A stretch of DNA of 64,000 nucleotides from Thermoproteota archaeon (GTDB lineage Archaea > Korarchaeota > Korarchaeia > Korarchaeales > Korarchaeaceae), in the NCBI GenBank assembly GCA_027491415.1, contig JAOZFH010000007.1:1-64000 (forward strand), in the 5' to 3' direction. Shown piece after piece: positions 1-64,000 of the stretch. The notes beneath the pieces were generated by a model. That model was not told the origin of the DNA, did no database searches, and saw only the letters and a list, made by a program, of their open reading frames with translations. How positions within the stretch are numbered: the stretch's first letter is position 1; every line of letters starts with the position of its first letter. The translations under genes were made by a program, and so were the position numbers.

Positions 1-266
1 AACTAGTTGACCACGCCACGGGGCTGGAGTGCCGCTTCTTGGGGGAGGTCGGGAAGTCTTCGGCGGGCTTGAGGAGATCAGAGGCCAACGAGATCGTGAA
101 GGAGCTTCTGAAGGAGTACGAGGACAGATTAACCTCGGCTCCCAAAGGGAAGACCTTCCAGGAGCTTTACGACATGGACAAGGTCGAGCCCAAGGAGGAG
201 TGGAGACAGAAGTACGAAGCAGCCTACCGCAGGATTGAGGGGCTGGGAATAAGTATTCGGTTCTGA
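1..266 (+). CDS. Monomethylamine methyltransferase-like protein, C-terminal part (partial)
   Basis: Only the last 87 codons are inside the window; the open frame continues past the left edge. The visible part (LVDHATGLECRFLGEV..., then EANEIVKELLKEYEDRL, then GKTFQELYDMDKVEP and a helical tail) resembles, from memory, the C-terminus of MtmB-family monomethylamine:corrinoid methyltransferases, which pass a methyl group to a corrinoid protein. The amber/pyrrolysine position of MtmB lies upstream and cannot be checked. No corrinoid protein gene is visible downstream: a terminator follows and the next gene is on the other strand. Family assignment is moderate. Confidence 0.45.
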   Translation, partial: LVDHATGLECRFLGEVGKSSAGLRRSEANEIVKELLKEYEDRLTSAPKGKTFQELYDMDKVEPKEEWRQKYEAAYRRIEGLGISIRF

Positions 267-274
267 TTAGACAG

Positions 275-295
275 TGGGGGTAACCCCCATTTTTT
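275..295 (+). terminator. Hairpin plus T-tract terminator after the methyltransferase tail
   Basis: Six-base arms TGGGGG (275-280) and CCCCCA (284-289) enclose a TAA loop and run into six T residues. It begins nine bases after the stop codon. The remaining bases up to 433 show no convincing gene. Confidence 0.6.
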
Positions 296-433
296 GGCTC
301 TCGCGCGCGTGTTTGTCGTTGACAGGATCAATCAAGTTCCTCGAATCCTACTACGCACCCCACCGGCGGGGCCGTGCGTACGAGAGCGCTCCCACTTCAA
401 GAAAATAGTTTGGGGAGGGGAAAGAAGCGCAAT

Positions 434-1756
434 TCAGAGCCGGTCCCAGAGCGCTTGGGCCAGCTCCTTCGCCTCCTCAAAGATCTGCTCCTCGTCGACC
501 GTGAGTAGTTCTCCATTCCTCACCACGAACTTCCCGTCCACCACCACGTCCGTCACGTGGGAGGCGTCCATGCCGAATATGAAGTGCCACGGGAAGTTCC
601 CCTCGTGCACGGGCGTGTACGGCCTGTAGCTCAGCACCATGAGGTCGGCGAACGCTCCGGGGACGATCTTGCCGAGGGGCTTGGTGAAGTACTTGGCCGC
701 CAGCTCGGAGTTGTTATGGTAGAGCATCTCGAGTACCTTGTCGGCCCCCATGACCCTAGGGTCGGCCATGTGGAGCTTGTGAAGCGTGTAAGCAACCTTT
801 GCCTCCCTGAACATGTCCATCGTGAAGCCGTCCGTGCCCAGGGCGGGCCTGATGCCGAGCTCCATCATCCTGACGACGGGCGCCACTCCGACGGCGTTGT
901 TCATGTTGGACTCGGGGTTGTGGACCACGTTAGTTCCCGTGTCCTTCAGTATCCTGAGCTCCCTCTCGTTGGTGTGCACGCAGTGGGCCGCGATCGTCTT
1001 CTCCCCCAAGATGCCGGCCCCCCAGAGCCTCTCCACGACCCTCCTGCCCGACTTCTTCAGGCTGTCGAAGACGTCCTCGACCCCCTCGGCCACGTGTATG
1101 TGGAACCCGGTGTCAAGCCCCTTGGCCGCCTCGACGACCTTCTCGAGCGTCTCGTCCGAGAGGGTGAGCTGGGCGTGGAGCCCGAAGCTCCCGGTGATGA
1201 ACTCATCTCCCTGGTGCCTCTTGATGAACTCGACGTTCTCCCTGATCCCCTCCTCAGCCCTGTCGAGCCCGTCCCTGTCCGAGACCTCGTAGGCTATGTT
1301 GGCCCTAACGCCGACCTTTCTGAACGCCTCGGCGAGCCTCTCAAGGCTTCCGGTGATGGCGAAGGGGCTGGCGTGGTGGTCGAACATCGTGGTGGTCCCG
1401 TGCCTCACGGCCTCTATCGCCGTGACCAGCCCGCTGTAGTAGACGTCGTCCAAGGTCAGCCTCTTGTCAAGGTGCCACCATATCCTCTCTAGGATCTCCA
1501 CGAACCTCGTCGGGGGTTCAACTTTCAGTGGCATCCCCCTGGCGAAGGCGCCGTAGGCGTGACAGTGGGCGCAAATCAGCCCTGGCATGATTACCGATTT
1601 GGGGAATTCGATGATGTCTTCACCGGGGTTCTCCTTGACTATCCGCTCCTTGGGCCCCACGTCTTTGATCACGTTGCCCTCGACGAGGACGGCCCCATCC
1701 TCTACGAGGCCGACTCCTCTCTGAAAGGTCACAACCCACTTTCCCGACAGTATCAC
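434..1756 (-). CDS. ssnA: SsnA-like amidohydrolase (nucleobase/purine-type aminohydrolase)
   Basis: A 440-residue metal-dependent amidohydrolase. The metal-site residues can be followed: HCH at residues 64-66 after a PGL turn, HIH at 219-221, H258 in AAHC and D309 in GTDG. The stretches around RFVEILERIWW, the DDVYYSGLVTAIEA helix and TTTMFDHHASP match what I know of SsnA, a putative aminohydrolase of the bacterial ygf/ssn purine-degradation cluster. The start is GTG at 1756, preceded by a GGAGG-type site. It diverges from the BMP-type importer next door, which suggests that the importer supplies a related substrate. Guanine deaminase or 5-methylthioadenosine deaminase are alternatives within the same superfamily. 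Confidence 0.68.
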   Translation of the reverse strand: MILSGKWVVTFQRGVGLVEDGAVLVEGNVIKDVGPKERIVKENPGEDIIEFPKSVIMPGLICAHCHAYGAFARGMPLKVEPPTRFVEILERIWWHLDKRLTLDDVYYSGLVTAIEAVRHGTTTMFDHHASPFAITGSLERLAEAFRKVGVRANIAYEVSDRDGLDRAEEGIRENVEFIKRHQGDEFITGSFGLHAQLTLSDETLEKVVEAAKGLDTGFHIHVAEGVEDVFDSLKKSGRRVVERLWGAGILGEKTIAAHCVHTNERELRILKDTGTNVVHNPESNMNNAVGVAPVVRMMELGIRPALGTDGFTMDMFREAKVAYTLHKLHMADPRVMGADKVLEMLYHNNSELAAKYFTKPLGKIVPGAFADLMVLSYRPYTPVHEGNFPWHFIFGMDASHVTDVVVDGKFVVRNGELLTVDEEQIFEEAKELAQALWDRL

Positions 1757-1956
1757 CGCGCACCCCTCCGGCTGGTGGGACGTCGGGGGACCTTTCTATT
1801 AACAGGCACCCGAACGTTTGGCCCCTGTCCGAAGGTGGCTACGGGGAGCGACTCGTGGGGCAATTGGTTTTGAGATTTAACCTCGTTCTAGGGCTGGCCG
1901 GGTCGCCCCCAGTGTTAGATTAATATGGTTCCCGAAAAAGGCGGTCGGGGGGAAAC

Positions 1957-3525
1957 TTGGCCTCTGAGGCTACCGCCGTGGCGAGCGAGCCCCGAGAAAC
2001 CGACCTCCTCGTTAAGATGGTCAGTATCGTAAAGAGATTCCCCGGAGTGCTGGCCAACGATCACGTCAACTTCGAGCTGAGGCCCGGAGAGGTACACGCC
2101 CTCCTTGGCGAGAACGGCGCCGGGAAGACCACCCTGATGAACATACTCTATGGAATATACCACCCGGACGGCGGCGAGATCTACGTCAGGGGCAGGAGGG
2201 TCGAGATCAGGAGCCCCAGGGACGCGATGAGCCTCGGAATAGGGATGGTCCACCAGCACTTCATGCTCGTGGATCGGCACACGGTGGCGGAGAACATAGC
2301 CCTGGGGTACGCCAAGAGTCTGATGAACCCGTTGAAGGAGATAAAGGAGAAGCTAAGGGAGTTCGCCGAGAAGTACGGGCTCAAGGTCGATCCGGACGCC
2401 TACATCTGGCAGCTCTCCGCGGGCGAGCAGCAGAGAGTCGAGATAATCAAGGCCCTCTACCACGGTGCCGACATACTCATACTCGACGAGCCTACTTCGG
2501 TGCTGACTCCGCAGGAGACGAAGGAGCTGTTCAAGATCGTCGAGAGGATGAGGGATGAGGGCAAGGGCATAATCTTCATCACCCACAAGCTGGACGAGGT
2601 GTTCGAGGTCGCCGACCGGGTCACGGTCATGAGGAGGGGGAAGGTCGTCGGCACTCTGAAGGCCAGCGAGACGACTAAGGAGGAGCTCGCGAGGATGATG
2701 GTGGGCAGGGAAGTCCTGTTCAGGTTGGAGAAAGAGCGCGTCTCGAGGGGTAAGCCCGTCTTGGAGGTTGAGAACCTACACGCCCTGAACGACAGGGGGC
2801 TCCCCGCGGTCAGGGGGGTCAGCTTCAGGGTCCACGAGGGCGAGATCTTCGGCATAGCCGGGGTCGCGGGGAACGGTCAGAGGGAGCTTGCGGAGGTCGT
2901 AGTAGGACTCAGGAAGGCCACCGCGGGCCGAGTGCTCATAGACGGGGTAGATGTCACAAACAAGTCGCCCAGGTTCATCTCCTCCAAGGGGGTAGCCCAC
3001 ATTCCGGAAGAGAGGCTGAGGCACGGCATCGTGCCCAACCTGAGCGTCGCCGAGAACCTCATCCTCAAGGACTACTACAAGGAGCCCTACAGGAGGGGGC
3101 TGCTCCTGGACCACTCTAAGGTGATCGAGGATGCCGAGAGGCTCATCAACAAGTTCGACATAGTGACCCCAAGCCCCCTGACACCGGCGAAGCTCCTGTC
3201 CGGGGGGAACATCCAGAGGCTGATATGCGCCAGGGAACTCCACAAAGAGCCCAGGCTCATCGTGGCCGCCCACCCCACCTACGGGCTGGACGTCGGTGCG
3301 ACCGAGTACATCCGCCGGATTCTGCTCGAACAGAGGAAGAGAGGGGCCGCCGTGCTCCTAATCTCCGAGGACCTCGAGGAGGTGCTCCAGCTCAGCGACA
3401 GGGTGGGGGTGATGTTCAACGGTGAAATCGTCGGCATAGTCAGGCCTGAAGAGGTCTCTATTGAGGAGATAGGGCTAATGATGGCCGGAGCCAGAAGGCT
3501 TGCCAGGGAGGAGATGGCCTCATGA
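1957..3525 (+). CDS. ABC importer ATPase with two nucleotide-binding domains (sugar/nucleoside BMP class)
   Basis: A 522-residue double ATPase of the class that energises ribose- or nucleoside-type importers. Domain 1 has an intact Walker A (GENGAGKT, residues 51-58), signature LSAGEQQR and Walker B with DEPTS. Domain 2 has the class-typical degenerate P-loop (GVAGNGQ), signature LSGGNIQR and AAHPTYGLD. The start is TTG at 1957 after a GGGGGGAAA ribosome site; GTG at 1978 is an alternative. The stop overlaps the first permease start by four bases, so translation is probably coupled. With the two permeases and the BMP protein downstream it forms one importer. Confidence 0.9.
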   Translation: MASEATAVASEPRETDLLVKMVSIVKRFPGVLANDHVNFELRPGEVHALLGENGAGKTTLMNILYGIYHPDGGEIYVRGRRVEIRSPRDAMSLGIGMVHQHFMLVDRHTVAENIALGYAKSLMNPLKEIKEKLREFAEKYGLKVDPDAYIWQLSAGEQQRVEIIKALYHGADILILDEPTSVLTPQETKELFKIVERMRDEGKGIIFITHKLDEVFEVADRVTVMRRGKVVGTLKASETTKEELARMMVGREVLFRLEKERVSRGKPVLEVENLHALNDRGLPAVRGVSFRVHEGEIFGIAGVAGNGQRELAEVVVGLRKATAGRVLIDGVDVTNKSPRFISSKGVAHIPEERLRHGIVPNLSVAENLILKDYYKEPYRRGLLLDHSKVIEDAERLINKFDIVTPSPLTPAKLLSGGNIQRLICARELHKEPRLIVAAHPTYGLDVGATEYIRRILLEQRKRGAAVLLISEDLEEVLQLSDRVGVMFNGEIVGIVRPEEVSIEEIGLMMAGARRLAREEMAS

Positions 3526-4598
3526 GGGTGATAGTTCGGAAGCGCGTGGTTGTGCCCCGAAGGTTCGCCCTCGCCGTCAGGATAGGATCCGTCGTGTTGG
3601 CCCTGCTGGCGGTGGCCGTCATATTCCACGCGTACGGGGTGAACCCGTTCGACGTCTACAGGTCCATCTTCTTCAACGCGTTTGGCACAAAGGTCGGCCT
3701 CACCGAGACCATAGTGAGAATGATGCCCCTCCTGCTCGTCAGCGCCGGACTCGCGCTGGTTTTCAAGACGGGCTTCTGGAACATAGGGGCCGAGGGCCAG
3801 CTCTTGGTGGGGGCGATGGCGGCCTACGTGGTGGCCAGGACCTTCCCGGACGCGCCGCCCATCGCGCTCATACCATCCATGTTCTTGGTTGGATTCGCGG
3901 CCGGCGCGGCCTGGGGCATCCCGCCCGCGGTCCTGAAGGCGAAGCTGAACGTGAACGACGTCATATCAACCCTGATGCTCTACTACGTCATCTACTGGGT
4001 CTTCCAGCACCTCATTCACGGGCCTTGGAAGGCCAGGGAGAAGGTCGGTCAGCTCACTTACGGTGGGTTCGCGCACACAGAGATCATATCCAAGAACGCC
4101 TGGCTGCCAGTGATCGGGGAGACCAGGATACACTGGCCCACGCTGGTCCTCTCCGTTCTGGCCGCCGTGGGGGTGTACGTGTTTCTGAACTACACTACAG
4201 CTGGCTACGAGATGAAGGTTGTGGGCGACAACCCCGAGGCCGCCAGGGCGGCCGGGATCAGCTATCTGAGGACCGTGACCCTGGCCATGATCATAAGCGG
4301 CGGCCTCGCCGGGCTGGCGGGCGTCGGGGAGTTCGCGGGCATCCAGCACAGGTTCACGCCCGAGTTCCTCTCGGGGTACGGCTTCACGGGTATAATCACG
4401 GCCTGGCTCGGCGGCGTCAACCCGATCGGCCTGCTGATCGCCAACTTCCTCTTCGGAGGGCTACTAGTGGGCGGGCAGTACATCATGATCGACTACAAAC
4501 TCCCGATCGGCGTGGTCGACATGTTCAACGGCGCCATCCTCTTCTTCGTCCTCGCCGGTGACTTCCTCCTCCGATACAGGATTCAGATCAGGAGGTGA
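3522..4598 (+). CDS. ABC importer permease 1 (BMP/nucleoside class)
   Basis: A 358-residue membrane permease of the branched-chain/ribose-type family that partners with BMP binding proteins (YufP/NupP-like). A positively charged N-terminus leads into the first membrane helix (FALAVRIGSVVLALLAVAVI). Further helices surround the FWNIGAEGQLLVGA segment and the GDNPEAARAAGIS loop, the likely coupling region contacting the ATPase. ATG at 3522 overlaps the ATPase stop. The second permease begins within a few bases of this stop. Confidence 0.88.
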   Translation: MRVIVRKRVVVPRRFALAVRIGSVVLALLAVAVIFHAYGVNPFDVYRSIFFNAFGTKVGLTETIVRMMPLLLVSAGLALVFKTGFWNIGAEGQLLVGAMAAYVVARTFPDAPPIALIPSMFLVGFAAGAAWGIPPAVLKAKLNVNDVISTLMLYYVIYWVFQHLIHGPWKAREKVGQLTYGGFAHTEIISKNAWLPVIGETRIHWPTLVLSVLAAVGVYVFLNYTTAGYEMKVVGDNPEAARAAGISYLRTVTLAMIISGGLAGLAGVGEFAGIQHRFTPEFLSGYGFTGIITAWLGGVNPIGLLIANFLFGGLLVGGQYIMIDYKLPIGVVDMFNGAILFFVLAGDFLLRYRIQIRR

Positions 4599-4603
4599 TG
4601 CGG

Positions 4604-5539
4604 ATGGACCTGTCGGTGGTTGAGAACATCCTGTGGGTCGGTTTCAGATCGGCGACCCCCCTCCTCCTCGCCTCCCTCGGCGAGATCTACGCAGAGAGGT
4701 CGGGAATACTCAACCTGGGCGTCGAGGGCATGATGATAATGGGGGCGGTATCCGCCTTCATCACCGCACTGACCACGGGCAACCCCTGGCTGGGCGTGGC
4801 CGTGGCGACGGCGGTCGGCATACTAATGTCCCTCATACACGGGGTAATCAGCATCCACCTCCGGGGCAACCAGGTCGTCTCCGGCCTGGCCCTCACGATG
4901 TTCGGGCTCGGGCTGAGCAGCGTGATCGGGAGGAAGTACGTCGGCTATCAGCTACCCGTAAAGGCGAGGTTCCTCCCCAAGCCTCTTGCGGAGGGGCTTG
5001 TCAAGCTTCCGGTGATAGGTAAGGCGCTGTTCGACCAAGAGCCGCTGTTCTACCTCAGCATAGTGATCGCCGTCGTTCTCTGGTTCGTCCTCTACAGGAC
5101 CAAGGTGGGGATAGTTATCAGGTCAACGGGCGAAAATCCTGCAGCGGCCGACGCCCTTGGAATTAACGTCTACCTCGTGAGGTACGCCTGCACAGCCCTT
5201 GGAGGGGCCCTGGCTGGCATGGCTGGGGCCTACCTATCGGTGGCCTACAGCCCGGCCTGGATAGAGAACATGACAGCTGGCAGGGGCTGGATAGCGCTGG
5301 CGCTCACGATATTCGCCCTCTGGAACCCGCTGAGGGCAATATTCGGGGCCTACCTGTTTGGAGTCGTCGAGGCCGGGGGGTACACCCTGCAGGCCTACGG
5401 GTACAGCCAGTGGCTCCTGAACGGAGTGCCGTACCTATTAACGGTGATAGTCCTCACCGCCGGCGCCACGGAGACCATGAGGAGGAGGATGGGGGCTCCG
5501 GCAGCGCTCGGAGTGCCCTACGTGAGGGGAGAGAAGTAG
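4604..5539 (+). CDS. ABC importer permease 2 (BMP/nucleoside class)
   Basis: About 311 residues; the second, homologous permease of the importer (YufQ/NupQ-like). It has the family pattern ERSGILNLGVEGMMIMGA near the N-terminus and a TGENPAAADALGI coupling loop. The frame is open from GTG 4595 and ATG 4598, but AGGAGG at 4590-4595 gives best spacing to ATG 4604, which I chose. It is probably translated together with permease 1. Substrate cannot be read from the permease; the gene context favours a nucleoside or nucleobase derivative. Confidence 0.87.
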   Translation: MDLSVVENILWVGFRSATPLLLASLGEIYAERSGILNLGVEGMMIMGAVSAFITALTTGNPWLGVAVATAVGILMSLIHGVISIHLRGNQVVSGLALTMFGLGLSSVIGRKYVGYQLPVKARFLPKPLAEGLVKLPVIGKALFDQEPLFYLSIVIAVVLWFVLYRTKVGIVIRSTGENPAAADALGINVYLVRYACTALGGALAGMAGAYLSVAYSPAWIENMTAGRGWIALALTIFALWNPLRAIFGAYLFGVVEAGGYTLQAYGYSQWLLNGVPYLLTVIVLTAGATETMRRRMGAPAALGVPYVRGEK

Positions 5540-5772
5540 CCCCCTCCCCCTCTCCCTCATTTGAGGCCGGGCCGCCGGGCCCCCGCTGGGTCGGGGACTC
5601 ACCCGGTGATCGATCGGCGCCTGCCGAAGTCCCTTCGAAAATATTGACAAAGAACGTCTGTGAATACAATAATTTTAACAATTTGGGGACGATGCCCGCT
5701 TTTCTCGGGTAAGACGCTCGTTTTACCGGGCCGAACGCCCGGGCGGCGGGGTTAGCTTTTCGACTCCCGGGA

Positions 5773-5780
5773 AAAATTTA
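5773..5780 (+). promoter_or_regulatory. TATA-like box before the BMP binding protein
   Basis: AAAATTTA lies about 55 bases before ATG 5834. The box overlaps the upstream in-frame ATG 5780, so that ATG would not be transcribed; this decides for the later start. The binding protein thus probably has its own strong promoter. The rest of the 5540-5833 gap holds an AT-rich patch near 5640-5690 and GC-rich short inverted repeats, but no gene I can support. Confidence 0.5.
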
Positions 5781-5833
5781 TGGGCATCAAATCGGCAATC
5801 AACTCACCCACGCTCTCCGTGGGAGGGATAGAC

Positions 5834-7138
5834 ATGACCTCATCCCAATGGGCTGCCTTAGTTATAGTTGGCATCATAGTCGGGGCGGCGATCGGGTACC
5901 TTGCGGCGCCGAAGGGCGCGGCGGAGTGCCCCCCGTGTCCGACCGAAACTCCGGCCCCGGCAACCTGCCCTCCGTGCGAGGCACCCCCGGTCAAGAAGAT
6001 CAAGGCGGCATGGATATACGTTGGACCGATCGGGGACATCGGTTGGACTTACGCTCACCACGCCGCTAAGGAGATGGTCGACCAGAAGTACGACTGGCTG
6101 GAGACCACCCACGTGGAGTCGGTCGCCCCGGCCGAGTGCGCCGGAGTGATAGAGCAGCTGATCGGCCAGGGCTACGACGTGATCTTCACCACAAGCTTCG
6201 ACTTCATGGATCCGACCCTCGAGGAGGCCCAGAAGCACCCCGACAAGATCTTCTGGCACTGCTCCGGCTACAAGAGGGCTCCCAACATGGGCACCTACTT
6301 CGCCGACTTCTACCAGGTCTACTACCTGAACGGCCTGATGGCTGGCGCCCTGACCCAGACCAAGAAGATCGGCTACGTCGCCGCGCACCTGATCCCCGAG
6401 GTGGTGAGGCACATCAACGCCTTCGCGCTGGGCGTCAAGGAGGTCTGCCCCGACTGCAAGGTCTACGTCAGGGAGATAGGCGCCTGGTACGATCCGACCA
6501 AGGCTAGGCAGGCCGCCGAGGCCCTGATCTCCGAGGGCGTCGACGTGCTGGCATTCACGGAGGACTCGCCGACCGTCGTCCAGGTCGCCCAGGAGCACTT
6601 CGAGAGGGGCGAGAGGGTCCTCGCCTTCGGCCACTACAGCCCGATGCTTGAATACGGTCCCGACGTCTGCGTCAGCGGTCAGCTGGTGCACTGGGAGGTG
6701 ATCTACGACGACATCCTGAGCAAGATATACTCCGGCTCCTACAACACCCAGAACCTGCAGAACGTGGACTACTGGTGGAAGCTGAAGGAGGGCTCCGTCG
6801 AGCTGGGCTGCGCCTTCAACCAACCGATCAACCCCAAGTTCATCAACGAGCTCAAGTCCGTCAGGGTCCAGGAGACCATCCAGCTGCCCAACGGCACCAT
6901 AATCGAGAACCCGGATGTCTACACCCTCGTGATGGCCAGGCTCATCCAGATGGGCGCGGTCTGGACAGGCAGCGGGTGGGTGTTCGTGAACGACGAGGTC
7001 TTCGATCCCTTCACCGGGCCCATCTACGACGACCAGGGGACGCTGAGGGTCATGGCCGGACAGAGGCTAGGCCACGACGAGCTCTGGTCCATGCAGTGGT
7101 GGGTTGACAACGTAGTCGGGCCGGCCCTGGGCGGCTGA
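5834..7138 (+). CDS. BMP-family substrate-binding protein, N-terminally anchored
   Basis: About 434 residues from ATG 5834, with GGGAGGG eight bases upstream. A single hydrophobic helix (about residues 7-25) is followed by a short linker with two CPPC pairs, then the periplasmic-binding fold beginning KIKAAWIYVGPIGDIGW. That start, the GYDVIFTTSFDF segment and the IGYVAAHLIPEV hinge are typical of BMP/Med/PnrA proteins, which bind nucleosides. The four linker cysteines could form disulfides or a covalent anchor and are unusual. It lies downstream of the matching ATPase and permeases. The ligand is inferred, not shown. Confidence 0.82.
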   Translation: MTSSQWAALVIVGIIVGAAIGYLAAPKGAAECPPCPTETPAPATCPPCEAPPVKKIKAAWIYVGPIGDIGWTYAHHAAKEMVDQKYDWLETTHVESVAPAECAGVIEQLIGQGYDVIFTTSFDFMDPTLEEAQKHPDKIFWHCSGYKRAPNMGTYFADFYQVYYLNGLMAGALTQTKKIGYVAAHLIPEVVRHINAFALGVKEVCPDCKVYVREIGAWYDPTKARQAAEALISEGVDVLAFTEDSPTVVQVAQEHFERGERVLAFGHYSPMLEYGPDVCVSGQLVHWEVIYDDILSKIYSGSYNTQNLQNVDYWWKLKEGSVELGCAFNQPINPKFINELKSVRVQETIQLPNGTIIENPDVYTLVMARLIQMGAVWTGSGWVFVNDEVFDPFTGPIYDDQGTLRVMAGQRLGHDELWSMQWWVDNVVGPALGG

Positions 7139-7158
7139 ACCAAAAATTCCCTCCCCCA

Positions 7159-7164
7159 TTTTTT
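7159..7164 (+). terminator. T-tract terminator after the binding protein gene
   Basis: A pyrimidine-rich stretch (CCCTCCCCCA) runs into six T residues some 20 bases after the stop. No strong hairpin is seen, as is usual for archaeal factor-independent termination. Similar pyrimidine/T tracts follow the binding protein genes ending at 37484 and 45650. Confidence 0.4.
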
Positions 7165-7231
7165 CGCGATGACCGCCCTTCCTCAAGCTTCGCTCCATCA
7201 GAAGGTGCCCTTCCTTGCCTCTGACTCGATA

Positions 7232-7284
7232 TATCCAGAGAGGATAACGTTCTGAATTCGGATTCCCAATCCTATGATTTATTT
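7232..7284 (+). promoter_or_regulatory. Probable promoter and operator of the AOR operon
   Basis: A TATA-like TTTATTT at 7278-7284 lies about 55 bases before ATG 7336. About 35 bases upstream of it is a small inverted repeat, TATCC-AGAGA-GGATA (7232-7246), a candidate regulator site. Both calls rest only on sequence appearance. Confidence 0.35.
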
Positions 7285-7335
7285 GGTCTCTGTGGAAGGC
7301 CCTTGTTTGGCCCATTCAGGGCTGGCGGTGATCAC

Positions 7336-7830
7336 ATGGTTGAGGGGGTTCAGAACCTCTTGGTAATAGACCCCGACAAGTGCACCGGGTGCAGGATTTG
7401 TGAAGAGGCCTGCTCCTTTCATCACTACGGCGAGTTCAACCCCAGGCGATCTTACATACAGGTCCTGAGGAATGACTTCGAGGGCGTCTTCATCCCCATG
7501 ACCTGCCAGCACTGCGGCAAGCCCCTATGCGTCGAGGCCTGCCCGACCGGCGCCCTATACCAGTTCGGCAACGCCGTCTTCCTCGACAAGTCCAAGTGCA
7601 TAGAGTGCAAGCAGTGCCTCAACGCCTGCCCGTTCGGCGGCATTCAGGTGGACCCGGTGACATTCCAGGTGGTGAAGTGCGACCTCTGCGGCGGAGACCC
7701 GCAGTGCGCCAGGAGGTGCCCCACGGGCGCCATCAAGTGGGTCAGGGCCGACCAGGTTGGCTACCAGAAGAAGGTTGACGGGGCCCAGAGGTCCGCCAGG
7801 CTGATCTCATTGATAGTCCCCCAGGGGTGA
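7336..7830 (+). CDS. Polyferredoxin subunit with four [4Fe-4S] motifs, partner of AOR 1
   Basis: A 164-residue iron-sulfur protein. Four cysteine groups are visible: CTGCRICEEAC, CQHCGKPLCVEACP, CIECKQCLNACP and CDLCGGDPQCARRCP, enough for four clusters. This is the architecture of the small subunits that accompany some AOR-family enzymes (for example the WOR5 small subunit of Pyrococcus), where they pass electrons to or from the pterin enzyme. ATG 7336 was chosen; the frame is open to TTG 7303 but that lies near the expected transcription start. The stop overlaps the start of the AOR gene. A closely related second copy starts at 11014. Confidence 0.88.
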   Translation: MVEGVQNLLVIDPDKCTGCRICEEACSFHHYGEFNPRRSYIQVLRNDFEGVFIPMTCQHCGKPLCVEACPTGALYQFGNAVFLDKSKCIECKQCLNACPFGGIQVDPVTFQVVKCDLCGGDPQCARRCPTGAIKWVRADQVGYQKKVDGAQRSARLISLIVPQG

Positions 7831-9770
7831 TGCGTGTGGTGGAGTTGGGCGGATACGCGGGGCGGTACCTGAGGGTGGATCTCTCGGCCGGGAAGATCTG
7901 GGTAAGGGAAACCCCGAAGGAGCTCATCAGAAACTACCTGGGCGGTCTGGGGTTCGCGGTCAAGATACTCTGGGACGAGGTGGACGAGCACACGGACCCG
8001 CTCGGGCCGGACAACAGGCTCGTCATCTCCACGGGCCCCCTGACAGGCACCATGTTCCCGGCGGCGGGGAGGTACCAGGTGAACGCCAAGTCGCCCCTCA
8101 CAGGGATCTGGGGTCACGCCAACGCTGGTGGATTCTTCGGCCCCGAGCTCAAGTTCGCCGGATACGACTTCATCGTGATACAGGGCAGGGCGGAGAGGCC
8201 GATCTACCTGGTCATCGACGACGACCTCGTCGAGCTGAGGGACGCTAGCCACCTCTGGGGAGAAGAGAGGAACGGTAGGTTCTACGGCGGGAAGACGACC
8301 TTCGAGACCATCCAAATGATCAGGGAGGAACTCGGAGACGAGACGTTCAAGGTCGCGGCCATCGGCCCGGCCGGAGAGAACACGGTGAGGTTCGCCTCCA
8401 TCATCAACGACCTCGGCAACGCGGCAGGCCGGACGGGCATGGGCGCCGTCATGGGCTCCAAGAGGCTCAAGGCCATAGCCGTCAGGGGGAGCAGGGGGGT
8501 TCGGGTCGCGAAGCCCGAACTCTTCATGGAGGTCGTCGATGACGCATACAGGAAGCTCTTGGTGGACTGGGGCGACGCGCTGAAGGAGACGCTCACCAAG
8601 TACGGCACGCCAAACCTGGTAGAGGCCATAAACGCCATGGGGAGGATGCCAGTCAAGAACCACTGGACCGGCTACTGGGAGAAGGCGCACCTCATAGGGG
8701 GGGAGAGGATCAGGGAGGAGTTCAGGGTCAAGCAGGCAAGCTGCTTCGGCTGCCTGGTGCAGTGCAAGTACCTCGTGAGGTCGAGGAAGGAGCCCTACGC
8801 CGGGATCTACAAGGGACCTGAGTACGAGGCCCTGGTGTCGTTCGGGTCCAGCCTGCTCGTCGAGGATGTTGAGGCGGTCTTCTACGCCAACCACCTGGCC
8901 GACCTCTACGGGATGGACTCGATCTCGCTGGGAATGACGATTGCGTGGGCCATGGAGAGCTGGGAGCACGGCCTGTTGACGAAGGAGGACACGGGAGGAC
9001 TTGACCTGAGCTGGGGCAACGCAGAGGCCATGGTCGAGCTGGTGAAGAAGACGGCCTTCAGAGAGGGGTTCGGGAACGTGATAGCGGAGGGGAGCAAGAG
9101 GGCCTCCGAGATCGTAGGCAGGGGGACCGAGAGATTTGCGATGCACGTTAAGGGCAACGAGATCTCCGCCCAGGACGGCAGGGCCCATCAGTCCTCCGGG
9201 CTGACGCACGCGACGGCCGCCAGGGGGGCCGATCACCTCACCTCGCTCTCCTGCCTCGAGGAGAGGGGATACGAGCAGGTGGCCGCGGAGAGGTACGGTG
9301 CAGACAAGGTGAAGGATCTAGTGGATCCCCAATCTACCAGGTACAAGGGCTGGCTCGTCTGGGACCTTGAGATGCTCTACGCGCTTGGCAACTCCCTGAT
9401 AATATGTTGGTACGAGGTCGGCTGGCCGCCCGTCTTCTACTACCCCGACATGGCTAGGGCCGTCGCCGCGGCCACGGGCATAGCGGAGTTCGGCGACCCC
9501 AACGAGGTCAAGAGGATAGCCAAGAGGATAGCCATCCTGAGGAGGATGTTCAACGTGAGGGAGGGACTCAGGAGGAAGGACGACACGCTCCCCGAGAGGT
9601 TCCTGAAGGAGCCCATGCCCACCGGACCGGCGAAAGGCCACGTCTGCAGGCTCGACGAGATGCTGGACGACTACTACGAGGCCGCCGGCATAGACAAGGA
9701 GACAGGCGTGCCCAAGGACGAGACCCTGAGGGAACTCGGCCTAGGCGAGCTGGCCGGTAGGTGGAGGTGA
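7830..9770 (+). CDS. Aldehyde:ferredoxin oxidoreductase family protein, AOR 1 (tungsten type)
   Basis: A 646-residue AOR-family protein. These enzymes carry a bis-pterin tungsten (or molybdenum) cofactor and one [4Fe-4S] cluster and oxidise aldehydes, or reduce acids, with ferredoxin. Visible marks are the N-terminal GYAGRYLRVDL, the conserved GRTGMGAVMGSKRLKAIAV segment, the cluster motif C-x2-C-x3-C (Cys305, 308, 312) with the fourth cysteine in LIICWYEVGWPP, and QDGRAH followed by RGADH in the cofactor region. ATG 7830 overlaps the polyferredoxin stop. The substrate is unknown; an operon with a PreA-like protein and a cyclic amidohydrolase suggests a heterocycle- or amide-derived compound rather than a general aldehyde. 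Confidence 0.88.
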   Translation: MRVVELGGYAGRYLRVDLSAGKIWVRETPKELIRNYLGGLGFAVKILWDEVDEHTDPLGPDNRLVISTGPLTGTMFPAAGRYQVNAKSPLTGIWGHANAGGFFGPELKFAGYDFIVIQGRAERPIYLVIDDDLVELRDASHLWGEERNGRFYGGKTTFETIQMIREELGDETFKVAAIGPAGENTVRFASIINDLGNAAGRTGMGAVMGSKRLKAIAVRGSRGVRVAKPELFMEVVDDAYRKLLVDWGDALKETLTKYGTPNLVEAINAMGRMPVKNHWTGYWEKAHLIGGERIREEFRVKQASCFGCLVQCKYLVRSRKEPYAGIYKGPEYEALVSFGSSLLVEDVEAVFYANHLADLYGMDSISLGMTIAWAMESWEHGLLTKEDTGGLDLSWGNAEAMVELVKKTAFREGFGNVIAEGSKRASEIVGRGTERFAMHVKGNEISAQDGRAHQSSGLTHATAARGADHLTSLSCLEERGYEQVAAERYGADKVKDLVDPQSTRYKGWLVWDLEMLYALGNSLIICWYEVGWPPVFYYPDMARAVAAATGIAEFGDPNEVKRIAKRIAILRRMFNVREGLRRKDDTLPERFLKEPMPTGPAKGHVCRLDEMLDDYYEAAGIDKETGVPKDETLRELGLGELAGRWR

Positions 9771-9775
9771 GCCCG

Positions 9776-10963
9776 ATGGTGGACCTGACGGTTGAGGTCG
9801 CCGGAATCAGGTTCAGGAACCCCGTGCTCACGGCCGCCGGACCGCCCAGCCAGAACGCGGCCGCCCTGCTCGCGGCGGCCAGGGCAGGGGTAGGCGGGCT
9901 CGTGGCCAAGACCATCAGCGTTGAGCCCGCCAAGGTTCCCAGGCCCACCATGGTGGTCCTGGACAGGGGGTTCACGGATTTCGACGTGTTCTACGCCGCG
10001 GGAGGGAGGATTGTCAGGAGGACCAGGACTAAGCTCTTCATGCCGAGGGGCCTCCTCAACACCGAGCTCTGGTCGGACCTCCCATACCAGCGCTGGCTCG
10101 ACGTTGAGTACAGGCTGGCCAAGAGCTCCGGCCTGCCCCTTATAGCCAGCATAGGCTACACGGCCGAGGAGGTCAGCTTCCTAGGCAAGAAGGTGCAGGA
10201 GGCGGGCGTGGACGGCATAGAGTTCTCCCTCCACTACGTCGGGATAGACTACAAGCCCATCTTGGAGATCGCAAAGGCGTTGAGGGAGGCGGTTGACATC
10301 CCGATATTTGCGAAGCTGAGCCCGCACATCCTCAATCTGCCTGAGTTCGCCAAGGAGCTGGAGAAGATAGGCGTAGACGGGATCGTGGCGGTAAATTCGC
10401 TGGGACCGACGCTGCACATCGATATAGAGGAGGGCAGGCCGATGCTCGGCGGGAAGTACGGCTACGGCTGGCTCTCCGGCCCGGCGATCAAGCCCTTGGG
10501 CGTGAGAGTGGTTGCAGAGGTCGCGAGGAACACGAACCTGCCGGTGATTGGGGTGGGTGGAGTCACGAAGGGGGAGGACGCCATAGAGTACTTCATGGCC
10601 GGCGCCTCGGCCGTGCAGATCTGCACCGGCGCCATAATCGAGGGTCCGGGGATCTACGGCAGGGTGGCCAGGGAGATAGGGAAGTGGCTAGAGGAGCACG
10701 GCTACGACTCGGTGGAGGACATCAGGGGCATCGCCCTGAAGCACATGAGGGAGGAGCCCAACTACGAGGTCCGGAACCCCGTGGTGGACCCGGAGAAGTG
10801 CACCGCCTGCGGCATCTGCGAGCAGGCCTGCAGGTACAACGCCATCAGGATAGAGGGAGAGAGCGGCAAGAAGACGGCAGTCGTGGATCAGTACGCCTGC
10901 TACGGCTGCGGCGTCTGCGTGAGCATCTGCCCCGTCAGGGCGGTTACCTTCCCGCCCTCCTGA
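9776..10963 (+). CDS. PreA-like FMN/iron-sulfur oxidoreductase (dihydroorotate/dihydropyrimidine dehydrogenase family)
   Basis: About 395 residues from ATG 9776 (GGAGGTGAG just upstream). An FMN-binding TIM barrel, with IFAKLSP, VNSLGP and GVGGVTKGEDA at the flavin strands, is fused to a C-terminal ferredoxin domain with CTACGICEQAC and CYGCGVCVSICP. This layout matches PreA, the pyrimidine-reducing subunit of dihydropyrimidine dehydrogenase. However, the active-site loop that in PreA/DPD carries the catalytic cysteine (NLSCPH) reads EFSLHYVG here (residues 149-156), with no cysteine, so uracil/thymine should not be assumed as substrate. No PreT-type NAD(P)H subunit lies nearby; the flanking polyferredoxins are plausible electron partners. 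Confidence 0.75.
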   Translation: MVDLTVEVAGIRFRNPVLTAAGPPSQNAAALLAAARAGVGGLVAKTISVEPAKVPRPTMVVLDRGFTDFDVFYAAGGRIVRRTRTKLFMPRGLLNTELWSDLPYQRWLDVEYRLAKSSGLPLIASIGYTAEEVSFLGKKVQEAGVDGIEFSLHYVGIDYKPILEIAKALREAVDIPIFAKLSPHILNLPEFAKELEKIGVDGIVAVNSLGPTLHIDIEEGRPMLGGKYGYGWLSGPAIKPLGVRVVAEVARNTNLPVIGVGGVTKGEDAIEYFMAGASAVQICTGAIIEGPGIYGRVAREIGKWLEEHGYDSVEDIRGIALKHMREEPNYEVRNPVVDPEKCTACGICEQACRYNAIRIEGESGKKTAVVDQYACYGCGVCVSICPVRAVTFPPS

Positions 10964-10964
10964 A

Positions 10965-10970
10965 TTTTTT
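10965..10970 (+). terminator. T-tract after the PreA-like gene
   Basis: Six T residues begin directly after the stop codon, preceded by a pyrimidine-rich coding end. It may cause partial termination inside the operon, before the second polyferredoxin. Confidence 0.25.
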
Positions 10971-11013
10971 CCTTGTCCCGCGAGGTAGGCGAAATGGGTT
11001 GGGAGGTGGTTTT

Positions 11014-11517
11014 GTGGCCCAGATGATGTTGCTGATAACGCCCGAGCTGTGCACCGGGTGCAGGCTCTGCGAGGGGGCCTGCTCCTTCCATCACTACCGT
11101 GTGATCCAGCCCTCCAGGTCTAGGATCACGGTGGTGAAGTTCGAAGACCGCGGGCTCGACGTTCCCGTCACGTGCCTCCAGTGCGACGACGCGCCGTGCG
11201 TCGCGGCGTGCCCGACCAGCGCGCTGTGGAAGGACGAGGAGTCCGGGCTCGTGGTATACGAGGCCGAGAGGTGCATTGGATGCAAGTCCTGCATCACCGC
11301 CTGCCCGTTCGGCGGCGTGGGGTGGGACGCCGAGACCAACAGCATACTGAAGTGCGACTGGTGCGGCGGAGACCCGCAGTGCGCCAGGATCTGCCCAACG
11401 GGCGCCATCAAGTGGGTCAGGGCCGACCAGGCCGACGACACCAAGAGGAGGATGGTCGCCCTCAGGATGCAGGAGGTGGCCCAGAACCTGATGGCCCCGA
11501 AGAGGGCAGGGGTGTGA
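11014..11517 (+). CDS. Polyferredoxin subunit with four [4Fe-4S] motifs, partner of AOR 2
   Basis: A 167-residue paralogue of the protein at 7336-7830, with the same four cysteine groups (CTGCRLCEGAC, CLQCDDAPCVAACP, CIGCKSCITACP, CDWCGGDPQCARICP). The frame is open far upstream into the PreA-like gene, but that stretch is a shadow; GTG 11014 follows GGAGGTG at good spacing, with ATG 11023 as alternative. The last third shares long runs of identical DNA with the first copy, so the pair probably arose by duplication. The AOR 2 gene starts three bases after the stop. Confidence 0.87.
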   Translation: MAQMMLLITPELCTGCRLCEGACSFHHYRVIQPSRSRITVVKFEDRGLDVPVTCLQCDDAPCVAACPTSALWKDEESGLVVYEAERCIGCKSCITACPFGGVGWDAETNSILKCDWCGGDPQCARICPTGAIKWVRADQADDTKRRMVALRMQEVAQNLMAPKRAGV

Positions 11518-11520
11518 GAG

Positions 11521-13488
11521 TTGCGGTTCCCGTACAAGGGGTACGCGGGCAAGATACTGCGGGTCGACCTCACCTCAGGCAAGATCAGGGAGGTGAACAC
11601 TCCCAAGGAGTGGGCCCGCAAGTACCTCGGCGGCGACGGCATGGCGGCTAGGCTCCTCTGGGAGGAGGTCGGTCCGGGGGTCAACCCGCTGGGCCCGGAC
11701 AACAAGCTGATCGTAGCCACGGGTCCGGTGACGGGCACCATATGGCACACCTCGGGCAGGGTCGTCGCGGTGTCCAAGTCCCCGCTCACCGGGATATGGG
11801 GAGAGGCCCACTCCGGCGGGCACTTCGGGCCCGAGATTAAGTACGCTGGCTACGACATGATCGTGGTAGAGGGGGCGTCGAGCAAGCCCGTTTACCTCTC
11901 CATCTATGACGGAAAGGTGGAGATCAGGGACGCCAGCCACCTGTGGGGGAAGGACACCTACGAGACCACCGAGATGATCAGGGAGGAGCTCGGGGACCCG
12001 GCGGTGCAGGTGGCCAGCATCGGCCAGGCCGGCGAGAACCTAGTGAAGTACGCCGCCATAATCACCAACTACCACGACGCGTTCGGCAGGACCGGCATGG
12101 GCGCCGTCATGGGCTCCAAGAGGCTCAAGGCCATTGCTGTGAGGGGATTCGGGGCAGTCGAGGTGGCCCACCCTGACGAGTTCTACGAGTTCGCCCTAGA
12201 GGGGCACAGGAGAGTCCTGGAGTCGGACCAGGCCATGGAGCTCAGGAGGTTCGGCACCCCCATGCTCGTGGCGGTTAAGCAGGCCATCGGCGAGCTCCCG
12301 ACGAAGAACCACTGGGTGGGCGTGTTCGACCGATACCACTCCATAGACGCCGAGACGCTCAGAGAGAAGTATTGGGTGGCTACTAAGTCCTGCTTCGGCT
12401 GCAGCACGGCTTGCAAGAAGAAGCACCTCGTGAGGGCGGGCGAGTTCGCTGGCACCTTCACCGGGGGGCCCGAGTACGAGGCCGTCTTCGCCTTCGGCTC
12501 CAGCGCCATGTGCGACAACCTCCCCGCCATCCTCAGGCTAAACCTGCTGTGCAACAAGTACGGAGTCGACGTCATATCCGCTGGAAAGACGATGTCCTTC
12601 GTGATGGAGCTCTTCGAGAAGGGTATCTTAACGAAGGACGACACCGGGGGCTTCGAGCTCAGGTGGGGGGACTACCACGCCATGCTCGAGGCCCTCGACA
12701 TGATCGTGTTCAGGAAGGGCTTCGGGGACCTGATGGCCGAGGGCGTCAGGGCAATGGCCCAGAGGATCGGCAGGGGTGCCGAGAAGTACGCGATGCACGT
12801 CAAGGGCTTGGAAATATCCGGCCAGGACGGCAGGGCCCACAGGTCCGCCGGCCTGACGCACGCGGTGTCGGCCAGGGGCGCGGACCACATGAGGTCCCTC
12901 GTGACCGTGGACCAGCTCGCCTACTGGGACACGGCCAGGGAGAGGTTTGGCGAGGACAAGGTCGAGGGCGTGGTCAACGGGTACTCCGAGGCGTACAAGG
13001 GTCTGGCCGTGAAGATGCACGAGGATGCCTACGCGGTGAGGGACTCGCTCATAGTGTGCTGGTACACGGTAGGCTGGCCGCCAATATTCTGGATGGACGA
13101 CTTCGCCAGGTTGGCCTACCTGGTCACGGGAGAGGAGGCCTTCAAGGACGTCAGGGAGATGTGGGTGATCGGCGAGAGGATAAACAACCTCAAGAGGGCT
13201 TTCAACGTCAGGCTCGGGATAACGAAAAGGGACGACACCCTCCCGGAGAGGTTCACCAAGGAGCCAATGCCGGCCGGACCTGCCAAGGGACAGGTCGTTA
13301 ACCTGGACGTGATGCTCGACGAGTACTACACCCTGAGGGGGTGGGATCTCAAGACAGGGCTGCCTACGAGGGAGAAGCTCGTGGAACTCGGCTTGGAGGA
13401 CGTCGCCGCCGAGCTGGAGCGGCTCGGTAAGCTGCCCAGGAGTGAGCGGCCCCCTGAGGGCGAGGGAGGGGTAGGAGAGGCCGGATGA
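11521..13488 (+). CDS. Aldehyde:ferredoxin oxidoreductase family protein, AOR 2 (tungsten type)
   Basis: A 655-residue AOR paralogue with the full set of marks: GYAGKILRVDL at the N-terminus, GRTGMGAVMGSKRLKAIAV, cluster motif C-x2-C-x3-C (Cys291, 294, 298), the fourth cysteine in LIVCWYTVGWPP, and QDGRAH with RGADH. It starts with TTG 11521, three bases after its polyferredoxin. A low-complexity acidic/proline tail of about 20 residues follows the conserved end. Similarity to AOR 1 and the duplicated small subunit indicate a two-subunit enzyme that has been copied within the operon. Confidence 0.88.
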   Translation: MRFPYKGYAGKILRVDLTSGKIREVNTPKEWARKYLGGDGMAARLLWEEVGPGVNPLGPDNKLIVATGPVTGTIWHTSGRVVAVSKSPLTGIWGEAHSGGHFGPEIKYAGYDMIVVEGASSKPVYLSIYDGKVEIRDASHLWGKDTYETTEMIREELGDPAVQVASIGQAGENLVKYAAIITNYHDAFGRTGMGAVMGSKRLKAIAVRGFGAVEVAHPDEFYEFALEGHRRVLESDQAMELRRFGTPMLVAVKQAIGELPTKNHWVGVFDRYHSIDAETLREKYWVATKSCFGCSTACKKKHLVRAGEFAGTFTGGPEYEAVFAFGSSAMCDNLPAILRLNLLCNKYGVDVISAGKTMSFVMELFEKGILTKDDTGGFELRWGDYHAMLEALDMIVFRKGFGDLMAEGVRAMAQRIGRGAEKYAMHVKGLEISGQDGRAHRSAGLTHAVSARGADHMRSLVTVDQLAYWDTARERFGEDKVEGVVNGYSEAYKGLAVKMHEDAYAVRDSLIVCWYTVGWPPIFWMDDFARLAYLVTGEEAFKDVREMWVIGERINNLKRAFNVRLGITKRDDTLPERFTKEPMPAGPAKGQVVNLDVMLDEYYTLRGWDLKTGLPTREKLVELGLEDVAAELERLGKLPRSERPPEGEGGVGEAG

Positions 13489-14843
13489 CGGTTGACCTCG
13501 TGGTCCGGGGCGCCAGGGTCCTGACCTCCCAGTTCATGGTCGAGAGAGCCGGCGTCGCCGTCCAGGACGGGAAGATCGTGGCCCTGGCAAAGGATCCCCA
13601 CCTGCCGGAGGCCTCCCAGGTCGTTGACGCCGACGGGAAGATCCTGATGCCTGGGGCCATAGACGCGCACGCGCACATCTACGATCCGGACTACACGCAC
13701 AGGGAGGACTGGAAGAGCGGGAGCGAGGCCGCCGCTGCCGGTGGCGTTACCCTGCTCATGGACATGCCCCTGGTTCTCACAGTCATGCCGGAGCTGGCCA
13801 GGCAGAAGATAGAGGTGGGCGAGAGGGAGTCCCTCGTAGACTTCAGCCTGCACGCGGGCATGATGACGAGCGAGGAGCACCTGAGGAGGATGCCCGAGCT
13901 TGCGGAGATGGGCATCCTCTCCTTCAAGGCGTTCACCACCAAGCCCTTCCTGGCCAGCTACGACTACATAGAGGAGCTCCTGATCAGGGCGTCCGAGCTT
14001 GGTGGCAGGATTGTCGTCCACTCGGAGGACAATCAGGTGATAGAGAGGGGGGTTCACAGGGTCAGGGACGTTGAGGGGAGGAAGGACCCTCTGGCCCACC
14101 ACGACTCGAGGCCGCCCGAGGCTGAGGCCGTCGCCGTGGCCCGGATAATCGAGTCAGTGGCCAGGGTGGGCGGGCATTATCACGTTGCCCACATAAACAC
14201 GGCCAGGGGGGCCGAGCTGGTGGCCCACGCCAAGGCCAGGGGTCTCAGGGTGACTTCGGAGACGTGCGTCCACTACCTGGTATTCACGAAGGACGATGTG
14301 GGGAAGTGGGGGCCCTACCTCAAGATGACCCCGCCCCTCAGGACCAAGGAGGACGTCAGGGGGCTCTGGGAGGCCTTGCTCACCGGCGGCGTGGACATGA
14401 TCGCCACGGACCACGCCCCCGGCACCAGGGAAGAGAAGGAGGTCGGCTGGGACGACATATGGGAGGCCTGGGGCGGCATCCCCGGGGTGGAGACGCTGCT
14501 TCCGATCTCCATGAGCGAGGGGCTCCACAGGTGGGGGATACCGCCCACCGTGCTCTGCGCGGCCCTCTGCGCAAACCCGGCGAAGGCGTTCGGGATGTAC
14601 CCCAAGAAGGGCGAGCTGGCCCCCGGGTCAGATGCGGACCTCGTCGTCTACGACCAGAGCCTGGAGGTAGAGATCAGGGCCGACAGGCTCCACTACAAGG
14701 TGGGCTGGACGCCCTATGAGGGGATCGTCGTAAGGGGCTGGCCCGTCTTGGTCACCGTACGGGGTGAGGTCGTGGCCCAGGACGGCGAGCCCGTCGGGCG
14801 CCCCGGCCACGGGGAGTTCGTCAGGATGGGGAGGTGGAGGTGA
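13485..14843 (+). CDS. Cyclic amidohydrolase (allantoinase/hydantoinase/dihydroorotase family)
   Basis: A 452-residue enzyme of the family that opens cyclic amide rings (hydantoin, allantoin, dihydropyrimidine). The binuclear metal site is complete: HAH at residues 62-64, the lysine to be carbamylated (K148 in SFKAF), H179, H236 and the aspartate in ATDHAPG. The C-terminal stretch GWTPYEGIVVRGWPV and the ending GRPGHGEFV favour an allantoinase-like subgroup. ATG overlaps the AOR 2 stop by four bases, so it is translated with the oxidoreductases. Placement after a PreA-like protein recalls pyrimidine catabolism (reduce, then open the ring), and with SsnA and YgeY recalls bacterial purine catabolism. 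The exact substrate is open. Confidence 0.82.
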   Translation: MTVDLVVRGARVLTSQFMVERAGVAVQDGKIVALAKDPHLPEASQVVDADGKILMPGAIDAHAHIYDPDYTHREDWKSGSEAAAAGGVTLLMDMPLVLTVMPELARQKIEVGERESLVDFSLHAGMMTSEEHLRRMPELAEMGILSFKAFTTKPFLASYDYIEELLIRASELGGRIVVHSEDNQVIERGVHRVRDVEGRKDPLAHHDSRPPEAEAVAVARIIESVARVGGHYHVAHINTARGAELVAHAKARGLRVTSETCVHYLVFTKDDVGKWGPYLKMTPPLRTKEDVRGLWEALLTGGVDMIATDHAPGTREEKEVGWDDIWEAWGGIPGVETLLPISMSEGLHRWGIPPTVLCAALCANPAKAFGMYPKKGELAPGSDADLVVYDQSLEVEIRADRLHYKVGWTPYEGIVVRGWPVLVTVRGEVVAQDGEPVGRPGHGEFVRMGRWR

Positions 14844-14845
14844 TT

Positions 14846-16783
14846 ATGGATTCGGAGTCGATCGGAGTTGCCGGGAAGTACGGCGGCTGGGCCGGTCAAA
14901 TCCTTTGGGTCGACCTGAGCAGACAGAAGGTCGTGCCAAAGCCGCTGGACGAGGAGCTGGCGCTGAACTACCTCGGGGGAACGGGGTTCGCGGCCAGGTG
15001 GCTCTTCGACCTGGTCGGACCGGAGGTGGACCCGTTCAGCCCGGACAACGTCTTCATACTGGCCACGGGGGTTCTCACCGGGACGATATTCCCCCAGGCC
15101 AGCAGGCACATAGTCGCCGCCAAGTCCCCGCTCACCGACGTCTACGGCGAGGCCCACGCCGCCGGGCACTTCGGCGCCGAACTCAAGTTCGCCGGATTCG
15201 ACGCGGTCGTGGTCACCGGCAGGTCTGACAAGCCGGTCTACATATACATCGAGGACGGGAAGGCCGAGATAAAGGACGCCAGCCACCTGTGGGGGAGGAC
15301 GACCTACGAAGCGGAGGAGATTATCAAGGAGGAGATCGGAGACAGGCAGGTCAAGGCGGCGCTGATAGGGCAGGCCGGCGAGAACCTGGTGAGGTTTGCC
15401 GGCGTCTTCAACGACCACGGCAGGGCCGCGGCTAGGGCCGGCATCGGCGCCGTCATGGGCTCCAAGAGGCTCAAGGCCATCGCGGCCAGGGGTTACAGAC
15501 CCATCAAGGTGGCCAGGCCCGACGAGTTCTACGAGACCATGATCGAATACGGCAAGAGGATGCTCGCCCACCCGTTCACGCCGGACAGGGTGAAGTACGG
15601 CACCAACAGCCTGGTTGAGCTCATGCAGGCCATAGGCAGGCTGCCGGCGTACAACCACAGGGAGGGCGTGTTCGACGAGTGGGAGAAGATCTCCGGGGAG
15701 AGGGTGACGAGGGAGTACCTGCTCAAGCCAAAGGCAGACTTCGCCTGCTATCAGAGGTGCGGCCGGTTCGTCCGAGTGCCCTCCGGCAAGTACGCCATGG
15801 TAGGTAAGGGGCCCGAGTACGAGGGTCTGGACGCGCTGGGGGCCAACGTGGGGAACAGCGACCTGGAGGCCCTGATCTACGCCAACCACCTGTGCAACCT
15901 CTACGGGATGGACGTCATATCCGCCGGAGGGGTCATAGCCTGGGCCATGGAGTGCTGGGAGAACGGCCTCCTCACCAAGGAGGACACTGGCGGTCTGGAG
16001 CTCGAGTGGGGAGACCCTGAGCTGATAGTCCAGCTGATCGAGATGATCGCCCTTAGGAAGGGCTTCGGGGACCTACTGGCCGAGGGCGTCTACCGGGCCG
16101 CCAAGAAGATCGGGAGGGGAACTGAGAAGTACGCGATGCACGTGAAGAAGATGGAGATAGCTGCGCAGGACGGCAGGGCCCAGAAGAGCATGGGGCTGGC
16201 TCACGCTACCTCCAACAGGGGTGCTGACCACCTCTACGCGTTCCCGGTGCTGGACGAGGTGGGTTTCGAGAAGGACATAGTCGAGAGGTTCGGAGAGCAG
16301 TACCTCCCCGAGATGACGGACAGGTTGAACCCCAAGTACAAGGGCATCATGGTGGCGGAGCTGGAGGACTTCGGGGCCGTGGTCGAGGCCGTGGGCGTGT
16401 GCAAGTACGGCACCATAATCCCGCCGGTCTTCTTCTACCCGGACCTGGCGGAGGCCCTGACGCTGGTGACCGGGAAGAAGTACACGGAGGCCGACCTAAG
16501 GCTAATCGGCGCCAGGATCGTGAACCTCCAGAGGCTGTTCAACGTGAGGGAGGGTCTGACTAGGAAGGACGACACGCTGCCGGGCAGGTTCACCAAGGAG
16601 CCAATGCCGAGGGGGCCTGCCAAGGGACAGGTGGTGGAGCTCGACCAGATGCTGGACGAGTACTACCAGTACAGGAACTGGGACGTGAAGACTGGCATCC
16701 CCAGAAAGAGCCTCCTGTCAGAGCTTGGCCTGGAGAAGGAGGCAGAGGAGCTCGAGCGGCGGGGGATAAGGATCCCGCCGTGA
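14846..16783 (+). CDS. Aldehyde:ferredoxin oxidoreductase family protein, AOR 3 with an aspartate in the cluster motif
   Basis: About 645 residues from ATG 14846 (GGGAGGTG upstream; GTG 14834 is an alternative). It is clearly AOR family: GWAGQILWVDL, the GIGAVMGSKRLKAIAA segment, QDGRAQ and RGADH. Unlike AOR 1 and 2, the first cysteine of the [4Fe-4S] motif is an aspartate: D298-F-A-C301-Y-Q-R-C305, while the fourth cysteine is kept (GVCKYGTIIPP). The histidine of QDGRAH is glutamine. It has no small subunit of its own directly upstream; the amidohydrolase sits there. It probably acts on another compound or works as a single subunit. The operon ends here with a hairpin terminator. Confidence 0.87.
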   Translation: MDSESIGVAGKYGGWAGQILWVDLSRQKVVPKPLDEELALNYLGGTGFAARWLFDLVGPEVDPFSPDNVFILATGVLTGTIFPQASRHIVAAKSPLTDVYGEAHAAGHFGAELKFAGFDAVVVTGRSDKPVYIYIEDGKAEIKDASHLWGRTTYEAEEIIKEEIGDRQVKAALIGQAGENLVRFAGVFNDHGRAAARAGIGAVMGSKRLKAIAARGYRPIKVARPDEFYETMIEYGKRMLAHPFTPDRVKYGTNSLVELMQAIGRLPAYNHREGVFDEWEKISGERVTREYLLKPKADFACYQRCGRFVRVPSGKYAMVGKGPEYEGLDALGANVGNSDLEALIYANHLCNLYGMDVISAGGVIAWAMECWENGLLTKEDTGGLELEWGDPELIVQLIEMIALRKGFGDLLAEGVYRAAKKIGRGTEKYAMHVKKMEIAAQDGRAQKSMGLAHATSNRGADHLYAFPVLDEVGFEKDIVERFGEQYLPEMTDRLNPKYKGIMVAELEDFGAVVEAVGVCKYGTIIPPVFFYPDLAEALTLVTGKKYTEADLRLIGARIVNLQRLFNVREGLTRKDDTLPGRFTKEPMPRGPAKGQVVELDQMLDEYYQYRNWDVKTGIPRKSLLSELGLEKEAEELERRGIRIPP

Positions 16784-16788
16784 TTTTT

Positions 16789-16821
16789 GTGGGGCCGAGG
16801 GGCTCCCCACACCCACTTTTT
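16789..16821 (+). terminator. Hairpin terminator of the AOR operon
   Basis: GTGGGG (16789-16794) pairs with CCCCAC (16805-16810) around a ten-base loop, followed by a five-T run at 16817-16821. It begins six bases after the AOR 3 stop. Confidence 0.6.
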
Positions 16822-16891
16822 GGTCTTTCCCCTCAATGCGATGAGGCCCCTCACGCAGCCTCCCGGAAGAGCTACCCGCCGACCGAATCCA

Positions 16892-16899
16892 TTTTTATG
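16892..16899 (+). promoter_or_regulatory. TATA-like box of the APC permease gene
   Basis: TTTTTATG stands about 35-40 bases before the open frame of the permease becomes credible (CTG 16931) and about 100 bases before its first ATG (16994). The short distance to the CTG is one reason to place the start upstream of that ATG. Confidence 0.45.
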
Positions 16900-16930
16900 A
16901 CGAGTACGCGACCCAGGCCGGGGATTCAGC

Positions 16931-18787
16931 CTGACTGAGGGAGAGCGGGAGGTCTCCCTGAAGAGGGACGTCGGCTGGTTTGGCTCCTTCGCCATGGGCT
17001 ACGCCGATGTGGGCGCTGACGTATTCATAGCCCTAGGCCTCGTGGCAGCCTACGCGGCCGGAGGGCTTCCCCTAGCCTTCTCCCTCGCGGCGATAGCCTA
17101 CGTCCTCACGGGACTCGTCTACGCAGAGCTCTCCTCTACCTACCCGTACGCGGGCGGGGCGCAGGTCTATGCTGCGAGGGGGCTGGGGGATCCAGCTGGA
17201 TTCGTCGCCGGATGGGCCCTCCTTCTGAGCTACACGGTGGACATCGCCCTGTTCTCCATGGCCTCAGCTGGCTACCTATCCTACTTCTTCCCTCAAATAG
17301 CCTCCTTCTCTCACCGCGTGCTCGGTGTGGAGCTGAACGGGTTCGCCGCGTGCTCCATAGTCATGATACTGGCTCTGATAGGTCTCAACGTGCTAGGGAT
17401 CAGGGAGTCCTCTCGGCTGAACGAGATAATGGTCTCCCTCGGCTTGGCCGTTCAGGGCGCCCTCCTGCTGATCGGCCTCGCCTACATGAGAGCCGACACG
17501 CTCAGGGAGAACCTCCGGGAGGTCGGCTACCCTGGGGTGAGGGAGGAGGTCGCCTACCTGCCCGGAATCGGCGTGAGGGAGCAGAACTTCATCTACGGCA
17601 CCACGCTGGCCATGAGCTCCTTCATAGGCGTGGAGTCTATCGCCCAGGCAGCTGAAGAGATAAAGAGGCCCTACAAATGGATCCCACTGGCCACCAAGCT
17701 CTCGGTGGTGGCCGTCCTGGTTTTCGCGCTCGGACTCTCTCTGGTGGGAGTTGGGACCGTCGGCTGGCGGCCCCTGGCCGAGAACGCGGAAAGGCCCCTC
17801 ACGGTCTTGGCGGAATCCCTCCCCGTGATCAGGGGAGTTGCCCCGGCGCTGGTGGCCGCCACCGGATTCGTGATCAACCTGGTCTCGGCGAACACCGGGA
17901 TAATCGGCGTCTCAAGAGTGGTCTACTCCATGGGCAGGTTCCAGCTGATGCCCTCCTGGTTCAAGGCCATACATCCTAGGTTCAGGACGCCGATCAGGAC
18001 GATAGTCCTCTTCGGCCTCCTCGGAGGGCTCTTGACGCTGCTCGGCAGCCTTGAGAAGATCGCGGACGTGTACGCCTTCGGGGCCCTTGCTTCTTACGTC
18101 TTGGTAAATGTCTCCATGATCCGGCTCAGGGAGATAGATAGGGATGCCTACCGGCCGTGGAAGGCGCCGGGCTCCATTGAGGTGGGCGGGAGAGAGATCC
18201 CCCTGGTGGGCCTCATGGGCGCCCTGGCCACGGGCATCATGTTCGTCCTAGTGGCGGCCCTCCACCCTGTGGGCCGGTCGCTGGGCACGGCGTGGTTCGT
18301 GGTAGGCCTCGCGGTCTTCGCGGCCTATCGGACGGCAGTGGGCCTGCCGATCACAGGGAGGATAAGTGGAGAGATGTCCAGGCCCGCCAACTACCTCATG
18401 GACGCCCTTGTGCTCTTCAGACCCTACGACGATCCGGAGAAGGTGGCGCGCGCTGTCGCGGAGGGCCTCAGGGGCAGGTTCAGGGTCCACCTGCTCAGCG
18501 TCGTTAACCCCGCGGGCATGTCGCCCGACGAGCTCTCCGACGAGGCTGGCAGAATCCTTACCTCACTTGAGGAAACCGCCAAGAGGCTCAGATCCCGGGG
18601 GATCCTCGTGACGACTTCGGTCATGTACGGCGAGCCAGTGGAAGTGGCCGTCATGGAGGGCTCGAGCGACAGGTACGACCTCGTCGTGGTGCTCACATCG
18701 AGGCGAGCCATGAAGTCTAAAGAGAGGGGCCTGGCCAGGGTAGTGTCGGCGAGGCTTCCCGGGAAGGTGTTGGTCCTCAGGAGGTGA
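16931..18787 (+). CDS. APC-family amino acid permease with C-terminal UspA-like domain
   Basis: A secondary transporter of the amino acid-polyamine-organocation superfamily with about twelve membrane helices, followed after residue ~470 by a soluble UspA-like domain (FRPYDDPEKVARA... through a RLPGKVLVLRR end). The first ATG (16994) would cut into helix 1. The frame upstream reads LTEGEREVSLKRDVGWFGSF before that methionine, which looks like the normal permease N-terminus, so I placed the start at CTG 16931; no ATG, GTG or TTG exists in frame between the stop at 16898 and 16994. It overlaps or abuts the two small genes downstream, which encode a RAM-domain and a UspA protein. It probably imports an amino acid or amine. 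Confidence 0.72.
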   Translation: MTEGEREVSLKRDVGWFGSFAMGYADVGADVFIALGLVAAYAAGGLPLAFSLAAIAYVLTGLVYAELSSTYPYAGGAQVYAARGLGDPAGFVAGWALLLSYTVDIALFSMASAGYLSYFFPQIASFSHRVLGVELNGFAACSIVMILALIGLNVLGIRESSRLNEIMVSLGLAVQGALLLIGLAYMRADTLRENLREVGYPGVREEVAYLPGIGVREQNFIYGTTLAMSSFIGVESIAQAAEEIKRPYKWIPLATKLSVVAVLVFALGLSLVGVGTVGWRPLAENAERPLTVLAESLPVIRGVAPALVAATGFVINLVSANTGIIGVSRVVYSMGRFQLMPSWFKAIHPRFRTPIRTIVLFGLLGGLLTLLGSLEKIADVYAFGALASYVLVNVSMIRLREIDRDAYRPWKAPGSIEVGGREIPLVGLMGALATGIMFVLVAALHPVGRSLGTAWFVVGLAVFAAYRTAVGLPITGRISGEMSRPANYLMDALVLFRPYDDPEKVARAVAEGLRGRFRVHLLSVVNPAGMSPDELSDEAGRILTSLEETAKRLRSRGILVTTSVMYGEPVEVAVMEGSSDRYDLVVVLTSRRAMKSKERGLARVVSARLPGKVLVLRR

Positions 18788-18792
18788 GTTCC

Positions 18793-19053
18793 ATGCTCGT
18801 GATAATCAACCTCTATGTTGAAGCGAAGTATCTGGAGTCTCTAGTTGACGAGCTCAAGCAGATGCCTGAGGTGGTCGACCTGTTCGAGGTCACGGGAGAC
18901 CAAGACTTGGTCTTGATAGTCGAGGCCGAGTCCATCGAGCACTTCAGGAGCGTACTCGTGAAGAGGATCCTCAAGAAGCAGGGCATCAACGGCTCCAACA
19001 GCCTAGTTGTGCTCCACACCCACAAGAGGATGGGGAGGCTGTTGGAGGAGTGA
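18793..19053 (+). CDS. Stand-alone Lrp/AsnC ligand-binding (RAM) domain protein
   Basis: An 86-residue protein with the ferredoxin-like RAM fold of Lrp/AsnC regulators (LVIINLYVEAKY at the start, VVDLFEVTGDQDLVLIVEAE in the centre) but no helix-turn-helix. Such proteins bind amino acids and form ring oligomers, acting as sensors or partners of full regulators. ATG 18793 follows AGGAGGTGAG; the frame also opens at GTG 18784. Its place between an amino acid permease and a UspA protein suggests that it senses the transported ligand. Confidence 0.78.
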   Translation: MLVIINLYVEAKYLESLVDELKQMPEVVDLFEVTGDQDLVLIVEAESIEHFRSVLVKRILKKQGINGSNSLVVLHTHKRMGRLLEE

Positions 19054-19496
19054 GCGAAGGAGGCAAGAGGGTCCTAGTCCTCTTAGATGAGCCCGTCAGC
19101 GCGGAGTGCCTCGTGGGCCTCCTGGCCGGGACCCTCGGACTGACCTCGGCGGAGGTGACCCTCCTCCACGTGGTGACGGTGCCCAGGACGAGCCCCCTCG
19201 AGACCTCTGCCCTGAGGGAGCCCTCGCGCGAGGCGCTCGAGTGGCTCGATGCGCTGGCCAGCAGGCTGGCAGAGCACGGCCTGGCGGCCAGGGCCAGGGT
19301 GGCCATATCAAGGGACGTCGAGACCGCCCTGGTCGAGTCGGCGGAGGGGCAGGACCTGATGATCATTCCGACCCGGTCTATGGGGTCGGGCCTGCTGAGG
19401 GCCCTCCGGGGGTGCCCAGCGGAGAAGCTCGCTGATAGCATCAGAATTCCGGTGGTGCTCGTGAGCAGAGACCTCATGACCTGCCCGAACCTTTAG
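19050..19496 (+). CDS. UspA-like protein
   Basis: A 148-residue universal-stress-type protein: RVLVLLDEPVSAECLV first strand, VTLLHVVTVP second strand, and DLMIIPTRSMGSG before a final RIPVVLVSR strand. The classic ATP-binding G-2x-G-9x-G(S/T) pattern is only partly visible. GTG 19050 overlaps the RAM gene stop by four bases. Together with the UspA-like tail of the permease this gives two Usp modules in one operon, suggesting nucleotide-dependent control of transport. It ends 23 bases inside the convergent M20 gene. Confidence 0.65.
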   Translation: MSEGGKRVLVLLDEPVSAECLVGLLAGTLGLTSAEVTLLHVVTVPRTSPLETSALREPSREALEWLDALASRLAEHGLAARARVAISRDVETALVESAEGQDLMIIPTRSMGSGLLRALRGCPAEKLADSIRIPVVLVSRDLMTCPNL

Positions 19497-20604
19497 GCAG
19501 GTGGGTCTCTGCCAGCCTCACTATCCTCGCGTAACCCTCTGCGGCCGCCCTTAGGTCGGCCACCCTGACCCTTTCGTTCGGCCTGTGGGCCAGGGTCTCG
19601 TCGCCGGGCCCGTACCCGATTGTCAGGATGCCCGCCTCTCCAGCAGTGTAGGAGCCGTCCGTCCCGAACCTCCACGTTACCAAGTCGCCCCCCAGCTCCC
19701 TGGCCGCCAGGCTGGCGAAGTCGCTGGGCATGTACCACGCCGGGAAGTACGCCCTCACCCGGTTCTCAAGGCCGGTGTAGCACCTTATGGTCTTGGTGAC
19801 GACCGAGGCCTCGACCCCTGGCCTCAGTAACCTCATCCTGGACAGGATCGACTCGAGCGTCTCGTCCGGCACCATCCTGTAGTCCAGCAGGGCCTCGCAG
19901 GCGTCTGGGATGACGGGAATGACCCCGGGCGAGCAGCGTATCGCGACCGGCGCGACGGAGGATCTCCCCAGGACCTCGTGCTCAGGTAGCTCGCACGAAA
20001 TCTCCCTGAGCCTGACCAGCGCCTCCACCAACTTGTAGAGCGCGCTGTCCCCCAGGTCGGGCATGCTGGAATGGGCCGTCCTTCCCCCCGCGGAGAGCCT
20101 GATCTCGACCCTCCCCCTGTGCCCCACCGCTACGTTGAGTCTCGTGGCCTCCCCCAGGACCACGAGATCTGGCCTTATTCCGGCCTCCTCGAGGAACATC
20201 CTGATTCCGAAGCCCTCCTGGTCCTCCTCGTGCACCACGAAGGCCATGTACACGTCGGCGTCCAGCGAGTCCAGCAGGGGCGCGGAGTGCACCATGGCCG
20301 CTATGGCCCCCTTCATGTCAACGGAGCCCCTGCCGAACAGCCAGCCGTCCCGAACCTCCCCAGAGAACGGGTCGACCCTCCACTCTCCCACCCTCCCCGG
20401 GGGGACGGTGTCCATGTGTCCCTCTAGCACTACCACGGGCCCGGCTCCGGACCCCCTGATCAGCCCGCCGACGTTTCCAGCTCCGTCTATCCACGTCCTG
20501 TCGAATCCCAGTGAGTTCATCTCATCTCGGATCAGGCCAGCGACCTCACCCTCATCCCCCGAGAGGCTGGGAGTCTGGACAAGCCTGGAGCAGAACTGTA
20601 TCAC
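19474..20604 (-). CDS. ygeY: YgeY-like M20 family metallohydrolase
   Basis: A 376-residue M20 zinc hydrolase. Metal residues are in GHMDTVPPG (His, Asp), the EE pair of VVHEEDQEGFG, GEAT, and the late histidine in DETLAHRPNE. Segments such as GIRPDLVVLGEATRL, GHRGRVEIRL, HSSMPDLGDSALYKL, TWRFGTDG and IGYGPGDETLAHRPNE resemble bacterial YgeY, a hydrolase of the anaerobic purine-degradation cluster, rather than DapE or ArgE. The start is GTG 20604; an in-frame CTG 30 bases upstream, after GGAGGGG, is an alternative. It diverges from carbamate kinase across a small promoter region with paired palindromes. The true substrate is inferred. Confidence 0.66.
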   Translation of the reverse strand: MIQFCSRLVQTPSLSGDEGEVAGLIRDEMNSLGFDRTWIDGAGNVGGLIRGSGAGPVVVLEGHMDTVPPGRVGEWRVDPFSGEVRDGWLFGRGSVDMKGAIAAMVHSAPLLDSLDADVYMAFVVHEEDQEGFGIRMFLEEAGIRPDLVVLGEATRLNVAVGHRGRVEIRLSAGGRTAHSSMPDLGDSALYKLVEALVRLREISCELPEHEVLGRSSVAPVAIRCSPGVIPVIPDACEALLDYRMVPDETLESILSRMRLLRPGVEASVVTKTIRCYTGLENRVRAYFPAWYMPSDFASLAARELGGDLVTWRFGTDGSYTAGEAGILTIGYGPGDETLAHRPNERVRVADLRAAAEGYARIVRLAETHLPKGSGRS

Positions 20605-20632
20605 CTCCTCTCTGCCGCTCAGGCCCCCTCCA

Positions 20633-20680
20633 CCCTCCGAGGGCGGATTGGGTGCATGTTTTTAACCCTCCGGAGGGCGG
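20633..20680. promoter_or_regulatory. Divergent promoter with two palindromic elements (ygeY-like / carbamate kinase)
   Basis: A central TTTTTAA (20659-20665), which reads as a TATA-like box on both strands, is flanked by CCCTCCGAGGGCGG (20633-20646) and CCCTCCGGAGGGCGG (20666-20680). Both are near-perfect palindromes with centres about 33 bp apart. They would cover the likely start of minus-strand transcription and the -20 region of the plus strand. A shared repressor or activator site is a reasonable reading. Confidence 0.4.
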
Positions 20681-20709
20681 CGCTTCCCGCGTCTCGGAGG
20701 TGAAGGCGC

Positions 20710-21675
20710 TTGACCGACTTGGGGAAGAGGATACTGATCGCCCTGGGCGGAAACGCCATCAAGCAGGCTCACGAGAAGGGCACCTATGAGGAGCAGCTCC
20801 GCAACGTGGAGAAGACCGCCGCCCAGCTGGCCAAGCTCGTGCAGAGGGGGTACCACCTGGCCATAACCCACGGGAACGGCCCTCAGGTGGGCGCCCTCCT
20901 GATTCAGCAAGAGGAGGGGCAGAGGCTCGGGATCCCGCCCCAGCCCATGGACGTGTGCGGCGCCATGACCCAAGGTCAGATAGGGTACATGCTCCAGCAG
21001 GCCCTCATGAACGAGTTCAGGAAGATAGGCTTGGACAAGCTCGCGGCCACCGTGGTGACTAGGGTGCTCGTTCGGAAGGACGATCCCGACTTCCAAGACC
21101 CGTCCAAGCCCGTAGGCCCGTTCTACGACGAGGAGACCGCCAAGAAGCTCGCTGAGGAGAGGGGATGGGTCATCAAGAAGGTGAAGCCCAATGCGGACAA
21201 GCCCTACAGGAGGGTGGTTCCCTCCCCAGATCCCATCAGGCCGCTAGAGGCCGACGCGATCAAGAAGCTCTACGACAGCGGCATCATAGTGATCGCCAGC
21301 GGAGGCGGCGGGATACCGGTCATCGAGGAGGACGGGAAGATCAAGGGCGTCGAGGCGGTCATCGACAAGGACCTCGCCGGCGAGAGGATGGCCGAGGTCC
21401 TTGGCGTCGACATCTTCATGATCCTCACCGACGTGGAGAAGGTCAAGCTGAACTACGGGAAGCCTGACGAGAGGGAAATAGACAGGATGACCGTCTCCGA
21501 GGCGAAGAAGTACTACGAGGAGGGCCACTTCCTGCCCGGCAGCATGGGCCCGAAGGTCAAGGCCTGCATCAGGTTCGTCGAGGAGGCCGGCGGGAAGGCC
21601 GCTATAATCACCCACTTGGAGAAGGCCCTCGACGCTCTGGAGGGGAAGACCGGGACCTGGATAGTCCCGGACTGA
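20710..21675 (+). CDS. arcC: Carbamate kinase
   Basis: A 321-residue carbamate kinase, which makes ATP from carbamoyl phosphate and ADP, releasing carbamate (ammonia plus CO2). Family marks: LIALGGNAI at the start, THGNGPQVG, the [18 protein letters not shown] region, the ASGGGGIPV loop, and the [14 protein letters not shown] segment. The start is TTG 20710 after GGAGGTGAAGG. It is the energy-conserving last step of purine, allantoin and arginine fermentations, so beside the YgeY-like and SsnA-like genes it supports a ureide-degrading route. No carbamoyltransferase is visible in the window. Confidence 0.92.
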
Positions 21676-21727
21676 ACCCTCCCGCACCTATTTCTGTGTC
21701 ACCCGCCCTGGCCCCCTCGGTGTTGAT

Positions 21728-22660
21728 TTGAGGGCGGCGGTGATCGGGGGAGGGCGCGTCAGGTTCGTCCCGGATTACAAGGACCCTAGGCCCCGGCCAG
21801 GCGAGGTCCTGGTTAGGATCAAGCTCGCGGGGATATGCGGGACGGACCTGGAACTCCTCAGGGGCTACAAGGGATTCTCCGGGGTCACGGGACACGAGTT
21901 CGTTGGCGTGGCCCAGTCCGGAAAGTACGCCGGGAGGAGGGTGGTCGGAGAGATCAACGTCGGCTGCGGCGAGTGTGAGTTCTGCAGGGCCGGCGTGAGG
22001 GAGCACTGCCTCCGCAGAGAGGTAATAGGCCTCACCAGAGACGGCGCCATGGCCGAGCTCGTAGCAATGCCCGAGGAGAACCTCCATCCAGTCCCAGATG
22101 AGGTTCCAGACGAGGCGGCTGTGTTCACAGAGCCCCTGGCGGCGGCCTTGAGGGTGCTGGAGTCCGCACGGGTGAGGCCCAGAGATCGGGTGGTTGTCCT
22201 GGGGGCGGGCAGGCTGGGCCAGCTGGTGGCGAGGGTCCTGGCCCTCACGGGGTGCAGGCTCACCGTTATCGACAGGAACGATTGGAAGCTCGGCCTCCTC
22301 CGCGGACTGGGAGCGGAGCTCCGGAGCAGCGCGGAGGGGATTGAGAATGCGGCCGACATGGTCGTCGAGTGCACCGGCAGGCCAGAAGGTCTGAAGACGG
22401 CCCTGCGCCTGGTCAAACCGATGGGGACGGTCGTCCTGAAGTCCACCACCGCGGAGGGCGCCGAGGTCGACCCATCCCTGGTGGTGAAGGAGGTGGGGGT
22501 AGTGGGGAGCAGGTGCGGGCCATTTGAGCCGGCGATTTCGCTCCTCAGACGCGGGCTGGTGAGGGTGGACGACCTGATCTCATCGATTTATCCTCTGGAA
22601 AGGGTCGAGGAGGCCTTCGAGGAGGCCAGTAGGTCAATGAAGGTGCTCCTTCGGGTCTGA
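21728..22660 (+). CDS. Zinc-dependent medium-chain alcohol/polyol dehydrogenase
   Basis: A 310-residue MDR-family dehydrogenase. The catalytic zinc site is in GICGTDLELL and GHEFVG, the structural zinc site in GCGECEFCRAGVREHC, and the nucleotide fold begins VVVLGAGRLGQL. It would interconvert a secondary alcohol and a ketone with NAD(P). It is shorter than the usual ~340 residues. The start TTG 21728 has no clear ribosome site; GTG 21740 is possible but would remove the first strand. The substrate cannot be told. Confidence 0.8.
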   Translation: MRAAVIGGGRVRFVPDYKDPRPRPGEVLVRIKLAGICGTDLELLRGYKGFSGVTGHEFVGVAQSGKYAGRRVVGEINVGCGECEFCRAGVREHCLRREVIGLTRDGAMAELVAMPEENLHPVPDEVPDEAAVFTEPLAAALRVLESARVRPRDRVVVLGAGRLGQLVARVLALTGCRLTVIDRNDWKLGLLRGLGAELRSSAEGIENAADMVVECTGRPEGLKTALRLVKPMGTVVLKSTTAEGAEVDPSLVVKEVGVVGSRCGPFEPAISLLRRGLVRVDDLISSIYPLERVEEAFEEASRSMKVLLRV

Positions 22661-22692
22661 CCGGTCGACTACTCGACGGGGACCTCGGCAGA

Positions 22693-23547
22693 TCAGTCCT
22701 CCAGCGATCTGAACACTTTCGAGTAGTCGAGATCTCCCAGGCCGAGCCTCTTCGCGCGAAGGAAGGTCTGCTGGACCTCCGCCATGATTGGAAGCTCCCT
22801 GACGAGATCCGCCGCCGTCCGGAGCACGTACCTCATGTCCTTCTCGGCCAGCCTGAGGGCGAACCTCACTGGGGCGGAGTCGTCCAACATCCTCCTCCAG
22901 TAGTACCCGGCCGCCTTGCCCACGGGGTGCTCCCCCATCACCTCGAGCGCCGACTCCGGGTCCACGCCCATCGCCTCGGCGAGGGCGAGCCCCTCTGCCA
23001 TGACACCGACCATGGAGATCAGGATGGCGTTTATCACGAGCTTGTAGGCGGTCCCCATCCCGACTGGCCCGACCAGCCTGTGTGAGCCGAGCGCGTCCAG
23101 AACGGGGCGAGCCCTCTCGTAGACATCCTCGTCGCCGCCTACCATGATGGACAGCCTACCCTCTCTGGCCTGCGTCGTGCTGCCCAGCACGGGGGCGTCT
23201 AGCAGACCTATATCCCTCTCCCTCGCCGCCTCCTCCAGCTCTCTGACGAACTGCGGGTAGAGGGTGCTCATCTCTACCACCACCGCCCCGGGCCTGGCCC
23301 CGGTGATGGCTCCATCCTCGGACAAGAGCGTATTCCTGACCGCCGCCTCGTCGCTGACCATGTCTATGATTACGTCCGCCCGATAGGCCAGTTCTCTGGG
23401 ACTTGAGGCCACCTCTGCTCCCCTCTCAGCCAGTGGGAGTGCCCTCTCCCTCGTTCGGTTGTACACGATCAGCTGAAAGCCCTCATCCAGAAGGCGCTCG
23501 GCCATGCGGTACCCCATGTTTCCCAAGCCGATCAGCCCAACCCTCAT
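22693..23547 (-). CDS. Beta-hydroxyacid dehydrogenase (3-hydroxyisobutyrate / tartronate semialdehyde reductase family)
   Basis: About 284 residues from ATG 23547 (GTG 23556 lies three codons upstream). The NAD(P) motif GLIGLGNMG opens the protein, the substrate loop is near DAPVLGSTTQA, and the catalytic lysine is in GMGTAYKLVIN. The family reduces small semialdehydes or oxidises beta-hydroxyacids. A TATA-like GTTAAATC about 30 bases upstream suggests a leaderless or nearly leaderless message. In a purine/allantoin context a glyoxylate-derived semialdehyde is conceivable, but this is inference. Confidence 0.78.
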   Translation of the reverse strand: MRVGLIGLGNMGYRMAERLLDEGFQLIVYNRTRERALPLAERGAEVASSPRELAYRADVIIDMVSDEAAVRNTLLSEDGAITGARPGAVVVEMSTLYPQFVRELEEAARERDIGLLDAPVLGSTTQAREGRLSIMVGGDEDVYERARPVLDALGSHRLVGPVGMGTAYKLVINAILISMVGVMAEGLALAEAMGVDPESALEVMGEHPVGKAAGYYWRRMLDDSAPVRFALRLAEKDMRYVLRTAADLVRELPIMAEVQQTFLRAKRLGLGDLDYSKVFRSLED

Positions 23548-23731
23548 GGTTACCACATGCGGCGGGTGAGAGCGGGCCGATTTAACTTGGTGACATCTGC
23601 GAGAAGGGATCAGAGAACCATTTTCGTGCGATTACCAATTACAACTATCAGATTTTGGCCTACACTTGATTGGTATCCAGTATTTCTTCTGAACAGCCAC
23701 TCGGCGGGACGCCCGATTAATATTGGATAAT

Positions 23732-23739
23732 CTTTTAAC
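23732..23739 (+). promoter_or_regulatory. TATA-like box of the cysteine-synthase-like gene, in an AT-rich gap
   Basis: CTTTTAAC lies about 30 bases before TTG 23768, so the leader is a few bases at most. The gap 23557-23767 is strikingly AT-rich for this chromosome and contains an imperfect inverted pair (ATTACCAAT near 23633, ATTGGTAT near 23670), a possible regulator site. No gene is seen in it. Confidence 0.45.
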
Positions 23740-23767
23740 CCCTTGTCGCTATGAGATTTAGGGTGTC

Positions 23768-24832
23768 TTGTTGGGAAAAGTAGACTGGCTGAGGCACTCA
23801 AAGGCGCTGGATGAAATCACCCAGGCCGTTGGCTTAACCCCGATGGTCAGACTGAGGAGGATTCCAAAGGAAGAGGGAGTTTCCGCCGACATCTACGTGA
23901 AGCTCGAGTACTTCAGTCCGACTGGGAGCCTGAAGGACCGCATCTACCTGGAGATGTTCAGGCAGGCCATTGAGAGGGGCGAGCTCAGGCCGGGCATGGA
24001 GGTGATCGAGGCCTCGACTGGAAACGCGGGCATAGCCTGCGCGTGGGTGGGTTCGCTCCTTGGGTACCCGGTGACCATAGTCATGCCCGAGGGGATGAGC
24101 GAGGAGAGGAAGATGCTGATGCGGGCGTACGGCGCCAAGCTCGTCTTCGTGCCCGGCGCAGAGAGCGACGTCGACCTGGCGCTCGAGAAGGTCGGGGAGC
24201 TCAAGGAAAAGAACCCCGGCAAGTACTGGGAGCCCAGCCAATTCTCCAACCCGGCCAATCCGGAGGCGCACTACACGACTACGGGCCCAGAGATCTGGGA
24301 GCAGATGGACGGGAAGGTGGACGCCTTCCTGGCGGCGGCCGGGACGGCCGGCACCATCACTGGAGTCGGCAGGTACCTCAAGGAGAGAGATCCCCAGGTC
24401 AGGATCTACGTGGTGGAGCCGACTGAGGCCCCCGTGCTGGCACAAGGGGAGTGGGGATCCCACCGCATAGAGGGCATAGGAGACGGCTTCGTCCCTGACA
24501 ACCTTGACCTCGGCGTTGTCGACGGTGTTATACTGGTCTCGTCGGACGAAGCGATCGAGATGGCCAGGAGGATGGCCCGGGAGGAGGGCATACTGTGTGG
24601 CATATCCTCAGGGGCAAACGTGGCGGCCGCCATCAAGCTGGCCAGGAGGAGGCCCGACCTACGCAGGATAGCCACGATGGTCAACGACGATGGGCGAAGG
24701 TACTTCTCGACGCCCCTCTTTGGTGTTGAGAAGAAGCTTAGGATACCCGAGAGGGCTCACGAGGTGGTGCGCGACCCCCAGAGGGCAAGGGAGCTGGCGG
24801 ATGCGAGAAGGCGCTGGGAGATCGTGCGCTGA
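23768..24832 (+). CDS. Cysteine synthase-like PLP enzyme (beta family)
   Basis: A 354-residue fold-type II PLP enzyme. The PLP lysine is in SPTGSLKDR, the substrate loop is STGNAGIA, and the phosphate cradle is AAGTAGTITG. The overall plan matches cysteine synthase / O-phosphoserine sulfhydrylase, or the catalytic part of cystathionine beta-synthase. There is no CBS domain. The C-terminus carries a short helical tail (residues ~325-354). It starts with TTG 23768. It does not look like diaminopropionate ammonia-lyase (YgeX), which would have completed the purine analogy. Confidence 0.8.
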   Translation: MLGKVDWLRHSKALDEITQAVGLTPMVRLRRIPKEEGVSADIYVKLEYFSPTGSLKDRIYLEMFRQAIERGELRPGMEVIEASTGNAGIACAWVGSLLGYPVTIVMPEGMSEERKMLMRAYGAKLVFVPGAESDVDLALEKVGELKEKNPGKYWEPSQFSNPANPEAHYTTTGPEIWEQMDGKVDAFLAAAGTAGTITGVGRYLKERDPQVRIYVVEPTEAPVLAQGEWGSHRIEGIGDGFVPDNLDLGVVDGVILVSSDEAIEMARRMAREEGILCGISSGANVAAAIKLARRRPDLRRIATMVNDDGRRYFSTPLFGVEKKLRIPERAHEVVRDPQRARELADARRRWEIVR

Positions 24833-24869
24833 GACCCTCCTCTGAAGCAAAAAACTCCCCGCGGGGAGC

Positions 24870-26210
24870 TCAACTCCCCGCAACCTCCTTTATCGTTTCC
24901 TCCAGGATGTCGAGACCTACGTCCGCCTCTTCCTCCGTGATTACCAGCGGAGGGGCCAACCTGAGGCTGGACTTGCCAGCCCCCAGCAGTAGCAGGCCCT
25001 TCTTGAAGGCCTCCTGCACGATCTTCCCTCTCTCTTTCGTTGCGGGCTCCTTGGTGCGCCTGTCCTTCACGAACTCCACGCCTACCATTAGTCCTATGCC
25101 CCTGACGTCGCCTATGATCTCGTGCCTCTCCTGCATCTCCTTCAGCCTCTTGATCATGTGCTCCCCTACCTTCCTGGCGTTCTCGAGCAGCCCCTCTTTC
25201 TCGATGATGTCTATGACGGTGAGGGCCACGCTGGCCAGCACCGGGTTCCCGCCGAGCGTGTTCTCGTGGGCCCCTGGTCCCCACTCCAGTATCTCGGCCT
25301 TCGCAACGCAGGCGCCGAAGGGGAAGCCGGCGGCTATGGCCTTGGAGATCAACACGACGTCCGGCTCAACTCCGAAGTGCTCGATGGCCCACCACCTTCC
25401 GGTCCTGCCCATGCCAGCCTGGACCTCGTCGTCCATGAGGACTATGCCGTGCTCATCCGCTATCTTCCGGAGACCCCTGACCCACTCCGCGGGCGGCACG
25501 ATGTAGCCTCCCGCCCCCTGGACGGGCTCAAACAGTATTCCGGCGACCTCGTCCGGCGGGGCCACGTGCCCGAGGATCTCGTTCTCCAGGTAGTCGAGGC
25601 AAGCGAGTCCGCACTCCGGGTAGCCCTCCTTATGGCCGAGCGGGCACCTGTAGCAGTACGGGTACGGGGCGTGCACCACGCCGGGCATCATGGGCTGGAA
25701 CCTCCTCCTGGCGGCGGGTGAGGTTGTGGTGAAGGCAAGGGAGCCCATGGTCCTGCCGTGGAACCCGTTGATGAACCCGACGAAGTAGTACCTTTGGGTG
25801 TAGTACCTCGTGGCCTTGATCCCGCACTCCACCGCCTCCGTCCCGCTGTTCACGAAGAAGACCCTCTTCTTGAAGCTGCCGGGCGTAATCTCCGTCAGCT
25901 TCTTGGCCAGGTGCACCTGGGGGATCGTGTAGAAGTCGCAGCTGTTGACGAAGATGAGCCTGTCGACCTCCCTCTTGACGGTCTCGACGACCCTGGGGTG
26001 CCTGTGCCCCACGTTGGTGACGGCTATGCCGGATCCAAAGTCCAAATACTCGTTCCCGTCCGGGTCTCTCACCCACACCCCCTCGGCTTCGTACCCCACG
26101 AGGGGGGCGGTCCTGGTGAGGGCTGGCGAGAGGTACTGACGATCGATCTCGATGAGTTCCCTCGCCTTGGGTCCCGGGGGCTCAACCACGATCTTCGGCC
26201 TGCGAACCAT
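24870..26210 (-). CDS. Class III aminotransferase (acetylornithine/4-aminobutyrate type)
   Basis: About 446 residues from ATG 26210, with a GGGGTGAT ribosome site; upstream in-frame codons to 26258 are probably not translated. Marks: VNSGTEAVECGIK, the YYFVGFINGFHGRTMGSLA region, the cofactor aspartate in DDEVQAGMGRTG, and the PLP lysine in LISKAIAAGFP. It resembles archaeal ornithine/4-aminobutyrate aminotransferases, some of which are instead amino acid racemases. An insertion with PYCYRCPLG...YPECG contributes several cysteines, possibly a metal site, as in those archaeal relatives. Confidence 0.85.
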   Translation of the reverse strand: MVRRPKIVVEPPGPKARELIEIDRQYLSPALTRTAPLVGYEAEGVWVRDPDGNEYLDFGSGIAVTNVGHRHPRVVETVKREVDRLIFVNSCDFYTIPQVHLAKKLTEITPGSFKKRVFFVNSGTEAVECGIKATRYYTQRYYFVGFINGFHGRTMGSLAFTTTSPAARRRFQPMMPGVVHAPYPYCYRCPLGHKEGYPECGLACLDYLENEILGHVAPPDEVAGILFEPVQGAGGYIVPPAEWVRGLRKIADEHGIVLMDDEVQAGMGRTGRWWAIEHFGVEPDVVLISKAIAAGFPFGACVAKAEILEWGPGAHENTLGGNPVLASVALTVIDIIEKEGLLENARKVGEHMIKRLKEMQERHEIIGDVRGIGLMVGVEFVKDRRTKEPATKERGKIVQEAFKKGLLLLGAGKSSLRLAPPLVITEEEADVGLDILEETIKEVAGS

Positions 26211-26263
26211 GCGATCACCCCTAATGTGGGGTCCAGGTTGCCCGGTCCGGGTGCTCAATAACT

Positions 26264-26977
26264 TTACCTCGGGGAGAGGCCGCTGTCTGGACCGTCTCTC
26301 CCTTCGGAGGATTCCCCAGGCGGCTTAACGGCCGCAAGGCAGTGAAAGCCCTTCTCCAAGTCCAAACCGGGTGTTGGCTCCTCAAACACGTAGGGACCAT
26401 CGCCAGGCGGCCTGGAGATCGTGGAGCTCCACCCAACGGGTTTCAGGCCTGATTCCCTGACGAGGCGAATCAGCTCATCTGACGAGAAGAATCTAGCGGC
26501 CCTGTAGAAGGGATGGCCTTCCTCCTTCTTGCTCAGGTAGAACCTGCCCCAGGGACTCTCTCTGAGGACCAGGCCCAGCACGAGTCCCCCTCCAGGCTTG
26601 AGAACCCTGCTCGCCTCCCTGAGGGCTCTCTTGGGGTCGTCGAGGAAGCACATGGTGACCACCATCACCACAGCCCCGACGCTCGAGCCCCCGAGCGGCA
26701 GGCTCTCGGCCCTCGCCCTGATCACTTCTACCCCCCTGCGCCTGGCCAGCCTAAGGGGGGCGAGGGCCGGGTCGATCCCCAGGTCGATCTCCAGTCCCTC
26801 GGCGAACCTACCGGATCCCACCCCTACCTCGATCCAGGGTCGGGGGAACCCTCTCAACATCCTCTGAACGCAGGCGAGTTCTGACTCAAAGAGCGGCACG
26901 TTCTCCGGTCTGTCATACCAAGAGTCGTACCTCTCGGCCAGCCGCTCAAATACTCGGAAGGACCCCGGGTCGAACAA
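26264..26977 (-). CDS. Class I SAM-dependent methyltransferase
   Basis: A 237-residue methyltransferase: the first SAM strand is WIEVGVGSGRFAEGL, the acidic residue follows in LGIDPA, and VTMCFLDDPKRALREASRVLKPGGGLVLG is the family's post-I region. The leading YDSWYDRPENVPLF element is common in UbiE/COQ5-like enzymes acting on small molecules. The start is TTG 26977, about 28 bases after a CTTAAAGG box, so the leader is very short. The C-terminal tail is polar and low complexity. Substrate unknown. Confidence 0.82.
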   Translation of the reverse strand: MFDPGSFRVFERLAERYDSWYDRPENVPLFESELACVQRMLRGFPRPWIEVGVGSGRFAEGLEIDLGIDPALAPLRLARRRGVEVIRARAESLPLGGSSVGAVVMVVTMCFLDDPKRALREASRVLKPGGGLVLGLVLRESPWGRFYLSKKEEGHPFYRAARFFSSDELIRLVRESGLKPVGWSSTISRPPGDGPYVFEEPTPGLDLEKGFHCLAAVKPPGESSEGRDGPDSGLSPR

Positions 26978-27271
26978 CCCACCCTCCCCTCACATCGACG
27001 ACCTTTAAGGCTCTCTCCTTCTGATCGCCGCCCACAAAACGTCCCTCTGTACTAAAGAGGCTCTCGATGTAAGCAATCATCACAAACTGAGAGAGAAAAG
27101 GAAAGGGGAGAAGGGGGAGGGTTCCCCGCCGACGGGGGCCACCACCAAGATCCGATCAGGGGCCCCCTCGAGGTCCGCTCGCCGATTACCGGGAGGGACT
27201 GGGGTCCGCCCCTCCGAGGTGAGGGGAGGGGTTATCCACTTTTAACCAGCCAAACCGCGAGGAGGCCCGAG
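26978..27271. other. Gap without a gene
   Basis: Contains the TATA box of the minus-strand methyltransferase (near 27003-27010), a purine-rich stretch (about 27090-27125) on the plus strand, GC-rich short inverted repeats and, at 27238-27247, ACTTTTAACC as probable promoter of the acyl-CoA synthetase gene. I looked for a C/D-box RNA near 27070-27100 and could not support one. Confidence 0.4.
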
Positions 27272-28615
27272 ATGGGGGAGCTGGACTCGATATTCAATCC
27301 GGGCTCTGTGGCGGTGGTAGGTGCATCCAGGACGCCCGGAAAGCTCGGGTACGAGATCCTGAAGAACATAATCGACGCGGGCTTTCGGGGCAAGATATAC
27401 CCGGTGAACCCGAAGGCGGACGAGATCATGGGGCTGAAGTGCTACCACTCCATCTTCGAGATCCCCGAACCCGTTGACCTGGCCGTGATAGTCATCCCCG
27501 CCCGGTTCGTGCCCGACACGGTGAAGGAGGCTGTCCGGAAGGGGGTCAAGGGATTCGTCGTGATCTCGGGCGGGTTCAGGGAGGTAGGCGGCGAGGGAGT
27601 CGAGCTGGAGAGGAGGCTCGTCCGGGCGGTGAGGGAGGGCGGGGCCAGGCTCATCGGGCCGAACTGCCAAGGCATCAACAATCCGCACGTCGGCCTATGC
27701 GCCACCTGGCCGCTCTCCACAAGGAGGGGACCCGTGGCCGTCGTGTCCCAGAGCGGGACGGTCGCCGCGTTCATGGCCACCGGCCTGGAGGGGGAGGGCA
27801 TAGGCATGAGCAAGTTCGCCGCCCTCGGCAACAAGGCCGATGTGGACGAGGTGGACATGCTGAACTACCTCGCCGACGACCCCGACACGGAGGTCGTTGC
27901 TCTCTACCTGGAGGGCACGTCGAGGGGCAGGGAGCTCATGGAGGCCCTCAGGAGGTGCGCCTCCAGGAAGCCCGTGGTGGTGATCAAGGCCGGTAGGACG
28001 GAGACCGGGGCGGAGGCGGTGGCGTCGCACACGGGAACGCTAGCCGGCTCGGCGGAGGTCTACGAGGCGGTGTTCAGGCAGACAGGCGCCGTATCCGTCG
28101 ATACTCTGGAGGAGTTCTTCGACGCGGCCAAGGCCCTCGCGGCCTTCAAGCCTCCTAAGGGCCCGAGGGTCATGGTGATTACGAGTTCCGGCGGCTCCGG
28201 CATACTGGCCGCCGACGCAATAGAGTCGAGAGGGATGGAGCTAGCTAAGCTGTCTGAAGATGTGCTCAGCAGGCTCAGAGAAGAGCTCCCACACTTCTGC
28301 GTGATCAGGAACCCTCTGGACCTCACTGGGAGCGCATACGCAGAGCTCTACGACAAGGCACTAGAGATCACGAAGGATCACGATGGAATAGACTCTTACA
28401 TACTAATATTCGGTGACCCAATAGCGGGCGCCTTTGAGGTGATCGAGAAGCACCTCAGGGAGACCGAGAAGCCAATCCTCGTCGCCTACTTGGGCGGGGG
28501 AGACGTCGAGGTCGAGGAGAGGAGGAAGTTCTACGAAGCTGGGATACCGGTTTATCCCACGCCGGAGAGGGCTGTGGTCGCGCTCTATAACCTGTGGAGG
28601 TCCAGAAAGGAATAG
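27272..28615 (+). CDS. acdA: Acyl/acetyl-CoA synthetase (ADP-forming), alpha subunit
   Basis: A 447-residue alpha chain of archaeal ADP-forming acyl-CoA synthetase, which converts acyl-CoA, ADP and phosphate to acid, CoA and ATP. The N-terminal CoA-binding domain begins SVAVVGASRTPGKLGYEIL; the two ligase-like domains include GPNCQGINN, VSQSGTVAA and the phosphorylated histidine in SHTGTLAGS. ATG 27272 follows GAGGAGG. The beta subunit is not visible nearby, so it must be encoded elsewhere. It precedes IorAB, whose product acyl-CoA would be its substrate. Confidence 0.92.
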   Translation: MGELDSIFNPGSVAVVGASRTPGKLGYEILKNIIDAGFRGKIYPVNPKADEIMGLKCYHSIFEIPEPVDLAVIVIPARFVPDTVKEAVRKGVKGFVVISGGFREVGGEGVELERRLVRAVREGGARLIGPNCQGINNPHVGLCATWPLSTRRGPVAVVSQSGTVAAFMATGLEGEGIGMSKFAALGNKADVDEVDMLNYLADDPDTEVVALYLEGTSRGRELMEALRRCASRKPVVVIKAGRTETGAEAVASHTGTLAGSAEVYEAVFRQTGAVSVDTLEEFFDAAKALAAFKPPKGPRVMVITSSGGSGILAADAIESRGMELAKLSEDVLSRLREELPHFCVIRNPLDLTGSAYAELYDKALEITKDHDGIDSYILIFGDPIAGAFEVIEKHLRETEKPILVAYLGGGDVEVEERRKFYEAGIPVYPTPERAVVALYNLWRSRKE

Positions 28616-28674
28616 AGAACGACCTCTCAGAGCAGTTCTTCGATAGCCTCCGTGCTCCTCAAGTAGGGCCACCG

Positions 28675-28682
28675 TTTTTTAC
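28675..28682 (+). promoter_or_regulatory. TATA-like box of iorAB
   Basis: TTTTTTAC about 35 bases before TTG 28713, in a 97-base gap; iorAB therefore probably has its own promoter rather than depending on acdA. Confidence 0.45.
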
Positions 28683-28712
28683 AGTCCGGACTCGGCGGTC
28701 GGGGGGTCGACT

Positions 28713-30677
28713 TTGAGGATCGATGAGGATGCCCCTGGAAAGAGAGTGCTCCTGATGGGAAACCACGCAGTGGCCAGGGGGGCCATAGAGGCAGGCGTTC
28801 AGCTGGTCTCCGGCTACCCCGGCACTCCCTCTTCCGAGGTCATAGAGGCGCTCAGCGAGGCCGACATAGACGCCCATGTCGAGTGGGCGACGAACGAGAA
28901 GGTTGCCTTCGACGTCGCCGTCGGCGGGGCTATAGTAGGCGCGAGATCCATGGCCACCATGAAGAACGCGGGCCTGAACTGGATCATGGACATGCTGATG
29001 ACCGTCGTGTACGGGGGAGTGAGGGGAGGGCTCGTCGTCTACGTGGCCGACGACCCCGGCGCCCACTACTCGTCCAACGAGCAGGACACCAGGATGGTCG
29101 CCATGTACGCCAAGATACCCTGCCTGGAGCCGGCGAATCAGCAGGAGGCCAAGGACCTCACCAAGATGGCCTTCGACCTCTCTGAGAGGCTCGAGCTCCC
29201 GGTGATGGTCCGCTCGCTGACCAGGATCAGCCACTCCAGCGGGGACGTCACGCTAGGCGAGATGAGGAGGGAGAGGAACAGGCTGGCCTTCGACAGGCAC
29301 TGGAAGATGCCCTACCGGTGGAACGTCTACGGTCCCCCAGGGCCCGTCGCCAAGCACAAGTGGCTATTCGAGCAGCTCCCCAAGGTGAAGGGGACCGTCG
29401 AAGAGATTGGAGAGCCGTTCAACGTCCTAGAGATCAACGACTCCGACGTGGGAGTGGTGGCCTGCGGCATTGCCTACGGCTACGTCAGGGAGGCCGTCGA
29501 GCGCCTGGGAATCGAGGTCAACCTCCTGAAGCTCGCCACCCCGTTCCCGCTGCCGGAGTCCAAGGTCAGGAGGCTGATCGAGAGCTCCAAGAAGATCCTC
29601 GTCGTCGAGGAGAACGAGCCCGTGGTCGAGCTACAGCTGAGGGACCTCGCGCAGAGGATGCACGCGGACGTCGAGATCTACGGGAGGCACGAGAACTCCC
29701 TGATAGAGCCATACGACGAGCTCTCGCACAACAGGGTCACGGCGGCGCTGGCCAGGCTGGCGGGGGTGGAGTTCAAGCCGCTTAGGCCGGCGGGGGAGGC
29801 CCTGAAGGACCTCGTGGCCCCCAGATCCTCGATGCTGTGCGCCGGATGTCCGCACCTCGGGACCTACTGGGGCCTCAAGCTGGCTCTGGCCAGGAAGGGA
29901 GGCAAGGTTCCCATCGTGAACGGCGACATAGGGTGCTACGAGCAGGGAGGGTACGGCATAGTGGCCAAGAAGGTGGAGCCCAGCTTCTCCGAGGAGTCCA
30001 GGAAGTACGTCGCCGAGGCCCCGTACGAGATGATAGACACCAACTACATCATGGGCGGCGGGTTCGGCACCTCGATAGGCGAGTTCCACGCCGGGTACAG
30101 GGACGGAAAGATAGTGGGCCTCGCGGGAGACTCCACGTTCTTCCACGCCGACCTTCCGGCGGTGGTCGAGGCCGTGGTGAACAAGGCCAAGGTGCTCCTC
30201 TTGGTGATGGACAACAGGTGGACGGCCATGACCGGCCACCAGCCCAGCCCCACCACGGGCATCACGGCCAGGCGTCAGCCCACGAACAGGCTGGACATAG
30301 AGGAGGTCGCCAGGTCCATGGGCGTCCGCTTCATCAGGAGGGCAGACCCGTGGGATCTCAAGGCCATCCAGCAGGCCATAGAGGAGGCCCTCGACTACCT
30401 GTCCAGTCCCGAGGCCGACGGCCCCGCGCTGGTGATCGCGGACAAGGTGTGCACCCTGCAGGCCATGAGGCTGAGGGAGTACAGGCCCACGAGGACCTAC
30501 GTCGTCATCCCGGACAAGTGCATAGGCTGCAGGCTCTGCGTGCAGTTCGGCTGTCCGGCGAACGCGTTCGACGTGGACACGAACAAGGCCTTCATCGACC
30601 AAGTCCTGTGCGTGGGATGCGGCATGTGCGCGCAGGTGTGTCCGACCGACGCGATAGTCCCGAAGGAGGGCTCCTGA
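28713..30677 (+). CDS. iorA: Indolepyruvate:ferredoxin oxidoreductase, alpha subunit
   Basis: A 654-residue subunit that decarboxylates aryl-pyruvates to aryl-acetyl-CoA with reduction of ferredoxin. In order: pyrimidine-binding domain with GYPGTPSSEVIEAL, a transketolase-like middle, the TPP domain with CAGCPHLGTYWGL, GDIGCYEQGGYG and LVMDNRWTAMTGHQPSP, and a C-terminal ferredoxin domain with the family's unusual first group CIGCRLCVQFGCP plus CVGCGMCAQVCP. TTG 28713 follows GGGGGG. The iorB gene starts 12 bases after the stop. Confidence 0.95.
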   Translation: MRIDEDAPGKRVLLMGNHAVARGAIEAGVQLVSGYPGTPSSEVIEALSEADIDAHVEWATNEKVAFDVAVGGAIVGARSMATMKNAGLNWIMDMLMTVVYGGVRGGLVVYVADDPGAHYSSNEQDTRMVAMYAKIPCLEPANQQEAKDLTKMAFDLSERLELPVMVRSLTRISHSSGDVTLGEMRRERNRLAFDRHWKMPYRWNVYGPPGPVAKHKWLFEQLPKVKGTVEEIGEPFNVLEINDSDVGVVACGIAYGYVREAVERLGIEVNLLKLATPFPLPESKVRRLIESSKKILVVEENEPVVELQLRDLAQRMHADVEIYGRHENSLIEPYDELSHNRVTAALARLAGVEFKPLRPAGEALKDLVAPRSSMLCAGCPHLGTYWGLKLALARKGGKVPIVNGDIGCYEQGGYGIVAKKVEPSFSEESRKYVAEAPYEMIDTNYIMGGGFGTSIGEFHAGYRDGKIVGLAGDSTFFHADLPAVVEAVVNKAKVLLLVMDNRWTAMTGHQPSPTTGITARRQPTNRLDIEEVARSMGVRFIRRADPWDLKAIQQAIEEALDYLSSPEADGPALVIADKVCTLQAMRLREYRPTRTYVVIPDKCIGCRLCVQFGCPANAFDVDTNKAFIDQVLCVGCGMCAQVCPTDAIVPKEGS

Positions 30678-30689
30678 GGGGGTGGTCAC

Positions 30690-31310
30690 ATGGGAGAGAG
30701 AGTGGGAGCGGGAAGGGCCGTCTTCCAGATGCTGGTCGCAGGAGTTGGCGGCCAGGGTTCCGTTCTGATATCTCACGTTATAGCCGACGCGGCCATCAGG
30801 TCGGGTTACAGGGTCAGGGTCGGGGAGAAGTTCGGCGCGGCCATGAGGGGAGGCGCCGTCTCCAGCCACATCAGGATGTTCAGGGAGGGCGACCTCGCCC
30901 CCCTGATACCGGAGGGGGAGGCGGACGCCGTCATGGCGCTGGAGCCGCTGGAGGGGCTGAGGATATCCTCGACGTACCTCAGGCCCGGCGGGGTCGTAGT
31001 CATGAACGTGGTTCCGGTGTATCCCATGGACGTCAACGCCGGGTGGGCCAGGTACCCAGACGTGGATGCCATCGTCGAGGGCCTCAAGGGGATGGGGGCC
31101 AGGGTCTACACTCTCAACGCCACAGACCTGGCCATTCAGGCGGGAACCGCGAAGGCGATGAACTCCGTGGTTCTCGGCGCCTTTTACGCGACCGGCGTTC
31201 TCCCAATCGACCGAGGCGTGCTGCTCGAGGCCCTGATGGAGGGCGTCCCTGAAGGAACTCAGGAAGTCAACAGGAGGGCCTTTGAGCTTGGGGAGCGTTC
31301 AGTCAGGTGA
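30690..31310 (+). CDS. iorB: Indolepyruvate:ferredoxin oxidoreductase, beta subunit
   Basis: A 206-residue gamma-type domain protein that completes IorAB. Family marks: VAGVGGQGSVLISHVIADAA and GEKFGAAMRGGAVSSHIRM, which bind CoA/substrate at the interface. ATG 30690 follows GGGGGTGG. A GCCCC/GGGGC hairpin (31312-31325) follows the stop but without a clear T-run. IorAB feeds acyl-CoA to the ADP-forming synthetase upstream, giving an ATP-yielding route for aromatic amino acids. Confidence 0.93.
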   Translation: MGERVGAGRAVFQMLVAGVGGQGSVLISHVIADAAIRSGYRVRVGEKFGAAMRGGAVSSHIRMFREGDLAPLIPEGEADAVMALEPLEGLRISSTYLRPGGVVVMNVVPVYPMDVNAGWARYPDVDAIVEGLKGMGARVYTLNATDLAIQAGTAKAMNSVVLGAFYATGVLPIDRGVLLEALMEGVPEGTQEVNRRAFELGERSVR

Positions 31311-31427
31311 TGCCCCCAGCGGGGCGTCCTCCCCCCTTTCTGAACTTTAACTACGCCAATCTAAACTTAGGTCGGGTGGGGAAGTGCTGAAGACAGCGGC
31401 AGAGGCGTTTGATCAGATACGTCGGCT

Positions 31428-31901
31428 TTAGGCGCTCACCAACGTTCTCCTCAGCTCCTCTATGCCCTCTCCGGTGTTGGCACTCACCAGAATCACTTCG
31501 TCTGCCCCCAGCTCGGCGGCGACGCGCCGGACTTCCTCCAAGTCCACTCTCATGCCGAGGTCGACCTTGTTCCCGACCAGCAGGATCCTCGCGTCGCTGG
31601 CGCCAGACACGGTGGCCCACTCGCGCAGGGAGTACAGCGTGCTCGGACGGCTCACGTCAAACACAAGGAGGACCATGCTGGCGCCCCTCCCCATCCCCTC
31701 GATGACCGGCCTGAACCTGTCCTGCCCCGCGAAGTCAAACACCACTAGCTTCACGTTCCCTTCCCTCACCGTGAAGAACTCGACCCCGACCGTCATCCTA
31801 GTGTCCTCGGTGTACCTGCCTGTGAGCCTCTTGGCCAGGGTCGTCTTCCCAACCCCGCTGTTTCCGGCGAGGACGACCTTCTTTTTGACTATCCCGGACA
31901 T
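31428..31901 (-). CDS. Ras-like small GTPase
   Basis: A 157-residue P-loop GTPase of the Ras/Rab/Arf-like group. G1 is GNSGVGKT, a threonine for G2 lies in RMTVGVEF, G3 is DFAGQDR, G4 is NKVD and G5 is SAN, so all nucleotide-binding motifs are present; the glutamine of DFAGQ stands at the catalytic position. There is no prenylation-type C-terminus. ATG 31901 follows GGAGGG and lies directly after the stop of the upstream gene. It is the last gene of a four-gene operon of otherwise unknown proteins, suggesting a GTP-switched module. Confidence 0.88.
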   Translation of the reverse strand: MSGIVKKKVVLAGNSGVGKTTLAKRLTGRYTEDTRMTVGVEFFTVREGNVKLVVFDFAGQDRFRPVIEGMGRGASMVLLVFDVSRPSTLYSLREWATVSGASDARILLVGNKVDLGMRVDLEEVRRVAAELGADEVILVSANTGEGIEELRRTLVSA

Positions 31902-31902
31902 G

Positions 31903-32955
31903 TTATTCCCTCCTGCTGGCTCTGAGAAGCACAACCCCCCTCCCCTTGATCAGCTCCCGCGAGCGATAGCCGGATAGCTTTAGAGCGTACTCGAGCTCAC
32001 CCCTCGTGGGTGGGAGCGAGCCCCCGAGGAGGGCATAGGGGATACCTATAACCTGTGAGTCCCCTTCCCGCAGGGCCTGGAGGAGAAACAGGGGAGCCTC
32101 TTCGGCTAGAACTCCATCGAGCGACTTTAAGAGGGCCTCAAAGCCGGCCCCAGCCCACTGAACCGCGTCTATGAGAACGGCAGCGTCGGCCTGTCCCTCC
32201 ACCAGACCCGGGCTCGATCGTACCTTCTGCCCAAAAGATTCTAGGTCGGACTCTACCAGCCGGAGCCTGCCGGCCTCTGGCGCCCTCAGCGTTGACACTA
32301 CGAGCCGCGCCGCCCGCAGGTCTCCGGGGGGAACACCCGCGACGATCTTGGCTCCGATGAGCCTCAGGGCGTCGACCGCCACCATCCCGATACCGGACCA
32401 GGGGAGGAGCACGGTCGCCGGTATGAGCCCCACGTCGGCCCATCTCCTTATGAGCTGAGCGTCCGTCATCCCCATCCCGAGGAGCGCGAGCGCGGACTGG
32501 AATCTAGCTACGGGGTTGTCGTACATCGCCAGCGTGGCCAACCTCCTCGTCTCGCGATCCAGCTTCGGTTGGGCTCCGGATATGAGGAGATCGGGAAGGG
32601 CCTCGAATGCAGACCTAAGGGAGCGCATGATCCGGTCCACCCAGGGAACCGTCTCTGGCGGCGGAGTGAGATCTAGAAACCTGCTAACTCTCCCGCCGAC
32701 AAGTCGGACGTATCCTCCCCTTGCCATGGCCTCTACCACGGCCTCCATTAGCTCGGGATAGGCCGAGACCTCCTTGAGCTTGGAGAGGCTAACCCCCTCC
32801 ATTCGCCTAGCGAGGCCGGACGCATAGAGGGCACGATAGCACTCGTATCCCAGGGACTTCACCAGGCTGTCGTGCCCGACCGCCAGCTCCGTCGGCTCAA
32901 TCCCCGCGTACTCGAAGGCCCTCGCCTCAACGAGCTCAGGGGCGGCCCCCGTCAT
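31903..32955 (-). CDS. Methyltransferase-like protein of unknown function, paralogue B
   Basis: A 350-residue protein I do not recognise. The N-terminal ~110 residues are helical and winged-helix-like. A conserved LAMYDNP opens the second half, followed by LLPWSGIG where a methyltransferase would have its glycine-rich SAM loop, then VAGVPPG, IDAVQW and LLGGSLPPTRGELEYAL. The order resembles an O-methyltransferase (winged helix plus Rossmann) but no GxGxG motif is visible. It shares LAMYDNP, LLPWSG, PPG, (D/N)A(V/I)QW and LLGGxLP with its neighbour at 32972-33994, so the two are tandem paralogues. One base separates it from the GTPase start. Confidence 0.6.
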   Translation of the reverse strand: MTGAAPELVEARAFEYAGIEPTELAVGHDSLVKSLGYECYRALYASGLARRMEGVSLSKLKEVSAYPELMEAVVEAMARGGYVRLVGGRVSRFLDLTPPPETVPWVDRIMRSLRSAFEALPDLLISGAQPKLDRETRRLATLAMYDNPVARFQSALALLGMGMTDAQLIRRWADVGLIPATVLLPWSGIGMVAVDALRLIGAKIVAGVPPGDLRAARLVVSTLRAPEAGRLRLVESDLESFGQKVRSSPGLVEGQADAAVLIDAVQWAGAGFEALLKSLDGVLAEEAPLFLLQALREGDSQVIGIPYALLGGSLPPTRGELEYALKLSGYRSRELIKGRGVVLLRASRRE

Positions 32956-32971
32956 CAGGGACCCATACAGG

Positions 32972-33994
32972 CTACCTCACCCCCGTGGTCACCTCCAGTG
33001 CCACCGCGCTGCCCGTCCTCGATATGACCCTCCACCCCACGCCCGCCCCCCTGAGGGACCTCTCCAGTTCCTCCCAAGTGGGAAGCAGGTTACCCCCGAG
33101 CAGCCGACCCAATATAACCATTGGGAGGCTCTCACTCGATCTCAGCGTCTGAAGAATGTAGACCCGCCCCCCTGACCTCACTCCGGTCACGGCCGATCGC
33201 ACCGCGGCCTCTGGAGATGAAGACCACTGAATCGCGTTCAGGAGCAGGGCTGCTTCTGGAGGGGTCCCAGTTCCCTCCACCTGCTTCAGGCACTCCAGTC
33301 CGGCCACCTCCGGCCCGGCCGAGAAGACTGTGATCGTGCCGCCCTCGTAGACCCCCCTCGTCCTGAGCGCCAGCCTGACCACCCTCTCCAGCCCGGGTGG
33401 AGCCGCGGCCATGATCCTTACGTCGCCCAGGATGGATCTGAGTGAGAAGACGTACTCTCCGAGTCCAGACCAGGGGAGCAGGAGGGCACCGATGTCGGCC
33501 CCCAACCCGAAACCTTCCACGGCGAGCCCCGTCTCTAGGAGCGTGAGTGGGTTGTCGTACATCGCCAGCGTGTGCGCGGGGTCTTGGGAAGGTTTCATCC
33601 CCGACCTGACATCTTCCGCGAGCTGGCTGAACCTATCCTCCAGTCCGGTGAGGGCTCTCTTCAGCCACCAAATTGACAGAGTGGGCCTGTCAGGCTCAGC
33701 CTCAAAGGAGAATATATCTTCGTACGACCTCAGCACGTCAGCGTCGAGGAGTAGATCGAGGATGGCGTCCAGAAGGGCTGGGTTCCTAACCGATCGGCGT
33801 ATCCTTCGCCTGTAGCTTCCCTCTATCTCCTTAAGGAGCCCGGAGTCGGATAGAGCCGCGTAGATCCAGTATACAACGTAGCTCCTGAGTTCCCTGGAGG
33901 CCGCCCTCACCTCCCTCTTGTCCAGCCCGGCGTGTCGGAGCGCGGAGGAGTAAGTCCCCCTCCCGAACAGTCCCTGCGTGTAGAGGGCGAACAA
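32972..33994 (-). CDS. Methyltransferase-like protein of unknown function, paralogue A
   Basis: A 340-residue paralogue of the protein encoded just downstream, sharing the order LAMYDNP, LLPWSGLG, AAPPG, NAIQWSS and LLGGNLLPTWEELE. The N-terminal ~110 residues (ALYTQGLFGRGTYSS and a following helical region) are basic and helical and differ from paralogue B. The usual SAM-binding glycine loop is not visible, so it may be an inactive, ligand-binding derivative. It starts with TTG 33994 after GAGGGAG, 15 bases after the zinc-ribbon gene; 16 bases separate it from paralogue B. Confidence 0.6.
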   Translation of the reverse strand: MFALYTQGLFGRGTYSSALRHAGLDKREVRAASRELRSYVVYWIYAALSDSGLLKEIEGSYRRRIRRSVRNPALLDAILDLLLDADVLRSYEDIFSFEAEPDRPTLSIWWLKRALTGLEDRFSQLAEDVRSGMKPSQDPAHTLAMYDNPLTLLETGLAVEGFGLGADIGALLLPWSGLGEYVFSLRSILGDVRIMAAAPPGLERVVRLALRTRGVYEGGTITVFSAGPEVAGLECLKQVEGTGTPPEAALLLNAIQWSSSPEAAVRSAVTGVRSGGRVYILQTLRSSESLPMVILGRLLGGNLLPTWEELERSLRGAGVGWRVISRTGSAVALEVTTGVR

Positions 33995-34009
33995 CGGGAC
34001 TCCCTCTGG

Positions 34010-34348
34010 TCAGGTCGCGGCGCGCGCCTTCCTCCTCACCACGCCGAGCTCCTCCAAGAGCATTAGGACGTCTATGTCCTCAGAGCTAGGCCTGACCCTT
34101 CCGGAGAGGAGCGCCCTCACCCTGTCCATGTCGACCCAAGAGGGCGCCAGCGGAGCCCTCTCCTGAATCAGCTCGAAACCCACCTTGGAGAAGACAGACT
34201 CAGCCACGTCCACCTCTCTCACCATGCCGCCGCTCACCCAGATGACGAGGTCGTGATCCTCCCCACACGGCAAGAAGAACCTCCCGTCTGGGTGATCAGG
34301 GGGAATCTCGTGGACCCTCCCGCACTTGGGGCACCGGACCCTGCGCAA
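34010..34348 (-). CDS. Small zinc-ribbon protein of unknown function
   Basis: A 112-residue protein. It begins with CPKCGRVHEIPPDHPDGRF and continues to CGEDHDL, giving C-x2-C then C-x3-H as probable zinc ligands. A beta-rich middle (LVIWVSGGMVREVDV) and a helical end with DIDVLMLLEELGVV follow, the latter resembling a degenerate winged-helix. It starts with TTG 34348. It is the first gene of the four-gene operon ending with the Ras-like GTPase. Function unknown. Confidence 0.6.
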   Translation of the reverse strand: MRRVRCPKCGRVHEIPPDHPDGRFFLPCGEDHDLVIWVSGGMVREVDVAESVFSKVGFELIQERAPLAPSWVDMDRVRALLSGRVRPSSEDIDVLMLLEELGVVRRKARAAT

Positions 34349-34420
34349 ACCGACCCCCCCGGGGCTCTTGGGGATCTCAAGAGGTCTACATAATAACGTC
34401 TCAGGGTTGCGAGTCAGCCG

Positions 34421-34966
34421 ATGAGAGGGGTCGTGGTGGCCGTCGGTTCTGAGAACCCGGTTAAGGTCGAAGCTGTGAGGAGGGCCTTCACCAGGGCATA
34501 TGGGTCAGTTGAGGTTGTCCCAGTGGCGGTGAGTTCGGGAGTCCCCCCTCAGCCGGTCAACGATGAGGGGCCTATGGGGGCCCTCAATAGGGCGCAAGGG
34601 AGCCTGCGCGAAGTCTCCAGGGCAGAATTCGGAGTCGGAATAGAGGGTGCGCTGGTCGAACTATACGGGCAGACCTTCTGCACGGGCTTCGTGGCGATCG
34701 TCCGCAGGGACGGGCTGACTGGGCTCGGCACCAGTGGGTGGTTTCAGTGCCCTGACTACGTCGTCGAGAAGATGCTCGAGGGCGTCGAGTTGGGGAAGCT
34801 GATAGACGAGAGGGTGGGTCGGATCGGAGTAAAGAGGGCCGAGGGGGCAATAGGCATATTCACGAGGGGGCTCGTCTCACGGACGGACCTCTATGAGCAC
34901 GGGGTATACATGGCATTAGCTCCTTTCTTGGCCGAGGGCCTGTGGAGCAGATCGAAGGGGCTGTGA
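34421..34966 (+). CDS. yjjX: Inosine/xanthosine triphosphatase (DUF84/YjjX family)
   Basis: A 181-residue house-cleaning NTPase that hydrolyses non-canonical ITP/XTP. Family marks: VAVGSENPVKVEAVRRAF at the start, SGVPPQPVNDEGPMGALNRA, the acidic VGIEGAL, and a C-terminal AIGIFTRGLVSRTDLYEHG. ATG 34421 lies about 28 bases after CATAATAA, so the message is probably leaderless. It diverges from the GTPase operon across 72 bases. Confidence 0.88.
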   Translation: MRGVVVAVGSENPVKVEAVRRAFTRAYGSVEVVPVAVSSGVPPQPVNDEGPMGALNRAQGSLREVSRAEFGVGIEGALVELYGQTFCTGFVAIVRRDGLTGLGTSGWFQCPDYVVEKMLEGVELGKLIDERVGRIGVKRAEGAIGIFTRGLVSRTDLYEHGVYMALAPFLAEGLWSRSKGL

Positions 34967-34969
34967 GCT

Positions 34970-35482
34970 TCATGGATGGGTCAGCGTCTCACGCGCCCGG
35001 AGGTGCCTCAAGGTTGCCCCCCTCCTAACATCCACCTCCAGCTCGATTGACACCTGGTCGGGCCGGATCAGCAGAAAGTCGACTGTCAGGCCGTCGGCCC
35101 CCGAGGCTCCTATCCCCTCCAGGGCGAAATTGTAGACTCCCTGAGACTCATTGACGTAGAGCCTACCGTCTAGGGGTCTCATAGTCGATAACCCGAGCCA
35201 GCTGAAACTCCCGGTGAGGTTTGTGCGGACGGCCTCAACGAGCGAGCCCTTGTGCGCCCTCACTGCGATGGTGAGTCGACCGACTCCATCCTCTTCCCCC
35301 CTAAGCCGCAGCTCGACGATCTCCTCAGTTTCGTAAGTCAGTCTGACGGCATCGCCCCCGCTGACGGGGAGGCGGTCCTCGCTGACCACCGAAGGAAATT
35401 CTTCCTTGGTTCTCGTCGAGTATAGGACGGAGACGGCCAATCCCAGTACTAGCAGCAGGTAGGCCAGCTGGTAGCGATCCAT
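34970..35482 (-). CDS. Membrane-anchored extracellular protein of unknown function
   Basis: A 170-residue protein with one N-terminal membrane helix (about residues 6-21) and a beta-rich exterior part. No cysteines or known motifs are seen. ATG 35482 lies about 30 bases after TTATTAACC, so it is probably leaderless. It converges with the NTPase gene, with three bases between the stops. No family recognised. Confidence 0.6.
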   Translation of the reverse strand: MDRYQLAYLLLVLGLAVSVLYSTRTKEEFPSVVSEDRLPVSGGDAVRLTYETEEIVELRLRGEEDGVGRLTIAVRAHKGSLVEAVRTNLTGSFSWLGLSTMRPLDGRLYVNESQGVYNFALEGIGASGADGLTVDFLLIRPDQVSIELEVDVRRGATLRHLRARETLTHP

Positions 35483-35576
35483 GCCCGAGCGAACTGACTC
35501 CGCTGCGTTATTAACCCAACTTGGGGGGCACCCGGCCTGCTCTCAGCACCCCCCGACCCGTCCGTTTCAACAAAAG

Positions 35577-35588
35577 TCTTAATTAGGA
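35577..35588 (+). promoter_or_regulatory. TATA-like box and GC-rich leader of the first oligopeptide-class importer
   Basis: GTCTTAATTAGG about 60 bases before ATG 35646. The leader holds a six-G run (35605-35610), a six-C run (35626-35631) and a five-G run (35635-35639) just before the start, so the C-run could pair with either G-run, one of which includes the ribosome site. Confidence 0.4.
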
Positions 35589-35645
35589 TCGACAGATTGC
35601 CCGTGGGGGGCAAAGACCCCTAAGACCCCCCGGCGGGGGATAGTA

Positions 35646-37484
35646 ATGGAGACGAAGACCTTAGTCGGCGTTTTCATCGTCCTCCTGATAGTGGTCGGAG
35701 GACTGGCCTACATCGCCGGCAAGAAGGCGGCGCCACCCGCGACGACGGCCCCACCCGCGACGACCGCTCCGCCAGCGACCACGGCGCCGCCCGAGACCAC
35801 GCCGCCGCCGATGGAGGTGAAGAACCCGGACAAGCTCATAGTGGCCACCATCGGTGAGCCCGAGACCCTCGACCCGGCGTGGGCGTATGACACCGCGAGC
35901 GGAGAGGTGATCTTCAACATCTACGAGACCCTCATCTTCTTCGACAGGGATAAGGTGGACCAGTTCATACCCATAATTGCCGAGCAGGTTCCGTCCGTCG
36001 AGAACGGCCTGATCAGGGACAACGGCACGACCATAGTTTTCCCGATCAGGTCGGGCATCAAGTTCCACTCCGGCAGGGAGCTCACCCCGGAGGACGTCGA
36101 GTACTCCCTCGAGCGCGTGCTCGTCATGGACAGGGACGGCGGTCCGTCCTGGATGCTCCTCGACCCGCTCCTCGGGGTCGAGACCACCAGGGACAGCGAT
36201 GGCAACCTGATCGTCACTTGGGAACAGATCGACCAGGCCGTCGAGGTCGAGGGCAACAACGTCGTGCTCCACCTGGCCAAGCCGTACCCGATCACCGTGC
36301 TCTTCCAGATCCTGTCCCAGACCTGGAGCAGCATAGTGGACAAGCAGTGCGCCATCGAGCACGGCGCCTGGCCGGGGACCCCGGAGACCTGGCAGGACTA
36401 CAACAACCCCGAGGTGCCTCCGCTCCAGGAGGCCGACTGCGGCTCCGGTCCGTTCATGCTCGACAGGTGGGAGCACGGCAAGCAGGTCGTCCTGAAGAGG
36501 TTCGACGACTACTGGAGGGGACCGGCCAACTTCAGCGAGTTCATCATCATGAAGGTCGACGAGTGGGCCACCAGGAAGCTCATGTTCCTCAAGGGCGACG
36601 TTGACATGGCCTACGTGCCCGCGCAGCACATGAAGGAGATCGAGGGCGCCGAGGGCATCAGGGTCTACAAGAACCTGCCCACGGTGTCCAACGCCGCGGT
36701 GTTCTTCACCTTCGAGGTCGATCCGAACAGCCCCTACATAGGCAGCGGCAAGCTCGACGGCAACGGCATCCCGCCCGACTTCTTCTCCGACATCAACCTC
36801 AGGAAGGCGTTCGCCTACTCCTTCGACTTCGACAGGTACATAGAGGAGGCTTGGTTCGGCGAGGCCGCGAGGACGCCTGGTCCAATCCCGCAGGGCCTGC
36901 CTGGCTACGACCCCAACCTGCCGATGTACGAGTTCAACCTGACCAAGGCCGAGGAGTACTTCAAGAAGGCCTGGGACGGCCAGGTCTGGGAGAAGGGCTT
37001 CTACTTCGAGCTGCTCTACAACGTGGGCAACGTCCAGAGGAAGACCGCCGCTGAGATGATCAAGGAGAATGTGGAGAGCCTCAACCCGAAGTTCAAGATC
37101 TACGTAAGGGGCGTCGAGTGGCCCGAATACCTCAAGGCCATGGTCAGGCGCCAGCTGCCGATGTTCATCATCGGCTGGCTCGCCGACTACCCCGACCCGT
37201 ACAACTTCGTCTTCCCGTACATGCACTCCTCCGGAACCTTCGCCGCCTGGCAGGGCTACAGCAACCCGCACGTTGACGAACTCGTCGAGGAGCTGATCAC
37301 GACCTCGGACCAGAACAGGAGGATCGAGATCTGCAGGGAACTCACCCAGATCTACTACGAGGAGGTACCCAGCTTCATCATCTACCAGCCGCTCGGCAGG
37401 CACTACGAGAGGACCTGGGTCCACGGCTGGTACTACAACCCGATCTACCCAGGAGTCTACGCCTATCCGCTCTGGAAGGGCTGA
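35646..37484 (+). CDS. Oligopeptide-class ABC binding protein, N-terminally anchored
   Basis: A 612-residue family 5 solute-binding protein. A single N-terminal helix (about residues 6-24) anchors it, followed by a linker built of repeated APPATT units, then the binding domain (DKLIVATIGEPETLDPAW, TIVFPIRSGIKFHSGREL, DVEYSLERVL). It captures peptides or other oligomers outside the cell for the permeases encoded next. It is followed by a pyrimidine stretch with six T residues (37503-37508) and a separate TATA-like box, so the binding protein can be made in excess. Confidence 0.9.
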   Translation: METKTLVGVFIVLLIVVGGLAYIAGKKAAPPATTAPPATTAPPATTAPPETTPPPMEVKNPDKLIVATIGEPETLDPAWAYDTASGEVIFNIYETLIFFDRDKVDQFIPIIAEQVPSVENGLIRDNGTTIVFPIRSGIKFHSGRELTPEDVEYSLERVLVMDRDGGPSWMLLDPLLGVETTRDSDGNLIVTWEQIDQAVEVEGNNVVLHLAKPYPITVLFQILSQTWSSIVDKQCAIEHGAWPGTPETWQDYNNPEVPPLQEADCGSGPFMLDRWEHGKQVVLKRFDDYWRGPANFSEFIIMKVDEWATRKLMFLKGDVDMAYVPAQHMKEIEGAEGIRVYKNLPTVSNAAVFFTFEVDPNSPYIGSGKLDGNGIPPDFFSDINLRKAFAYSFDFDRYIEEAWFGEAARTPGPIPQGLPGYDPNLPMYEFNLTKAEEYFKKAWDGQVWEKGFYFELLYNVGNVQRKTAAEMIKENVESLNPKFKIYVRGVEWPEYLKAMVRRQLPMFIIGWLADYPDPYNFVFPYMHSSGTFAAWQGYSNPHVDELVEELITTSDQNRRIEICRELTQIYYEEVPSFIIYQPLGRHYERTWVHGWYYNPIYPGVYAYPLWKG

Positions 37485-37502
37485 GTCAACCCTTCCACCC
37501 TC

Positions 37503-37508
37503 TTTTTT
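37503..37508 (+). terminator. T-tract after the binding protein gene
   Basis: CCCTTCCACCC then six T residues, within 25 bases of the stop. Probably partial termination ahead of the permease genes. Confidence 0.4.
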
Positions 37509-37602
37509 GAAGCTTGGTAAAGAATCTCCGAGTTTACCAGACCTCCTGGCGTTCAAGGGACCTTCCGCCAGCCGGCTGGCCGAAAGCACCTTTTGGGAAC
37601 AC

Positions 37603-37610
37603 TTTTTTAC
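37603..37610 (+). promoter_or_regulatory. Internal TATA-like box before the permease genes
   Basis: TTTTTTAC about 50 bases before ATG 37660, inside the 175-base gap between binding protein and permease. Confidence 0.4.
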
Positions 37611-37659
37611 CATAGCGGGGAAAGATCCCCGCCCTCGGAGATCCGTCGGGTGAACCCGA

Positions 37660-38700
37660 ATGGGAGGTATGAGAACTTACATAATCAGGCGGCTCCTCCT
37701 AATAATACCCACGCTGCTCGGCGTTTCAATACTCGTGTTCTCCGTATCAATGGTGTTCTCCCCCGAGGAGAGGGCCGCGCTGTACGTCGGCGAGGGAGGG
37801 TTCAAGGCGGCCGCAAGGATTCAGGCGATAATCAAGAAGTACGGCCTGGACCAGCCAGTCTACGTTCAGTACTATAACTGGCTGAAGAACGTTCTTCAAG
37901 GCAACCTCGGGTGGTCGAAGTCGCTGAACATCCCAGTCGCCAGGGCCTTCACCGAACTCTGGCCCGCGTCGGTAGAGATAGCGATCTACGCGGCCCCCCT
38001 CATAGTAATAACCGGAATCATGCTCGGGAGGATATCGGCCGTCCACAGGGACAGGTGGCCCGACCACATCTCGAGGATATTCGCTATAGTTGGTTGGTCC
38101 CTCCCCACCTTCTGGTCCGCGATCGTACTTCTCGCCATATTCTACGGGGCGCTGGGATGGTTCCCGCCGGGGAGATTGAGCCCCGAGGCGCAGAGCATTG
38201 TCCACTCTGCAGAGTGGGTGAGCTACACGGGGCTCTACACAATAGACGCCTTACTCAACAGGAACCTGTTCGTGTTCGCTGACGCGCTCAGGCACCTCTT
38301 CCTCCCCGTCCTCAACCTCGTCATCGTCGGAAACGCCGGCATAATGAGGGTGATGAGGTCCAGCCTGCTCGAGGAGCTCCACAAGGAGTACGTGATGGCC
38401 GCCAGAACCAGGGGGGTGCCCGAGAAGGCGGTGATAAACAAGCACGCTATGAGAAACGCCATGATACCGGTCGTCACGATGGCCGGGGTGCTGGTGGCCG
38501 GCTTCCTGACGGGGCTTGTCATCACGGAGACGGTCTTCGAGTTCAAGGGCCTCGGGTACTGGGCCGCCCACGCCGCCACGCAGCTGGACTTCCCGGCCGT
38601 GCTGGCGTTCGCCCTGTTCTCCGGGATAGTGTTCGTTGTCTCTAACCTCTTGGTGGACATACTCTACGCTTATCTGGATCCGAGGATAAGGCTGGGGTGA
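37660..38700 (+). CDS. Oligopeptide-class ABC permease (DppB type)
   Basis: A 346-residue permease with the DppB/OppB plan: an N-terminal helix (YIIRRLLLIIPTLLGVSILVF), a long external segment ending before KKYGLDQPVYVQYYNW, then the transport core with the coupling loop EYVMAARTRGVPEKAVINKHAMRNAMIPVV. ATG 37660 was chosen, with ATG 37669 also possible. The partner permease begins seven bases after the stop. Confidence 0.9.
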   Translation: MGGMRTYIIRRLLLIIPTLLGVSILVFSVSMVFSPEERAALYVGEGGFKAAARIQAIIKKYGLDQPVYVQYYNWLKNVLQGNLGWSKSLNIPVARAFTELWPASVEIAIYAAPLIVITGIMLGRISAVHRDRWPDHISRIFAIVGWSLPTFWSAIVLLAIFYGALGWFPPGRLSPEAQSIVHSAEWVSYTGLYTIDALLNRNLFVFADALRHLFLPVLNLVIVGNAGIMRVMRSSLLEELHKEYVMAARTRGVPEKAVINKHAMRNAMIPVVTMAGVLVAGFLTGLVITETVFEFKGLGYWAAHAATQLDFPAVLAFALFSGIVFVVSNLLVDILYAYLDPRIRLG

Positions 38701-38707
38701 TGTTGAG

Positions 38708-39649
38708 GTGGCAGGGAGTAAGGAGAAGGAGCTCGGCAGGGTGCCTTTGCGAGAGAGGGCGTGGTTCAAGGAGCTGGTTTTCACCCTCAAGAGAATAAGG
38801 GAGAGTCCGCTCTCTCTGGCGGGCCTGACGATCGTCGCTTTCTTCGCGATCATAGCCATATTCGCGCCGCTGATAGCCCCGCCCCAACCCGGCAGGGATC
38901 CATACGTCATGCCCAGGCATGGTTACTTGGCGACTCCAAAGCCTCCGAGCGACGAGTTCCCATTCGGGACCACCGAGGGCCAGTACGACATGTTCTACGG
39001 CTGCATTTGGGGGACTAGGACGGCCTTCAGGGTTGGCCTCCTGGTCGTTGGCGGGGCCCTGGCCATAGGGGTGACCCTCGGGGCCCTGTCCGGGTACTTC
39101 GGCGGAATCCTGGATGAGATAATCATGAGGATCACCGACATTATGTACGCATTCCCGGGGCTGATCCTGGCCATGGCGTTCGTGACGGCCTTTGGGGTCG
39201 GCCTGGACAACGTGATCAAGGCGCTCATCCTGGTGGGCTGGCCCACCTACGCTCGACTCACCAGGGCCGGAGTGCTTCAGGTCAGGCAGGAGGACTACGT
39301 CGAGGCGGCTAGGGCGATAGGCGCGTCAAACGCTAGGATACTGCTGAAGCACGTCCTGCCGAACAGCATCTACCCAGTCGTAATAGTCTCAACCCTCGAC
39401 ATCGGATCCATGGTGCTCACGGCGGCCGCGCTGAGCTTCCTCGGCCTGGGCGCGCCCATAGGCTACGCGGACTGGGGCCAGCTCATATCCATGTCCCGAA
39501 ACTGGATACTGGGAGAGGCTGGCAACCCGTTCGCCTACTGGCACACCTACACGATCCCCGGCATCTTCATCTTCACGTTCGTCCTAGGCTGGAACCTGCT
39601 CGGCGACGCGTTCCGAGACATACTGGATCCGACCCTCAGGAGGAGGTGA
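38708..39649 (+). CDS. Oligopeptide-class ABC permease (DppC type)
   Basis: A 313-residue DppC/OppC permease. The N-terminal cytoplasmic stretch is followed by a helix (SLAGLTIVAFFAIIAIFAPL) and the core with the coupling loop QEDYVEAARAIGASNARILLKHVLPN. GTG 38708 follows TTGAGGTG. Its last codons overlap the start region of the ATPase gene. The final FTFVLGWNLLGDAFRDILDP is typical of the family. Confidence 0.9.
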   Translation: MAGSKEKELGRVPLRERAWFKELVFTLKRIRESPLSLAGLTIVAFFAIIAIFAPLIAPPQPGRDPYVMPRHGYLATPKPPSDEFPFGTTEGQYDMFYGCIWGTRTAFRVGLLVVGGALAIGVTLGALSGYFGGILDEIIMRITDIMYAFPGLILAMAFVTAFGVGLDNVIKALILVGWPTYARLTRAGVLQVRQEDYVEAARAIGASNARILLKHVLPNSIYPVVIVSTLDIGSMVLTAAALSFLGLGAPIGYADWGQLISMSRNWILGEAGNPFAYWHTYTIPGIFIFTFVLGWNLLGDAFRDILDPTLRRR

Positions 39650-39651
39650 GA

Positions 39652-40902
39652 ATGCCCAACCCCGATTCCGATCCCGGCGCGCTTGAGGCGGTTGAGGAGA
39701 GGCCCGAGGTCAAAGCCTCGGCCCAGGAGAGGAACGTGCTGATGGAGGTCAGGGACCTGAAGGTCCGATTCTACACCTACGAGGGGGTCGTGAAGGCCAT
39801 TGACGGCGTCGACTTGGACATCCTGGACGGGGAGACCCTGGGGATCGTCGGCGAGACCGGCAGCGGGAAGTCCGTCACTACCTACGCTATGATGAACCTC
39901 ATCCCGCCCCCCGGGAAGATCGTCGCCGGCAGAGTCGTCTACTACATGGATGGGAAACCCCTGGTCCTCACGGAGATGGATGAGGAGGACCTCAGGAAGC
40001 TGAGGGGGGCCGAGATCTCGAGGATCTTTCAAGAGCCGAAGGCCGCCCTGAACCCAGTCTTCAAGGTCGGTGACCAGGTGGCCGAGGCCATCCTGATACA
40101 CAGGATGGACGAGATGATCGGGAGGGCGATAGCGACCCTCGAGGAGGAGTCCAAGGCAGGCGGCCTGAGGGGGGCGCTGGCCAGGGCCAAGCTCGCAGTC
40201 ATGAGGATGGCCAAGGAAAACCCCAGCGGCCTCGCCCTGAAGCTCCTCCTAAGGGTCCCAATCCTCAGGAGACTCTACTGGTCTCCGGTGAGCGCAGAGG
40301 CCAGGAGGGATGTTGTTAGACTCCTCGGCCTCATGGGGATCCCGGATCCGGACCGGGTTTACGACATGTACCCGCACGAGCTGAGCGGGGGGATGCAGCA
40401 GAGGATAGTGATAGCGACAGCCCTCTCCTGCAACCCCAGGATGCTCATAGCCGACGAGCCAACCACCAATTTGGATGTCACGGTTGAGGCCCAGATAATT
40501 GAGCTCATGAAGGAGCTGAAGAAGCAGTTCGGCTCCACGCTCGTATACATAACCCACGACATGGGGGTCATAGCGGAGGTCTCCGACAGGGTCGCTGTTA
40601 TGTACGCCGGCAACATATGCGAGGTCGCCGACGTCTTCACGCTGTTCAAGGAGCCCCTCCACCCCTACACAAAGGGACTGCTTGAGGCCATTCCGATGCC
40701 CGGCAGGGAGCTGAAGGCCATCCCGGGCACCGTCCCCAACCTGATCAACCCGCCGACGGGATGCAGATTCCATCCCAGGTGCGCCCACGCGATGCCGAAG
40801 TGTAAGGAGCACAAGCCGAGGCTCATCGAGGTGAGGCCGGGTCACAAGGTTGCCTGCTTCCTCTACCACGATCAAGTGGCCGACGAGGGGGGCGAGGAGT
40901 GA
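39652..40902 (+). CDS. Oligopeptide-class ABC ATPase (DppD type) with helical insertion
   Basis: About 416 residues, longer than the usual 320-340. Walker A is GETGSGKS, the signature is LSGGMQQR, Walker B is LIADEPTTNLD, and the C-terminal domain ends PTGCRFHPRCAHAMPKCKE. About 60 extra residues, rich in Lys/Arg/Ala, lie in the helical subdomain between the Q-loop and the signature (from MDEMIGRAIATLEEESK to about LYWSPVSAEARRD). ATG 39652 follows AGGAGGTGAGA. The insertion lies in the region that contacts the permease coupling helix. Confidence 0.88.
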   Translation: MPNPDSDPGALEAVEERPEVKASAQERNVLMEVRDLKVRFYTYEGVVKAIDGVDLDILDGETLGIVGETGSGKSVTTYAMMNLIPPPGKIVAGRVVYYMDGKPLVLTEMDEEDLRKLRGAEISRIFQEPKAALNPVFKVGDQVAEAILIHRMDEMIGRAIATLEEESKAGGLRGALARAKLAVMRMAKENPSGLALKLLLRVPILRRLYWSPVSAEARRDVVRLLGLMGIPDPDRVYDMYPHELSGGMQQRIVIATALSCNPRMLIADEPTTNLDVTVEAQIIELMKELKKQFGSTLVYITHDMGVIAEVSDRVAVMYAGNICEVADVFTLFKEPLHPYTKGLLEAIPMPGRELKAIPGTVPNLINPPTGCRFHPRCAHAMPKCKEHKPRLIEVRPGHKVACFLYHDQVADEGGEE

Positions 40903-41999
40903 TGATCGCGAGGGAATACGCGGAGAGCTGGCTGGAGAAGACTCAGGGTGCCCTGCTCCGAACGATGGGACTCAAGAAGCACTTCCCAGTCTTAGGGGGA
41001 GTGCTCAAGCGTCCCGTGGCCTGGGTCAGGGCCGTCGACGGCGTGGACATCTGGATTCAGAGGGGGGAGACGCTCGGGCTGGTGGGCGAGTCGGGCTGCG
41101 GAAAGACCACCCTGGGGAGGACCATAATCAGGCTGCTCGATCCGACCGAGGGTCACATATTCTACGACCTGCCCGAGGAGACGATAAAGCGTATAATCGA
41201 AGCAGAGGAGCGCGGCGACAAGCAGGAGCTGAAGAGGCTGAGGGAACAGTTCGACCTGGCCGCAATGAAGGGCAAGAAGCTGAAGGAATATAGGAGAAGA
41301 ATGCAGATTGTGTTCCAGAACCCGCTCACGGCCCTCAACCCTAGGATGATGGTGAAGGACATCGTCGCAGAGCCACTCGTCGTCCAGAGAATCGCGAAGG
41401 GCGAGGCGGCGATGGAGCGCGTGCTCGAGGCGCTCCAGGCGGTGGGCCTGGGCAGGGAGCACCTCAGGAGGTACCCCCACGAGTTCAGCGGGGGGCAGAG
41501 GCAGAGGATCGCCATCGCCAGGGCGCTGGTCCTAAGGCCGGAGTTCCTCGTCCTCGACGAGCCCACCTCAGCGGTTGACGTATCGGTCAGGGCCAGGCTG
41601 CTGAAGCTCCTCGGGGAACTCCAGGAGAAGTACGGCCTTACCTACCTGTTCATAAGCCACGACCTCTCTCAGGTGCAGGTGATCAGCGACAGAGTCGCCG
41701 TGATGTACCTCGGCAAGATCGTCGAGCTTGCGGACACGCAGACCATCTTCGAGAAGCCCCTGCACCCATACACCCAGGCCCTCTTCTCCGCGAAGCCTGT
41801 GCCCGACCCCGTGCTCGCAAGGAAGAAGAAGAGGATCGTGCTGAAGGGCGACGTTCCCAGCCCAGTGAATCCGCCGTCAGGCTGCAGGTTCCACCCACGC
41901 TGCCTCAAGAGGTTCGAGCCCTGCGACAAGGAGGAGCCGCACCTCATTGAGGTCGAGCCGGGCCACTGGGTGGCCTGCCACCTCTACCCGCCTGGGTAG
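40902..41999 (+). CDS. Oligopeptide-class ABC ATPase (DppF type)
   Basis: About 365 residues. Walker A is GESGCGKT, the signature is FSGGQRQR, Walker B is LVLDEPTSAVD, and the C-terminal cysteine domain is GCRFHPRCLKRFEPCDKEEP. A charged helical insertion of about 25 residues (IIEAEERGDKQELKRLREQF) lies before the Q-loop segment MQIVFQNPLTALNP. ATG 40902 shares bases with the previous stop. It completes the first importer (35646-41999). Confidence 0.9.
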   Translation: MIAREYAESWLEKTQGALLRTMGLKKHFPVLGGVLKRPVAWVRAVDGVDIWIQRGETLGLVGESGCGKTTLGRTIIRLLDPTEGHIFYDLPEETIKRIIEAEERGDKQELKRLREQFDLAAMKGKKLKEYRRRMQIVFQNPLTALNPRMMVKDIVAEPLVVQRIAKGEAAMERVLEALQAVGLGREHLRRYPHEFSGGQRQRIAIARALVLRPEFLVLDEPTSAVDVSVRARLLKLLGELQEKYGLTYLFISHDLSQVQVISDRVAVMYLGKIVELADTQTIFEKPLHPYTQALFSAKPVPDPVLARKKKRIVLKGDVPSPVNPPSGCRFHPRCLKRFEPCDKEEPHLIEVEPGHWVACHLYPPG

Positions 42000-42058
42000 G
42001 GGCGGCCCAAATTCTTTATTGACGCGAGAACAACCAGGGGCGTTGAGAGGAGGTTCAG

Positions 42059-42628
42059 ATGCCTCGGAAGAAGAGAGCCAAGTCTAGACGCTTGATGGCC
42101 CTGGCGTTCATAGGGATCATGGCTTTCGGCTCCCTGGCCTACGGGCTCACGCTGTTGACGAGGGAGAACTACCCAGTCCCCCCCAAGGACGTAACAATCG
42201 AGCAGATAAGGTACACGTTCGACTGCCCCGGTAGGGCCATAATCAACAGCGCCATGATGCTCTCGACGACCCCCGAGGGCTTCCTGCTTGAGGGCGGGGA
42301 GGGCGTGCAGTTCTTGGCCGAGTACAGGTACCCGAGGGTCATGGTCATGATAGCGTTCATGAAGTTCGACAACAGCACGTCGGCCAGGCGGATAGGGGAG
42401 AAGATCGCGGACTACGCCGCCAACTTCACTGCGAACTACACGAGCTGGGAGTGCGACGTCGGGGGTGACGAGGGCCATGCGAGGTTCGAGTACCCCGGCC
42501 TAACTTGGGAGATGTGGTACTCCGGTGACTGGGTCATTGAGCTGATAGTTGGGGAGTCCGGCGGGATAGGAAGGCGGATAGCAGACGACGTAAAGGCCTG
42601 CATAGCCCAGCTACCTGCTAGGGCCTGA
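42059..42628 (+). CDS. Membrane-anchored protein of unknown function
   Basis: A 189-residue protein: a very basic start (PRKKRAKSRR), one membrane helix (about residues 12-30), and an exterior domain with three cysteines. Several N-x-S/T sites (NNSTS, NFTANYTS) suggest glycosylation. ATG 42059 follows GAGGAGG; a TATA-like CTTTATTG lies about 50 bases upstream, so it is transcribed apart from the importer it follows. A GCGCGGTTC/GAAC..CGCG hairpin (about 42629-42656) follows the stop. No family recognised. Confidence 0.62.
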   Translation: MPRKKRAKSRRLMALAFIGIMAFGSLAYGLTLLTRENYPVPPKDVTIEQIRYTFDCPGRAIINSAMMLSTTPEGFLLEGGEGVQFLAEYRYPRVMVMIAFMKFDNSTSARRIGEKIADYAANFTANYTSWECDVGGDEGHARFEYPGLTWEMWYSGDWVIELIVGESGGIGRRIADDVKACIAQLPARA

Positions 42629-42932
42629 GCGCGGTTCCTTTAGTACAGAACCCCGCGACTGGAGTGTTAAGACTGGTACCACAGCGCCCCTCAGGTCCGC
42701 CCGGATCCGCGGGGGTCGTTGACTTTGAGTGGGCGGCAGACACAGGGGCTCTGGCCTACTGGGTTCTCGGCGCCCCCTCGCCACAGGGACCTGAAAGATT
42801 AGGTCTGTCAAACCGCTTGAATCTTGGGATTTCGGAGTTGGCCTCATGAAATAGCCTTTTTATTTGTGATCTTCAGCAGTCTTCAACAGCCCAGCCCTAA
42901 GGGCGGGGTGATATCCCCGGCCTAGAGGGGGT
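42629..42932. other. Gap with hairpin and promoter, no supported gene
   Basis: Holds the imperfect hairpin just after 42628, a 61-codon open frame (42664-42849) without a ribosome site or recognisable sequence, and a TATA-like CCTTTTTATTTG near 42855-42866. That box would start transcription about 45 bases before the large binding protein gene. Confidence 0.45.
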
Positions 42933-45650
42933 ATGCAGATGTGGGGTAGAAAGAGAATAGGTGTAGCCGCACTGGCCTTCGTCCTCACTGTGCTCCTGCT
43001 TCCGCTCGGGACCATCTCTGCTCAGCCGAGGAAGGGACCGGCAGTCGACGAGGTCATAGTAGAGACCAGGGCCACTGGAGAGGTGGCGGTTGGCGACGTA
43101 GCCACGGGCAGACTCGACTTCTACGCTAAGTCTCTGGCCCCAACGGTCTACGAGGGCCTCCCGGAGTACCTCAAGGAGAACCTGAGGCTCATACCCAACG
43201 CGGGAGGTACCTGGGAGATAACTCTGAACCCGTACTATGAGGAGGGCACCCCCTACCTCGTCAACGTCGAGGGCAAGACGTACTTCAACCCCTTCGCCAT
43301 CAGGAAGGTCAGGTTCGCGATGAACTACCTGATCAACAGGAAGTACTTGGTGGACGAGGTCCTCAAGGGAGGCGGCGAGGTTGCCTACTCGCCGATATCG
43401 CCCTCTCACCCAGCCTACAAGTACTTCGAGGACATCTTCAAGAACTTTGGATTCACTCCGGAGGGCAACGAAGAACTTGGACTTCAGATGATCGACGAGG
43501 CGCTCACCCAGGCCGCTGAGCAGCTCGGCGGTAGGCTCAGGAAGGTACCAGATCCAAGGGCCCCAGCTGGCTATTGGTGGACCTTCGACGGCGAGCCTGT
43601 CACCGTGAAGTTCTTCATAAGGATAGAGGACGAGAGGCACGAGGAGGGCCTCTACGTCGCCAGCCAGATAGAGAAGGCTGGCATCAAGGTTGAGAGGATA
43701 GAGGCCAACTTCCTCAAGTGCATCTACACGGTCTACTTCAGCAACCCTGCGGACTACGAGTGGAACCTCTACACCGCCGGGTGGGGCGCTACCGCCGCTT
43801 CTCCGTTCGTTGAAGGCGACCTGGCTTGGTACTACTCGCCTGAGTTTGGGTGGATGCCAGCCTACCAGATGGCCGGTTGGTGGGAGTGGCAGAACGAGAC
43901 GATCGACAAGTTGACGGAGGACTTGGTGTTCATGAACGTCGCTAGTGCCGACGAGTACTGGGAGAAGGCTAGGAAGGTAATGGAGATGGGAGTGAGCGAG
44001 AGTATCAGGGTCTTCACGGCGACAACCATAGACTACTTCCCGGTCAACAAGGAGAGGGTGACTAGGATAGGCTACGATGCGGTGACTGGTCTGTGGTCCT
44101 TCTGGCCCTGGAGAACCGTAGAGACCGTTGACGGGAAGCTTAGGGTGGCGGTCGAGGCCCAGCAGGCGCAGATGTACACGAGCGCCTGGAACCCGCTCGG
44201 GGGTCTCGACGATGTCTACTCCCACCTGATTGCTAGGGCCACCTACGACCAGGGCGCTGCCAGACATCCCACAAACGCTGAGTACATGCCGGTGAGGGCG
44301 TCTTGGGAACTTCAGATCGACTACACCGTCGATGAGGAGGGCAACAAGGTCGGCAACATCGATGTGCCCTCCGACGCCGTCGTGTACGACTCCGTGAAGA
44401 ACGAGTGGGTCACCGTGGGCTCCGGCCAGAAGGCCGTAGTCAAGGCCGTCATCAAGTACAAGCTCGGTAACTGGCATCACGGCATCCCGATGACACTCGA
44501 CGACATCAAGTACGCCATTGCCTTCGCCTACGAGTGGTCTCACGAGGACGAGGAGGGCGACCCCTACTACCACCCAGAGTACGCCTCTGGCATGGCTCCT
44601 CAGCTTGAATACTACAAGGGCTTCCAGTTCGTGGAGCCCGACACCATCATCGTCTACGGCGACTACCTGCACATTGTGTCTGAGAACGAGACCGCCAGCT
44701 TCTACGTCTGGTGGCCCGTGCTCCCATGGGAGGTCTACGAGGCTGCCTCTTACATCATAGCCAATGGCGGCCCAGTCAGCGGAAACGAGTACAGCTGGTA
44801 CAAGGAGGAGGGCAAGGAGTACCTCGACTTAATCTCCCCGGCCCACCTCGTCGACCTGAGGGCGGCCGTAGAGGAGCTGAGGCTCGAGGGCCACATACCC
44901 GACGCGCTGAAGGGAGGCATCACCCCGACTCAGGCTGTCGAGAGGTACAACGCACTGCTCAGGTTCATGGACCAGTATGGCACTGCATGGGTCTCCAACG
45001 GTCCCTTCATGCTCGTGAAGTACGATCCTCAGAAGATGTACATGAGGCTCGTCGCCTTCAGGGACCCGACCTACCCGTTCACAGAGGACTACTGGGTGAA
45101 CAAGTTCTTCGTAGTCAGGGAGCGCGTTGAGGCTATCAACGCCCCAACGAGCATAACCGCCGGTGACTCAATTGACGTGACCGCGAGCGTGATAGAGTCT
45201 CAGGAGTATCCTGAGGTCAAGGAGTACCCAGCTGAGGAGGCGTACGTTGCTGTCAGGCTCAAGGACTCCGCTGGCAACATAGTCTACGAGACCGAGATGT
45301 CCATGGTGTCACCCGGCCAGTTCAAGGCAACAATACCGGGAAGCGCCACCGAGGGCAAGGAGGGGGCATTCACCATTGAGGTGCTTGCTGGCAAGACCTC
45401 CACTCTCGTGACCGGGACTTCCAGCGTTGACATAATCATAACAGCCCCCGCCCCGCCGCCGACCACCGAGGCTCCGACCACCACCGCCCCGCCCGCCACG
45501 ACCACCGCCCCGCCCGCCACGACCACCGCCCCGCCGCCGACCACTGCTCCGCCAGCAGGGCCAAACTGGACCCTCATCGGCGGCGTCATAGTGCTGATAG
45601 TGATCGTAGCCGCCGCCTTCCTGCTGACCAGGAAGAAGTCCACTGAGTGA
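42933..45650 (+). CDS. Oligopeptide-class ABC binding protein with C-terminal membrane anchor
   Basis: A 905-residue exported solute-binding protein. A signal peptide (about residues 5-31, ending near ISAQ) is followed by a long family 5-like binding domain, a beta-type domain from about residue 730 (APTSITAGDSIDVTASV), a Thr/Pro linker and a C-terminal helix (LIGGVIVLIVIVAAAFLL) with a basic end. In thermophilic archaea, binding proteins with signal peptide, Ser/Thr/Pro linker and C-terminal anchor in the oligopeptide class often bind oligosaccharides such as cellobiose, so sugars are as likely as peptides. Permeases and ATPases follow. Confidence 0.85.
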   Translation: MQMWGRKRIGVAALAFVLTVLLLPLGTISAQPRKGPAVDEVIVETRATGEVAVGDVATGRLDFYAKSLAPTVYEGLPEYLKENLRLIPNAGGTWEITLNPYYEEGTPYLVNVEGKTYFNPFAIRKVRFAMNYLINRKYLVDEVLKGGGEVAYSPISPSHPAYKYFEDIFKNFGFTPEGNEELGLQMIDEALTQAAEQLGGRLRKVPDPRAPAGYWWTFDGEPVTVKFFIRIEDERHEEGLYVASQIEKAGIKVERIEANFLKCIYTVYFSNPADYEWNLYTAGWGATAASPFVEGDLAWYYSPEFGWMPAYQMAGWWEWQNETIDKLTEDLVFMNVASADEYWEKARKVMEMGVSESIRVFTATTIDYFPVNKERVTRIGYDAVTGLWSFWPWRTVETVDGKLRVAVEAQQAQMYTSAWNPLGGLDDVYSHLIARATYDQGAARHPTNAEYMPVRASWELQIDYTVDEEGNKVGNIDVPSDAVVYDSVKNEWVTVGSGQKAVVKAVIKYKLGNWHHGIPMTLDDIKYAIAFAYEWSHEDEEGDPYYHPEYASGMAPQLEYYKGFQFVEPDTIIVYGDYLHIVSENETASFYVWWPVLPWEVYEAASYIIANGGPVSGNEYSWYKEEGKEYLDLISPAHLVDLRAAVEELRLEGHIPDALKGGITPTQAVERYNALLRFMDQYGTAWVSNGPFMLVKYDPQKMYMRLVAFRDPTYPFTEDYWVNKFFVVRERVEAINAPTSITAGDSIDVTASVIESQEYPEVKEYPAEEAYVAVRLKDSAGNIVYETEMSMVSPGQFKATIPGSATEGKEGAFTIEVLAGKTSTLVTGTSSVDIIITAPAPPPTTEAPTTTAPPATTTAPPATTTAPPPTTAPPAGPNWTLIGGVIVLIVIVAAAFLLTRKKSTE
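45481..45540 (+). repeat. 21-bp tandem repeat in the binding protein linker
   Basis: The unit CCACCGCCCCGCCCGCCACGA occurs at 45481-45501 and 45502-45522, with a shortened third copy to 45540. It encodes the Thr/Ala/Pro linker units, probably expanding or shrinking by slippage. Confidence 0.8.
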
Positions 45651-45748
45651 GGTGGACTTCCCCCCTCCTCTTTTCTTTAAATTTTGGGGGACAATAACAA
45701 AAATACCTGTCCTTCCCAAACAATGTTTTTGATCTGCTTGGCTAACCA

Positions 45749-45757
45749 TTTTATATG
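45749..45757 (+). promoter_or_regulatory. TATA-like box before the second importer's permeases
   Basis: TTTTATATG about 35 bases before TTG 45789. A pyrimidine-rich CCCCCCTCCTC plus T-rich stretch (45660-45690) after the binding protein stop is the likely terminator. Confidence 0.5.
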
Positions 45758-45788
45758 CTGGTAGAACGCCGCACATCGGTGCTGGCTA

Positions 45789-46856
45789 TTGGGGTACGGC
45801 CGGTACATCGTAGTTAGAGTGCTAAACGCTTTACTAGTGCTGGTTATAGCGGTCTTCCTAGTCTCCCTCATCTTCTCCAGCGTTGCAGACAGGGAACTCC
45901 GTGCGCAGATAGAGGAGCAAATTGCCGCCCAGATGAAGAACCCCGAGTTGCTGAAGATCTTCTCCGTGAACAAGACTGCGAGGGACATATGGTATCAGAC
46001 GCAGAAGGAGATCCTCTACAAGAGGTACGGCCTCGACAGGCCCCTGCTCCAACGGGTCATGTCACGGGCCATTGATCAGCTCAAGCTAGACATGGGGAAG
46101 TCTCACACCCTCAGGTCCGCCACTGGATCCAGCGACGTGTCTAGGATAATACTGGAGGCCCTGCCGAGGACGATCCTCCTCTTCACCACTGCGACCATAA
46201 TAGTCACGATAATCGGCCTGATCCTCGGCCTCAAGGCGGCCCAGAGAGCCGGCAGCATGCTCGACAAGTCCCTGTCCATATTCGCCCTGATCACCTACAG
46301 CTTCCCGATGTGGTGGGTCGGGATGCTCGCCATCATCTTGTTCTCCTACTACCTCGATCTGCTTCCCTCCGGCGGCATGACCTCCATACCCCCGCCGGAG
46401 GGCACGCTGGAGAGGATCGCAGACATAATCTACCACATGATCCTACCAGTGTCGACCGCCGTCTTGGTGAGCTTCGGAGGGTGGGCGTATACCGCGAGGA
46501 GCGTAGTTCTCAGCCAGTTCCAGGAGGACTACGTAATGGCCGCTCGGGCCAAGGGCGTGCCAGAGAGGAAGGTCCTCTACAAGCACGTGCTGAGGGCCGC
46601 GGCCCCGCCGATCGTAACGATGATGGTCTTCGGCCTCCTGGGCTCGCTGGGCGGCGCGATGATATCCGAGATAGTGTTCAACTGGCCCGGCATGGGGAGG
46701 CTGTACTGGATCGCGCTGCAGGAGCACGACGTCCCGGTGCTCCTCGGAAACACCACATTCAGCATAATCCTTTACCTCGCGTCGCTTGTCATAATGGACC
46801 TGATCTATGGCCTGCTCGATCCGAGGGTGAAAGTCGGGGCCCAGGTGGCGGTCTGA
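45789..46856 (+). CDS. Oligopeptide-class ABC permease (DppB type)
   Basis: A 355-residue permease with the N-terminal helix VLNALLVLVIAVFLVSLIF, an external region of about 90 residues with KRYGLDRPLLQR, and the core with coupling loop EDYVMAARAKGVPERKVLYKH. The start TTG 45789 lies about 10 bases after the expected transcription start, so the leader is short. The next permease begins 18 bases after the stop. Confidence 0.9.
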   Translation: MGYGRYIVVRVLNALLVLVIAVFLVSLIFSSVADRELRAQIEEQIAAQMKNPELLKIFSVNKTARDIWYQTQKEILYKRYGLDRPLLQRVMSRAIDQLKLDMGKSHTLRSATGSSDVSRIILEALPRTILLFTTATIIVTIIGLILGLKAAQRAGSMLDKSLSIFALITYSFPMWWVGMLAIILFSYYLDLLPSGGMTSIPPPEGTLERIADIIYHMILPVSTAVLVSFGGWAYTARSVVLSQFQEDYVMAARAKGVPERKVLYKHVLRAAAPPIVTMMVFGLLGSLGGAMISEIVFNWPGMGRLYWIALQEHDVPVLLGNTTFSIILYLASLVIMDLIYGLLDPRVKVGAQVAV

Positions 46857-46874
46857 GATAAGGAGGTGTCTGGC

Positions 46875-48302
46875 GTGCGCTGGGAGGATTTCAAGGCCAG
46901 CCTATCGGACTTCTGGTTTGAGTTCAGGAGGGAGAAGAGCGGGATAGTGGGGATGGTCATCCTGATATTCTTCATAGTTCTGGCGGTCTTCGCGCCGTAC
47001 ATAGCTCCCGCCGACGCAAGCGCCCATTGGCGAGACGTTCCCTACTGGCAGAACCTCCCCAGGGCCGTGCCACCAGCCTGGACAAACGTGTTCTCCACCA
47101 AGAAGAAGCCACCCCACCTGATCCTGCAGCCTGCCTCCACCGATGTCCGCCAGATGGGGCAGATAACGGAGAACACATTCGTGTTCGAGTACGACTTCAC
47201 CTACGACGACTATCCGACGGACCTAATGCTCCTGATATCCGCCAACATAACAGACCCTGCGAAGCCGCCCACACTCGTCCTCACAGCGACTAGGCCCGAT
47301 GGGACCACGGTAGACCTGGTGTCCACCAAGCTCGCCGGGAGCGGGGTAGGAGAACAGAGGCTCTTGATCTCATCGCTGAAGGACTTCAAAGCCCGACTAG
47401 TGGGCTTTGCGAGGGAGTACGAGAACCCGGAGGTCGCCTCCACGCTGGAGTACCAGCTCATAGATCCCATGAGGATACTCTTCTCAGAGGCCAAGGAGGG
47501 CATTATGACTGCCAAGGGCGCAGCCCCCCTCAAGGGCAAGTACGTCTTCACCGCGAAGGTGTACACATTCAATCCGGCCGACGAGATTTCTGAGCCTAAG
47601 CTCGTCATGGCAGGCAAGGTCTACGGACTCTTGGGCACCGACACCCTGCGGAGGGATCTCTTCTCCGGCCTGGTCTGGGGAACGAGGGTCTCGCTTGCGG
47701 TGGGGATCGTGAGCTCCGTCCTGACCACGCTAATTGGAGTGATCTACGGGGTGGCGAGCGCCTACTTCGGGGGCTGGACCGACGAGGCGATGCAGAGGGT
47801 GGCGGAGATCGTCGCCTCGATCCCCGTTCTGCCCCTCCTGATCATCATCTTCGAGTTCTACAAGCCCACGATCTGGCCTGTGATCATTCTGATGACCCTC
47901 TTCTCCTGGCCTGGCACGAACAAGGTCGTGAGGAGCATGGGGTTCCAGCTCAAGGAGATGCAGTACGTCGAGGCGGCTAGGGCCCTGGGCGCCGGCGGCA
48001 GGTGGATAATACTGAGGCACATGATGCCCCAGATCTTGCCGTACGTCTTCGCCTCCATAGCTCTGGGCGTTCCCGGCTACGTGCTTCTAGAGGCGGGGTT
48101 GTCGTTCCTGGGATTGGGCGACGTCAGCAGGGTGACCTGGGGGCAGATACTCCACGACGCGCAGGGATCCGCCGCCGCCCTCAACGGGATGTGGTGGTGG
48201 GTCGTGCCCCCTGGGCTCGCCATAGCGATGCTAGGCCTCTCCTTCGCGCTCCTCGGCTCGGCGCTGAACAAGATCCTGAGTCCGAAGATGAGGACCCTGT
48301 GA
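46875..48302 (+). CDS. Oligopeptide-class ABC permease (DppC type) with large extra domain
   Basis: About 475 residues against the family's usual ~300. GTG 46875 fits the AGGAGG at 46861-46866; GTG 46866 overlaps it. After the first membrane helix (VGMVILIFFIVLAVFAPYI) comes an insertion of about 210 residues (WRDVPYWQNL... to YTFNPADEIS), beta-rich and probably outside the cell. The normal core then resumes at GLLGTDTLRRDLFSGLVWG with coupling loop MQYVEAARALGAGGRWIILRH. The extra domain may contact the oversized binding protein encoded upstream. Confidence 0.86.
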   Translation: MRWEDFKASLSDFWFEFRREKSGIVGMVILIFFIVLAVFAPYIAPADASAHWRDVPYWQNLPRAVPPAWTNVFSTKKKPPHLILQPASTDVRQMGQITENTFVFEYDFTYDDYPTDLMLLISANITDPAKPPTLVLTATRPDGTTVDLVSTKLAGSGVGEQRLLISSLKDFKARLVGFAREYENPEVASTLEYQLIDPMRILFSEAKEGIMTAKGAAPLKGKYVFTAKVYTFNPADEISEPKLVMAGKVYGLLGTDTLRRDLFSGLVWGTRVSLAVGIVSSVLTTLIGVIYGVASAYFGGWTDEAMQRVAEIVASIPVLPLLIIIFEFYKPTIWPVIILMTLFSWPGTNKVVRSMGFQLKEMQYVEAARALGAGGRWIILRHMMPQILPYVFASIALGVPGYVLLEAGLSFLGLGDVSRVTWGQILHDAQGSAAALNGMWWWVVPPGLAIAMLGLSFALLGSALNKILSPKMRTL

Positions 48303-48312
48303 GGTGTTTGCG

Positions 48313-49275
48313 ATGCCCCTGCTAGAGGTAAGGAACCTGAAGGCCTATTACCTGACCAGTAGGGGGCCCGTCAAGGCCGTGGACAACGTCTCCTTTGATC
48401 TTGAGAGGGGGGAGTCCCTGGGTCTGGCGGGCGAGTCCGGCTGCGGGAAGAGCACCCTCGGCTTTTCCCTCATCAACCTGCTTCCGCCGCCGGGGAAGAT
48501 CGTTGACGGGAGCATAAAGATAGACGGGATAGAGGTTGTGGGCAAGCCGGACGAGGAGCTTAGGAGGGAGGTCCGGTGGAAGAAGATCTCGATGATATTC
48601 CAGGGAGCCATGAACGCCCTCAACCCTGTCCTGACGATCGGCGACCAGCTCTCTGAGCCTCTAATATATCACCAGGGCGTGTCAAAGGTGGAGGCCACAG
48701 AGAGGGTGAAGGAACACCTCGAGCTGGTGGGACTCGACCCAGACATCTACAAGAGGTACCCGCACGAGCTAAGCGGCGGGATGAAGCAGAGGGCCGTCAT
48801 CGCCATGGCCCTGCTGGAGCACCCGGACGTCATCATAGCGGACGAGCCGACAACGGCTCTCGACGTCATCGTTCAGGCTCAGATCCTCAATCTTCTAAAG
48901 TCCCTGAAAAAGAAGCTTAACCTCTCCATAATCTTCATCTCCCACGACCTGGCGGTCATATCGGAGATAGCCGACAGGCTCGCGATAATGTACGCTGGCG
49001 AGATAGTTGAGATAGGACCCTCCGAAAACCTCTACCTCAACCCGCGACACCCATACACTCAGAAGCTGCTGGGCGCGATTCCGAGGCTGAAGAAGAAGGT
49101 GGAGAGACTGGAGTTCATTCCGGGAGCCCCGCCCAACCTGATACACCCGCCATCGGGCTGCAGGTTCCACCCGCGCTGCCCGTACAGGTTCGAGCCCTGC
49201 GACAAGGAGGAGCCGCCGTTCATAGAGGTCGAGCCGGGCCACTACGTGAGGTGTCACCTGTTTGCCAAGAGGTGA
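48313..49275 (+). CDS. Oligopeptide-class ABC ATPase (DppD type)
   Basis: A 320-residue ATPase: Walker A GESGCGKS, signature LSGGMKQR, Walker B VIIADEPTTALD, and the C-terminal cysteine domain GCRFHPRCPYRFEPCDKEEP. ATG 48313 follows GAGGTG; the frame is open from GTG 48304. The DNA of the cysteine domain is identical over 88 bp to the same part of the next ATPase gene. Confidence 0.92.
   Translation: MPLLEVRNLKAYYLTSRGPVKAVDNVSFDLERGESLGLAGESGCGKSTLGFSLINLLPPPGKIVDGSIKIDGIEVVGKPDEELRREVRWKKISMIFQGAMNALNPVLTIGDQLSEPLIYHQGVSKVEATERVKEHLELVGLDPDIYKRYPHELSGGMKQRAVIAMALLEHPDVIIADEPTTALDVIVQAQILNLLKSLKKKLNLSIIFISHDLAVISEIADRLAIMYAGEIVEIGPSENLYLNPRHPYTQKLLGAIPRLKKKVERLEFIPGAPPNLIHPPSGCRFHPRCPYRFEPCDKEEPPFIEVEPGHYVRCHLFAKR
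49156..49243 (+). repeat. 88-bp perfect direct repeat, copy 1
   Basis: Begins GGCTGCAGGTTCCACCCGCG and ends GAGCCGGGCCACT. It is identical base for base to 50163-50250 and encodes the cysteine-rich C-terminal domain of the DppD-type ATPase. Confidence 0.95.
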
Positions 49276-49280
49276 GGAGC

Positions 49281-50282
49281 GTGGCGGAAGTGGTGGTTAA
49301 GGTAGAAAACCTGAAGAAGTACTTCCCGCTCAGGAGATCCGTCGTTGAGTTCCTTAGGGGATCTCCACCGCGGAGCGTGAAGGCAGTGGACGATATTTCC
49401 TTTGAGATCCACAGGGGCGAGGTCTTCGCGCTGGCGGGCGAGTCCGGCTGCGGGAAGACGACCACGGGGAGGTTGATCGTGAAGCTCCTCGAGCCCACGT
49501 CTGGGAAGATCTACTTCAACGGGACCGACGTAACGACCCTCAGCAGGGAAGAGGAGAAGGAGTACAGGAAGAAGGCCCAGATAATCTTCCAAGATCCCTA
49601 CGGCTCGCTCAACCCGAGGTTCAGGGTCTACAACGTTCTGGAAGAGCCGCTTATCCTGCAGGGCATCGGAGAGACGAAGTCAGAGAGGGAGGAGCTGATC
49701 ATAAGGGCCCTAGAGAGCGTGCGCATGGTTCCCCCAGAGGAGTTCTTGGGGAGGTTCCCGCACCAGCTCTCCGGAGGTCAGAGGCAGAGGGTTGCAATAG
49801 CCAGGGCGCTCATCCTAAACCCCGAGTTCATAGTGGCCGACGAGCCGGTGTCCATGCTAGACCTGTCGATCAGGGCGGAGATACTCAACCTGATGGAGGA
49901 CGTGAAGAAGAGGTTCGGCCTGACCTACCTCTACATCACCCACGACCTTTCCACGGCTCGGTACTTCTCAGATAGGATCGCCATAATGTACCTCGGCAAG
50001 ATCGTCGAGCTCGCAGATTCGGACACCCTAGTTGAGAACCCGCTGCACCCCTACACAAAGGCGCTCATAGCCGCCGTCCCTGAGCCCGAGCCCAGCATGA
50101 AAGACGTGATCAAGGAGATCCCCATCAAGGGAGAGGTCCCGAGCGCCGCCAACGTCCCGCCCGGCTGCAGGTTCCACCCGCGCTGCCCGTACAGGTTCGA
50201 GCCCTGCGACAAGGAGGAGCCGCCGTTCATAGAGGTCGAGCCGGGCCACTGGGTGGCCTGCCACCTGTACTCCAAGAGGTGA
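49281..50282 (+). CDS. Oligopeptide-class ABC ATPase (DppF type)
   Basis: A 333-residue ATPase: Walker A GESGCGKT, signature LSGGQRQR, Walker B FIVADEPVSMLD, and the same C-terminal cysteine domain as its neighbour. GTG 49281 was chosen (GAGGTGAGG upstream); the frame is open from 49251 inside the previous gene. The threonine/serine usual after DEPVSMLDLS is present. It completes the second importer (42933-50282). Confidence 0.91.
   Translation: MAEVVVKVENLKKYFPLRRSVVEFLRGSPPRSVKAVDDISFEIHRGEVFALAGESGCGKTTTGRLIVKLLEPTSGKIYFNGTDVTTLSREEEKEYRKKAQIIFQDPYGSLNPRFRVYNVLEEPLILQGIGETKSEREELIIRALESVRMVPPEEFLGRFPHQLSGGQRQRVAIARALILNPEFIVADEPVSMLDLSIRAEILNLMEDVKKRFGLTYLYITHDLSTARYFSDRIAIMYLGKIVELADSDTLVENPLHPYTKALIAAVPEPEPSMKDVIKEIPIKGEVPSAANVPPGCRFHPRCPYRFEPCDKEEPPFIEVEPGHWVACHLYSKR
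50163..50250 (+). repeat. 88-bp perfect direct repeat, copy 2
   Basis: Identical to 49156-49243, within the C-terminal domain of the DppF-type ATPase. A third, diverged relative lies near 41880-41970 in the first importer. Confidence 0.95.
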
Positions 50283-50345
50283 GGGGGCAATTTGAGACAC
50301 CGCGGCCCCCCACCCACCATTTTCGCGCTCTCTGAGCCTCCTCCA

Positions 50346-50555
50346 ATGGAGTCGATCGTTCCCCGGGCAGTCAGGCTGACTGTGCTGGGTCTGACCCTCC
50401 TTTTGATCGCTCTTGTGCTCTCCTTCGCCATGGTAATGGATTGGAAGACCCCGGATTTCCCAAGCGTCATGGTGGCGTTTATGTCGGCTGTGGCGGGGAC
50501 CGTCCTGAGCTACTTGGGCCTGTATGGTCTCTTGGCGAGGCCTAGACGTGTTTAA
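50346..50555 (+). CDS. Small two-helix membrane protein of unknown function
   Basis: About 69 residues from ATG 50346; the frame is open from TTG 50292, ten bases after the importer ATPase stop, which would add 18 proline-rich residues. Two hydrophobic helices (LTVLGLTLLLIALVLSFAMV and VMVAFMSAVAGTVLSYLGLY) with a short polar link are visible. It could be an accessory subunit of the importer, but nothing proves this. Confidence 0.5.
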   Translation: MESIVPRAVRLTVLGLTLLLIALVLSFAMVMDWKTPDFPSVMVAFMSAVAGTVLSYLGLYGLLARPRRV

Positions 50556-50580
50556 GAACACTGGACTCAGCTAAACTCGG

Positions 50581-51372
50581 TCAGAGGGCCTCTTCCTCTC
50601 TCCTCTTGGCCTTCACCATTCTCTCAACCACTTTGGGGGGGAGGGCAACGTCTTCTGCCCTCATGTCCCCCGGCCGGAGGACGACCAACCCGCGCCCATC
50701 CTCGATGGAGATCTCGTACATCCTGAGGTCGTGGGGGGTCTGCCTCATCTTCTCGACCATCACGTACCTGCGCAGAACCCCGCTCCGCACGAACCTCCGA
50801 AAGCGGATGATGCCGTCGGCGACGTGCTCTATCCCCCAGCCAAAGGCCTCTGAAGTCGTTATGGCGTACTGGCTGACGGCTAGGACCGTGAAGTCCCACC
50901 TGGACAGGACCTTCTTCACGTAGTAGCTGTACTTCCTGGCCATAGCCGGCTTGTCGAGCCAGAAGGCGCTCATGCTGTCGATCACCAGCCTCGCCCTCCC
51001 GTAGCCTAGGTACCTCTTGGCCTTCAGGACGATCTCCACCAGGTCCTCCGGGTTGAGGGAGCGGAGGGACCACTGGTCGCTGGCCCTGCCCATGAGGGCG
51101 TCGATCACCACGGCCTTGCCCTCGGCGACGGCGCCCCTGAGATCCATGTTGAACTGCTCGGCCTGGCTCAGTATCGACTCTCTGCTCTCCTCCGTGGTCA
51201 CGTAGACGACCTTGTCTCCCTCCTTAACCCCCTGCCACGAGAAGTGCAGGCAGAAGATGGTCTTTCCAGTCCCGGGCTCTCCCGTCACGGCTACGAGGAA
51301 CCCCCTGGGTATGCCGCTGCCCAGCATGCCGTCAATTCCCGGGACGCCGGTGCTCAGCCTCTCTACGGGCAC
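50581..51372 (-). CDS. KaiC-like single-domain RecA-fold ATPase
   Basis: A 263-residue archaeal KaiC-family ATPase: Walker A GEPGTGKT (residues 31-38), the catalytic glutamates in VTTEESRESI, Walker B RLVIDSMSAFW. One KaiC domain only, and no signalling partner domain. Many archaeal relatives bind ATP and regulate motility or transcription; the role here is open. GTG 51372 lies about 28 bases from a shared TATA-like box, so the message is probably leaderless. Confidence 0.88.
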   Translation of the reverse strand: MPVERLSTGVPGIDGMLGSGIPRGFLVAVTGEPGTGKTIFCLHFSWQGVKEGDKVVYVTTEESRESILSQAEQFNMDLRGAVAEGKAVVIDALMGRASDQWSLRSLNPEDLVEIVLKAKRYLGYGRARLVIDSMSAFWLDKPAMARKYSYYVKKVLSRWDFTVLAVSQYAITTSEAFGWGIEHVADGIIRFRRFVRSGVLRRYVMVEKMRQTPHDLRMYEISIEDGRGLVVLRPGDMRAEDVALPPKVVERMVKAKRREEEAL

Positions 51373-51397
51373 CTTGTAAGGAGGCCCCCTTCGGGCT

Positions 51398-51405
51398 CAT
51401 AAATG
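51398..51405. promoter_or_regulatory. Shared TATA-like box between KaiC-like and FmdE-like genes
   Basis: CATAAATG reads as an AT box in both directions. It stands about 28 bases from the KaiC-like GTG (minus) and about 50 bases before ATG 51451 (plus). Because it overlaps ATG 51403, that upstream in-frame ATG is unlikely to be used. Confidence 0.45.
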
Positions 51406-51450
51406 GCGCGCTTAAGTGGTCCCTCTGCCGATGGGCGAGGTCGACCGAAG

Positions 51451-51885
51451 ATGCGTCGTCTGAGTCTTGAGGAAGCGGGTGTGTTCCACGGGCACCTGGG
51501 GCCCTACCTGACCCTGGGGTACCTTGCGGGGGAGCTGGCCGTCTCTCAGCTCGATCCCCAGTCGGAGTTCGACCTCACGGTCAGGGTCGAGCTCCCCCTG
51601 AGGAGGCCGGAGACCTGCTTCTTGGATGGCGTCCAGTGCTCGTCGCGCTGCACGCTGGGCAAGCTCAGCATCGAGGTTGCCGAGTCCCCCTCCGGCAAGG
51701 GGATTTTCGCCACCTTTATGAACGTCAAGTCGGGCGAGAGGCTAGAGGTCGCCGTGAGAGAGGAGGTCCTAGCGAAGCTCCGGTCGATGGAGGGAAGCCT
51801 GAGCGAAGCGGTAGACTGGGTCCTCTCTCAGCCGGTGGATTCACTCTTCAGGGTGCGCCGCTCGAGGGGCCCGAGCCTGGGCTGA
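51451..51885 (+). CDS. FmdE-like protein (formylmethanofuran dehydrogenase subunit E family)
   Basis: A 144-residue protein of the FmdE/FwdE family. The start carries EEAGVFHGHLGPYLTLGYLAGELA, and LDGVQCSSRCTLGK gives the family's cysteine pair, presumably binding a metal. Members occur in many archaea without methanogenesis and have no agreed role. The zinc-finger tail of some longer members is absent. It overlaps the convergent Nudix gene by 38 bases. Confidence 0.85.
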   Translation: MRRLSLEEAGVFHGHLGPYLTLGYLAGELAVSQLDPQSEFDLTVRVELPLRRPETCFLDGVQCSSRCTLGKLSIEVAESPSGKGIFATFMNVKSGERLEVAVREEVLAKLRSMEGSLSEAVDWVLSQPVDSLFRVRRSRGPSLG

Positions 51886-52423
51886 CTTCCCCCAATTGAA
51901 TCGCCTGCCAAGCCAAGAGGATTCCGAGCGCAGTCTTCAGGTCGCGAATGAGCCCCGTTCGGACCATGCGGACGGCCTCTCGAAGCGGCATTCTCACGAC
52001 CTCCAAGAACTCGTCCTCCTCTAAGTCGCGTTCAACGTGCTCCAGGTCCAGCCCCAGGAAAATCGCCAACCTCTCGCTCCCGTATCCAGGGGTGGGGTAC
52101 CCTTCGAAGAGCCTGACCAACCTCCCCGCCCGCAGGCCCGCCTCCTCCACCAGCTCCCTGGACGCGCACTCCTCTAGGGTCTCCCCCTCCTCCCTGGTAC
52201 CCGCGGGGATCTCCAGGAGGTCCTCGCCCACCGCGTACCTCCACTGCCTCACGAGATATACGGCCCCCGCCTCCACCGGGACGACGGCCGCGGCTCCCGG
52301 GTGTTCGACGAGCGGCCTCTCCCTCTCTCCAGACCTCGTCCGGATTCGGATCGCCCTGACTCTTATCGGCCAGAGGACGAACTCGCCCCCAGGGCGCACC
52401 TCACCGCCTCTCTCCCCATCCAT
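51848..52423 (-). CDS. Nudix hydrolase, ADP-ribose pyrophosphatase type
   Basis: A 191-residue Nudix protein with a full box (G-x5-E-x7-RELVEEAGL: GTREEGETLEECASRELVEE) and the ADP-ribose-type surroundings VYLVRQWRYAVGEDLLEIPAG before it and EGYPTPGYGSERLAIFL after it. It probably splits ADP-ribose to AMP and ribose 5-phosphate. ATG 52423 overlaps the end of the phosphohexomutase gene by 23 bases, so the two are cotranscribed. Confidence 0.88.
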   Translation of the reverse strand: MDGERGGEVRPGGEFVLWPIRVRAIRIRTRSGERERPLVEHPGAAAVVPVEAGAVYLVRQWRYAVGEDLLEIPAGTREEGETLEECASRELVEEAGLRAGRLVRLFEGYPTPGYGSERLAIFLGLDLEHVERDLEEDEFLEVVRMPLREAVRMVRTGLIRDLKTALGILLAWQAIQLGEVSPGSGPSSGAP

Positions 52424-53783
52424 TGAGCCTCACCCCCCGTAACGCCCTCAGGACCTCGTTAACGAGCTTCTCCGCCTCCCCTCTCAACTTGGACTCGGCG
52501 GTCACGCGTATCAGGGGTTGCGTGTTCGACGCACGTATCAGCACCCACGATTCGCCGAACCAGGCCTTCACCCCGTCCAGCCGATCGACCCTGTCTGCCG
52601 CCCCGGCAATCTTCTCGGCGACGGCCTCCACCACGGTCCTCTTCAGCTCGTCTGGACACTCGACCGAGGCCGAGGTCATGTGGTACCTGGGGAGAGAATC
52701 GACCAGGGCGGATAAGGGGCCCAGGCGATCGACGACCTCGACCATCTTCAGCGCAGCGAACGTGGCGTCGTCTGTCCCGCCGAGTTCGATGAAGTACAGG
52801 TGCCCGCTCCGCTCCCCACCCAGGACCGCGCCAACCTCCAGCATCTTCTCCTTGACGAACGCGCTGCCCACCCTCACCTCAACGGGTACCCCGCCGAGCC
52901 CCTTCACGACATCCCTCACGACCGACGAGGAGGAGACGTCGAAGACGACGGCCCCCCCCGGGTGATCCTCCAGGTACATCATGCTCAGGATCGCGAGGGC
53001 TTGGTCTCCCGTCAGCACCCTACCGCGATCGTCAACGTAGGCGGACCTGTCGCCGTCTCCGTCGAACGCCACGCCCAGATCGTACCCTCCCCTCCGAACC
53101 TCACCCCTCAGCTCACCCAAGTGCTCGGGTAGGGGCTCCGGTGGGTGGGATGGGAACCTCCCATCTATCTCTCCATTCAGAACCCTCACCTCGCATCCAA
53201 TTTGACTCAAAGCCTGTGGGGCGGTGAGAGCGGCCACCCCGCTCGACGTATCCACCGCGACTCTGTGCGAGCCGCCGACGGACGCCAGGTCGGAGATCTC
53301 CGTGACGTATTCATCCAGGATCTCGAGCCCTCTTCTGGTGCCCCTCTCCCCGGACACGAGCATACTGAGATCGGAAAGAGCCAGCTCCTCGACTACCTCC
53401 AGTCCGAACCCGCGAGCGAGCGGCTTAGCATCTTCTTTGACAAGCTTGAAGCCGTTCCACTCGGGGGGGTTGTGACTGGCTGTCACCATCGCTCCCCCTC
53501 TGGCCCCGAGTCTCCTGACGGCCCAGTAGAACGCGGGCGTGGGCACCATCCCGATGTCCAGCACGGAGCACCCGCGATCCAAGAGGCCCTCAATCACTCC
53601 GGAGGCCAATTGCGGGGAGGACAGCCGGCCGTCCCTGCCGACCACCACGTCGCCGCACCTGAGGTACTCTCCCAGAGCGAGTCCAACCCTGTACGCCCCC
53701 CCCGCATCTAGGTCTCTACCGTAGACCCCCCTGATGTCGTACTCACGGAAACAGGTGCGCGACAGCAGGCCGTCACTTCCCAT
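52401..53783 (-). CDS. Phosphohexomutase (phosphomannomutase/phosphoglucosamine mutase family)
   Basis: A 460-residue enzyme moving phosphate between C1 and C6 of a hexose. The phosphoserine is S103 in TASHNPPEWNGFK, the magnesium loop is DGDGDRSAYVD, the sugar loop is GERSGHLYF, and the phosphate-binding end is RASNTQPLIRV. It would supply activated sugars for glycans or cell-surface polymers. ATG 53783 overlaps the end of the cis-prenyltransferase gene by 11 bases, linking sugar activation to polyprenyl carrier synthesis. Confidence 0.9.
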   Translation of the reverse strand: MGSDGLLSRTCFREYDIRGVYGRDLDAGGAYRVGLALGEYLRCGDVVVGRDGRLSSPQLASGVIEGLLDRGCSVLDIGMVPTPAFYWAVRRLGARGGAMVTASHNPPEWNGFKLVKEDAKPLARGFGLEVVEELALSDLSMLVSGERGTRRGLEILDEYVTEISDLASVGGSHRVAVDTSSGVAALTAPQALSQIGCEVRVLNGEIDGRFPSHPPEPLPEHLGELRGEVRRGGYDLGVAFDGDGDRSAYVDDRGRVLTGDQALAILSMMYLEDHPGGAVVFDVSSSSVVRDVVKGLGGVPVEVRVGSAFVKEKMLEVGAVLGGERSGHLYFIELGGTDDATFAALKMVEVVDRLGPLSALVDSLPRYHMTSASVECPDELKRTVVEAVAEKIAGAADRVDRLDGVKAWFGESWVLIRASNTQPLIRVTAESKLRGEAEKLVNEVLRALRGVRLNGWGERR

Positions 53784-54558
53784 AGCGCCTCTGCCTCCTC
53801 TGAAAGTCTCTGATGGCCCTGAGGAAGTCCACCTTCCTTAGAGCTGGCAGATAGGCCTCCATGAAGTAGAACTCGGAGTAGGCGGAGTGCCACAGGAGAA
53901 AGTTGCTTATGCGCTCCTCCCCCGAGGTCCTTATGATCAGGTCCGGATCGGGAACGTCCGGAAGGTAGAGGAACTTCTTGAACGTCCCCTCGTCTATCTC
54001 ATCGGGGCTGAGCTCCCCAGCTTTTACCTTCCTGGCGATTTCCCTCACCGCGTCGATTATCTCAGCCCTCCCTCCGTAGGCGAGCGCCACGTTGACCGTC
54101 CGCTCCCCAAAGTCCCTCGTGGCTGACTCCAGCCGTCGGGTCGCTTCCTTGAGGTCCTCTGGGAGGAGATCGAGCCTGCCAATGAACCTAACCCTGACCC
54201 CCCTCCTCCTGAGGTCGTCGAGCTCGCTCCTGAGCCGGTCAATCTCCTCTCGGATGACTGACAGAACGGCTCTGACCTGTTCCGGAGGTCTCGAGAAGTT
54301 TTCAGTCGAGAAGGCGAAAAGGGTAACGTGCTTGACGCCGATCTCGTCGCACCACTCAAGTATCTCCCTGACCTTCGCGGCCCCGAGCCTGTAGCCCTCA
54401 GCGATGTCGAGCCCCATCGATCTGGCGAACCTCCTGTTTCCGTCGAGGATTATCCCGATGTGCTCAGGAATCGCGCCCTCACGGACTTTGCGGGACAGGT
54501 ACCTCTCGTATACGGGGATCTGTATCCTTCCCAGAAGGGAGTAGACGAGGTCCCCCAG
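53773..54558 (-). CDS. uppS: cis-Prenyltransferase (undecaprenyl/polyprenyl diphosphate synthase)
   Basis: The enzyme that builds the long cis-polyprenyl carrier for glycosylation. The catalytic start IGIILDGNRRFARSMG, the FAFSTENFSRP segment and the RTSGEERISNFLLWHSAYSEFYF end are all clear. The first ATG (54417) lies after the essential DGNRR, so it cannot be the start. The frame is open back to a stop at 54601-54603 yet contains no ATG, GTG or TTG. I placed the start at CTG 54558, giving 261 residues with a normal N-terminal helix (GDLVYSLLGRIQIPVYERYL). An ATC start further upstream is an alternative. Confidence 0.85.
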   Translation of the reverse strand: MGDLVYSLLGRIQIPVYERYLSRKVREGAIPEHIGIILDGNRRFARSMGLDIAEGYRLGAAKVREILEWCDEIGVKHVTLFAFSTENFSRPPEQVRAVLSVIREEIDRLRSELDDLRRRGVRVRFIGRLDLLPEDLKEATRRLESATRDFGERTVNVALAYGGRAEIIDAVREIARKVKAGELSPDEIDEGTFKKFLYLPDVPDPDLIIRTSGEERISNFLLWHSAYSEFYFMEAYLPALRKVDFLRAIRDFQRRQRRYGK

Positions 54559-54615
54559 CCTGACCGTGAGAGACCTTCCTCGGATCTCGGCGATGGGACC
54601 TCACCCCAGGCGCTA

Positions 54616-55545
54616 TCAGAGCTTGGTTAGCGCGACCTCCAGCTGCTCCCTCGGGATCTCGAACTCGACCACAACGACGCCGTCGCCGGAGTAGGATTCT
54701 GTGGGAGAGAGGCTCACGCCCTGCAGGGAGGAGAGGTTGGATACGGCGCGCTCGAGGACCTCTGGGCTCAGCTCACCCGTCCCCCCCGTCGCCGCAGCGG
54801 CCCGCAGCCTCACACCCCCCTCCTCGTCTATGCCGAGCGTGAGGACAACCCTCCTGGCCTGGACGCCTATGAGGTCTCCGCCGCCCGCCCTGAGCTTCAG
54901 TTGTCTGAGGCCGGAAGACGTGATTGCGAAGGCCTTCCTCATCCCCTCGTCGTCAAACAGCTTCTCACCCTCGGACAGCGTCAGGAGCTGCTCCAGGGCG
55001 GCCTTGGCCTCTTTGGGGGAGCCCCACACCAGGACCATCAGGTCATCTCTGAAGGCCGCCAGGGAGGCGTAGTCCCTGTCCCTCTTTCCATCCGGCATTC
55101 GGCCTACGGCGAAGAAGACGGTGAAGCCCGAGTGCCTGTATCTCAGAGTCCCACTCACGGCCATCGCCTTGTAGAGCCGCCTCGCACTCTCGTTCTTCAG
55201 TAGGTAAATCGTGGCTCTGGTGGGGACGGGAGAGTCGCAATCGGCCAGGCAGCCGCCCGGCGGGAGGACAAGCACCTCCACATCTTTTGGTGCGAAGGTC
55301 GCCCCCCTTACACCGAGAAGCTGTATGCTCGGCCCGGTGAGGTGCTTCTCCAGCTCGGGATCCCCCGACCAACGCCCAAGGAAGAGGGCGGTCACCTGAT
55401 CCCAGCCCGTGGGCACCACATCCATCCATGGCTCGTGTTGGAACGTATACTCTCGCAGGGGGTTGTTACGAAGTCGCGGGTAAAGGAGCGCCACTGAGGC
55501 TACAGCTACTGCAACCAGCGCCAGGGCCGCGACTCTCCTCATCAT
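54616..55545 (-). CDS. Exported or membrane-anchored protein of unknown function
   Basis: A 309-residue protein with an N-terminal hydrophobic segment (about residues 5-21) and a soluble outer part with a CLADC pair. No known motif is seen. ATG 55545 lies about 29 bases from TTAAATAA (55570-55577), so it is probably leaderless. It leads the operon with the cis-prenyltransferase, phosphohexomutase and Nudix genes, so a role at the cell surface is possible. Confidence 0.6.
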   Translation of the reverse strand: MMRRVAALALVAVAVASVALLYPRLRNNPLREYTFQHEPWMDVVPTGWDQVTALFLGRWSGDPELEKHLTGPSIQLLGVRGATFAPKDVEVLVLPPGGCLADCDSPVPTRATIYLLKNESARRLYKAMAVSGTLRYRHSGFTVFFAVGRMPDGKRDRDYASLAAFRDDLMVLVWGSPKEAKAALEQLLTLSEGEKLFDDEGMRKAFAITSSGLRQLKLRAGGGDLIGVQARRVVLTLGIDEEGGVRLRAAAATGGTGELSPEVLERAVSNLSSLQGVSLSPTESYSGDGVVVVEFEIPREQLEVALTKL

Positions 55546-55569
55546 GCTCGAGCGAGAACCGTCTTGGGA

Positions 55570-55640
55570 TTATTTAAGGAAGATTTTGCGTTCTCCGTGC
55601 GGCGCTTCCGCCGCATCTACACCCTTACAAAGTATTTATC
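55570..55640. promoter_or_regulatory. Back-to-back promoters of the surface operon and the P-type ATPase
   Basis: Minus strand: TTAAATAA (55570-55577), about 29 bases from ATG 55545. Plus strand: TATTTATC (55633-55640), about 30 bases from ATG 55668. Both distances leave almost no leader. Confidence 0.5.
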
Positions 55641-55667
55641 CCGCATGGGGGTGGTCCCGCGACGGAG

Positions 55668-58325
55668 ATGGGACGCCCCTGGCACGCGATGACCGTCGAA
55701 GAGATCCTAAACGAGTTAAAGACGTCTCTCAATGGTCTATCCTCCCGAGAGGCGTCTGTTAGGCTTCGAGAATTCGGCCCTAACGAGCTTGAAGAGACCA
55801 AGAAGAGGGGAGTGTCGGAGATATTCGTCGACCAATTCAAGAGCGTCCTAGTGGCGCTCCTGATCTTCGCCGCCCTCTTCAGCGTCCTAATCAGGGAGTA
55901 CGTGGACGCCGCTGCGATAGGAGCAATCTTGGTTGTGAACTCTATCCTGGGGACGGTTCAGGAGTACAGGGCAGAGCAGGCCCTCGAGGCCCTGAAACGG
56001 CTCGCCGCCCCGAGGGCAACCGTGATCAGGGACGGCGTGCAGGTGAAGATCGCCTCTCCCGAGGTCGTGCCCGGGGACATAATCGTCCTCCAGGCGGGCG
56101 ACAGGGTCCCGGCAGACGCCAGACTCATCGAGAGCGCGCACCTGAAGGTGGACGAGTCGGTTCTCACCGGAGAGTCGGTTCCCGTCGAGAAGTTCGCGGA
56201 CCTGGTGCTGGACGAGGACACCCCCCTGCCGGAGCGGAGGAACATGGTCTACTCCTCAACTGTCGTGGCCTACGGGCGCGGCAAGGCCGTGGTGGTCGAG
56301 ACGGGAATGAACACGGAGATAGGCAGGATCGCGGCCATGGTGCAGCTGGAGGAGAAGGAGGAAACGCCCCTGCAGAGGAGGCTGGACAGCTTCGGAAAGA
56401 AGCTGGGGGGCTTCATACTCCTCCTGACCGCCCTCGTGACCGTCGAGGGAATCTACGAGCTTGGAGGGCTCGAGAGCCTGTCCGTCCTCGAGGAGGTCGT
56501 GCTGACCGGAATAAGCTTGGCAGTCTCCGCCGTTCCGGAGGGGCTTCCGGCCGTCGTCACGGTGGCCCTCGCCATAGGCGTTCAGAGGATGGCCTCGAGG
56601 AATGCCATTGTCAGGAGGCTGGCCGCCGTCGAGACCTTGGGGAGCGCCACGGTCATCGCCACCGACAAGACCGGCACGATAACCATGAACGAGATGACCG
56701 TCCGGCAGGTCTGGGTGTCGGGGAGGCTGCTGGACGTTGGCTCTCTAGAGCTCTCTTTGGCCCCTGAGATAAGCTTACACTCCCCGGTCGACGCCCTAGT
56801 AAAGGGGTCAGTCCTCTGCAACGACTCAGACGTTGAGGAGCGCGGTGGGAAGTTGGTGAGGGTTGGGGACCCGACGGAGCTGGCTCTTCTCTCAATGGCC
56901 CGGAACCTGAGAGTAGACCACAGGGAACTCAGAAGGCTCTATCCCCGCGTGGCTGAGGTTCCGTTTGACTCGTCGAGGAAGAGGATGACGACCTTCCACT
57001 CCATGGGAGGGGAGATGCTCGCCTTCACGAAGGGCGCGCCGGAGGTCGTACTCTCGCTCTGCGACAGAGTGCTCTGGGATGGGGGCGAGCTCAGGGAGCT
57101 TGACGAAGAGCTGCGGGCGAAGATAAATGGGGTCACGAGGGACATGGCGGCCAGGGCCTTGAGGGTCCTCGCGGTCGCTTACAGGAGGATCCCCGAGGGG
57201 GAGGAGCTGGGGGCCCACCAGGAGTCAGGCATGGTGCTGGTTGGCCTGGTGGGCATGATGGACCCTCCGAGGCCGGAGGTTCCAGACGCGGTGCGGAAGG
57301 CTAAGAGGGCTGGGATCAGGATCGTGATGGTCACGGGAGACCACGCGCTCACGGCCGCCGCCGTGGCGAAGGAGGTGGGAATCGACGACTCCGGCAGGGT
57401 CGTAACCGGGTGGGAGCTCGACTCAATGAGCGACGAGGAGCTCCAGGAGGTCGTCAGAGAGGTATCCGTGTTCGCCAGGGTGAGCCCCGAGCACAAGCTC
57501 CGGATACTGAAGGCCCTGAAGGCCGGCGGAGACATCGTGGCCATGACCGGAGACGGCGTGAATGACGCCCCCGCCGTCAAGAAGGCTGACATAGGCATAG
57601 CCATGGGCGTCAGGGGATCTGACGTGACTAGAGAGGCCTCGGACATGGTCCTGACGGACGACAACTTCGCAACAATCGTAAACGCCATAGAGGAGGGACG
57701 TCGAATCTACGAGAATATTCGGAAGTTCGTCAGGCTCCTCCTGTCCGCGAACTGGGACGAGATAATGGTGGTCTCCGCCGCGGCATTTCTGGATCTCCCC
57801 CTGCCCTTCCTCCCGCTCCAGATCCTGTGGCTCAACCTGCTGACGGACGGTTTGCCCGCCATGGCGCTCGGCCTTGACCCGCCAGACGAGGACGTTATGG
57901 AGAGGCCCCCAAGGGACCCGAATGAGGAGATATATCACGGCATGCTGTGGTACATCGTAGTGGCCGCCTTGGTCGCGGCCGCCGCTTCCCTCGTGCCATT
58001 CTGGCTCGAGCTGAAGGTGACCGGAGATGTTGCGCGTGCGAGGACGCTCGCCTTCACCATAGCCGTCGTCTTTGAGCTGTTCTTGTCCTTGAACTGCAGG
58101 TCTCCCAGGAAGTACGTCTACACATCTTGGTCCGCCATCACCGCCAACAAGGCCCTGTTGCTGGCGGTCGCATCCTCCTTCGCGCTTCAACTGGCCGCGA
58201 TATACCTCCCCCCACTTCAGCTCGTGTTCAAGACCGCTCCGCTCAACTTCAGGGACTGGGTACTGGTGCTGATCGGCGCGTCGGGCGGGATAATCTTGTA
58301 CCCTGGGCTGCTGGAGAGGGAGTGA
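55668..58325 (+). CDS. P-type ATPase, calcium-pump type (P2A-like)
   Basis: An 885-residue cation pump. In order: N-terminal cation ATPase domain (LKTSLNGLSSREA), helices 1-2, actuator loop TGES (167-170), helix 4 with PEGLP (290-294), phosphorylated D333 in DKTGT, nucleotide domain with KGAPE, hinge GDGVNDAP, and helices 5-10. Ion-site marks agree with SERCA-like calcium pumps: E291 in PEGLP, SANWDE in helix 5, and NLLTDGLPA in helix 6. It probably expels Ca2+ (or Mn2+). The short distance from the TATA-like box suggests a leaderless message. Confidence 0.9.
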   Translation: MGRPWHAMTVEEILNELKTSLNGLSSREASVRLREFGPNELEETKKRGVSEIFVDQFKSVLVALLIFAALFSVLIREYVDAAAIGAILVVNSILGTVQEYRAEQALEALKRLAAPRATVIRDGVQVKIASPEVVPGDIIVLQAGDRVPADARLIESAHLKVDESVLTGESVPVEKFADLVLDEDTPLPERRNMVYSSTVVAYGRGKAVVVETGMNTEIGRIAAMVQLEEKEETPLQRRLDSFGKKLGGFILLLTALVTVEGIYELGGLESLSVLEEVVLTGISLAVSAVPEGLPAVVTVALAIGVQRMASRNAIVRRLAAVETLGSATVIATDKTGTITMNEMTVRQVWVSGRLLDVGSLELSLAPEISLHSPVDALVKGSVLCNDSDVEERGGKLVRVGDPTELALLSMARNLRVDHRELRRLYPRVAEVPFDSSRKRMTTFHSMGGEMLAFTKGAPEVVLSLCDRVLWDGGELRELDEELRAKINGVTRDMAARALRVLAVAYRRIPEGEELGAHQESGMVLVGLVGMMDPPRPEVPDAVRKAKRAGIRIVMVTGDHALTAAAVAKEVGIDDSGRVVTGWELDSMSDEELQEVVREVSVFARVSPEHKLRILKALKAGGDIVAMTGDGVNDAPAVKKADIGIAMGVRGSDVTREASDMVLTDDNFATIVNAIEEGRRIYENIRKFVRLLLSANWDEIMVVSAAAFLDLPLPFLPLQILWLNLLTDGLPAMALGLDPPDEDVMERPPRDPNEEIYHGMLWYIVVAALVAAAASLVPFWLELKVTGDVARARTLAFTIAVVFELFLSLNCRSPRKYVYTSWSAITANKALLLAVASSFALQLAAIYLPPLQLVFKTAPLNFRDWVLVLIGASGGIILYPGLLERE

Positions 58326-58332
58326 GGGTTCG

Positions 58333-59220
58333 GTGACCAGGGAGTACGACTACCTCGCGGTTGGCCACCTCACGCTGGACGAGCTAGGGCGTGGAAGGTT
58401 GAGGATTGGCGGGGCAGCGGCGTACGGCTCCGTCTTCGCTGCCGGCTTGGGTCTGTCCGCCGGGGTGGTGTCCGTTGTCGGAGAGGACTTCCCGCGCGAT
58501 AAGTTGGACTGGCTTAGACGACAGGGAGTGGATCTCTCTGGCGTCAGGGTTGGAGAGGGCCCCAGTACAAGATTCAGGATCGTTCTCGGGCCCAATAGAG
58601 TGGTTTCCTCCCTCTCTTCAAGGGCACGGCCACTACAAGTTGCCGACGTGGCGTCGTTTCGTGGGAAGGTCACCCATCTGGGCTCAGTGGCCGGTGAAAT
58701 CTCGAAGCAGGTGGCGCTCCAGTGCGCGTCGTCGTGTGAAGTGCTTGTGATCGACCTCCAAGGATTCCTGAGAAGGTTTGATCCTTCGGGTCACGTGTCT
58801 CTTGCCCCCGAGGGGATCAGCTCCCTGGAGGGGATTCAGGCGGTTGTACACGCCAACGAGTTAGAGGCAAAAGAGGCCACCGGTTTGACTGATCCGCTAC
58901 TGGCGGCCCAGGCTCTCTCTAGAAGGTTTGGGGTGGCTGCCGTCACGCTAGGCGGGAGGGGCGCTGTCGTGTCGGGTCCAGACGGTACCCTCGTCGCCAG
59001 GCCTCCGGCAGTTAACGCCGAGGATGACGTCGGCGCCGGAGATGTCTTCTCTGCCGCGCTAGGAGCGGCCCTGATTAACAGTGAGCGAATCGATGGTGCG
59101 GCAAGATTTGCCGTCGCCGCAGCCGCCGCGTCAACGAAATTCGCAGGCCCGGAGCCAATCCCGTCGGATCTCATAAGGAGGCTCGAGAGGGGGGTTCGAA
59201 TAACCTACCTCAGCCGCTAG
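58333..59220 (+). CDS. PfkB-family carbohydrate/nucleoside kinase
   Basis: A 295-residue ribokinase-like kinase. It starts near DYLAVGHLTLDELGRGRLRIGGAA (substrate lid with GG), and has ANELEAKEATG and the catalytic DDVGAGDVFSAA with its base aspartate. The second PfkB signature is well kept. GTG 58333 lies seven bases after the pump gene. Sugar or nucleoside substrate unknown. Its stop overlaps the convergent methyltransferase gene by four bases. Confidence 0.87.
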   Translation: MTREYDYLAVGHLTLDELGRGRLRIGGAAAYGSVFAAGLGLSAGVVSVVGEDFPRDKLDWLRRQGVDLSGVRVGEGPSTRFRIVLGPNRVVSSLSSRARPLQVADVASFRGKVTHLGSVAGEISKQVALQCASSCEVLVIDLQGFLRRFDPSGHVSLAPEGISSLEGIQAVVHANELEAKEATGLTDPLLAAQALSRRFGVAAVTLGGRGAVVSGPDGTLVARPPAVNAEDDVGAGDVFSAALGAALINSERIDGAARFAVAAAAASTKFAGPEPIPSDLIRRLERGVRITYLSR

Positions 59221-59828
59221 GTGGACACTGAATCCACCTTCACGGCCAATAGGTCGATCTGGCCCGCCCACCTTTCCCTCACCCCCACCACGCGCATGCC
59301 GAGCGACGTCAACCCCTCAACCAGGTGATCCAACGGGAGGAATGTCGAGTGGAGCCCCATCATTCTCTCAACCCCTCTCAAGATGCGAGTGGGGAATCTA
59401 GAATCGTCGAAATCGTAGACACCAAGCACGCCGCCGATTTTCAGGATCCTTACAGCCTCCCTGAGGGCCCTCATCGGCCCACGGATGTGGTGCAGGGAGT
59501 CAAAGAATATGACGAAATCGGCCACCTCGTCCCTTAGGGGCAGCATCCTGGCGTCCGCCCTCAGCACGGAGACGTTGGGCATGTCCTCCAGGCGCCTCCT
59601 CGCCGACGAGGCCATCTCCCTGTCTACCTCGACCAGGATGAGGTGTCCAACCCTGTCGGCTATCAGCTCAGCGGAGAGACCGTAACCGGCCCCCACGTCG
59701 ACGCCGATCGCCCCGGGGCCGACCACGCTTAAGAGCTCGGAGACCGGGCGGTATACGCTCCTGAGCCCAAGGGAGTAGACGACGCGGTAGGCGAGCGGGG
59801 TCTTCTCCTTCTCTTCCTCCTTTCCCAT
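59217..59828 (-). CDS. Class I SAM-dependent methyltransferase
   Basis: A 203-residue methyltransferase: SAM loop IGVDVGAGYGLSAELI, acidic LVEVDRE, ADARMLPLRDEVADFVIF, and a post-motif LREAVRILKIGGVLGVYDF. The N-terminal region (YRVVYSLGLRSVYRPVSELL) resembles archaeal membrane-lipid or small-molecule methyltransferases. ATG 59828 follows GGAGG. It shares a TATA-like box with the dolichol-kinase-like gene. Confidence 0.82.
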   Translation of the reverse strand: MGKEEEKEKTPLAYRVVYSLGLRSVYRPVSELLSVVGPGAIGVDVGAGYGLSAELIADRVGHLILVEVDREMASSARRRLEDMPNVSVLRADARMLPLRDEVADFVIFFDSLHHIRGPMRALREAVRILKIGGVLGVYDFDDSRFPTRILRGVERMMGLHSTFLPLDHLVEGLTSLGMRVVGVRERWAGQIDLLAVKVDSVST

Positions 59829-59856
59829 CCGACCTCCGGCCGATGGAGGTGCAAAT

Positions 59857-59866
59857 CACTTTAACC
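59857..59866. promoter_or_regulatory. Shared TATA-like box between methyltransferase and dolichol-kinase-like genes
   Basis: CACTTTAACC lies 25 bases before GTG 59887 on the plus strand (leaderless) and about 34 bases before ATG 59828 on the minus strand. It is the only AT-rich element in the 58-base gap. Confidence 0.5.
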
Positions 59867-59886
59867 GTGCCCTGCCCGACCGGTCC

Positions 59887-60576
59887 GTGCGGGATCTCAA
59901 GAGCCTGATGCTGCGCAAGGTGATACACGCCGTCATGGCCCTGAGCCTCGCCGCACCGGCCGTGATCCTCCCCAAGCTGCCGGAGTCTCTGTTTCTCCTC
60001 CATCGGCCGTCTCCTGCCGAGGTTTATGGCCTCCTGATGATCGCCGCCGCCTGGGTCAACGCGCTGAGGGTCAAGGGGCCCGCCGTAGAGGTCACCCCGG
60101 AGGAGCTGGAGAGGGTACTGCAGAGGACTCCGGTGGGCCAGAGCGTGGACGCGGTGGTCAGGTGGCTGGACTCCAAGATACGCCAGCTGGAGAGGGAGTA
60201 CGAGAGGAGGGCCGGTTGGGTCGGCCTCATGTACGGGGTCATAGGCGTTGGGGTCTCCTACTTCCTCTTCGGCTGGAACTTCCTCTGGGGGGTCGTGGCG
60301 CTCGCCACTACCGACGTCGCCTCGGCCGTCGTGGGGGCGTACGCGGGGAGGCTGAGAATGCCCTTTGCGTCCACCTCAACGGTGGAGGGCACGGTCGCCG
60401 GGTTCCTAGCCATCCTCCCGGTGGCCCTCCTGTTCAGGGATCCCGCGAGCGCCGTTCTTCTGTCTGCGGCCGCCGCGTTGTCTGAGGCCTACGGAGTGGA
60501 GGACAACCTCGAGGTACCCTTCGTCGTCTCGGGGCTCGCCTGGCTCATGCCCCGCCTGGGACTAGGAGTTCCGTGA
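59887..60576 (+). CDS. Dolichol kinase / CTP-dependent polyprenol kinase-like membrane protein
   Basis: A 229-residue membrane protein with about six helices. RKVIHAVMALS at the start, TTDVASAVVGAYAGRLRMPF and TVEGTVAGFLA are the hallmarks of the dolichol/phytol kinase family; ALSEAYGVEDNLEVPF near the end also fits. It would phosphorylate polyprenol, recycling the lipid carrier made by the cis-prenyltransferase at 53773-54558. GTG 59887 seems to be the first or nearly the first base of the message. It overlaps the convergent M20 gene by 32 bases. Confidence 0.8.
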   Translation: MRDLKSLMLRKVIHAVMALSLAAPAVILPKLPESLFLLHRPSPAEVYGLLMIAAAWVNALRVKGPAVEVTPEELERVLQRTPVGQSVDAVVRWLDSKIRQLEREYERRAGWVGLMYGVIGVGVSYFLFGWNFLWGVVALATTDVASAVVGAYAGRLRMPFASTSTVEGTVAGFLAILPVALLFRDPASAVLLSAAAALSEAYGVEDNLEVPFVVSGLAWLMPRLGLGVP

Positions 60577-61732
60577 TGAACCTCTCGAGCGCGGCAACGT
60601 CCTCTAGGTAGACGAACTCTAGGGGGGCGTGTATGTTGTTGTCCACCCTGATGGCGCCTATGGCGACCGTGGGAACCCCCCTCGACGCGAAGAGGTAGCC
60701 GTCGTTCCCTCCCAGCTCTGCGGCCATCTTTCTCGTGCCCAAGGCCCTCTCCATGGCGTCAAGCGCCTCCCTCACGAAGGGGTGGTCGGGCGGGGTCATC
60801 CAACCGGTGTTCACCTCCCCCACGAGCTTCATCGACACCTCGAGGCTCAGCCTGGCCGCGGCGTCCGCGAGGAAGGACCTCAGCTCCTCGAGCGCCCGCT
60901 CTGGATCCTCTCCGGGCACGATCCTCATGTCGAACCCTAGCCTGGCCTCGCTCGGCACGGCGTTGTGCTTCTCCCCGGCGCGCAGCATCGTGACCGTGAA
61001 CCTTCCCCACACCCTCTCCACGGGGGAGTCCGGCGGGCTCGGGAGGTCGGAGAGCCTCGTGGCCCTGTGCCTCGAGAAGCTCTCCAGCTCGCAGATGAGC
61101 CTGACCAGACCGTAGATGGGGTTTCTCGTCTTGTGCGGGTATCCGGCGTGCCCTCCCTTCCCCCTGACGGTTATCCAGCCGTCGGCCACCCCGCTCGCGC
61201 CCACGCTGAGGTGCTCTATGGCGGCGTCCAGTATGACCGCGGCGTCCCCCGTGATCCCGGCCCCCTCGACGACCTCCCTTATCCCCGCGCCGCCGACCTC
61301 CTCGTCCCCGACCACGATGGCCAGGGGGTTGTACCTCAGCTCACCCTCCCGCCCGCTCTCGACTATCCGCCTGAGGGCACCCAGCGTGGCCGCGATGGCA
61401 GACTTGTCGTCGGCCGCACCCCTCCCGTAGAGGCGGCCGTTAACCAGGAGGGGCTCGAAGGGGTCGATCTCCCTGCCGTCCAGGACCCACGGTCCCCCGG
61501 CCGGGACGACGTCGTAGTGGCTCACGAGCGCGAGATCCCTCTCGGCACCGGCGTCGAGCCTCGCCACGACGTTGGGTACCTCCTCCCCCACGATCTCGAC
61601 GCTCAGGCCGATCTCCCTGAAGTACCCGGCCACCAGCTCGGCGGCCTCACTGTAGTTCTTCCTCTCGGTGGCGTCGGTGTCGAGAGCGACCAGGCGCTTG
61701 AGGACCTCAACCTCCCACTCCACGAGGCCCAC
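60545..61732 (-). CDS. M20 family metallopeptidase (ArgE/DapE type)
   Basis: A 395-residue zinc hydrolase with LVSHYDVVPAG (His, Asp), GRGAADDKSAIAA, the EE pair in VVGDEEVGGAG and the late histidine in NNIHAPLEFV. The dimerisation domain includes GKGGHAGYPH. The plan fits archaeal succinyl-diaminopimelate desuccinylase/acetylornithine deacetylase-like enzymes or carboxypeptidases. Unlike the M20 enzyme at 19474, it lacks the YgeY-type segments. GTG 61732 is about 27 bases from a shared TATA-like box and is probably leaderless. Confidence 0.85.
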   Translation of the reverse strand: MGLVEWEVEVLKRLVALDTDATERKNYSEAAELVAGYFREIGLSVEIVGEEVPNVVARLDAGAERDLALVSHYDVVPAGGPWVLDGREIDPFEPLLVNGRLYGRGAADDKSAIAATLGALRRIVESGREGELRYNPLAIVVGDEEVGGAGIREVVEGAGITGDAAVILDAAIEHLSVGASGVADGWITVRGKGGHAGYPHKTRNPIYGLVRLICELESFSRHRATRLSDLPSPPDSPVERVWGRFTVTMLRAGEKHNAVPSEARLGFDMRIVPGEDPERALEELRSFLADAAARLSLEVSMKLVGEVNTGWMTPPDHPFVREALDAMERALGTRKMAAELGGNDGYLFASRGVPTVAIGAIRVDNNIHAPLEFVYLEDVAALERFITELLVPGGA

Positions 61733-61753
61733 CCGAACGTGCTCAGAGGTTCA

Positions 61754-61764
61754 GGTTAATAGAC
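61754..61764. promoter_or_regulatory. Shared TATA-like box, both genes apparently leaderless
   Basis: GGTTAATAGAC at the centre of a 51-base gap. Its middle lies about 27 bases from GTG 61732 (minus) and about 25 bases from ATG 61784 (plus), so one box can serve two leaderless messages. Confidence 0.55.
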
Positions 61765-61783
61765 TGACGAGGGAGTAGGCGGG

Positions 61784-63004
61784 ATGTCCGCGCGGGTGGC
61801 GCTCATCGGGACCGGGGTGACATCGAGGGTAGTGGCGATCTCGCTAGCCAGGGACGATCTCGCCACCTGGGTGGGCGAGCTGCTGATAGCGGATAAGGAC
61901 CCAGAGGCCGCCAAGAGAGCCGCAGAGGAGTCCCAGGCCCTTACGAGGTCGAAGCAGGTCTCGTGGACCCAGCTCGACGCGCGAGACGTGGACGCGGTCG
62001 CCCGCCTGGTCAGGGGGTACGACGTCCTGATCAACGGGGCAATCTTCAAGGTGATCCCGCCCCTCACGAAGGCGGCCTTAGAGGCGCGAGTCCCCTACAT
62101 TGACTTCGGCTCAGACAGGGAGACGCTCCAATGGCAGCTCTCCTTGAGCGAGGACTTCCGGCGAGTCGGGGTACCGGCCCTCCCCGCGATGGGCGGTTCG
62201 CCCGGCCTGATCAACGTCCTCGCGAGGCTGGCCGTTGACCAGCTAGATGAGGTCCGTGAAATCCGCATGAGAGAGGGCTGGATCGACCGGGTGGACTACG
62301 AGGCCCTGGGGATTCCACTCCCGGTGCCCTACTCCTTCGAGACGATTCTGGACGAGTTCGTCTACGGGGGTGAAGTGTGGACCGCCGAGGGGCCGAGGCC
62401 CACGCCGCCCCTGGGTGGCAGGGAGGAGTTTGAGTTCCCCGAGCCAGTGGGGAGGCAGCCTTGCTACTACGTCGATCACCCTGAGACGTGGAGCCTCGGG
62501 GAGACCTTCAGAGACCGCGGGCTCCAACTGGTCGACTACAAACTCTCGTTTCCGGATGACCTCCTCGAGAAGTACGATCTCTTGGTAAGGCTGGGGTTCG
62601 CCTCCGAGGATCCTCTTGATCTCCCGGGGTGCGGAAGGTCTCCTATGGAGATCTTGGAGTACCTAGTCAACAGGACCATCCAGGGGAAATCCTGGACCCC
62701 CGACGACGTAGACGTGATGGTCGTCACGGCCGTGGGGTCAATCTCAGTTCGGCCAGCTACGGTCGTTGTCACCGCATCGGCCGAGTCTTGGACGAGACCT
62801 CCAGCGTCGGCCCACGGCATCTTGGTGGCCGCTCCAGCGATAACGGCCGCCAGGATGTTGGTAGAGGGAGAACTGAAGCCTGGAGTTCACCTCCCCGAGC
62901 GCGCCATAGACCCGGAGCCCTTCCTCCGAGAGGTGGCCAGGTTCGGAGTCTCGGTGGACCTCACCGTGACCACGAAGAGACTCTCCCTCCAGCGCGAGGA
63001 GTAG
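61784..63004 (+). CDS. Saccharopine dehydrogenase-like NAD(P)-dependent oxidoreductase
   Basis: A 406-residue protein with the Rossmann start VALIGTGVTSRVVAISLARD, the GYDVLINGAIF segment and AMGGSPGLINVLA, as in saccharopine dehydrogenases, lysine 6-dehydrogenases and carboxynorspermidine synthases. It probably makes or breaks a secondary amine or oxidises an amino acid. ATG 61784 was chosen; no ribosome site is needed if the message is leaderless. Substrate unknown. Confidence 0.8.
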   Translation: MSARVALIGTGVTSRVVAISLARDDLATWVGELLIADKDPEAAKRAAEESQALTRSKQVSWTQLDARDVDAVARLVRGYDVLINGAIFKVIPPLTKAALEARVPYIDFGSDRETLQWQLSLSEDFRRVGVPALPAMGGSPGLINVLARLAVDQLDEVREIRMREGWIDRVDYEALGIPLPVPYSFETILDEFVYGGEVWTAEGPRPTPPLGGREEFEFPEPVGRQPCYYVDHPETWSLGETFRDRGLQLVDYKLSFPDDLLEKYDLLVRLGFASEDPLDLPGCGRSPMEILEYLVNRTIQGKSWTPDDVDVMVVTAVGSISVRPATVVVTASAESWTRPPASAHGILVAAPAITAARMLVEGELKPGVHLPERAIDPEPFLREVARFGVSVDLTVTTKRLSLQREE

Positions 63005-63044
63005 GGTCGTCCCGATCCGAAAAATCATTTTACTTTAGGAGCCG

Positions 63045-63794
63045 TTGGAGAGTCCTGTGCCGACGGAGAGGCTGTACTACCAAGATCAGTACTTGAAGGA
63101 GTTCACCGCAATAGTCGCCTCGGTGGAGGAGCTCCCGGACGGCAAGGTAGGAGCGGTGCTGGACAGGACCGCTTTCTACCCCGAGGGCGGCGGACAGCCA
63201 GCTGACACGGGGGTTCTGGAGGGCCCCTCCGGAAAGCTCAAGGTTGTCTGGGCGGAGAATAGGGGAGAGGACGTGCTTCACATCGGCGAGCTCGAGGGGT
63301 CCCTCTCCCCGGGTGATGAGGTTAGGGGAGTGCTGGACTGGGATAGGCGGTACGCCATAATGAGGACGCACACGGCGGCACACGTGCTAATGCACGCGGT
63401 CGATCGACTTTTCGGCCGAACGGCGCTGGCCGGCAGCGGCCTGAGTGTGGGCTCTGGCCGGCTCGACTTCGCTGCGAAGATAACACGAGATCAGCTCCCC
63501 TCGATAGAGGAGGAGGCCAATAGAATAGTCCAGATGGACGCGGAGGTCAGGGCCAACGTGCTGCCGAGGGACAAGGCAGAGGAACTCCTAGCGAGGTACG
63601 GCGCGGGCCTGGGACCCGCTCAGGAGGGGATGGAAGAGGTAAGAATCGTGGAGATCGTGGGCGTGGGCGCGGACCCCTGCGGCGGGACTCACGTCGCGAG
63701 GACCGGGGAGATAGGAGGCATCAAGATCCTCAAGAGGAAGAGCAAGGGCAAGGGTGTGGTGAGGCTGGAGTACGCGGTCTCCGGGTTCTATTGA
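63045..63794 (+). CDS. alaX: AlaX-type alanyl-tRNA editing protein
   Basis: A 249-residue free-standing editing protein that removes serine or glycine from mischarged tRNA-Ala. Zinc and catalytic residues are in HTAAHVLMHAV (H-x3-H) and PCGGTH. The N-terminal GGGQPADTG segment marks the longer AlaX-M/II form. The start is TTG 63045; a TATA-like TTTACTTTA lies about 15-20 bases upstream, giving a very short leader or none. Confidence 0.92.
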   Translation: MESPVPTERLYYQDQYLKEFTAIVASVEELPDGKVGAVLDRTAFYPEGGGQPADTGVLEGPSGKLKVVWAENRGEDVLHIGELEGSLSPGDEVRGVLDWDRRYAIMRTHTAAHVLMHAVDRLFGRTALAGSGLSVGSGRLDFAAKITRDQLPSIEEEANRIVQMDAEVRANVLPRDKAEELLARYGAGLGPAQEGMEEVRIVEIVGVGADPCGGTHVARTGEIGGIKILKRKSKGKGVVRLEYAVSGFY

Positions 63795-63812
63795 GGCCCC
63801 GGGGTGTATCCA

Positions 63813-64000
63813 TTGCGTCCGCGGCGGGGTGTCGCGCTGGCAATCGCGCTGATGGCTCTGGTTCCGCTGATTGTGGCCGAGGCTCAGGCCGAGCCGACCC
63901 CCTGCAGGGTCACCCTGTACGAGGACGGGTGGGCCCTCGTCTCTGTGAATTGGAGTTCCGAGGGGTTCGTGAGCGCGATACCCCTGCTACCCGGGGCCGA
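63813..64000 (+). CDS. Exported protein, N-terminal part (partial)
   Basis: An open frame from TTG 63813 to the window edge, 62 codons. It begins RPRRGVALAIALMALVPLIV, a typical signal peptide, with likely cleavage near AEAQAEP; the mature part starts with a beta-type stretch (CRVTLYEDGWALVSVNW). GGGGTG upstream may serve as ribosome site. The rest, and the function, lie outside the window. Confidence 0.6.
   Translation, partial: MRPRRGVALAIALMALVPLIVAEAQAEPTPCRVTLYEDGWALVSVNWSSEGFVSAIPLLPGA

Follow-up and report, generated by a model that had tools for sequence, protein, structure and literature searches.

What pathway, in an uncultured archaeon, is served by an operon that joins three AOR-family enzymes and two polyferredoxins to a PreA-like flavoprotein and a cyclic amidohydrolase? 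The operon lies at 7336-16783 of the stretch of DNA analyzed here (the window, a 64,000-nt contig stretch), where its seven genes are tightly packed on the + strand. The set and order given in the original prediction were borne out, with Pfam scores far over the cut-off for every gene (AFOR_N, AFOR_C, DHO_dh plus 2x[4Fe-4S], and Amidohydro_1).

Gene content and conservation of the operon

The operon comprises the following genes.

7336..7830, +, polyferredoxin 1 (pFd1), WorS/AorA-like, four [4Fe-4S] clusters (16 Cys; PDB matches)
7827..9770, +, AOR1, AOR-family large subunit of the Gln427/Asp447 type (Pfam AFOR_N/AFOR_C; residues; clade)
9776..10963, +, PreA/UacX-like FMN reductase; 2x[4Fe-4S] domain at the C terminus, DPD catalytic-Cys loop absent (Pfam)
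11014..11517, +, polyferredoxin 2 (pFd2), start approximate, 11014-11026 (16 Cys; Pfam)
11521..13488, +, AOR2, AOR-family large subunit of the Gln427/Asp447 type (Pfam; residues; clade)
13485..14843, +, HyuA-like cyclic amidohydrolase of the hydantoinase/allantoinase superfamily (TIGR03178; PDB match 1gkr; metal-ligand motifs)
14834..16783, +, AOR3, AOR-family subunit without its own polyferredoxin (Pfam; residues; clade)

The junctions measure -4 (pFd1/AOR1), +5 (AOR1/PreA-like), +3 (pFd2/AOR2), -4 (AOR2/amidohydrolase) and -10 bases (amidohydrolase/AOR3), and about +50 bases separate the PreA-like gene from the likely start of pFd2 (26 to the frame used). A hairpin terminator had also been described at the end of the operon. 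The terminator-like match, at 16756-16781, shares bases with the AOR3 stop codon, and 10 such matches were found compared to 8.9 expected in shuffled sequence; since the matches are not above chance, the hairpin was discarded as evidence for the operon end.

The same gene order was found in a genome of another genus (G003, loci L042/L043; 67-81% protein identity) and in a same-genus genome (L026; 96-100%), so the conservation elsewhere that had been proposed as a check on the operon is present and the operon is not a product of chance. Chance adjacency was ruled out by the order in G003, by a paralogous cluster with the order PreA-AOR-polyferredoxin-HyuA-AOR (L045, L048), and by bacterial counterparts (L159, L160). 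Clusters of the paralogous type, in which a different PreA bears a VTCL segment, are present in G002, G023 and G024; Chloroflexota have a related cluster.

Flanking genes and the reductive uric-acid pathway

The functional unit is wider than the operon and spans at least 434 to 21675. The original prediction of a ferredoxin-linked heterocycle pathway with the AORs as working parts was partly supported, but it missed the flanking pathway context, leaving the SsnA, ABC transporter, YgeY and carbamate kinase genes unconnected to the operon. The genes on either side are listed here.

434..1756, -, SsnA aminohydrolase, predicted opener of the reduced-purine ring (NCBIfam PRK07203, TIGR03314)
1957..3525, +, ABC transporter ATPase of a nucleoside/BMP-type importer (NCBIfam ABC_ATP_B6, 526 bits, under the cut-off)
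3522..4598, +, ABC transporter permease 1 (ORF; 42% identical to an SsnA-linked clostridial permease)
4595..5539, +, ABC transporter permease 2 (Pfam BPD_transp_2; 52% identical to an SsnA-linked clostridial permease)
5780..7138, +, BMP/PnrA-type substrate-binding lipoprotein (Pfam PF02608, 140 bits)
16994..18787, +, amino-acid permease, APC (Pfam AA_permease_2; beside the operon in G003 too)
18784..19053, +, stand-alone Lrp/AsnC ligand-binding (RAM) domain (PF01037; kept in G003)
19474..20604, -, YgeY-type M20 hydrolase, predicted ureido-group cleavage (PRK13004)
20710..21675, +, carbamate kinase, predicted to make ATP from carbamoyl phosphate (TIGR00746, arcC, 433 bits vs a cut-off of 358)
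23768-24832, CysK-like gene (passes the cysteine synthase cut-off)
24870-26258, class III aminotransferase

The reductive uric-acid pathway, an oxygen-free route of purine breakdown known from E. coli and Clostridioides difficile, comprises XdhD-YgfM, YgfK/UacX, SsnA, HyuA, YgeW/UacY, YgeY, YgeX and YqeA (PMC12507026, PMC12990295). The window shares with it SsnA, a PreT-less, UacX-like DHO_dh reductase without an FAD module, YgeY, carbamate kinase and a purine-type importer; a candidate HyuA-like hydantoinase lies in the operon, and a candidate YgeW-like protein is encoded elsewhere in the same genome. The original prediction knew of no published pathway of this composition, but the larger part of the set is that of PMC12507026; in the literature searched, it is the AOR part that is without precedent. 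The system differs from the known pathway in being archaeal, in having three AORs and two polyferredoxins in a cluster without XdhD, and in that no YgeX was found. We consider it likely that the gene set represents a reductive purine pathway, and since no XdhD (XO-family) urate reductase was seen in the operon or its flanks, it would be a variant of the reductive urate pathway, not a plain member. The survey in the 2025 paper was confined to bacteria, and archaea, tungsten and aldehyde all go unmentioned in its main text (PMC12507026); a pathway worked out in that year in bacteria alone would now be placed in archaea with a different redox core.

The individual assignments vary in strength. 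SsnA exceeds both of its family cut-offs (PRK07203, 553 bits vs 444; TIGR03314, 524 vs 455.5) and is 48-53% identical to bacterial SsnA proteins in such neighborhoods, the 53% match being an Anaerolineae SsnA adjoining a PreA homologue. The transporter genes together cover 1957-7138, and the ATPase is 55% identical to one adjoining SsnA in Clostridia (L090/L091; the search of this class covered 20 genomes). The YgeY-type hydrolase, 35% identical to E. coli YgeY, passes PRK13004 (328 bits vs 321) yet falls below TIGR03526 (256 vs 321.5), and the carbamate kinase is 44% identical to E. coli YqeA. The amidohydrolase lies slightly below the TIGR03178 cut-off (336 bits vs 358) and below that of the D-hydantoinase model (301 vs 393); it exceeds no equivalog cut-off and passes just the broad dihydroorotase subfamily model TIGR00857. 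Its best PDB match is the L-hydantoinase 1gkr (4.4e-81), it is 30% identical to E. coli HyuA, and the metal-ligand motifs are present.

Genome-wide checks were made by profile searches run family by family. The YgeW-like carbamoyltransferase, on contig C22, scores well under the family cut-off (182 bits vs 500) and is 47.5% identical to YgeW of a near-complete Chloroflexota cluster (L155). No YgeX diaminopropionate ammonia-lyase over the cut-off was found genome-wide (best match, 37 bits vs 274), and the CysK-like gene was rejected as a candidate because it passes the cysteine synthase cut-off. Two XDH-family enzymes are encoded elsewhere in the window genome (G000, contigs C11 and C25), and G002 likewise has two, on other contigs. 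G003, which bears the whole operon, has no PF02738 (XDH) match and no true SsnA (best match, 239 bits vs 455.5) in a genome that is 91% complete.

The PreA-like protein has the FMN barrel and 2x[4Fe-4S] domain of DPD/PreA by Pfam, and its closest solved fold is DPD. However, it lacks the DPD catalytic-Cys loop (DPD Cys671), LSCPHGMGERGMGLACGQD being replaced by SLHYVGID, and it has in common with SsnA-linked bacterial PreA an ELSxHYxG segment where DPD has LSCPHG. Its best family match, NCBIfam PRK08318 (199 bits), is below the PreA equivalog cut-off of 335; this score and the absent loop ruled out an authentic PreA/DPD identity. The protein is 46-49% identical to Chloroflexota copies in YgeY-YgeW-PreA-PreA-XdhC-XdhA-SsnA clusters (L155-157) and beside SsnA (L093), and comparison with E. 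coli YgfK gave no usable sequence similarity within the barrel. Judged from sequence, it is an SsnA-linked subtype that is UacX-like by its domain content and by its likeness to PreA near SsnA, XdhA, YgeW and YgeY. The absence of PreT, as originally noted, holds inside the operon. A PreA homologue that works without PreT is known in PydAc, a ferredoxin-dependent dihydropyrimidine dehydrogenase (PMC7332683), which likewise pairs a PreA-type FMN barrel with an Fe-S domain and does without an NAD(P)H module; the window protein differs in its one 2x[4Fe-4S] domain, its lack of a DPD-type catalytic-Cys loop and its SsnA-linked relatives.

A separate clade of AOR-family enzymes

The AORs of these clusters, archaeal and Chloroflexota alike, fall in one clade (support, 100/99) and carry two changes beside the metal site: Tyr427 is replaced by Gln in 23/23 cluster AORs compared to 0/87 other AORs, and Cys447 by Asp in 23/23 compared to 7% of the others. 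Tyr427 is near-invariant in characterized AORs and is thought to position the aldehyde (PMC12096430). The distinct clade and the altered second-shell residues rule out ordinary broad-range AORs; by its own terms, the original prediction would have failed had they proved ordinary and unlinked to their neighbors. Within the archaeal phylum, AORs of this Gln427/Asp447 (QD) type were found only in the six genomes with a PreA homologue (Fisher p=5e-5, six genomes vs 12 sampled genomes, relatedness ignored).

As in the class II AOR family (WorL-WorS, P. furiosus WOR5) and Aromatoleum AorAB (PMC13328260, PMC10413684), a four-cluster polyferredoxin directly precedes AOR1 and AOR2. Each polyferredoxin has 16 Cys, sufficient for four [4Fe-4S] clusters, and their best solved relatives are the AorA and WOR5 small subunits; for pFd1, the best PDB match is AorA (8c0z_C, 1.6e-35), followed by 9mqx_E and the WOR5 small subunit 6x6u_B. 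AOR1 and AOR2 retain Thr243, Glu313, His448 and all four [4Fe-4S] Cys ligands of those enzymes, from which they differ in the Gln and Asp replacements, in their separate clade and in their linkage to PreA, SsnA and HyuA. AOR3 also retains Thr243, Glu313 and His448 and has Gln at position 427, and the first of its cluster ligands (PfAOR Cys288) is Asp. Purines and pyrimidines are absent from the 2026 WOR classification. Anaerobic purine use via a metal-pterin hydroxylase is also found in the selenium-dependent purine catabolism of C. difficile (PMC11448449), but the enzymes there are xanthine-oxidase-type molybdenum/selenium hydroxylases, unrelated to AOR.

Among the Chloroflexota PreA neighborhoods, XDH was present in 8 and a QD-type AOR in 2 (L159, L160), and both together in none. 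The AOR-bearing clusters carry a second type of PreA, which lacks the HY motif, along with SsnA-like proteins under the cut-off (checked for L160), so their substrate may be a different, though related, ring.

A putative archaeal purine route and its alternatives

From the gene content and synteny, the SsnA, YgeY and carbamate kinase families, the PreA subtype, the AOR clade and residues, and the replacement pattern relative to XDH, all of which are read from the sequence, we infer substrates, reaction directions, an electron circuit and a metal as follows. Purine nucleosides or bases would be imported by the BMP-type ABC transporter. The W/Mo-pterin enzymes of the AOR family, of which two have polyferredoxin subunits, would oxidize and reduce purine-ring carbons, including a lactam-to-imine reduction to 2,8-dioxopurine (yanthine), and so would stand in for XdhD, the xanthine-dehydrogenase-type molybdenum enzyme that bacteria use. 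The PreA/UacX-like flavoprotein would dearomatize yanthine, its electrons coming from ferredoxin or polyferredoxin and not from PreT/NADPH. The two rings would be opened by SsnA and the HyuA-like hydantoinase, and the YgeW-like carbamoyltransferase, YgeY and carbamate kinase would remove the ureido groups and make ATP. We favor, by a modest degree, the view that the operon supplies the redox and ring-opening steps at the core of an archaeal purine degradation of the reductive, urate type, with the AORs replacing XdhD; for action of the AORs on the purine ring as such, we put the chances at about even.

More tentatively, these AOR-family (tungsten-type) enzymes might hydroxylate and dehydroxylate the purine ring at specific positions. 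The three AORs would then perhaps divide C2, C6 and C8 among them and exchange electrons with the UacX-like reductase in a closed loop of ferredoxin, so that hypoxanthine would be fermented without net redox change. Since dihydroyanthine (C5H6N4O2) has the composition of hypoxanthine (C5H4N4O) and water combined, the electrons released by the AORs at C2 and C8 could match exactly those consumed at C6 and in the PreA step; such a balance would fit an operon with polyferredoxins and without an NAD(P)H module. To our knowledge, chemistry of this kind has so far been ascribed only to xanthine-oxidase-type molybdenum enzymes. If confirmed, purine-ring chemistry would add a new type of reaction to the AOR family, and N-heterocycle oxygenation/deoxygenation would have evolved twice, the second time in a metal-pterin fold unrelated to the first. 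Its gene context, residue signature and predicted substrate class make the clade directly testable.

The AORs could instead act downstream in a reductive purine pathway whose yanthine comes, as in bacteria, from XDH-type enzymes encoded elsewhere; with YgeX missing, they would oxidize an aldehyde derived from diaminopropionate, for example via the aminotransferase at 24870-26258. Aldehydes are the substrates oxidized by known AORs, the window genome has the two XDH-family operons, and a class III aminotransferase lies close by, with no YgeX over the cut-off. We nevertheless regard this reading as unlikely: the operon is kept in G003 without detectable XDH, the near-invariant Tyr427 has been lost, the AOR genes are interspersed among PreA and HyuA, away from the aminotransferase, and such AORs and XDH are mutually exclusive near PreA in Chloroflexota. 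Somewhat less improbable, though still not expected, is that a cluster of this architecture serves another N-heterocycle (a methylated or deaminated purine, hydantoin or a pterin-like ring) in place of urate/yanthine, a ring compound still being the AOR substrate. The paralogous clusters with a different PreA (G002, G023, G024 and Chloroflexota) point to adaptation of the module to more than one ring, the substrate is not fixed by the BMP transporter, and G003 is without a clear SsnA; against this, SsnA and YgeY of the window genome reach curated urate-pathway family cut-offs.

Closest to the original prediction is reductive pyrimidine degradation of the PydA-PydB-PydC type, with ferredoxin as donor and the AORs oxidizing malonate semialdehyde. 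It would accord with the PRK08318 match (199 bits, cut-off 335), the DPD fold, the precedent of ferredoxin-dependent PydAc (PMC7332683) and the hydantoinase-type enzyme. The earlier emphasis on pyrimidines is probably wrong, since the DPD catalytic-cysteine loop is missing from the PreA-like protein, which has the SsnA-linked segment in place of that around Cys671; SsnA, YgeY and carbamate kinase are foreign to such a pathway and the closest bacterial PreA relatives sit in SsnA/XdhA clusters, and we judge this reading very improbable.

Several observations stand as counterpoints to the favored reading. No YgeX reaches the cut-off in the window genome, the YgeW-like protein scores far under its own, the HyuA-like protein exceeds no equivalog cut-off, and the AOR-bearing Chloroflexota clusters differ in PreA and SsnA. 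XDH-less G003 is also the relative without true SsnA, and the XDH-family enzymes of the window genome and G002 could supply yanthine without AORs.

Gene content of the operon and its flanks

All seven genes of the original prediction were found at its positions within 7336-16783, and its picture of overlapping or nearly touching genes held, with five of six junctions overlapping or at most 5 bases apart. The hairpin terminator claimed for the operon end gave a signal no better than chance. The interpretation was partly right; it overlooked the importer, SsnA, YgeY, and carbamate kinase around the operon.

Operon and flanking genes (NCBIfam bit scores where given)
434-1756, -: SsnA, divergent from the importer (553 versus cut-off 444; 524 versus 455.5)
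1957-7138, operon strand, upstream: complete BMP/PnrA-type ABC importer
7336-7830, +: polyferredoxin pFd1, 16 cysteines
7827-9770, +: AOR1
9776-10963, +: PreA-like reductase
about 11014-11517, +: polyferredoxin pFd2, 16 cysteines
11521-13488, +: AOR2
13485-14843, +: cyclic amidohydrolase (HyuA-like)
14834-16783, +: AOR3
19474-20604, -: YgeY-type hydrolase, downstream of the operon (328 versus 321 with one model; 256 of 321.5 with the other)
20710-21675, +: carbamate kinase, downstream of the operon (433 versus cut-off 358)

SsnA thus exceeds both its cut-offs, and the YgeY-type hydrolase exceeds one and falls under the other. By BLAST, E. coli SsnA, HyuA, YgeY, and YqeA are 33%, 30%, 35%, and 44% identical to their counterparts here. 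This gene set is that of the reductive uric-acid pathway (PMC12507026; commentary PMC12990295). There, XdhD converts urate reductively to 2,8-dioxopurine (yanthine), which is dearomatized by YgfK or by UacX, a ferredoxin-type enzyme; ring opening falls to SsnA and HyuA, removal of the ureido groups to YgeW (with carbamate kinase) and YgeY, and pyruvate formation to YgeX. The YgeW-like gene of the window's genome (G000) lies on a separate contig, C22; its orthologue in G002, of the same genus, shares the operon's contig, ∼24 kb from SsnA. A profile search of G000 did not find YgeX. We conclude that the system is most likely a previously undescribed form of reductive purine degradation.

Among solved structures, pFd1 is closest to AorA from Aromatoleum, to chain 9mqx_E, and to the small subunit of WOR5. 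Given these matches and the 16 cysteines of each polyferredoxin, AOR1 and AOR2 form class II WorL-WorS pairs (scheme of PMC13328260), and AOR3 stands alone, without a partner. In AOR3, Asp replaces the first [4Fe-4S] cysteine (PfAOR Cys288), a change kept in G003, from another genus.

The PreA-like protein scored 199 bits, under the PreA cut-off of 335, and dihydropyrimidine dehydrogenase is its nearest solved sequence and fold. In place of that enzyme's loop with catalytic Cys671 (LSCPHGMGERGMGLACGQD) it has SLHYVGID. Because it shares a short ELSTHYxG-type segment with SsnA-adjacent PreA homologues of Chloroflexota, its sequence places it among SsnA-linked, UacX-like reductases. Such loci include L093 (SsnA 53% and PreA 47% identical to those of the window), L149 (XdhD-SsnA-PreA), L152 (PreA-SsnA-XdhA-XdhC..YgeW), and L155-157, with a near-complete YgeY-YgeW-PreA-PreA-XdhC-XdhA-SsnA cluster; in each tandem pair of L155, L156, and L157, the second PreA has a loop inserted after the HY segment. 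Within the phylum of an Anaerolineae genome (Chloroflexota), DHO_dh-type reductases thus occur as neighbors of SsnA, where an F420-type enzyme had been reported instead (PMC12507026). PydAc is a PreA homologue driven by ferredoxin without PreT (PMC7332683), hence such working is already known.

A distinct AOR clade and its signature

A gene tree, one check proposed with the original prediction, placed the three AORs in a clade of 15 (support 100/99), separate from P. furiosus AOR and FOR, Clostridium AOR, and Aromatoleum AorB. The clade comprises AORs of the window, G003, a second cluster type, and Chloroflexota loci L159 and L160, plus a C22 copy with its own polyferredoxin. Among 110 aligned AORs, just three positions set the QD type (Gln427/Asp447) apart: Tyr427→Gln (23/23 versus 0/87 others), Cys447→Asp (23/23 versus 7%), and Tyr439→His (91% versus 0). 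Since the 23 were themselves selected by Gln427, Asp447, and His448, what is telling is that the signature matches clade and gene context and that the rest of the alignment offers hardly any discriminating position. Tyr427 is near-invariant among known AORs, with a proposed hydrogen bond to the aldehyde (PMC12096430). Thr243, Glu313, and His448 are kept in the window AORs.

Conservation and the relation to XDH

Gene order, another proposed check, was kept in two other archaeal genomes. The region is complete in G002 (JAOZFN), with proteins 89-100% identical to those of the window, and G003 (JAOZGC) has the same order at 55-81%: transporter, pFd1, AOR1, PreA, pFd2, AOR2, HyuA, AOR3, APC permease, Lrp domain, YgeY, with a YgeW-like gene on the opposite side of the block. 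Short contigs carry the fragments AOR2-pFd2-PreA-AOR1 (G023; QMVU, isolate B8_G17) and HyuA-AOR2 (G024). A second, paralogous cluster (PreA, AOR, polyferredoxin, HyuA-like, AOR, SsnA-like) occurs in G002 (L045 1602-11311, contig C5), G024 (L048 980-7743, C19), and G023 (L276, C128). Its PreA has a VTCL segment, both AORs are QD-type, the SsnA-like protein is under cut-off, and a DapE/YgeY-like gene is present; it probably serves a different heterocycle. In L045 (1602-4595), PreA and the next AOR share one reading frame split by a single TGA plus one codon, probably merely tight spacing.

Across the 29-genome phylum-level group, QD-type AORs occurred only in G000, G002, G003, and G023-G025, precisely those that encode a PreA homologue, and in 0 of 12 sampled genomes lacking it, whose AOR copies were sampled in part (p=5e-5, 6 versus 12 genomes, relatedness ignored). 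Chloroflexota PreA neighborhoods held either XDH-type enzymes (eight) or QD-type AORs with polyferredoxin (two), never both, and none of 18 Chloroflexota loci had PreA/SsnA near non-QD AORs. In each of the two AOR clusters (L160 1328-9784; L159 954-9243), polyferredoxin and a pair of QD-type AORs accompany PreA and an SsnA-like protein; L160 further encodes a D-hydantoinase that scores above cut-off. Both clusters are candidates for biochemistry outside archaea. Archaeal PreA neighborhoods have AORs and no XDH, except in G025, where no AOR lies near PreA and HyuA; this genome has a single QD-type AOR, located elsewhere, and a total of five XDH matches. Genome searches of G003 returned no XDH large subunit, yet the operon is full; a true SsnA was likewise not found. 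G000 and G002 each have two XDH operons away from the cluster, so replacement of XDH by AORs in such clusters is a pattern rather than proof.

Putative route and neighboring loci

Sequence establishes the gene content, the PreA subtype, the AOR clade with its residues, and the patterns of co-occurrence and mutual exclusion. Beyond these, we propose that purines would be imported and that AOR/polyferredoxin pairs may add or remove hydroxyl at purine ring carbons, the lactam/imine couple being the nitrogen counterpart of the acid/aldehyde couple known for AORs. PreA would draw electrons from a ferredoxin pool shared with the AORs, SsnA and HyuA would open the rings, and carbamate kinase would yield ATP. 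Hypoxanthine and water together match dihydroyanthine in composition; therefore, the redox steps could balance without an outside donor. Such ring chemistry by AORs is testable and would potentially add a reaction class to the family. A full-text literature search, with subscription papers mostly outside its scope, found no tie between the AOR family and the breakdown of purines or pyrimidines; archaea, tungsten, and aldehyde go unmentioned in the main text of the reductive urate study (PMC12507026).

A class III aminotransferase (24870-26258) near the operon might act on diaminopropionate. At 27272-31310, an ADP-forming acyl-CoA synthetase alpha subunit (TIGR02717, under cut-off) precedes an indolepyruvate-type ferredoxin oxidoreductase-like pair. 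Minus-strand ORFs at 35661-37613 (650 aa) and 31903-32955 (350 aa) had zero Pfam matches at 1e-6. Contig C22 of G000 (L073/L074) carries a second BMP transporter, and on C25 an xdhCBA operon (L033 207-5494) adjoins a second HyuA-like amidohydrolase, 36% identical to that of the window, with downstream genes resembling a branched-chain-type ABC transporter. In G002 (L075, C11), a Ni-CO-dehydrogenase-family gene (PF03063), an HdrA-like gene, and a polyferredoxin lie within ∼10 kb of SsnA. Clostridia loci L090 and L091 have SsnA, a BMP transporter, and xdh genes; their flanks, corrinoid-protein- and methyltransferase-like by eye, may point to methylated-purine use.
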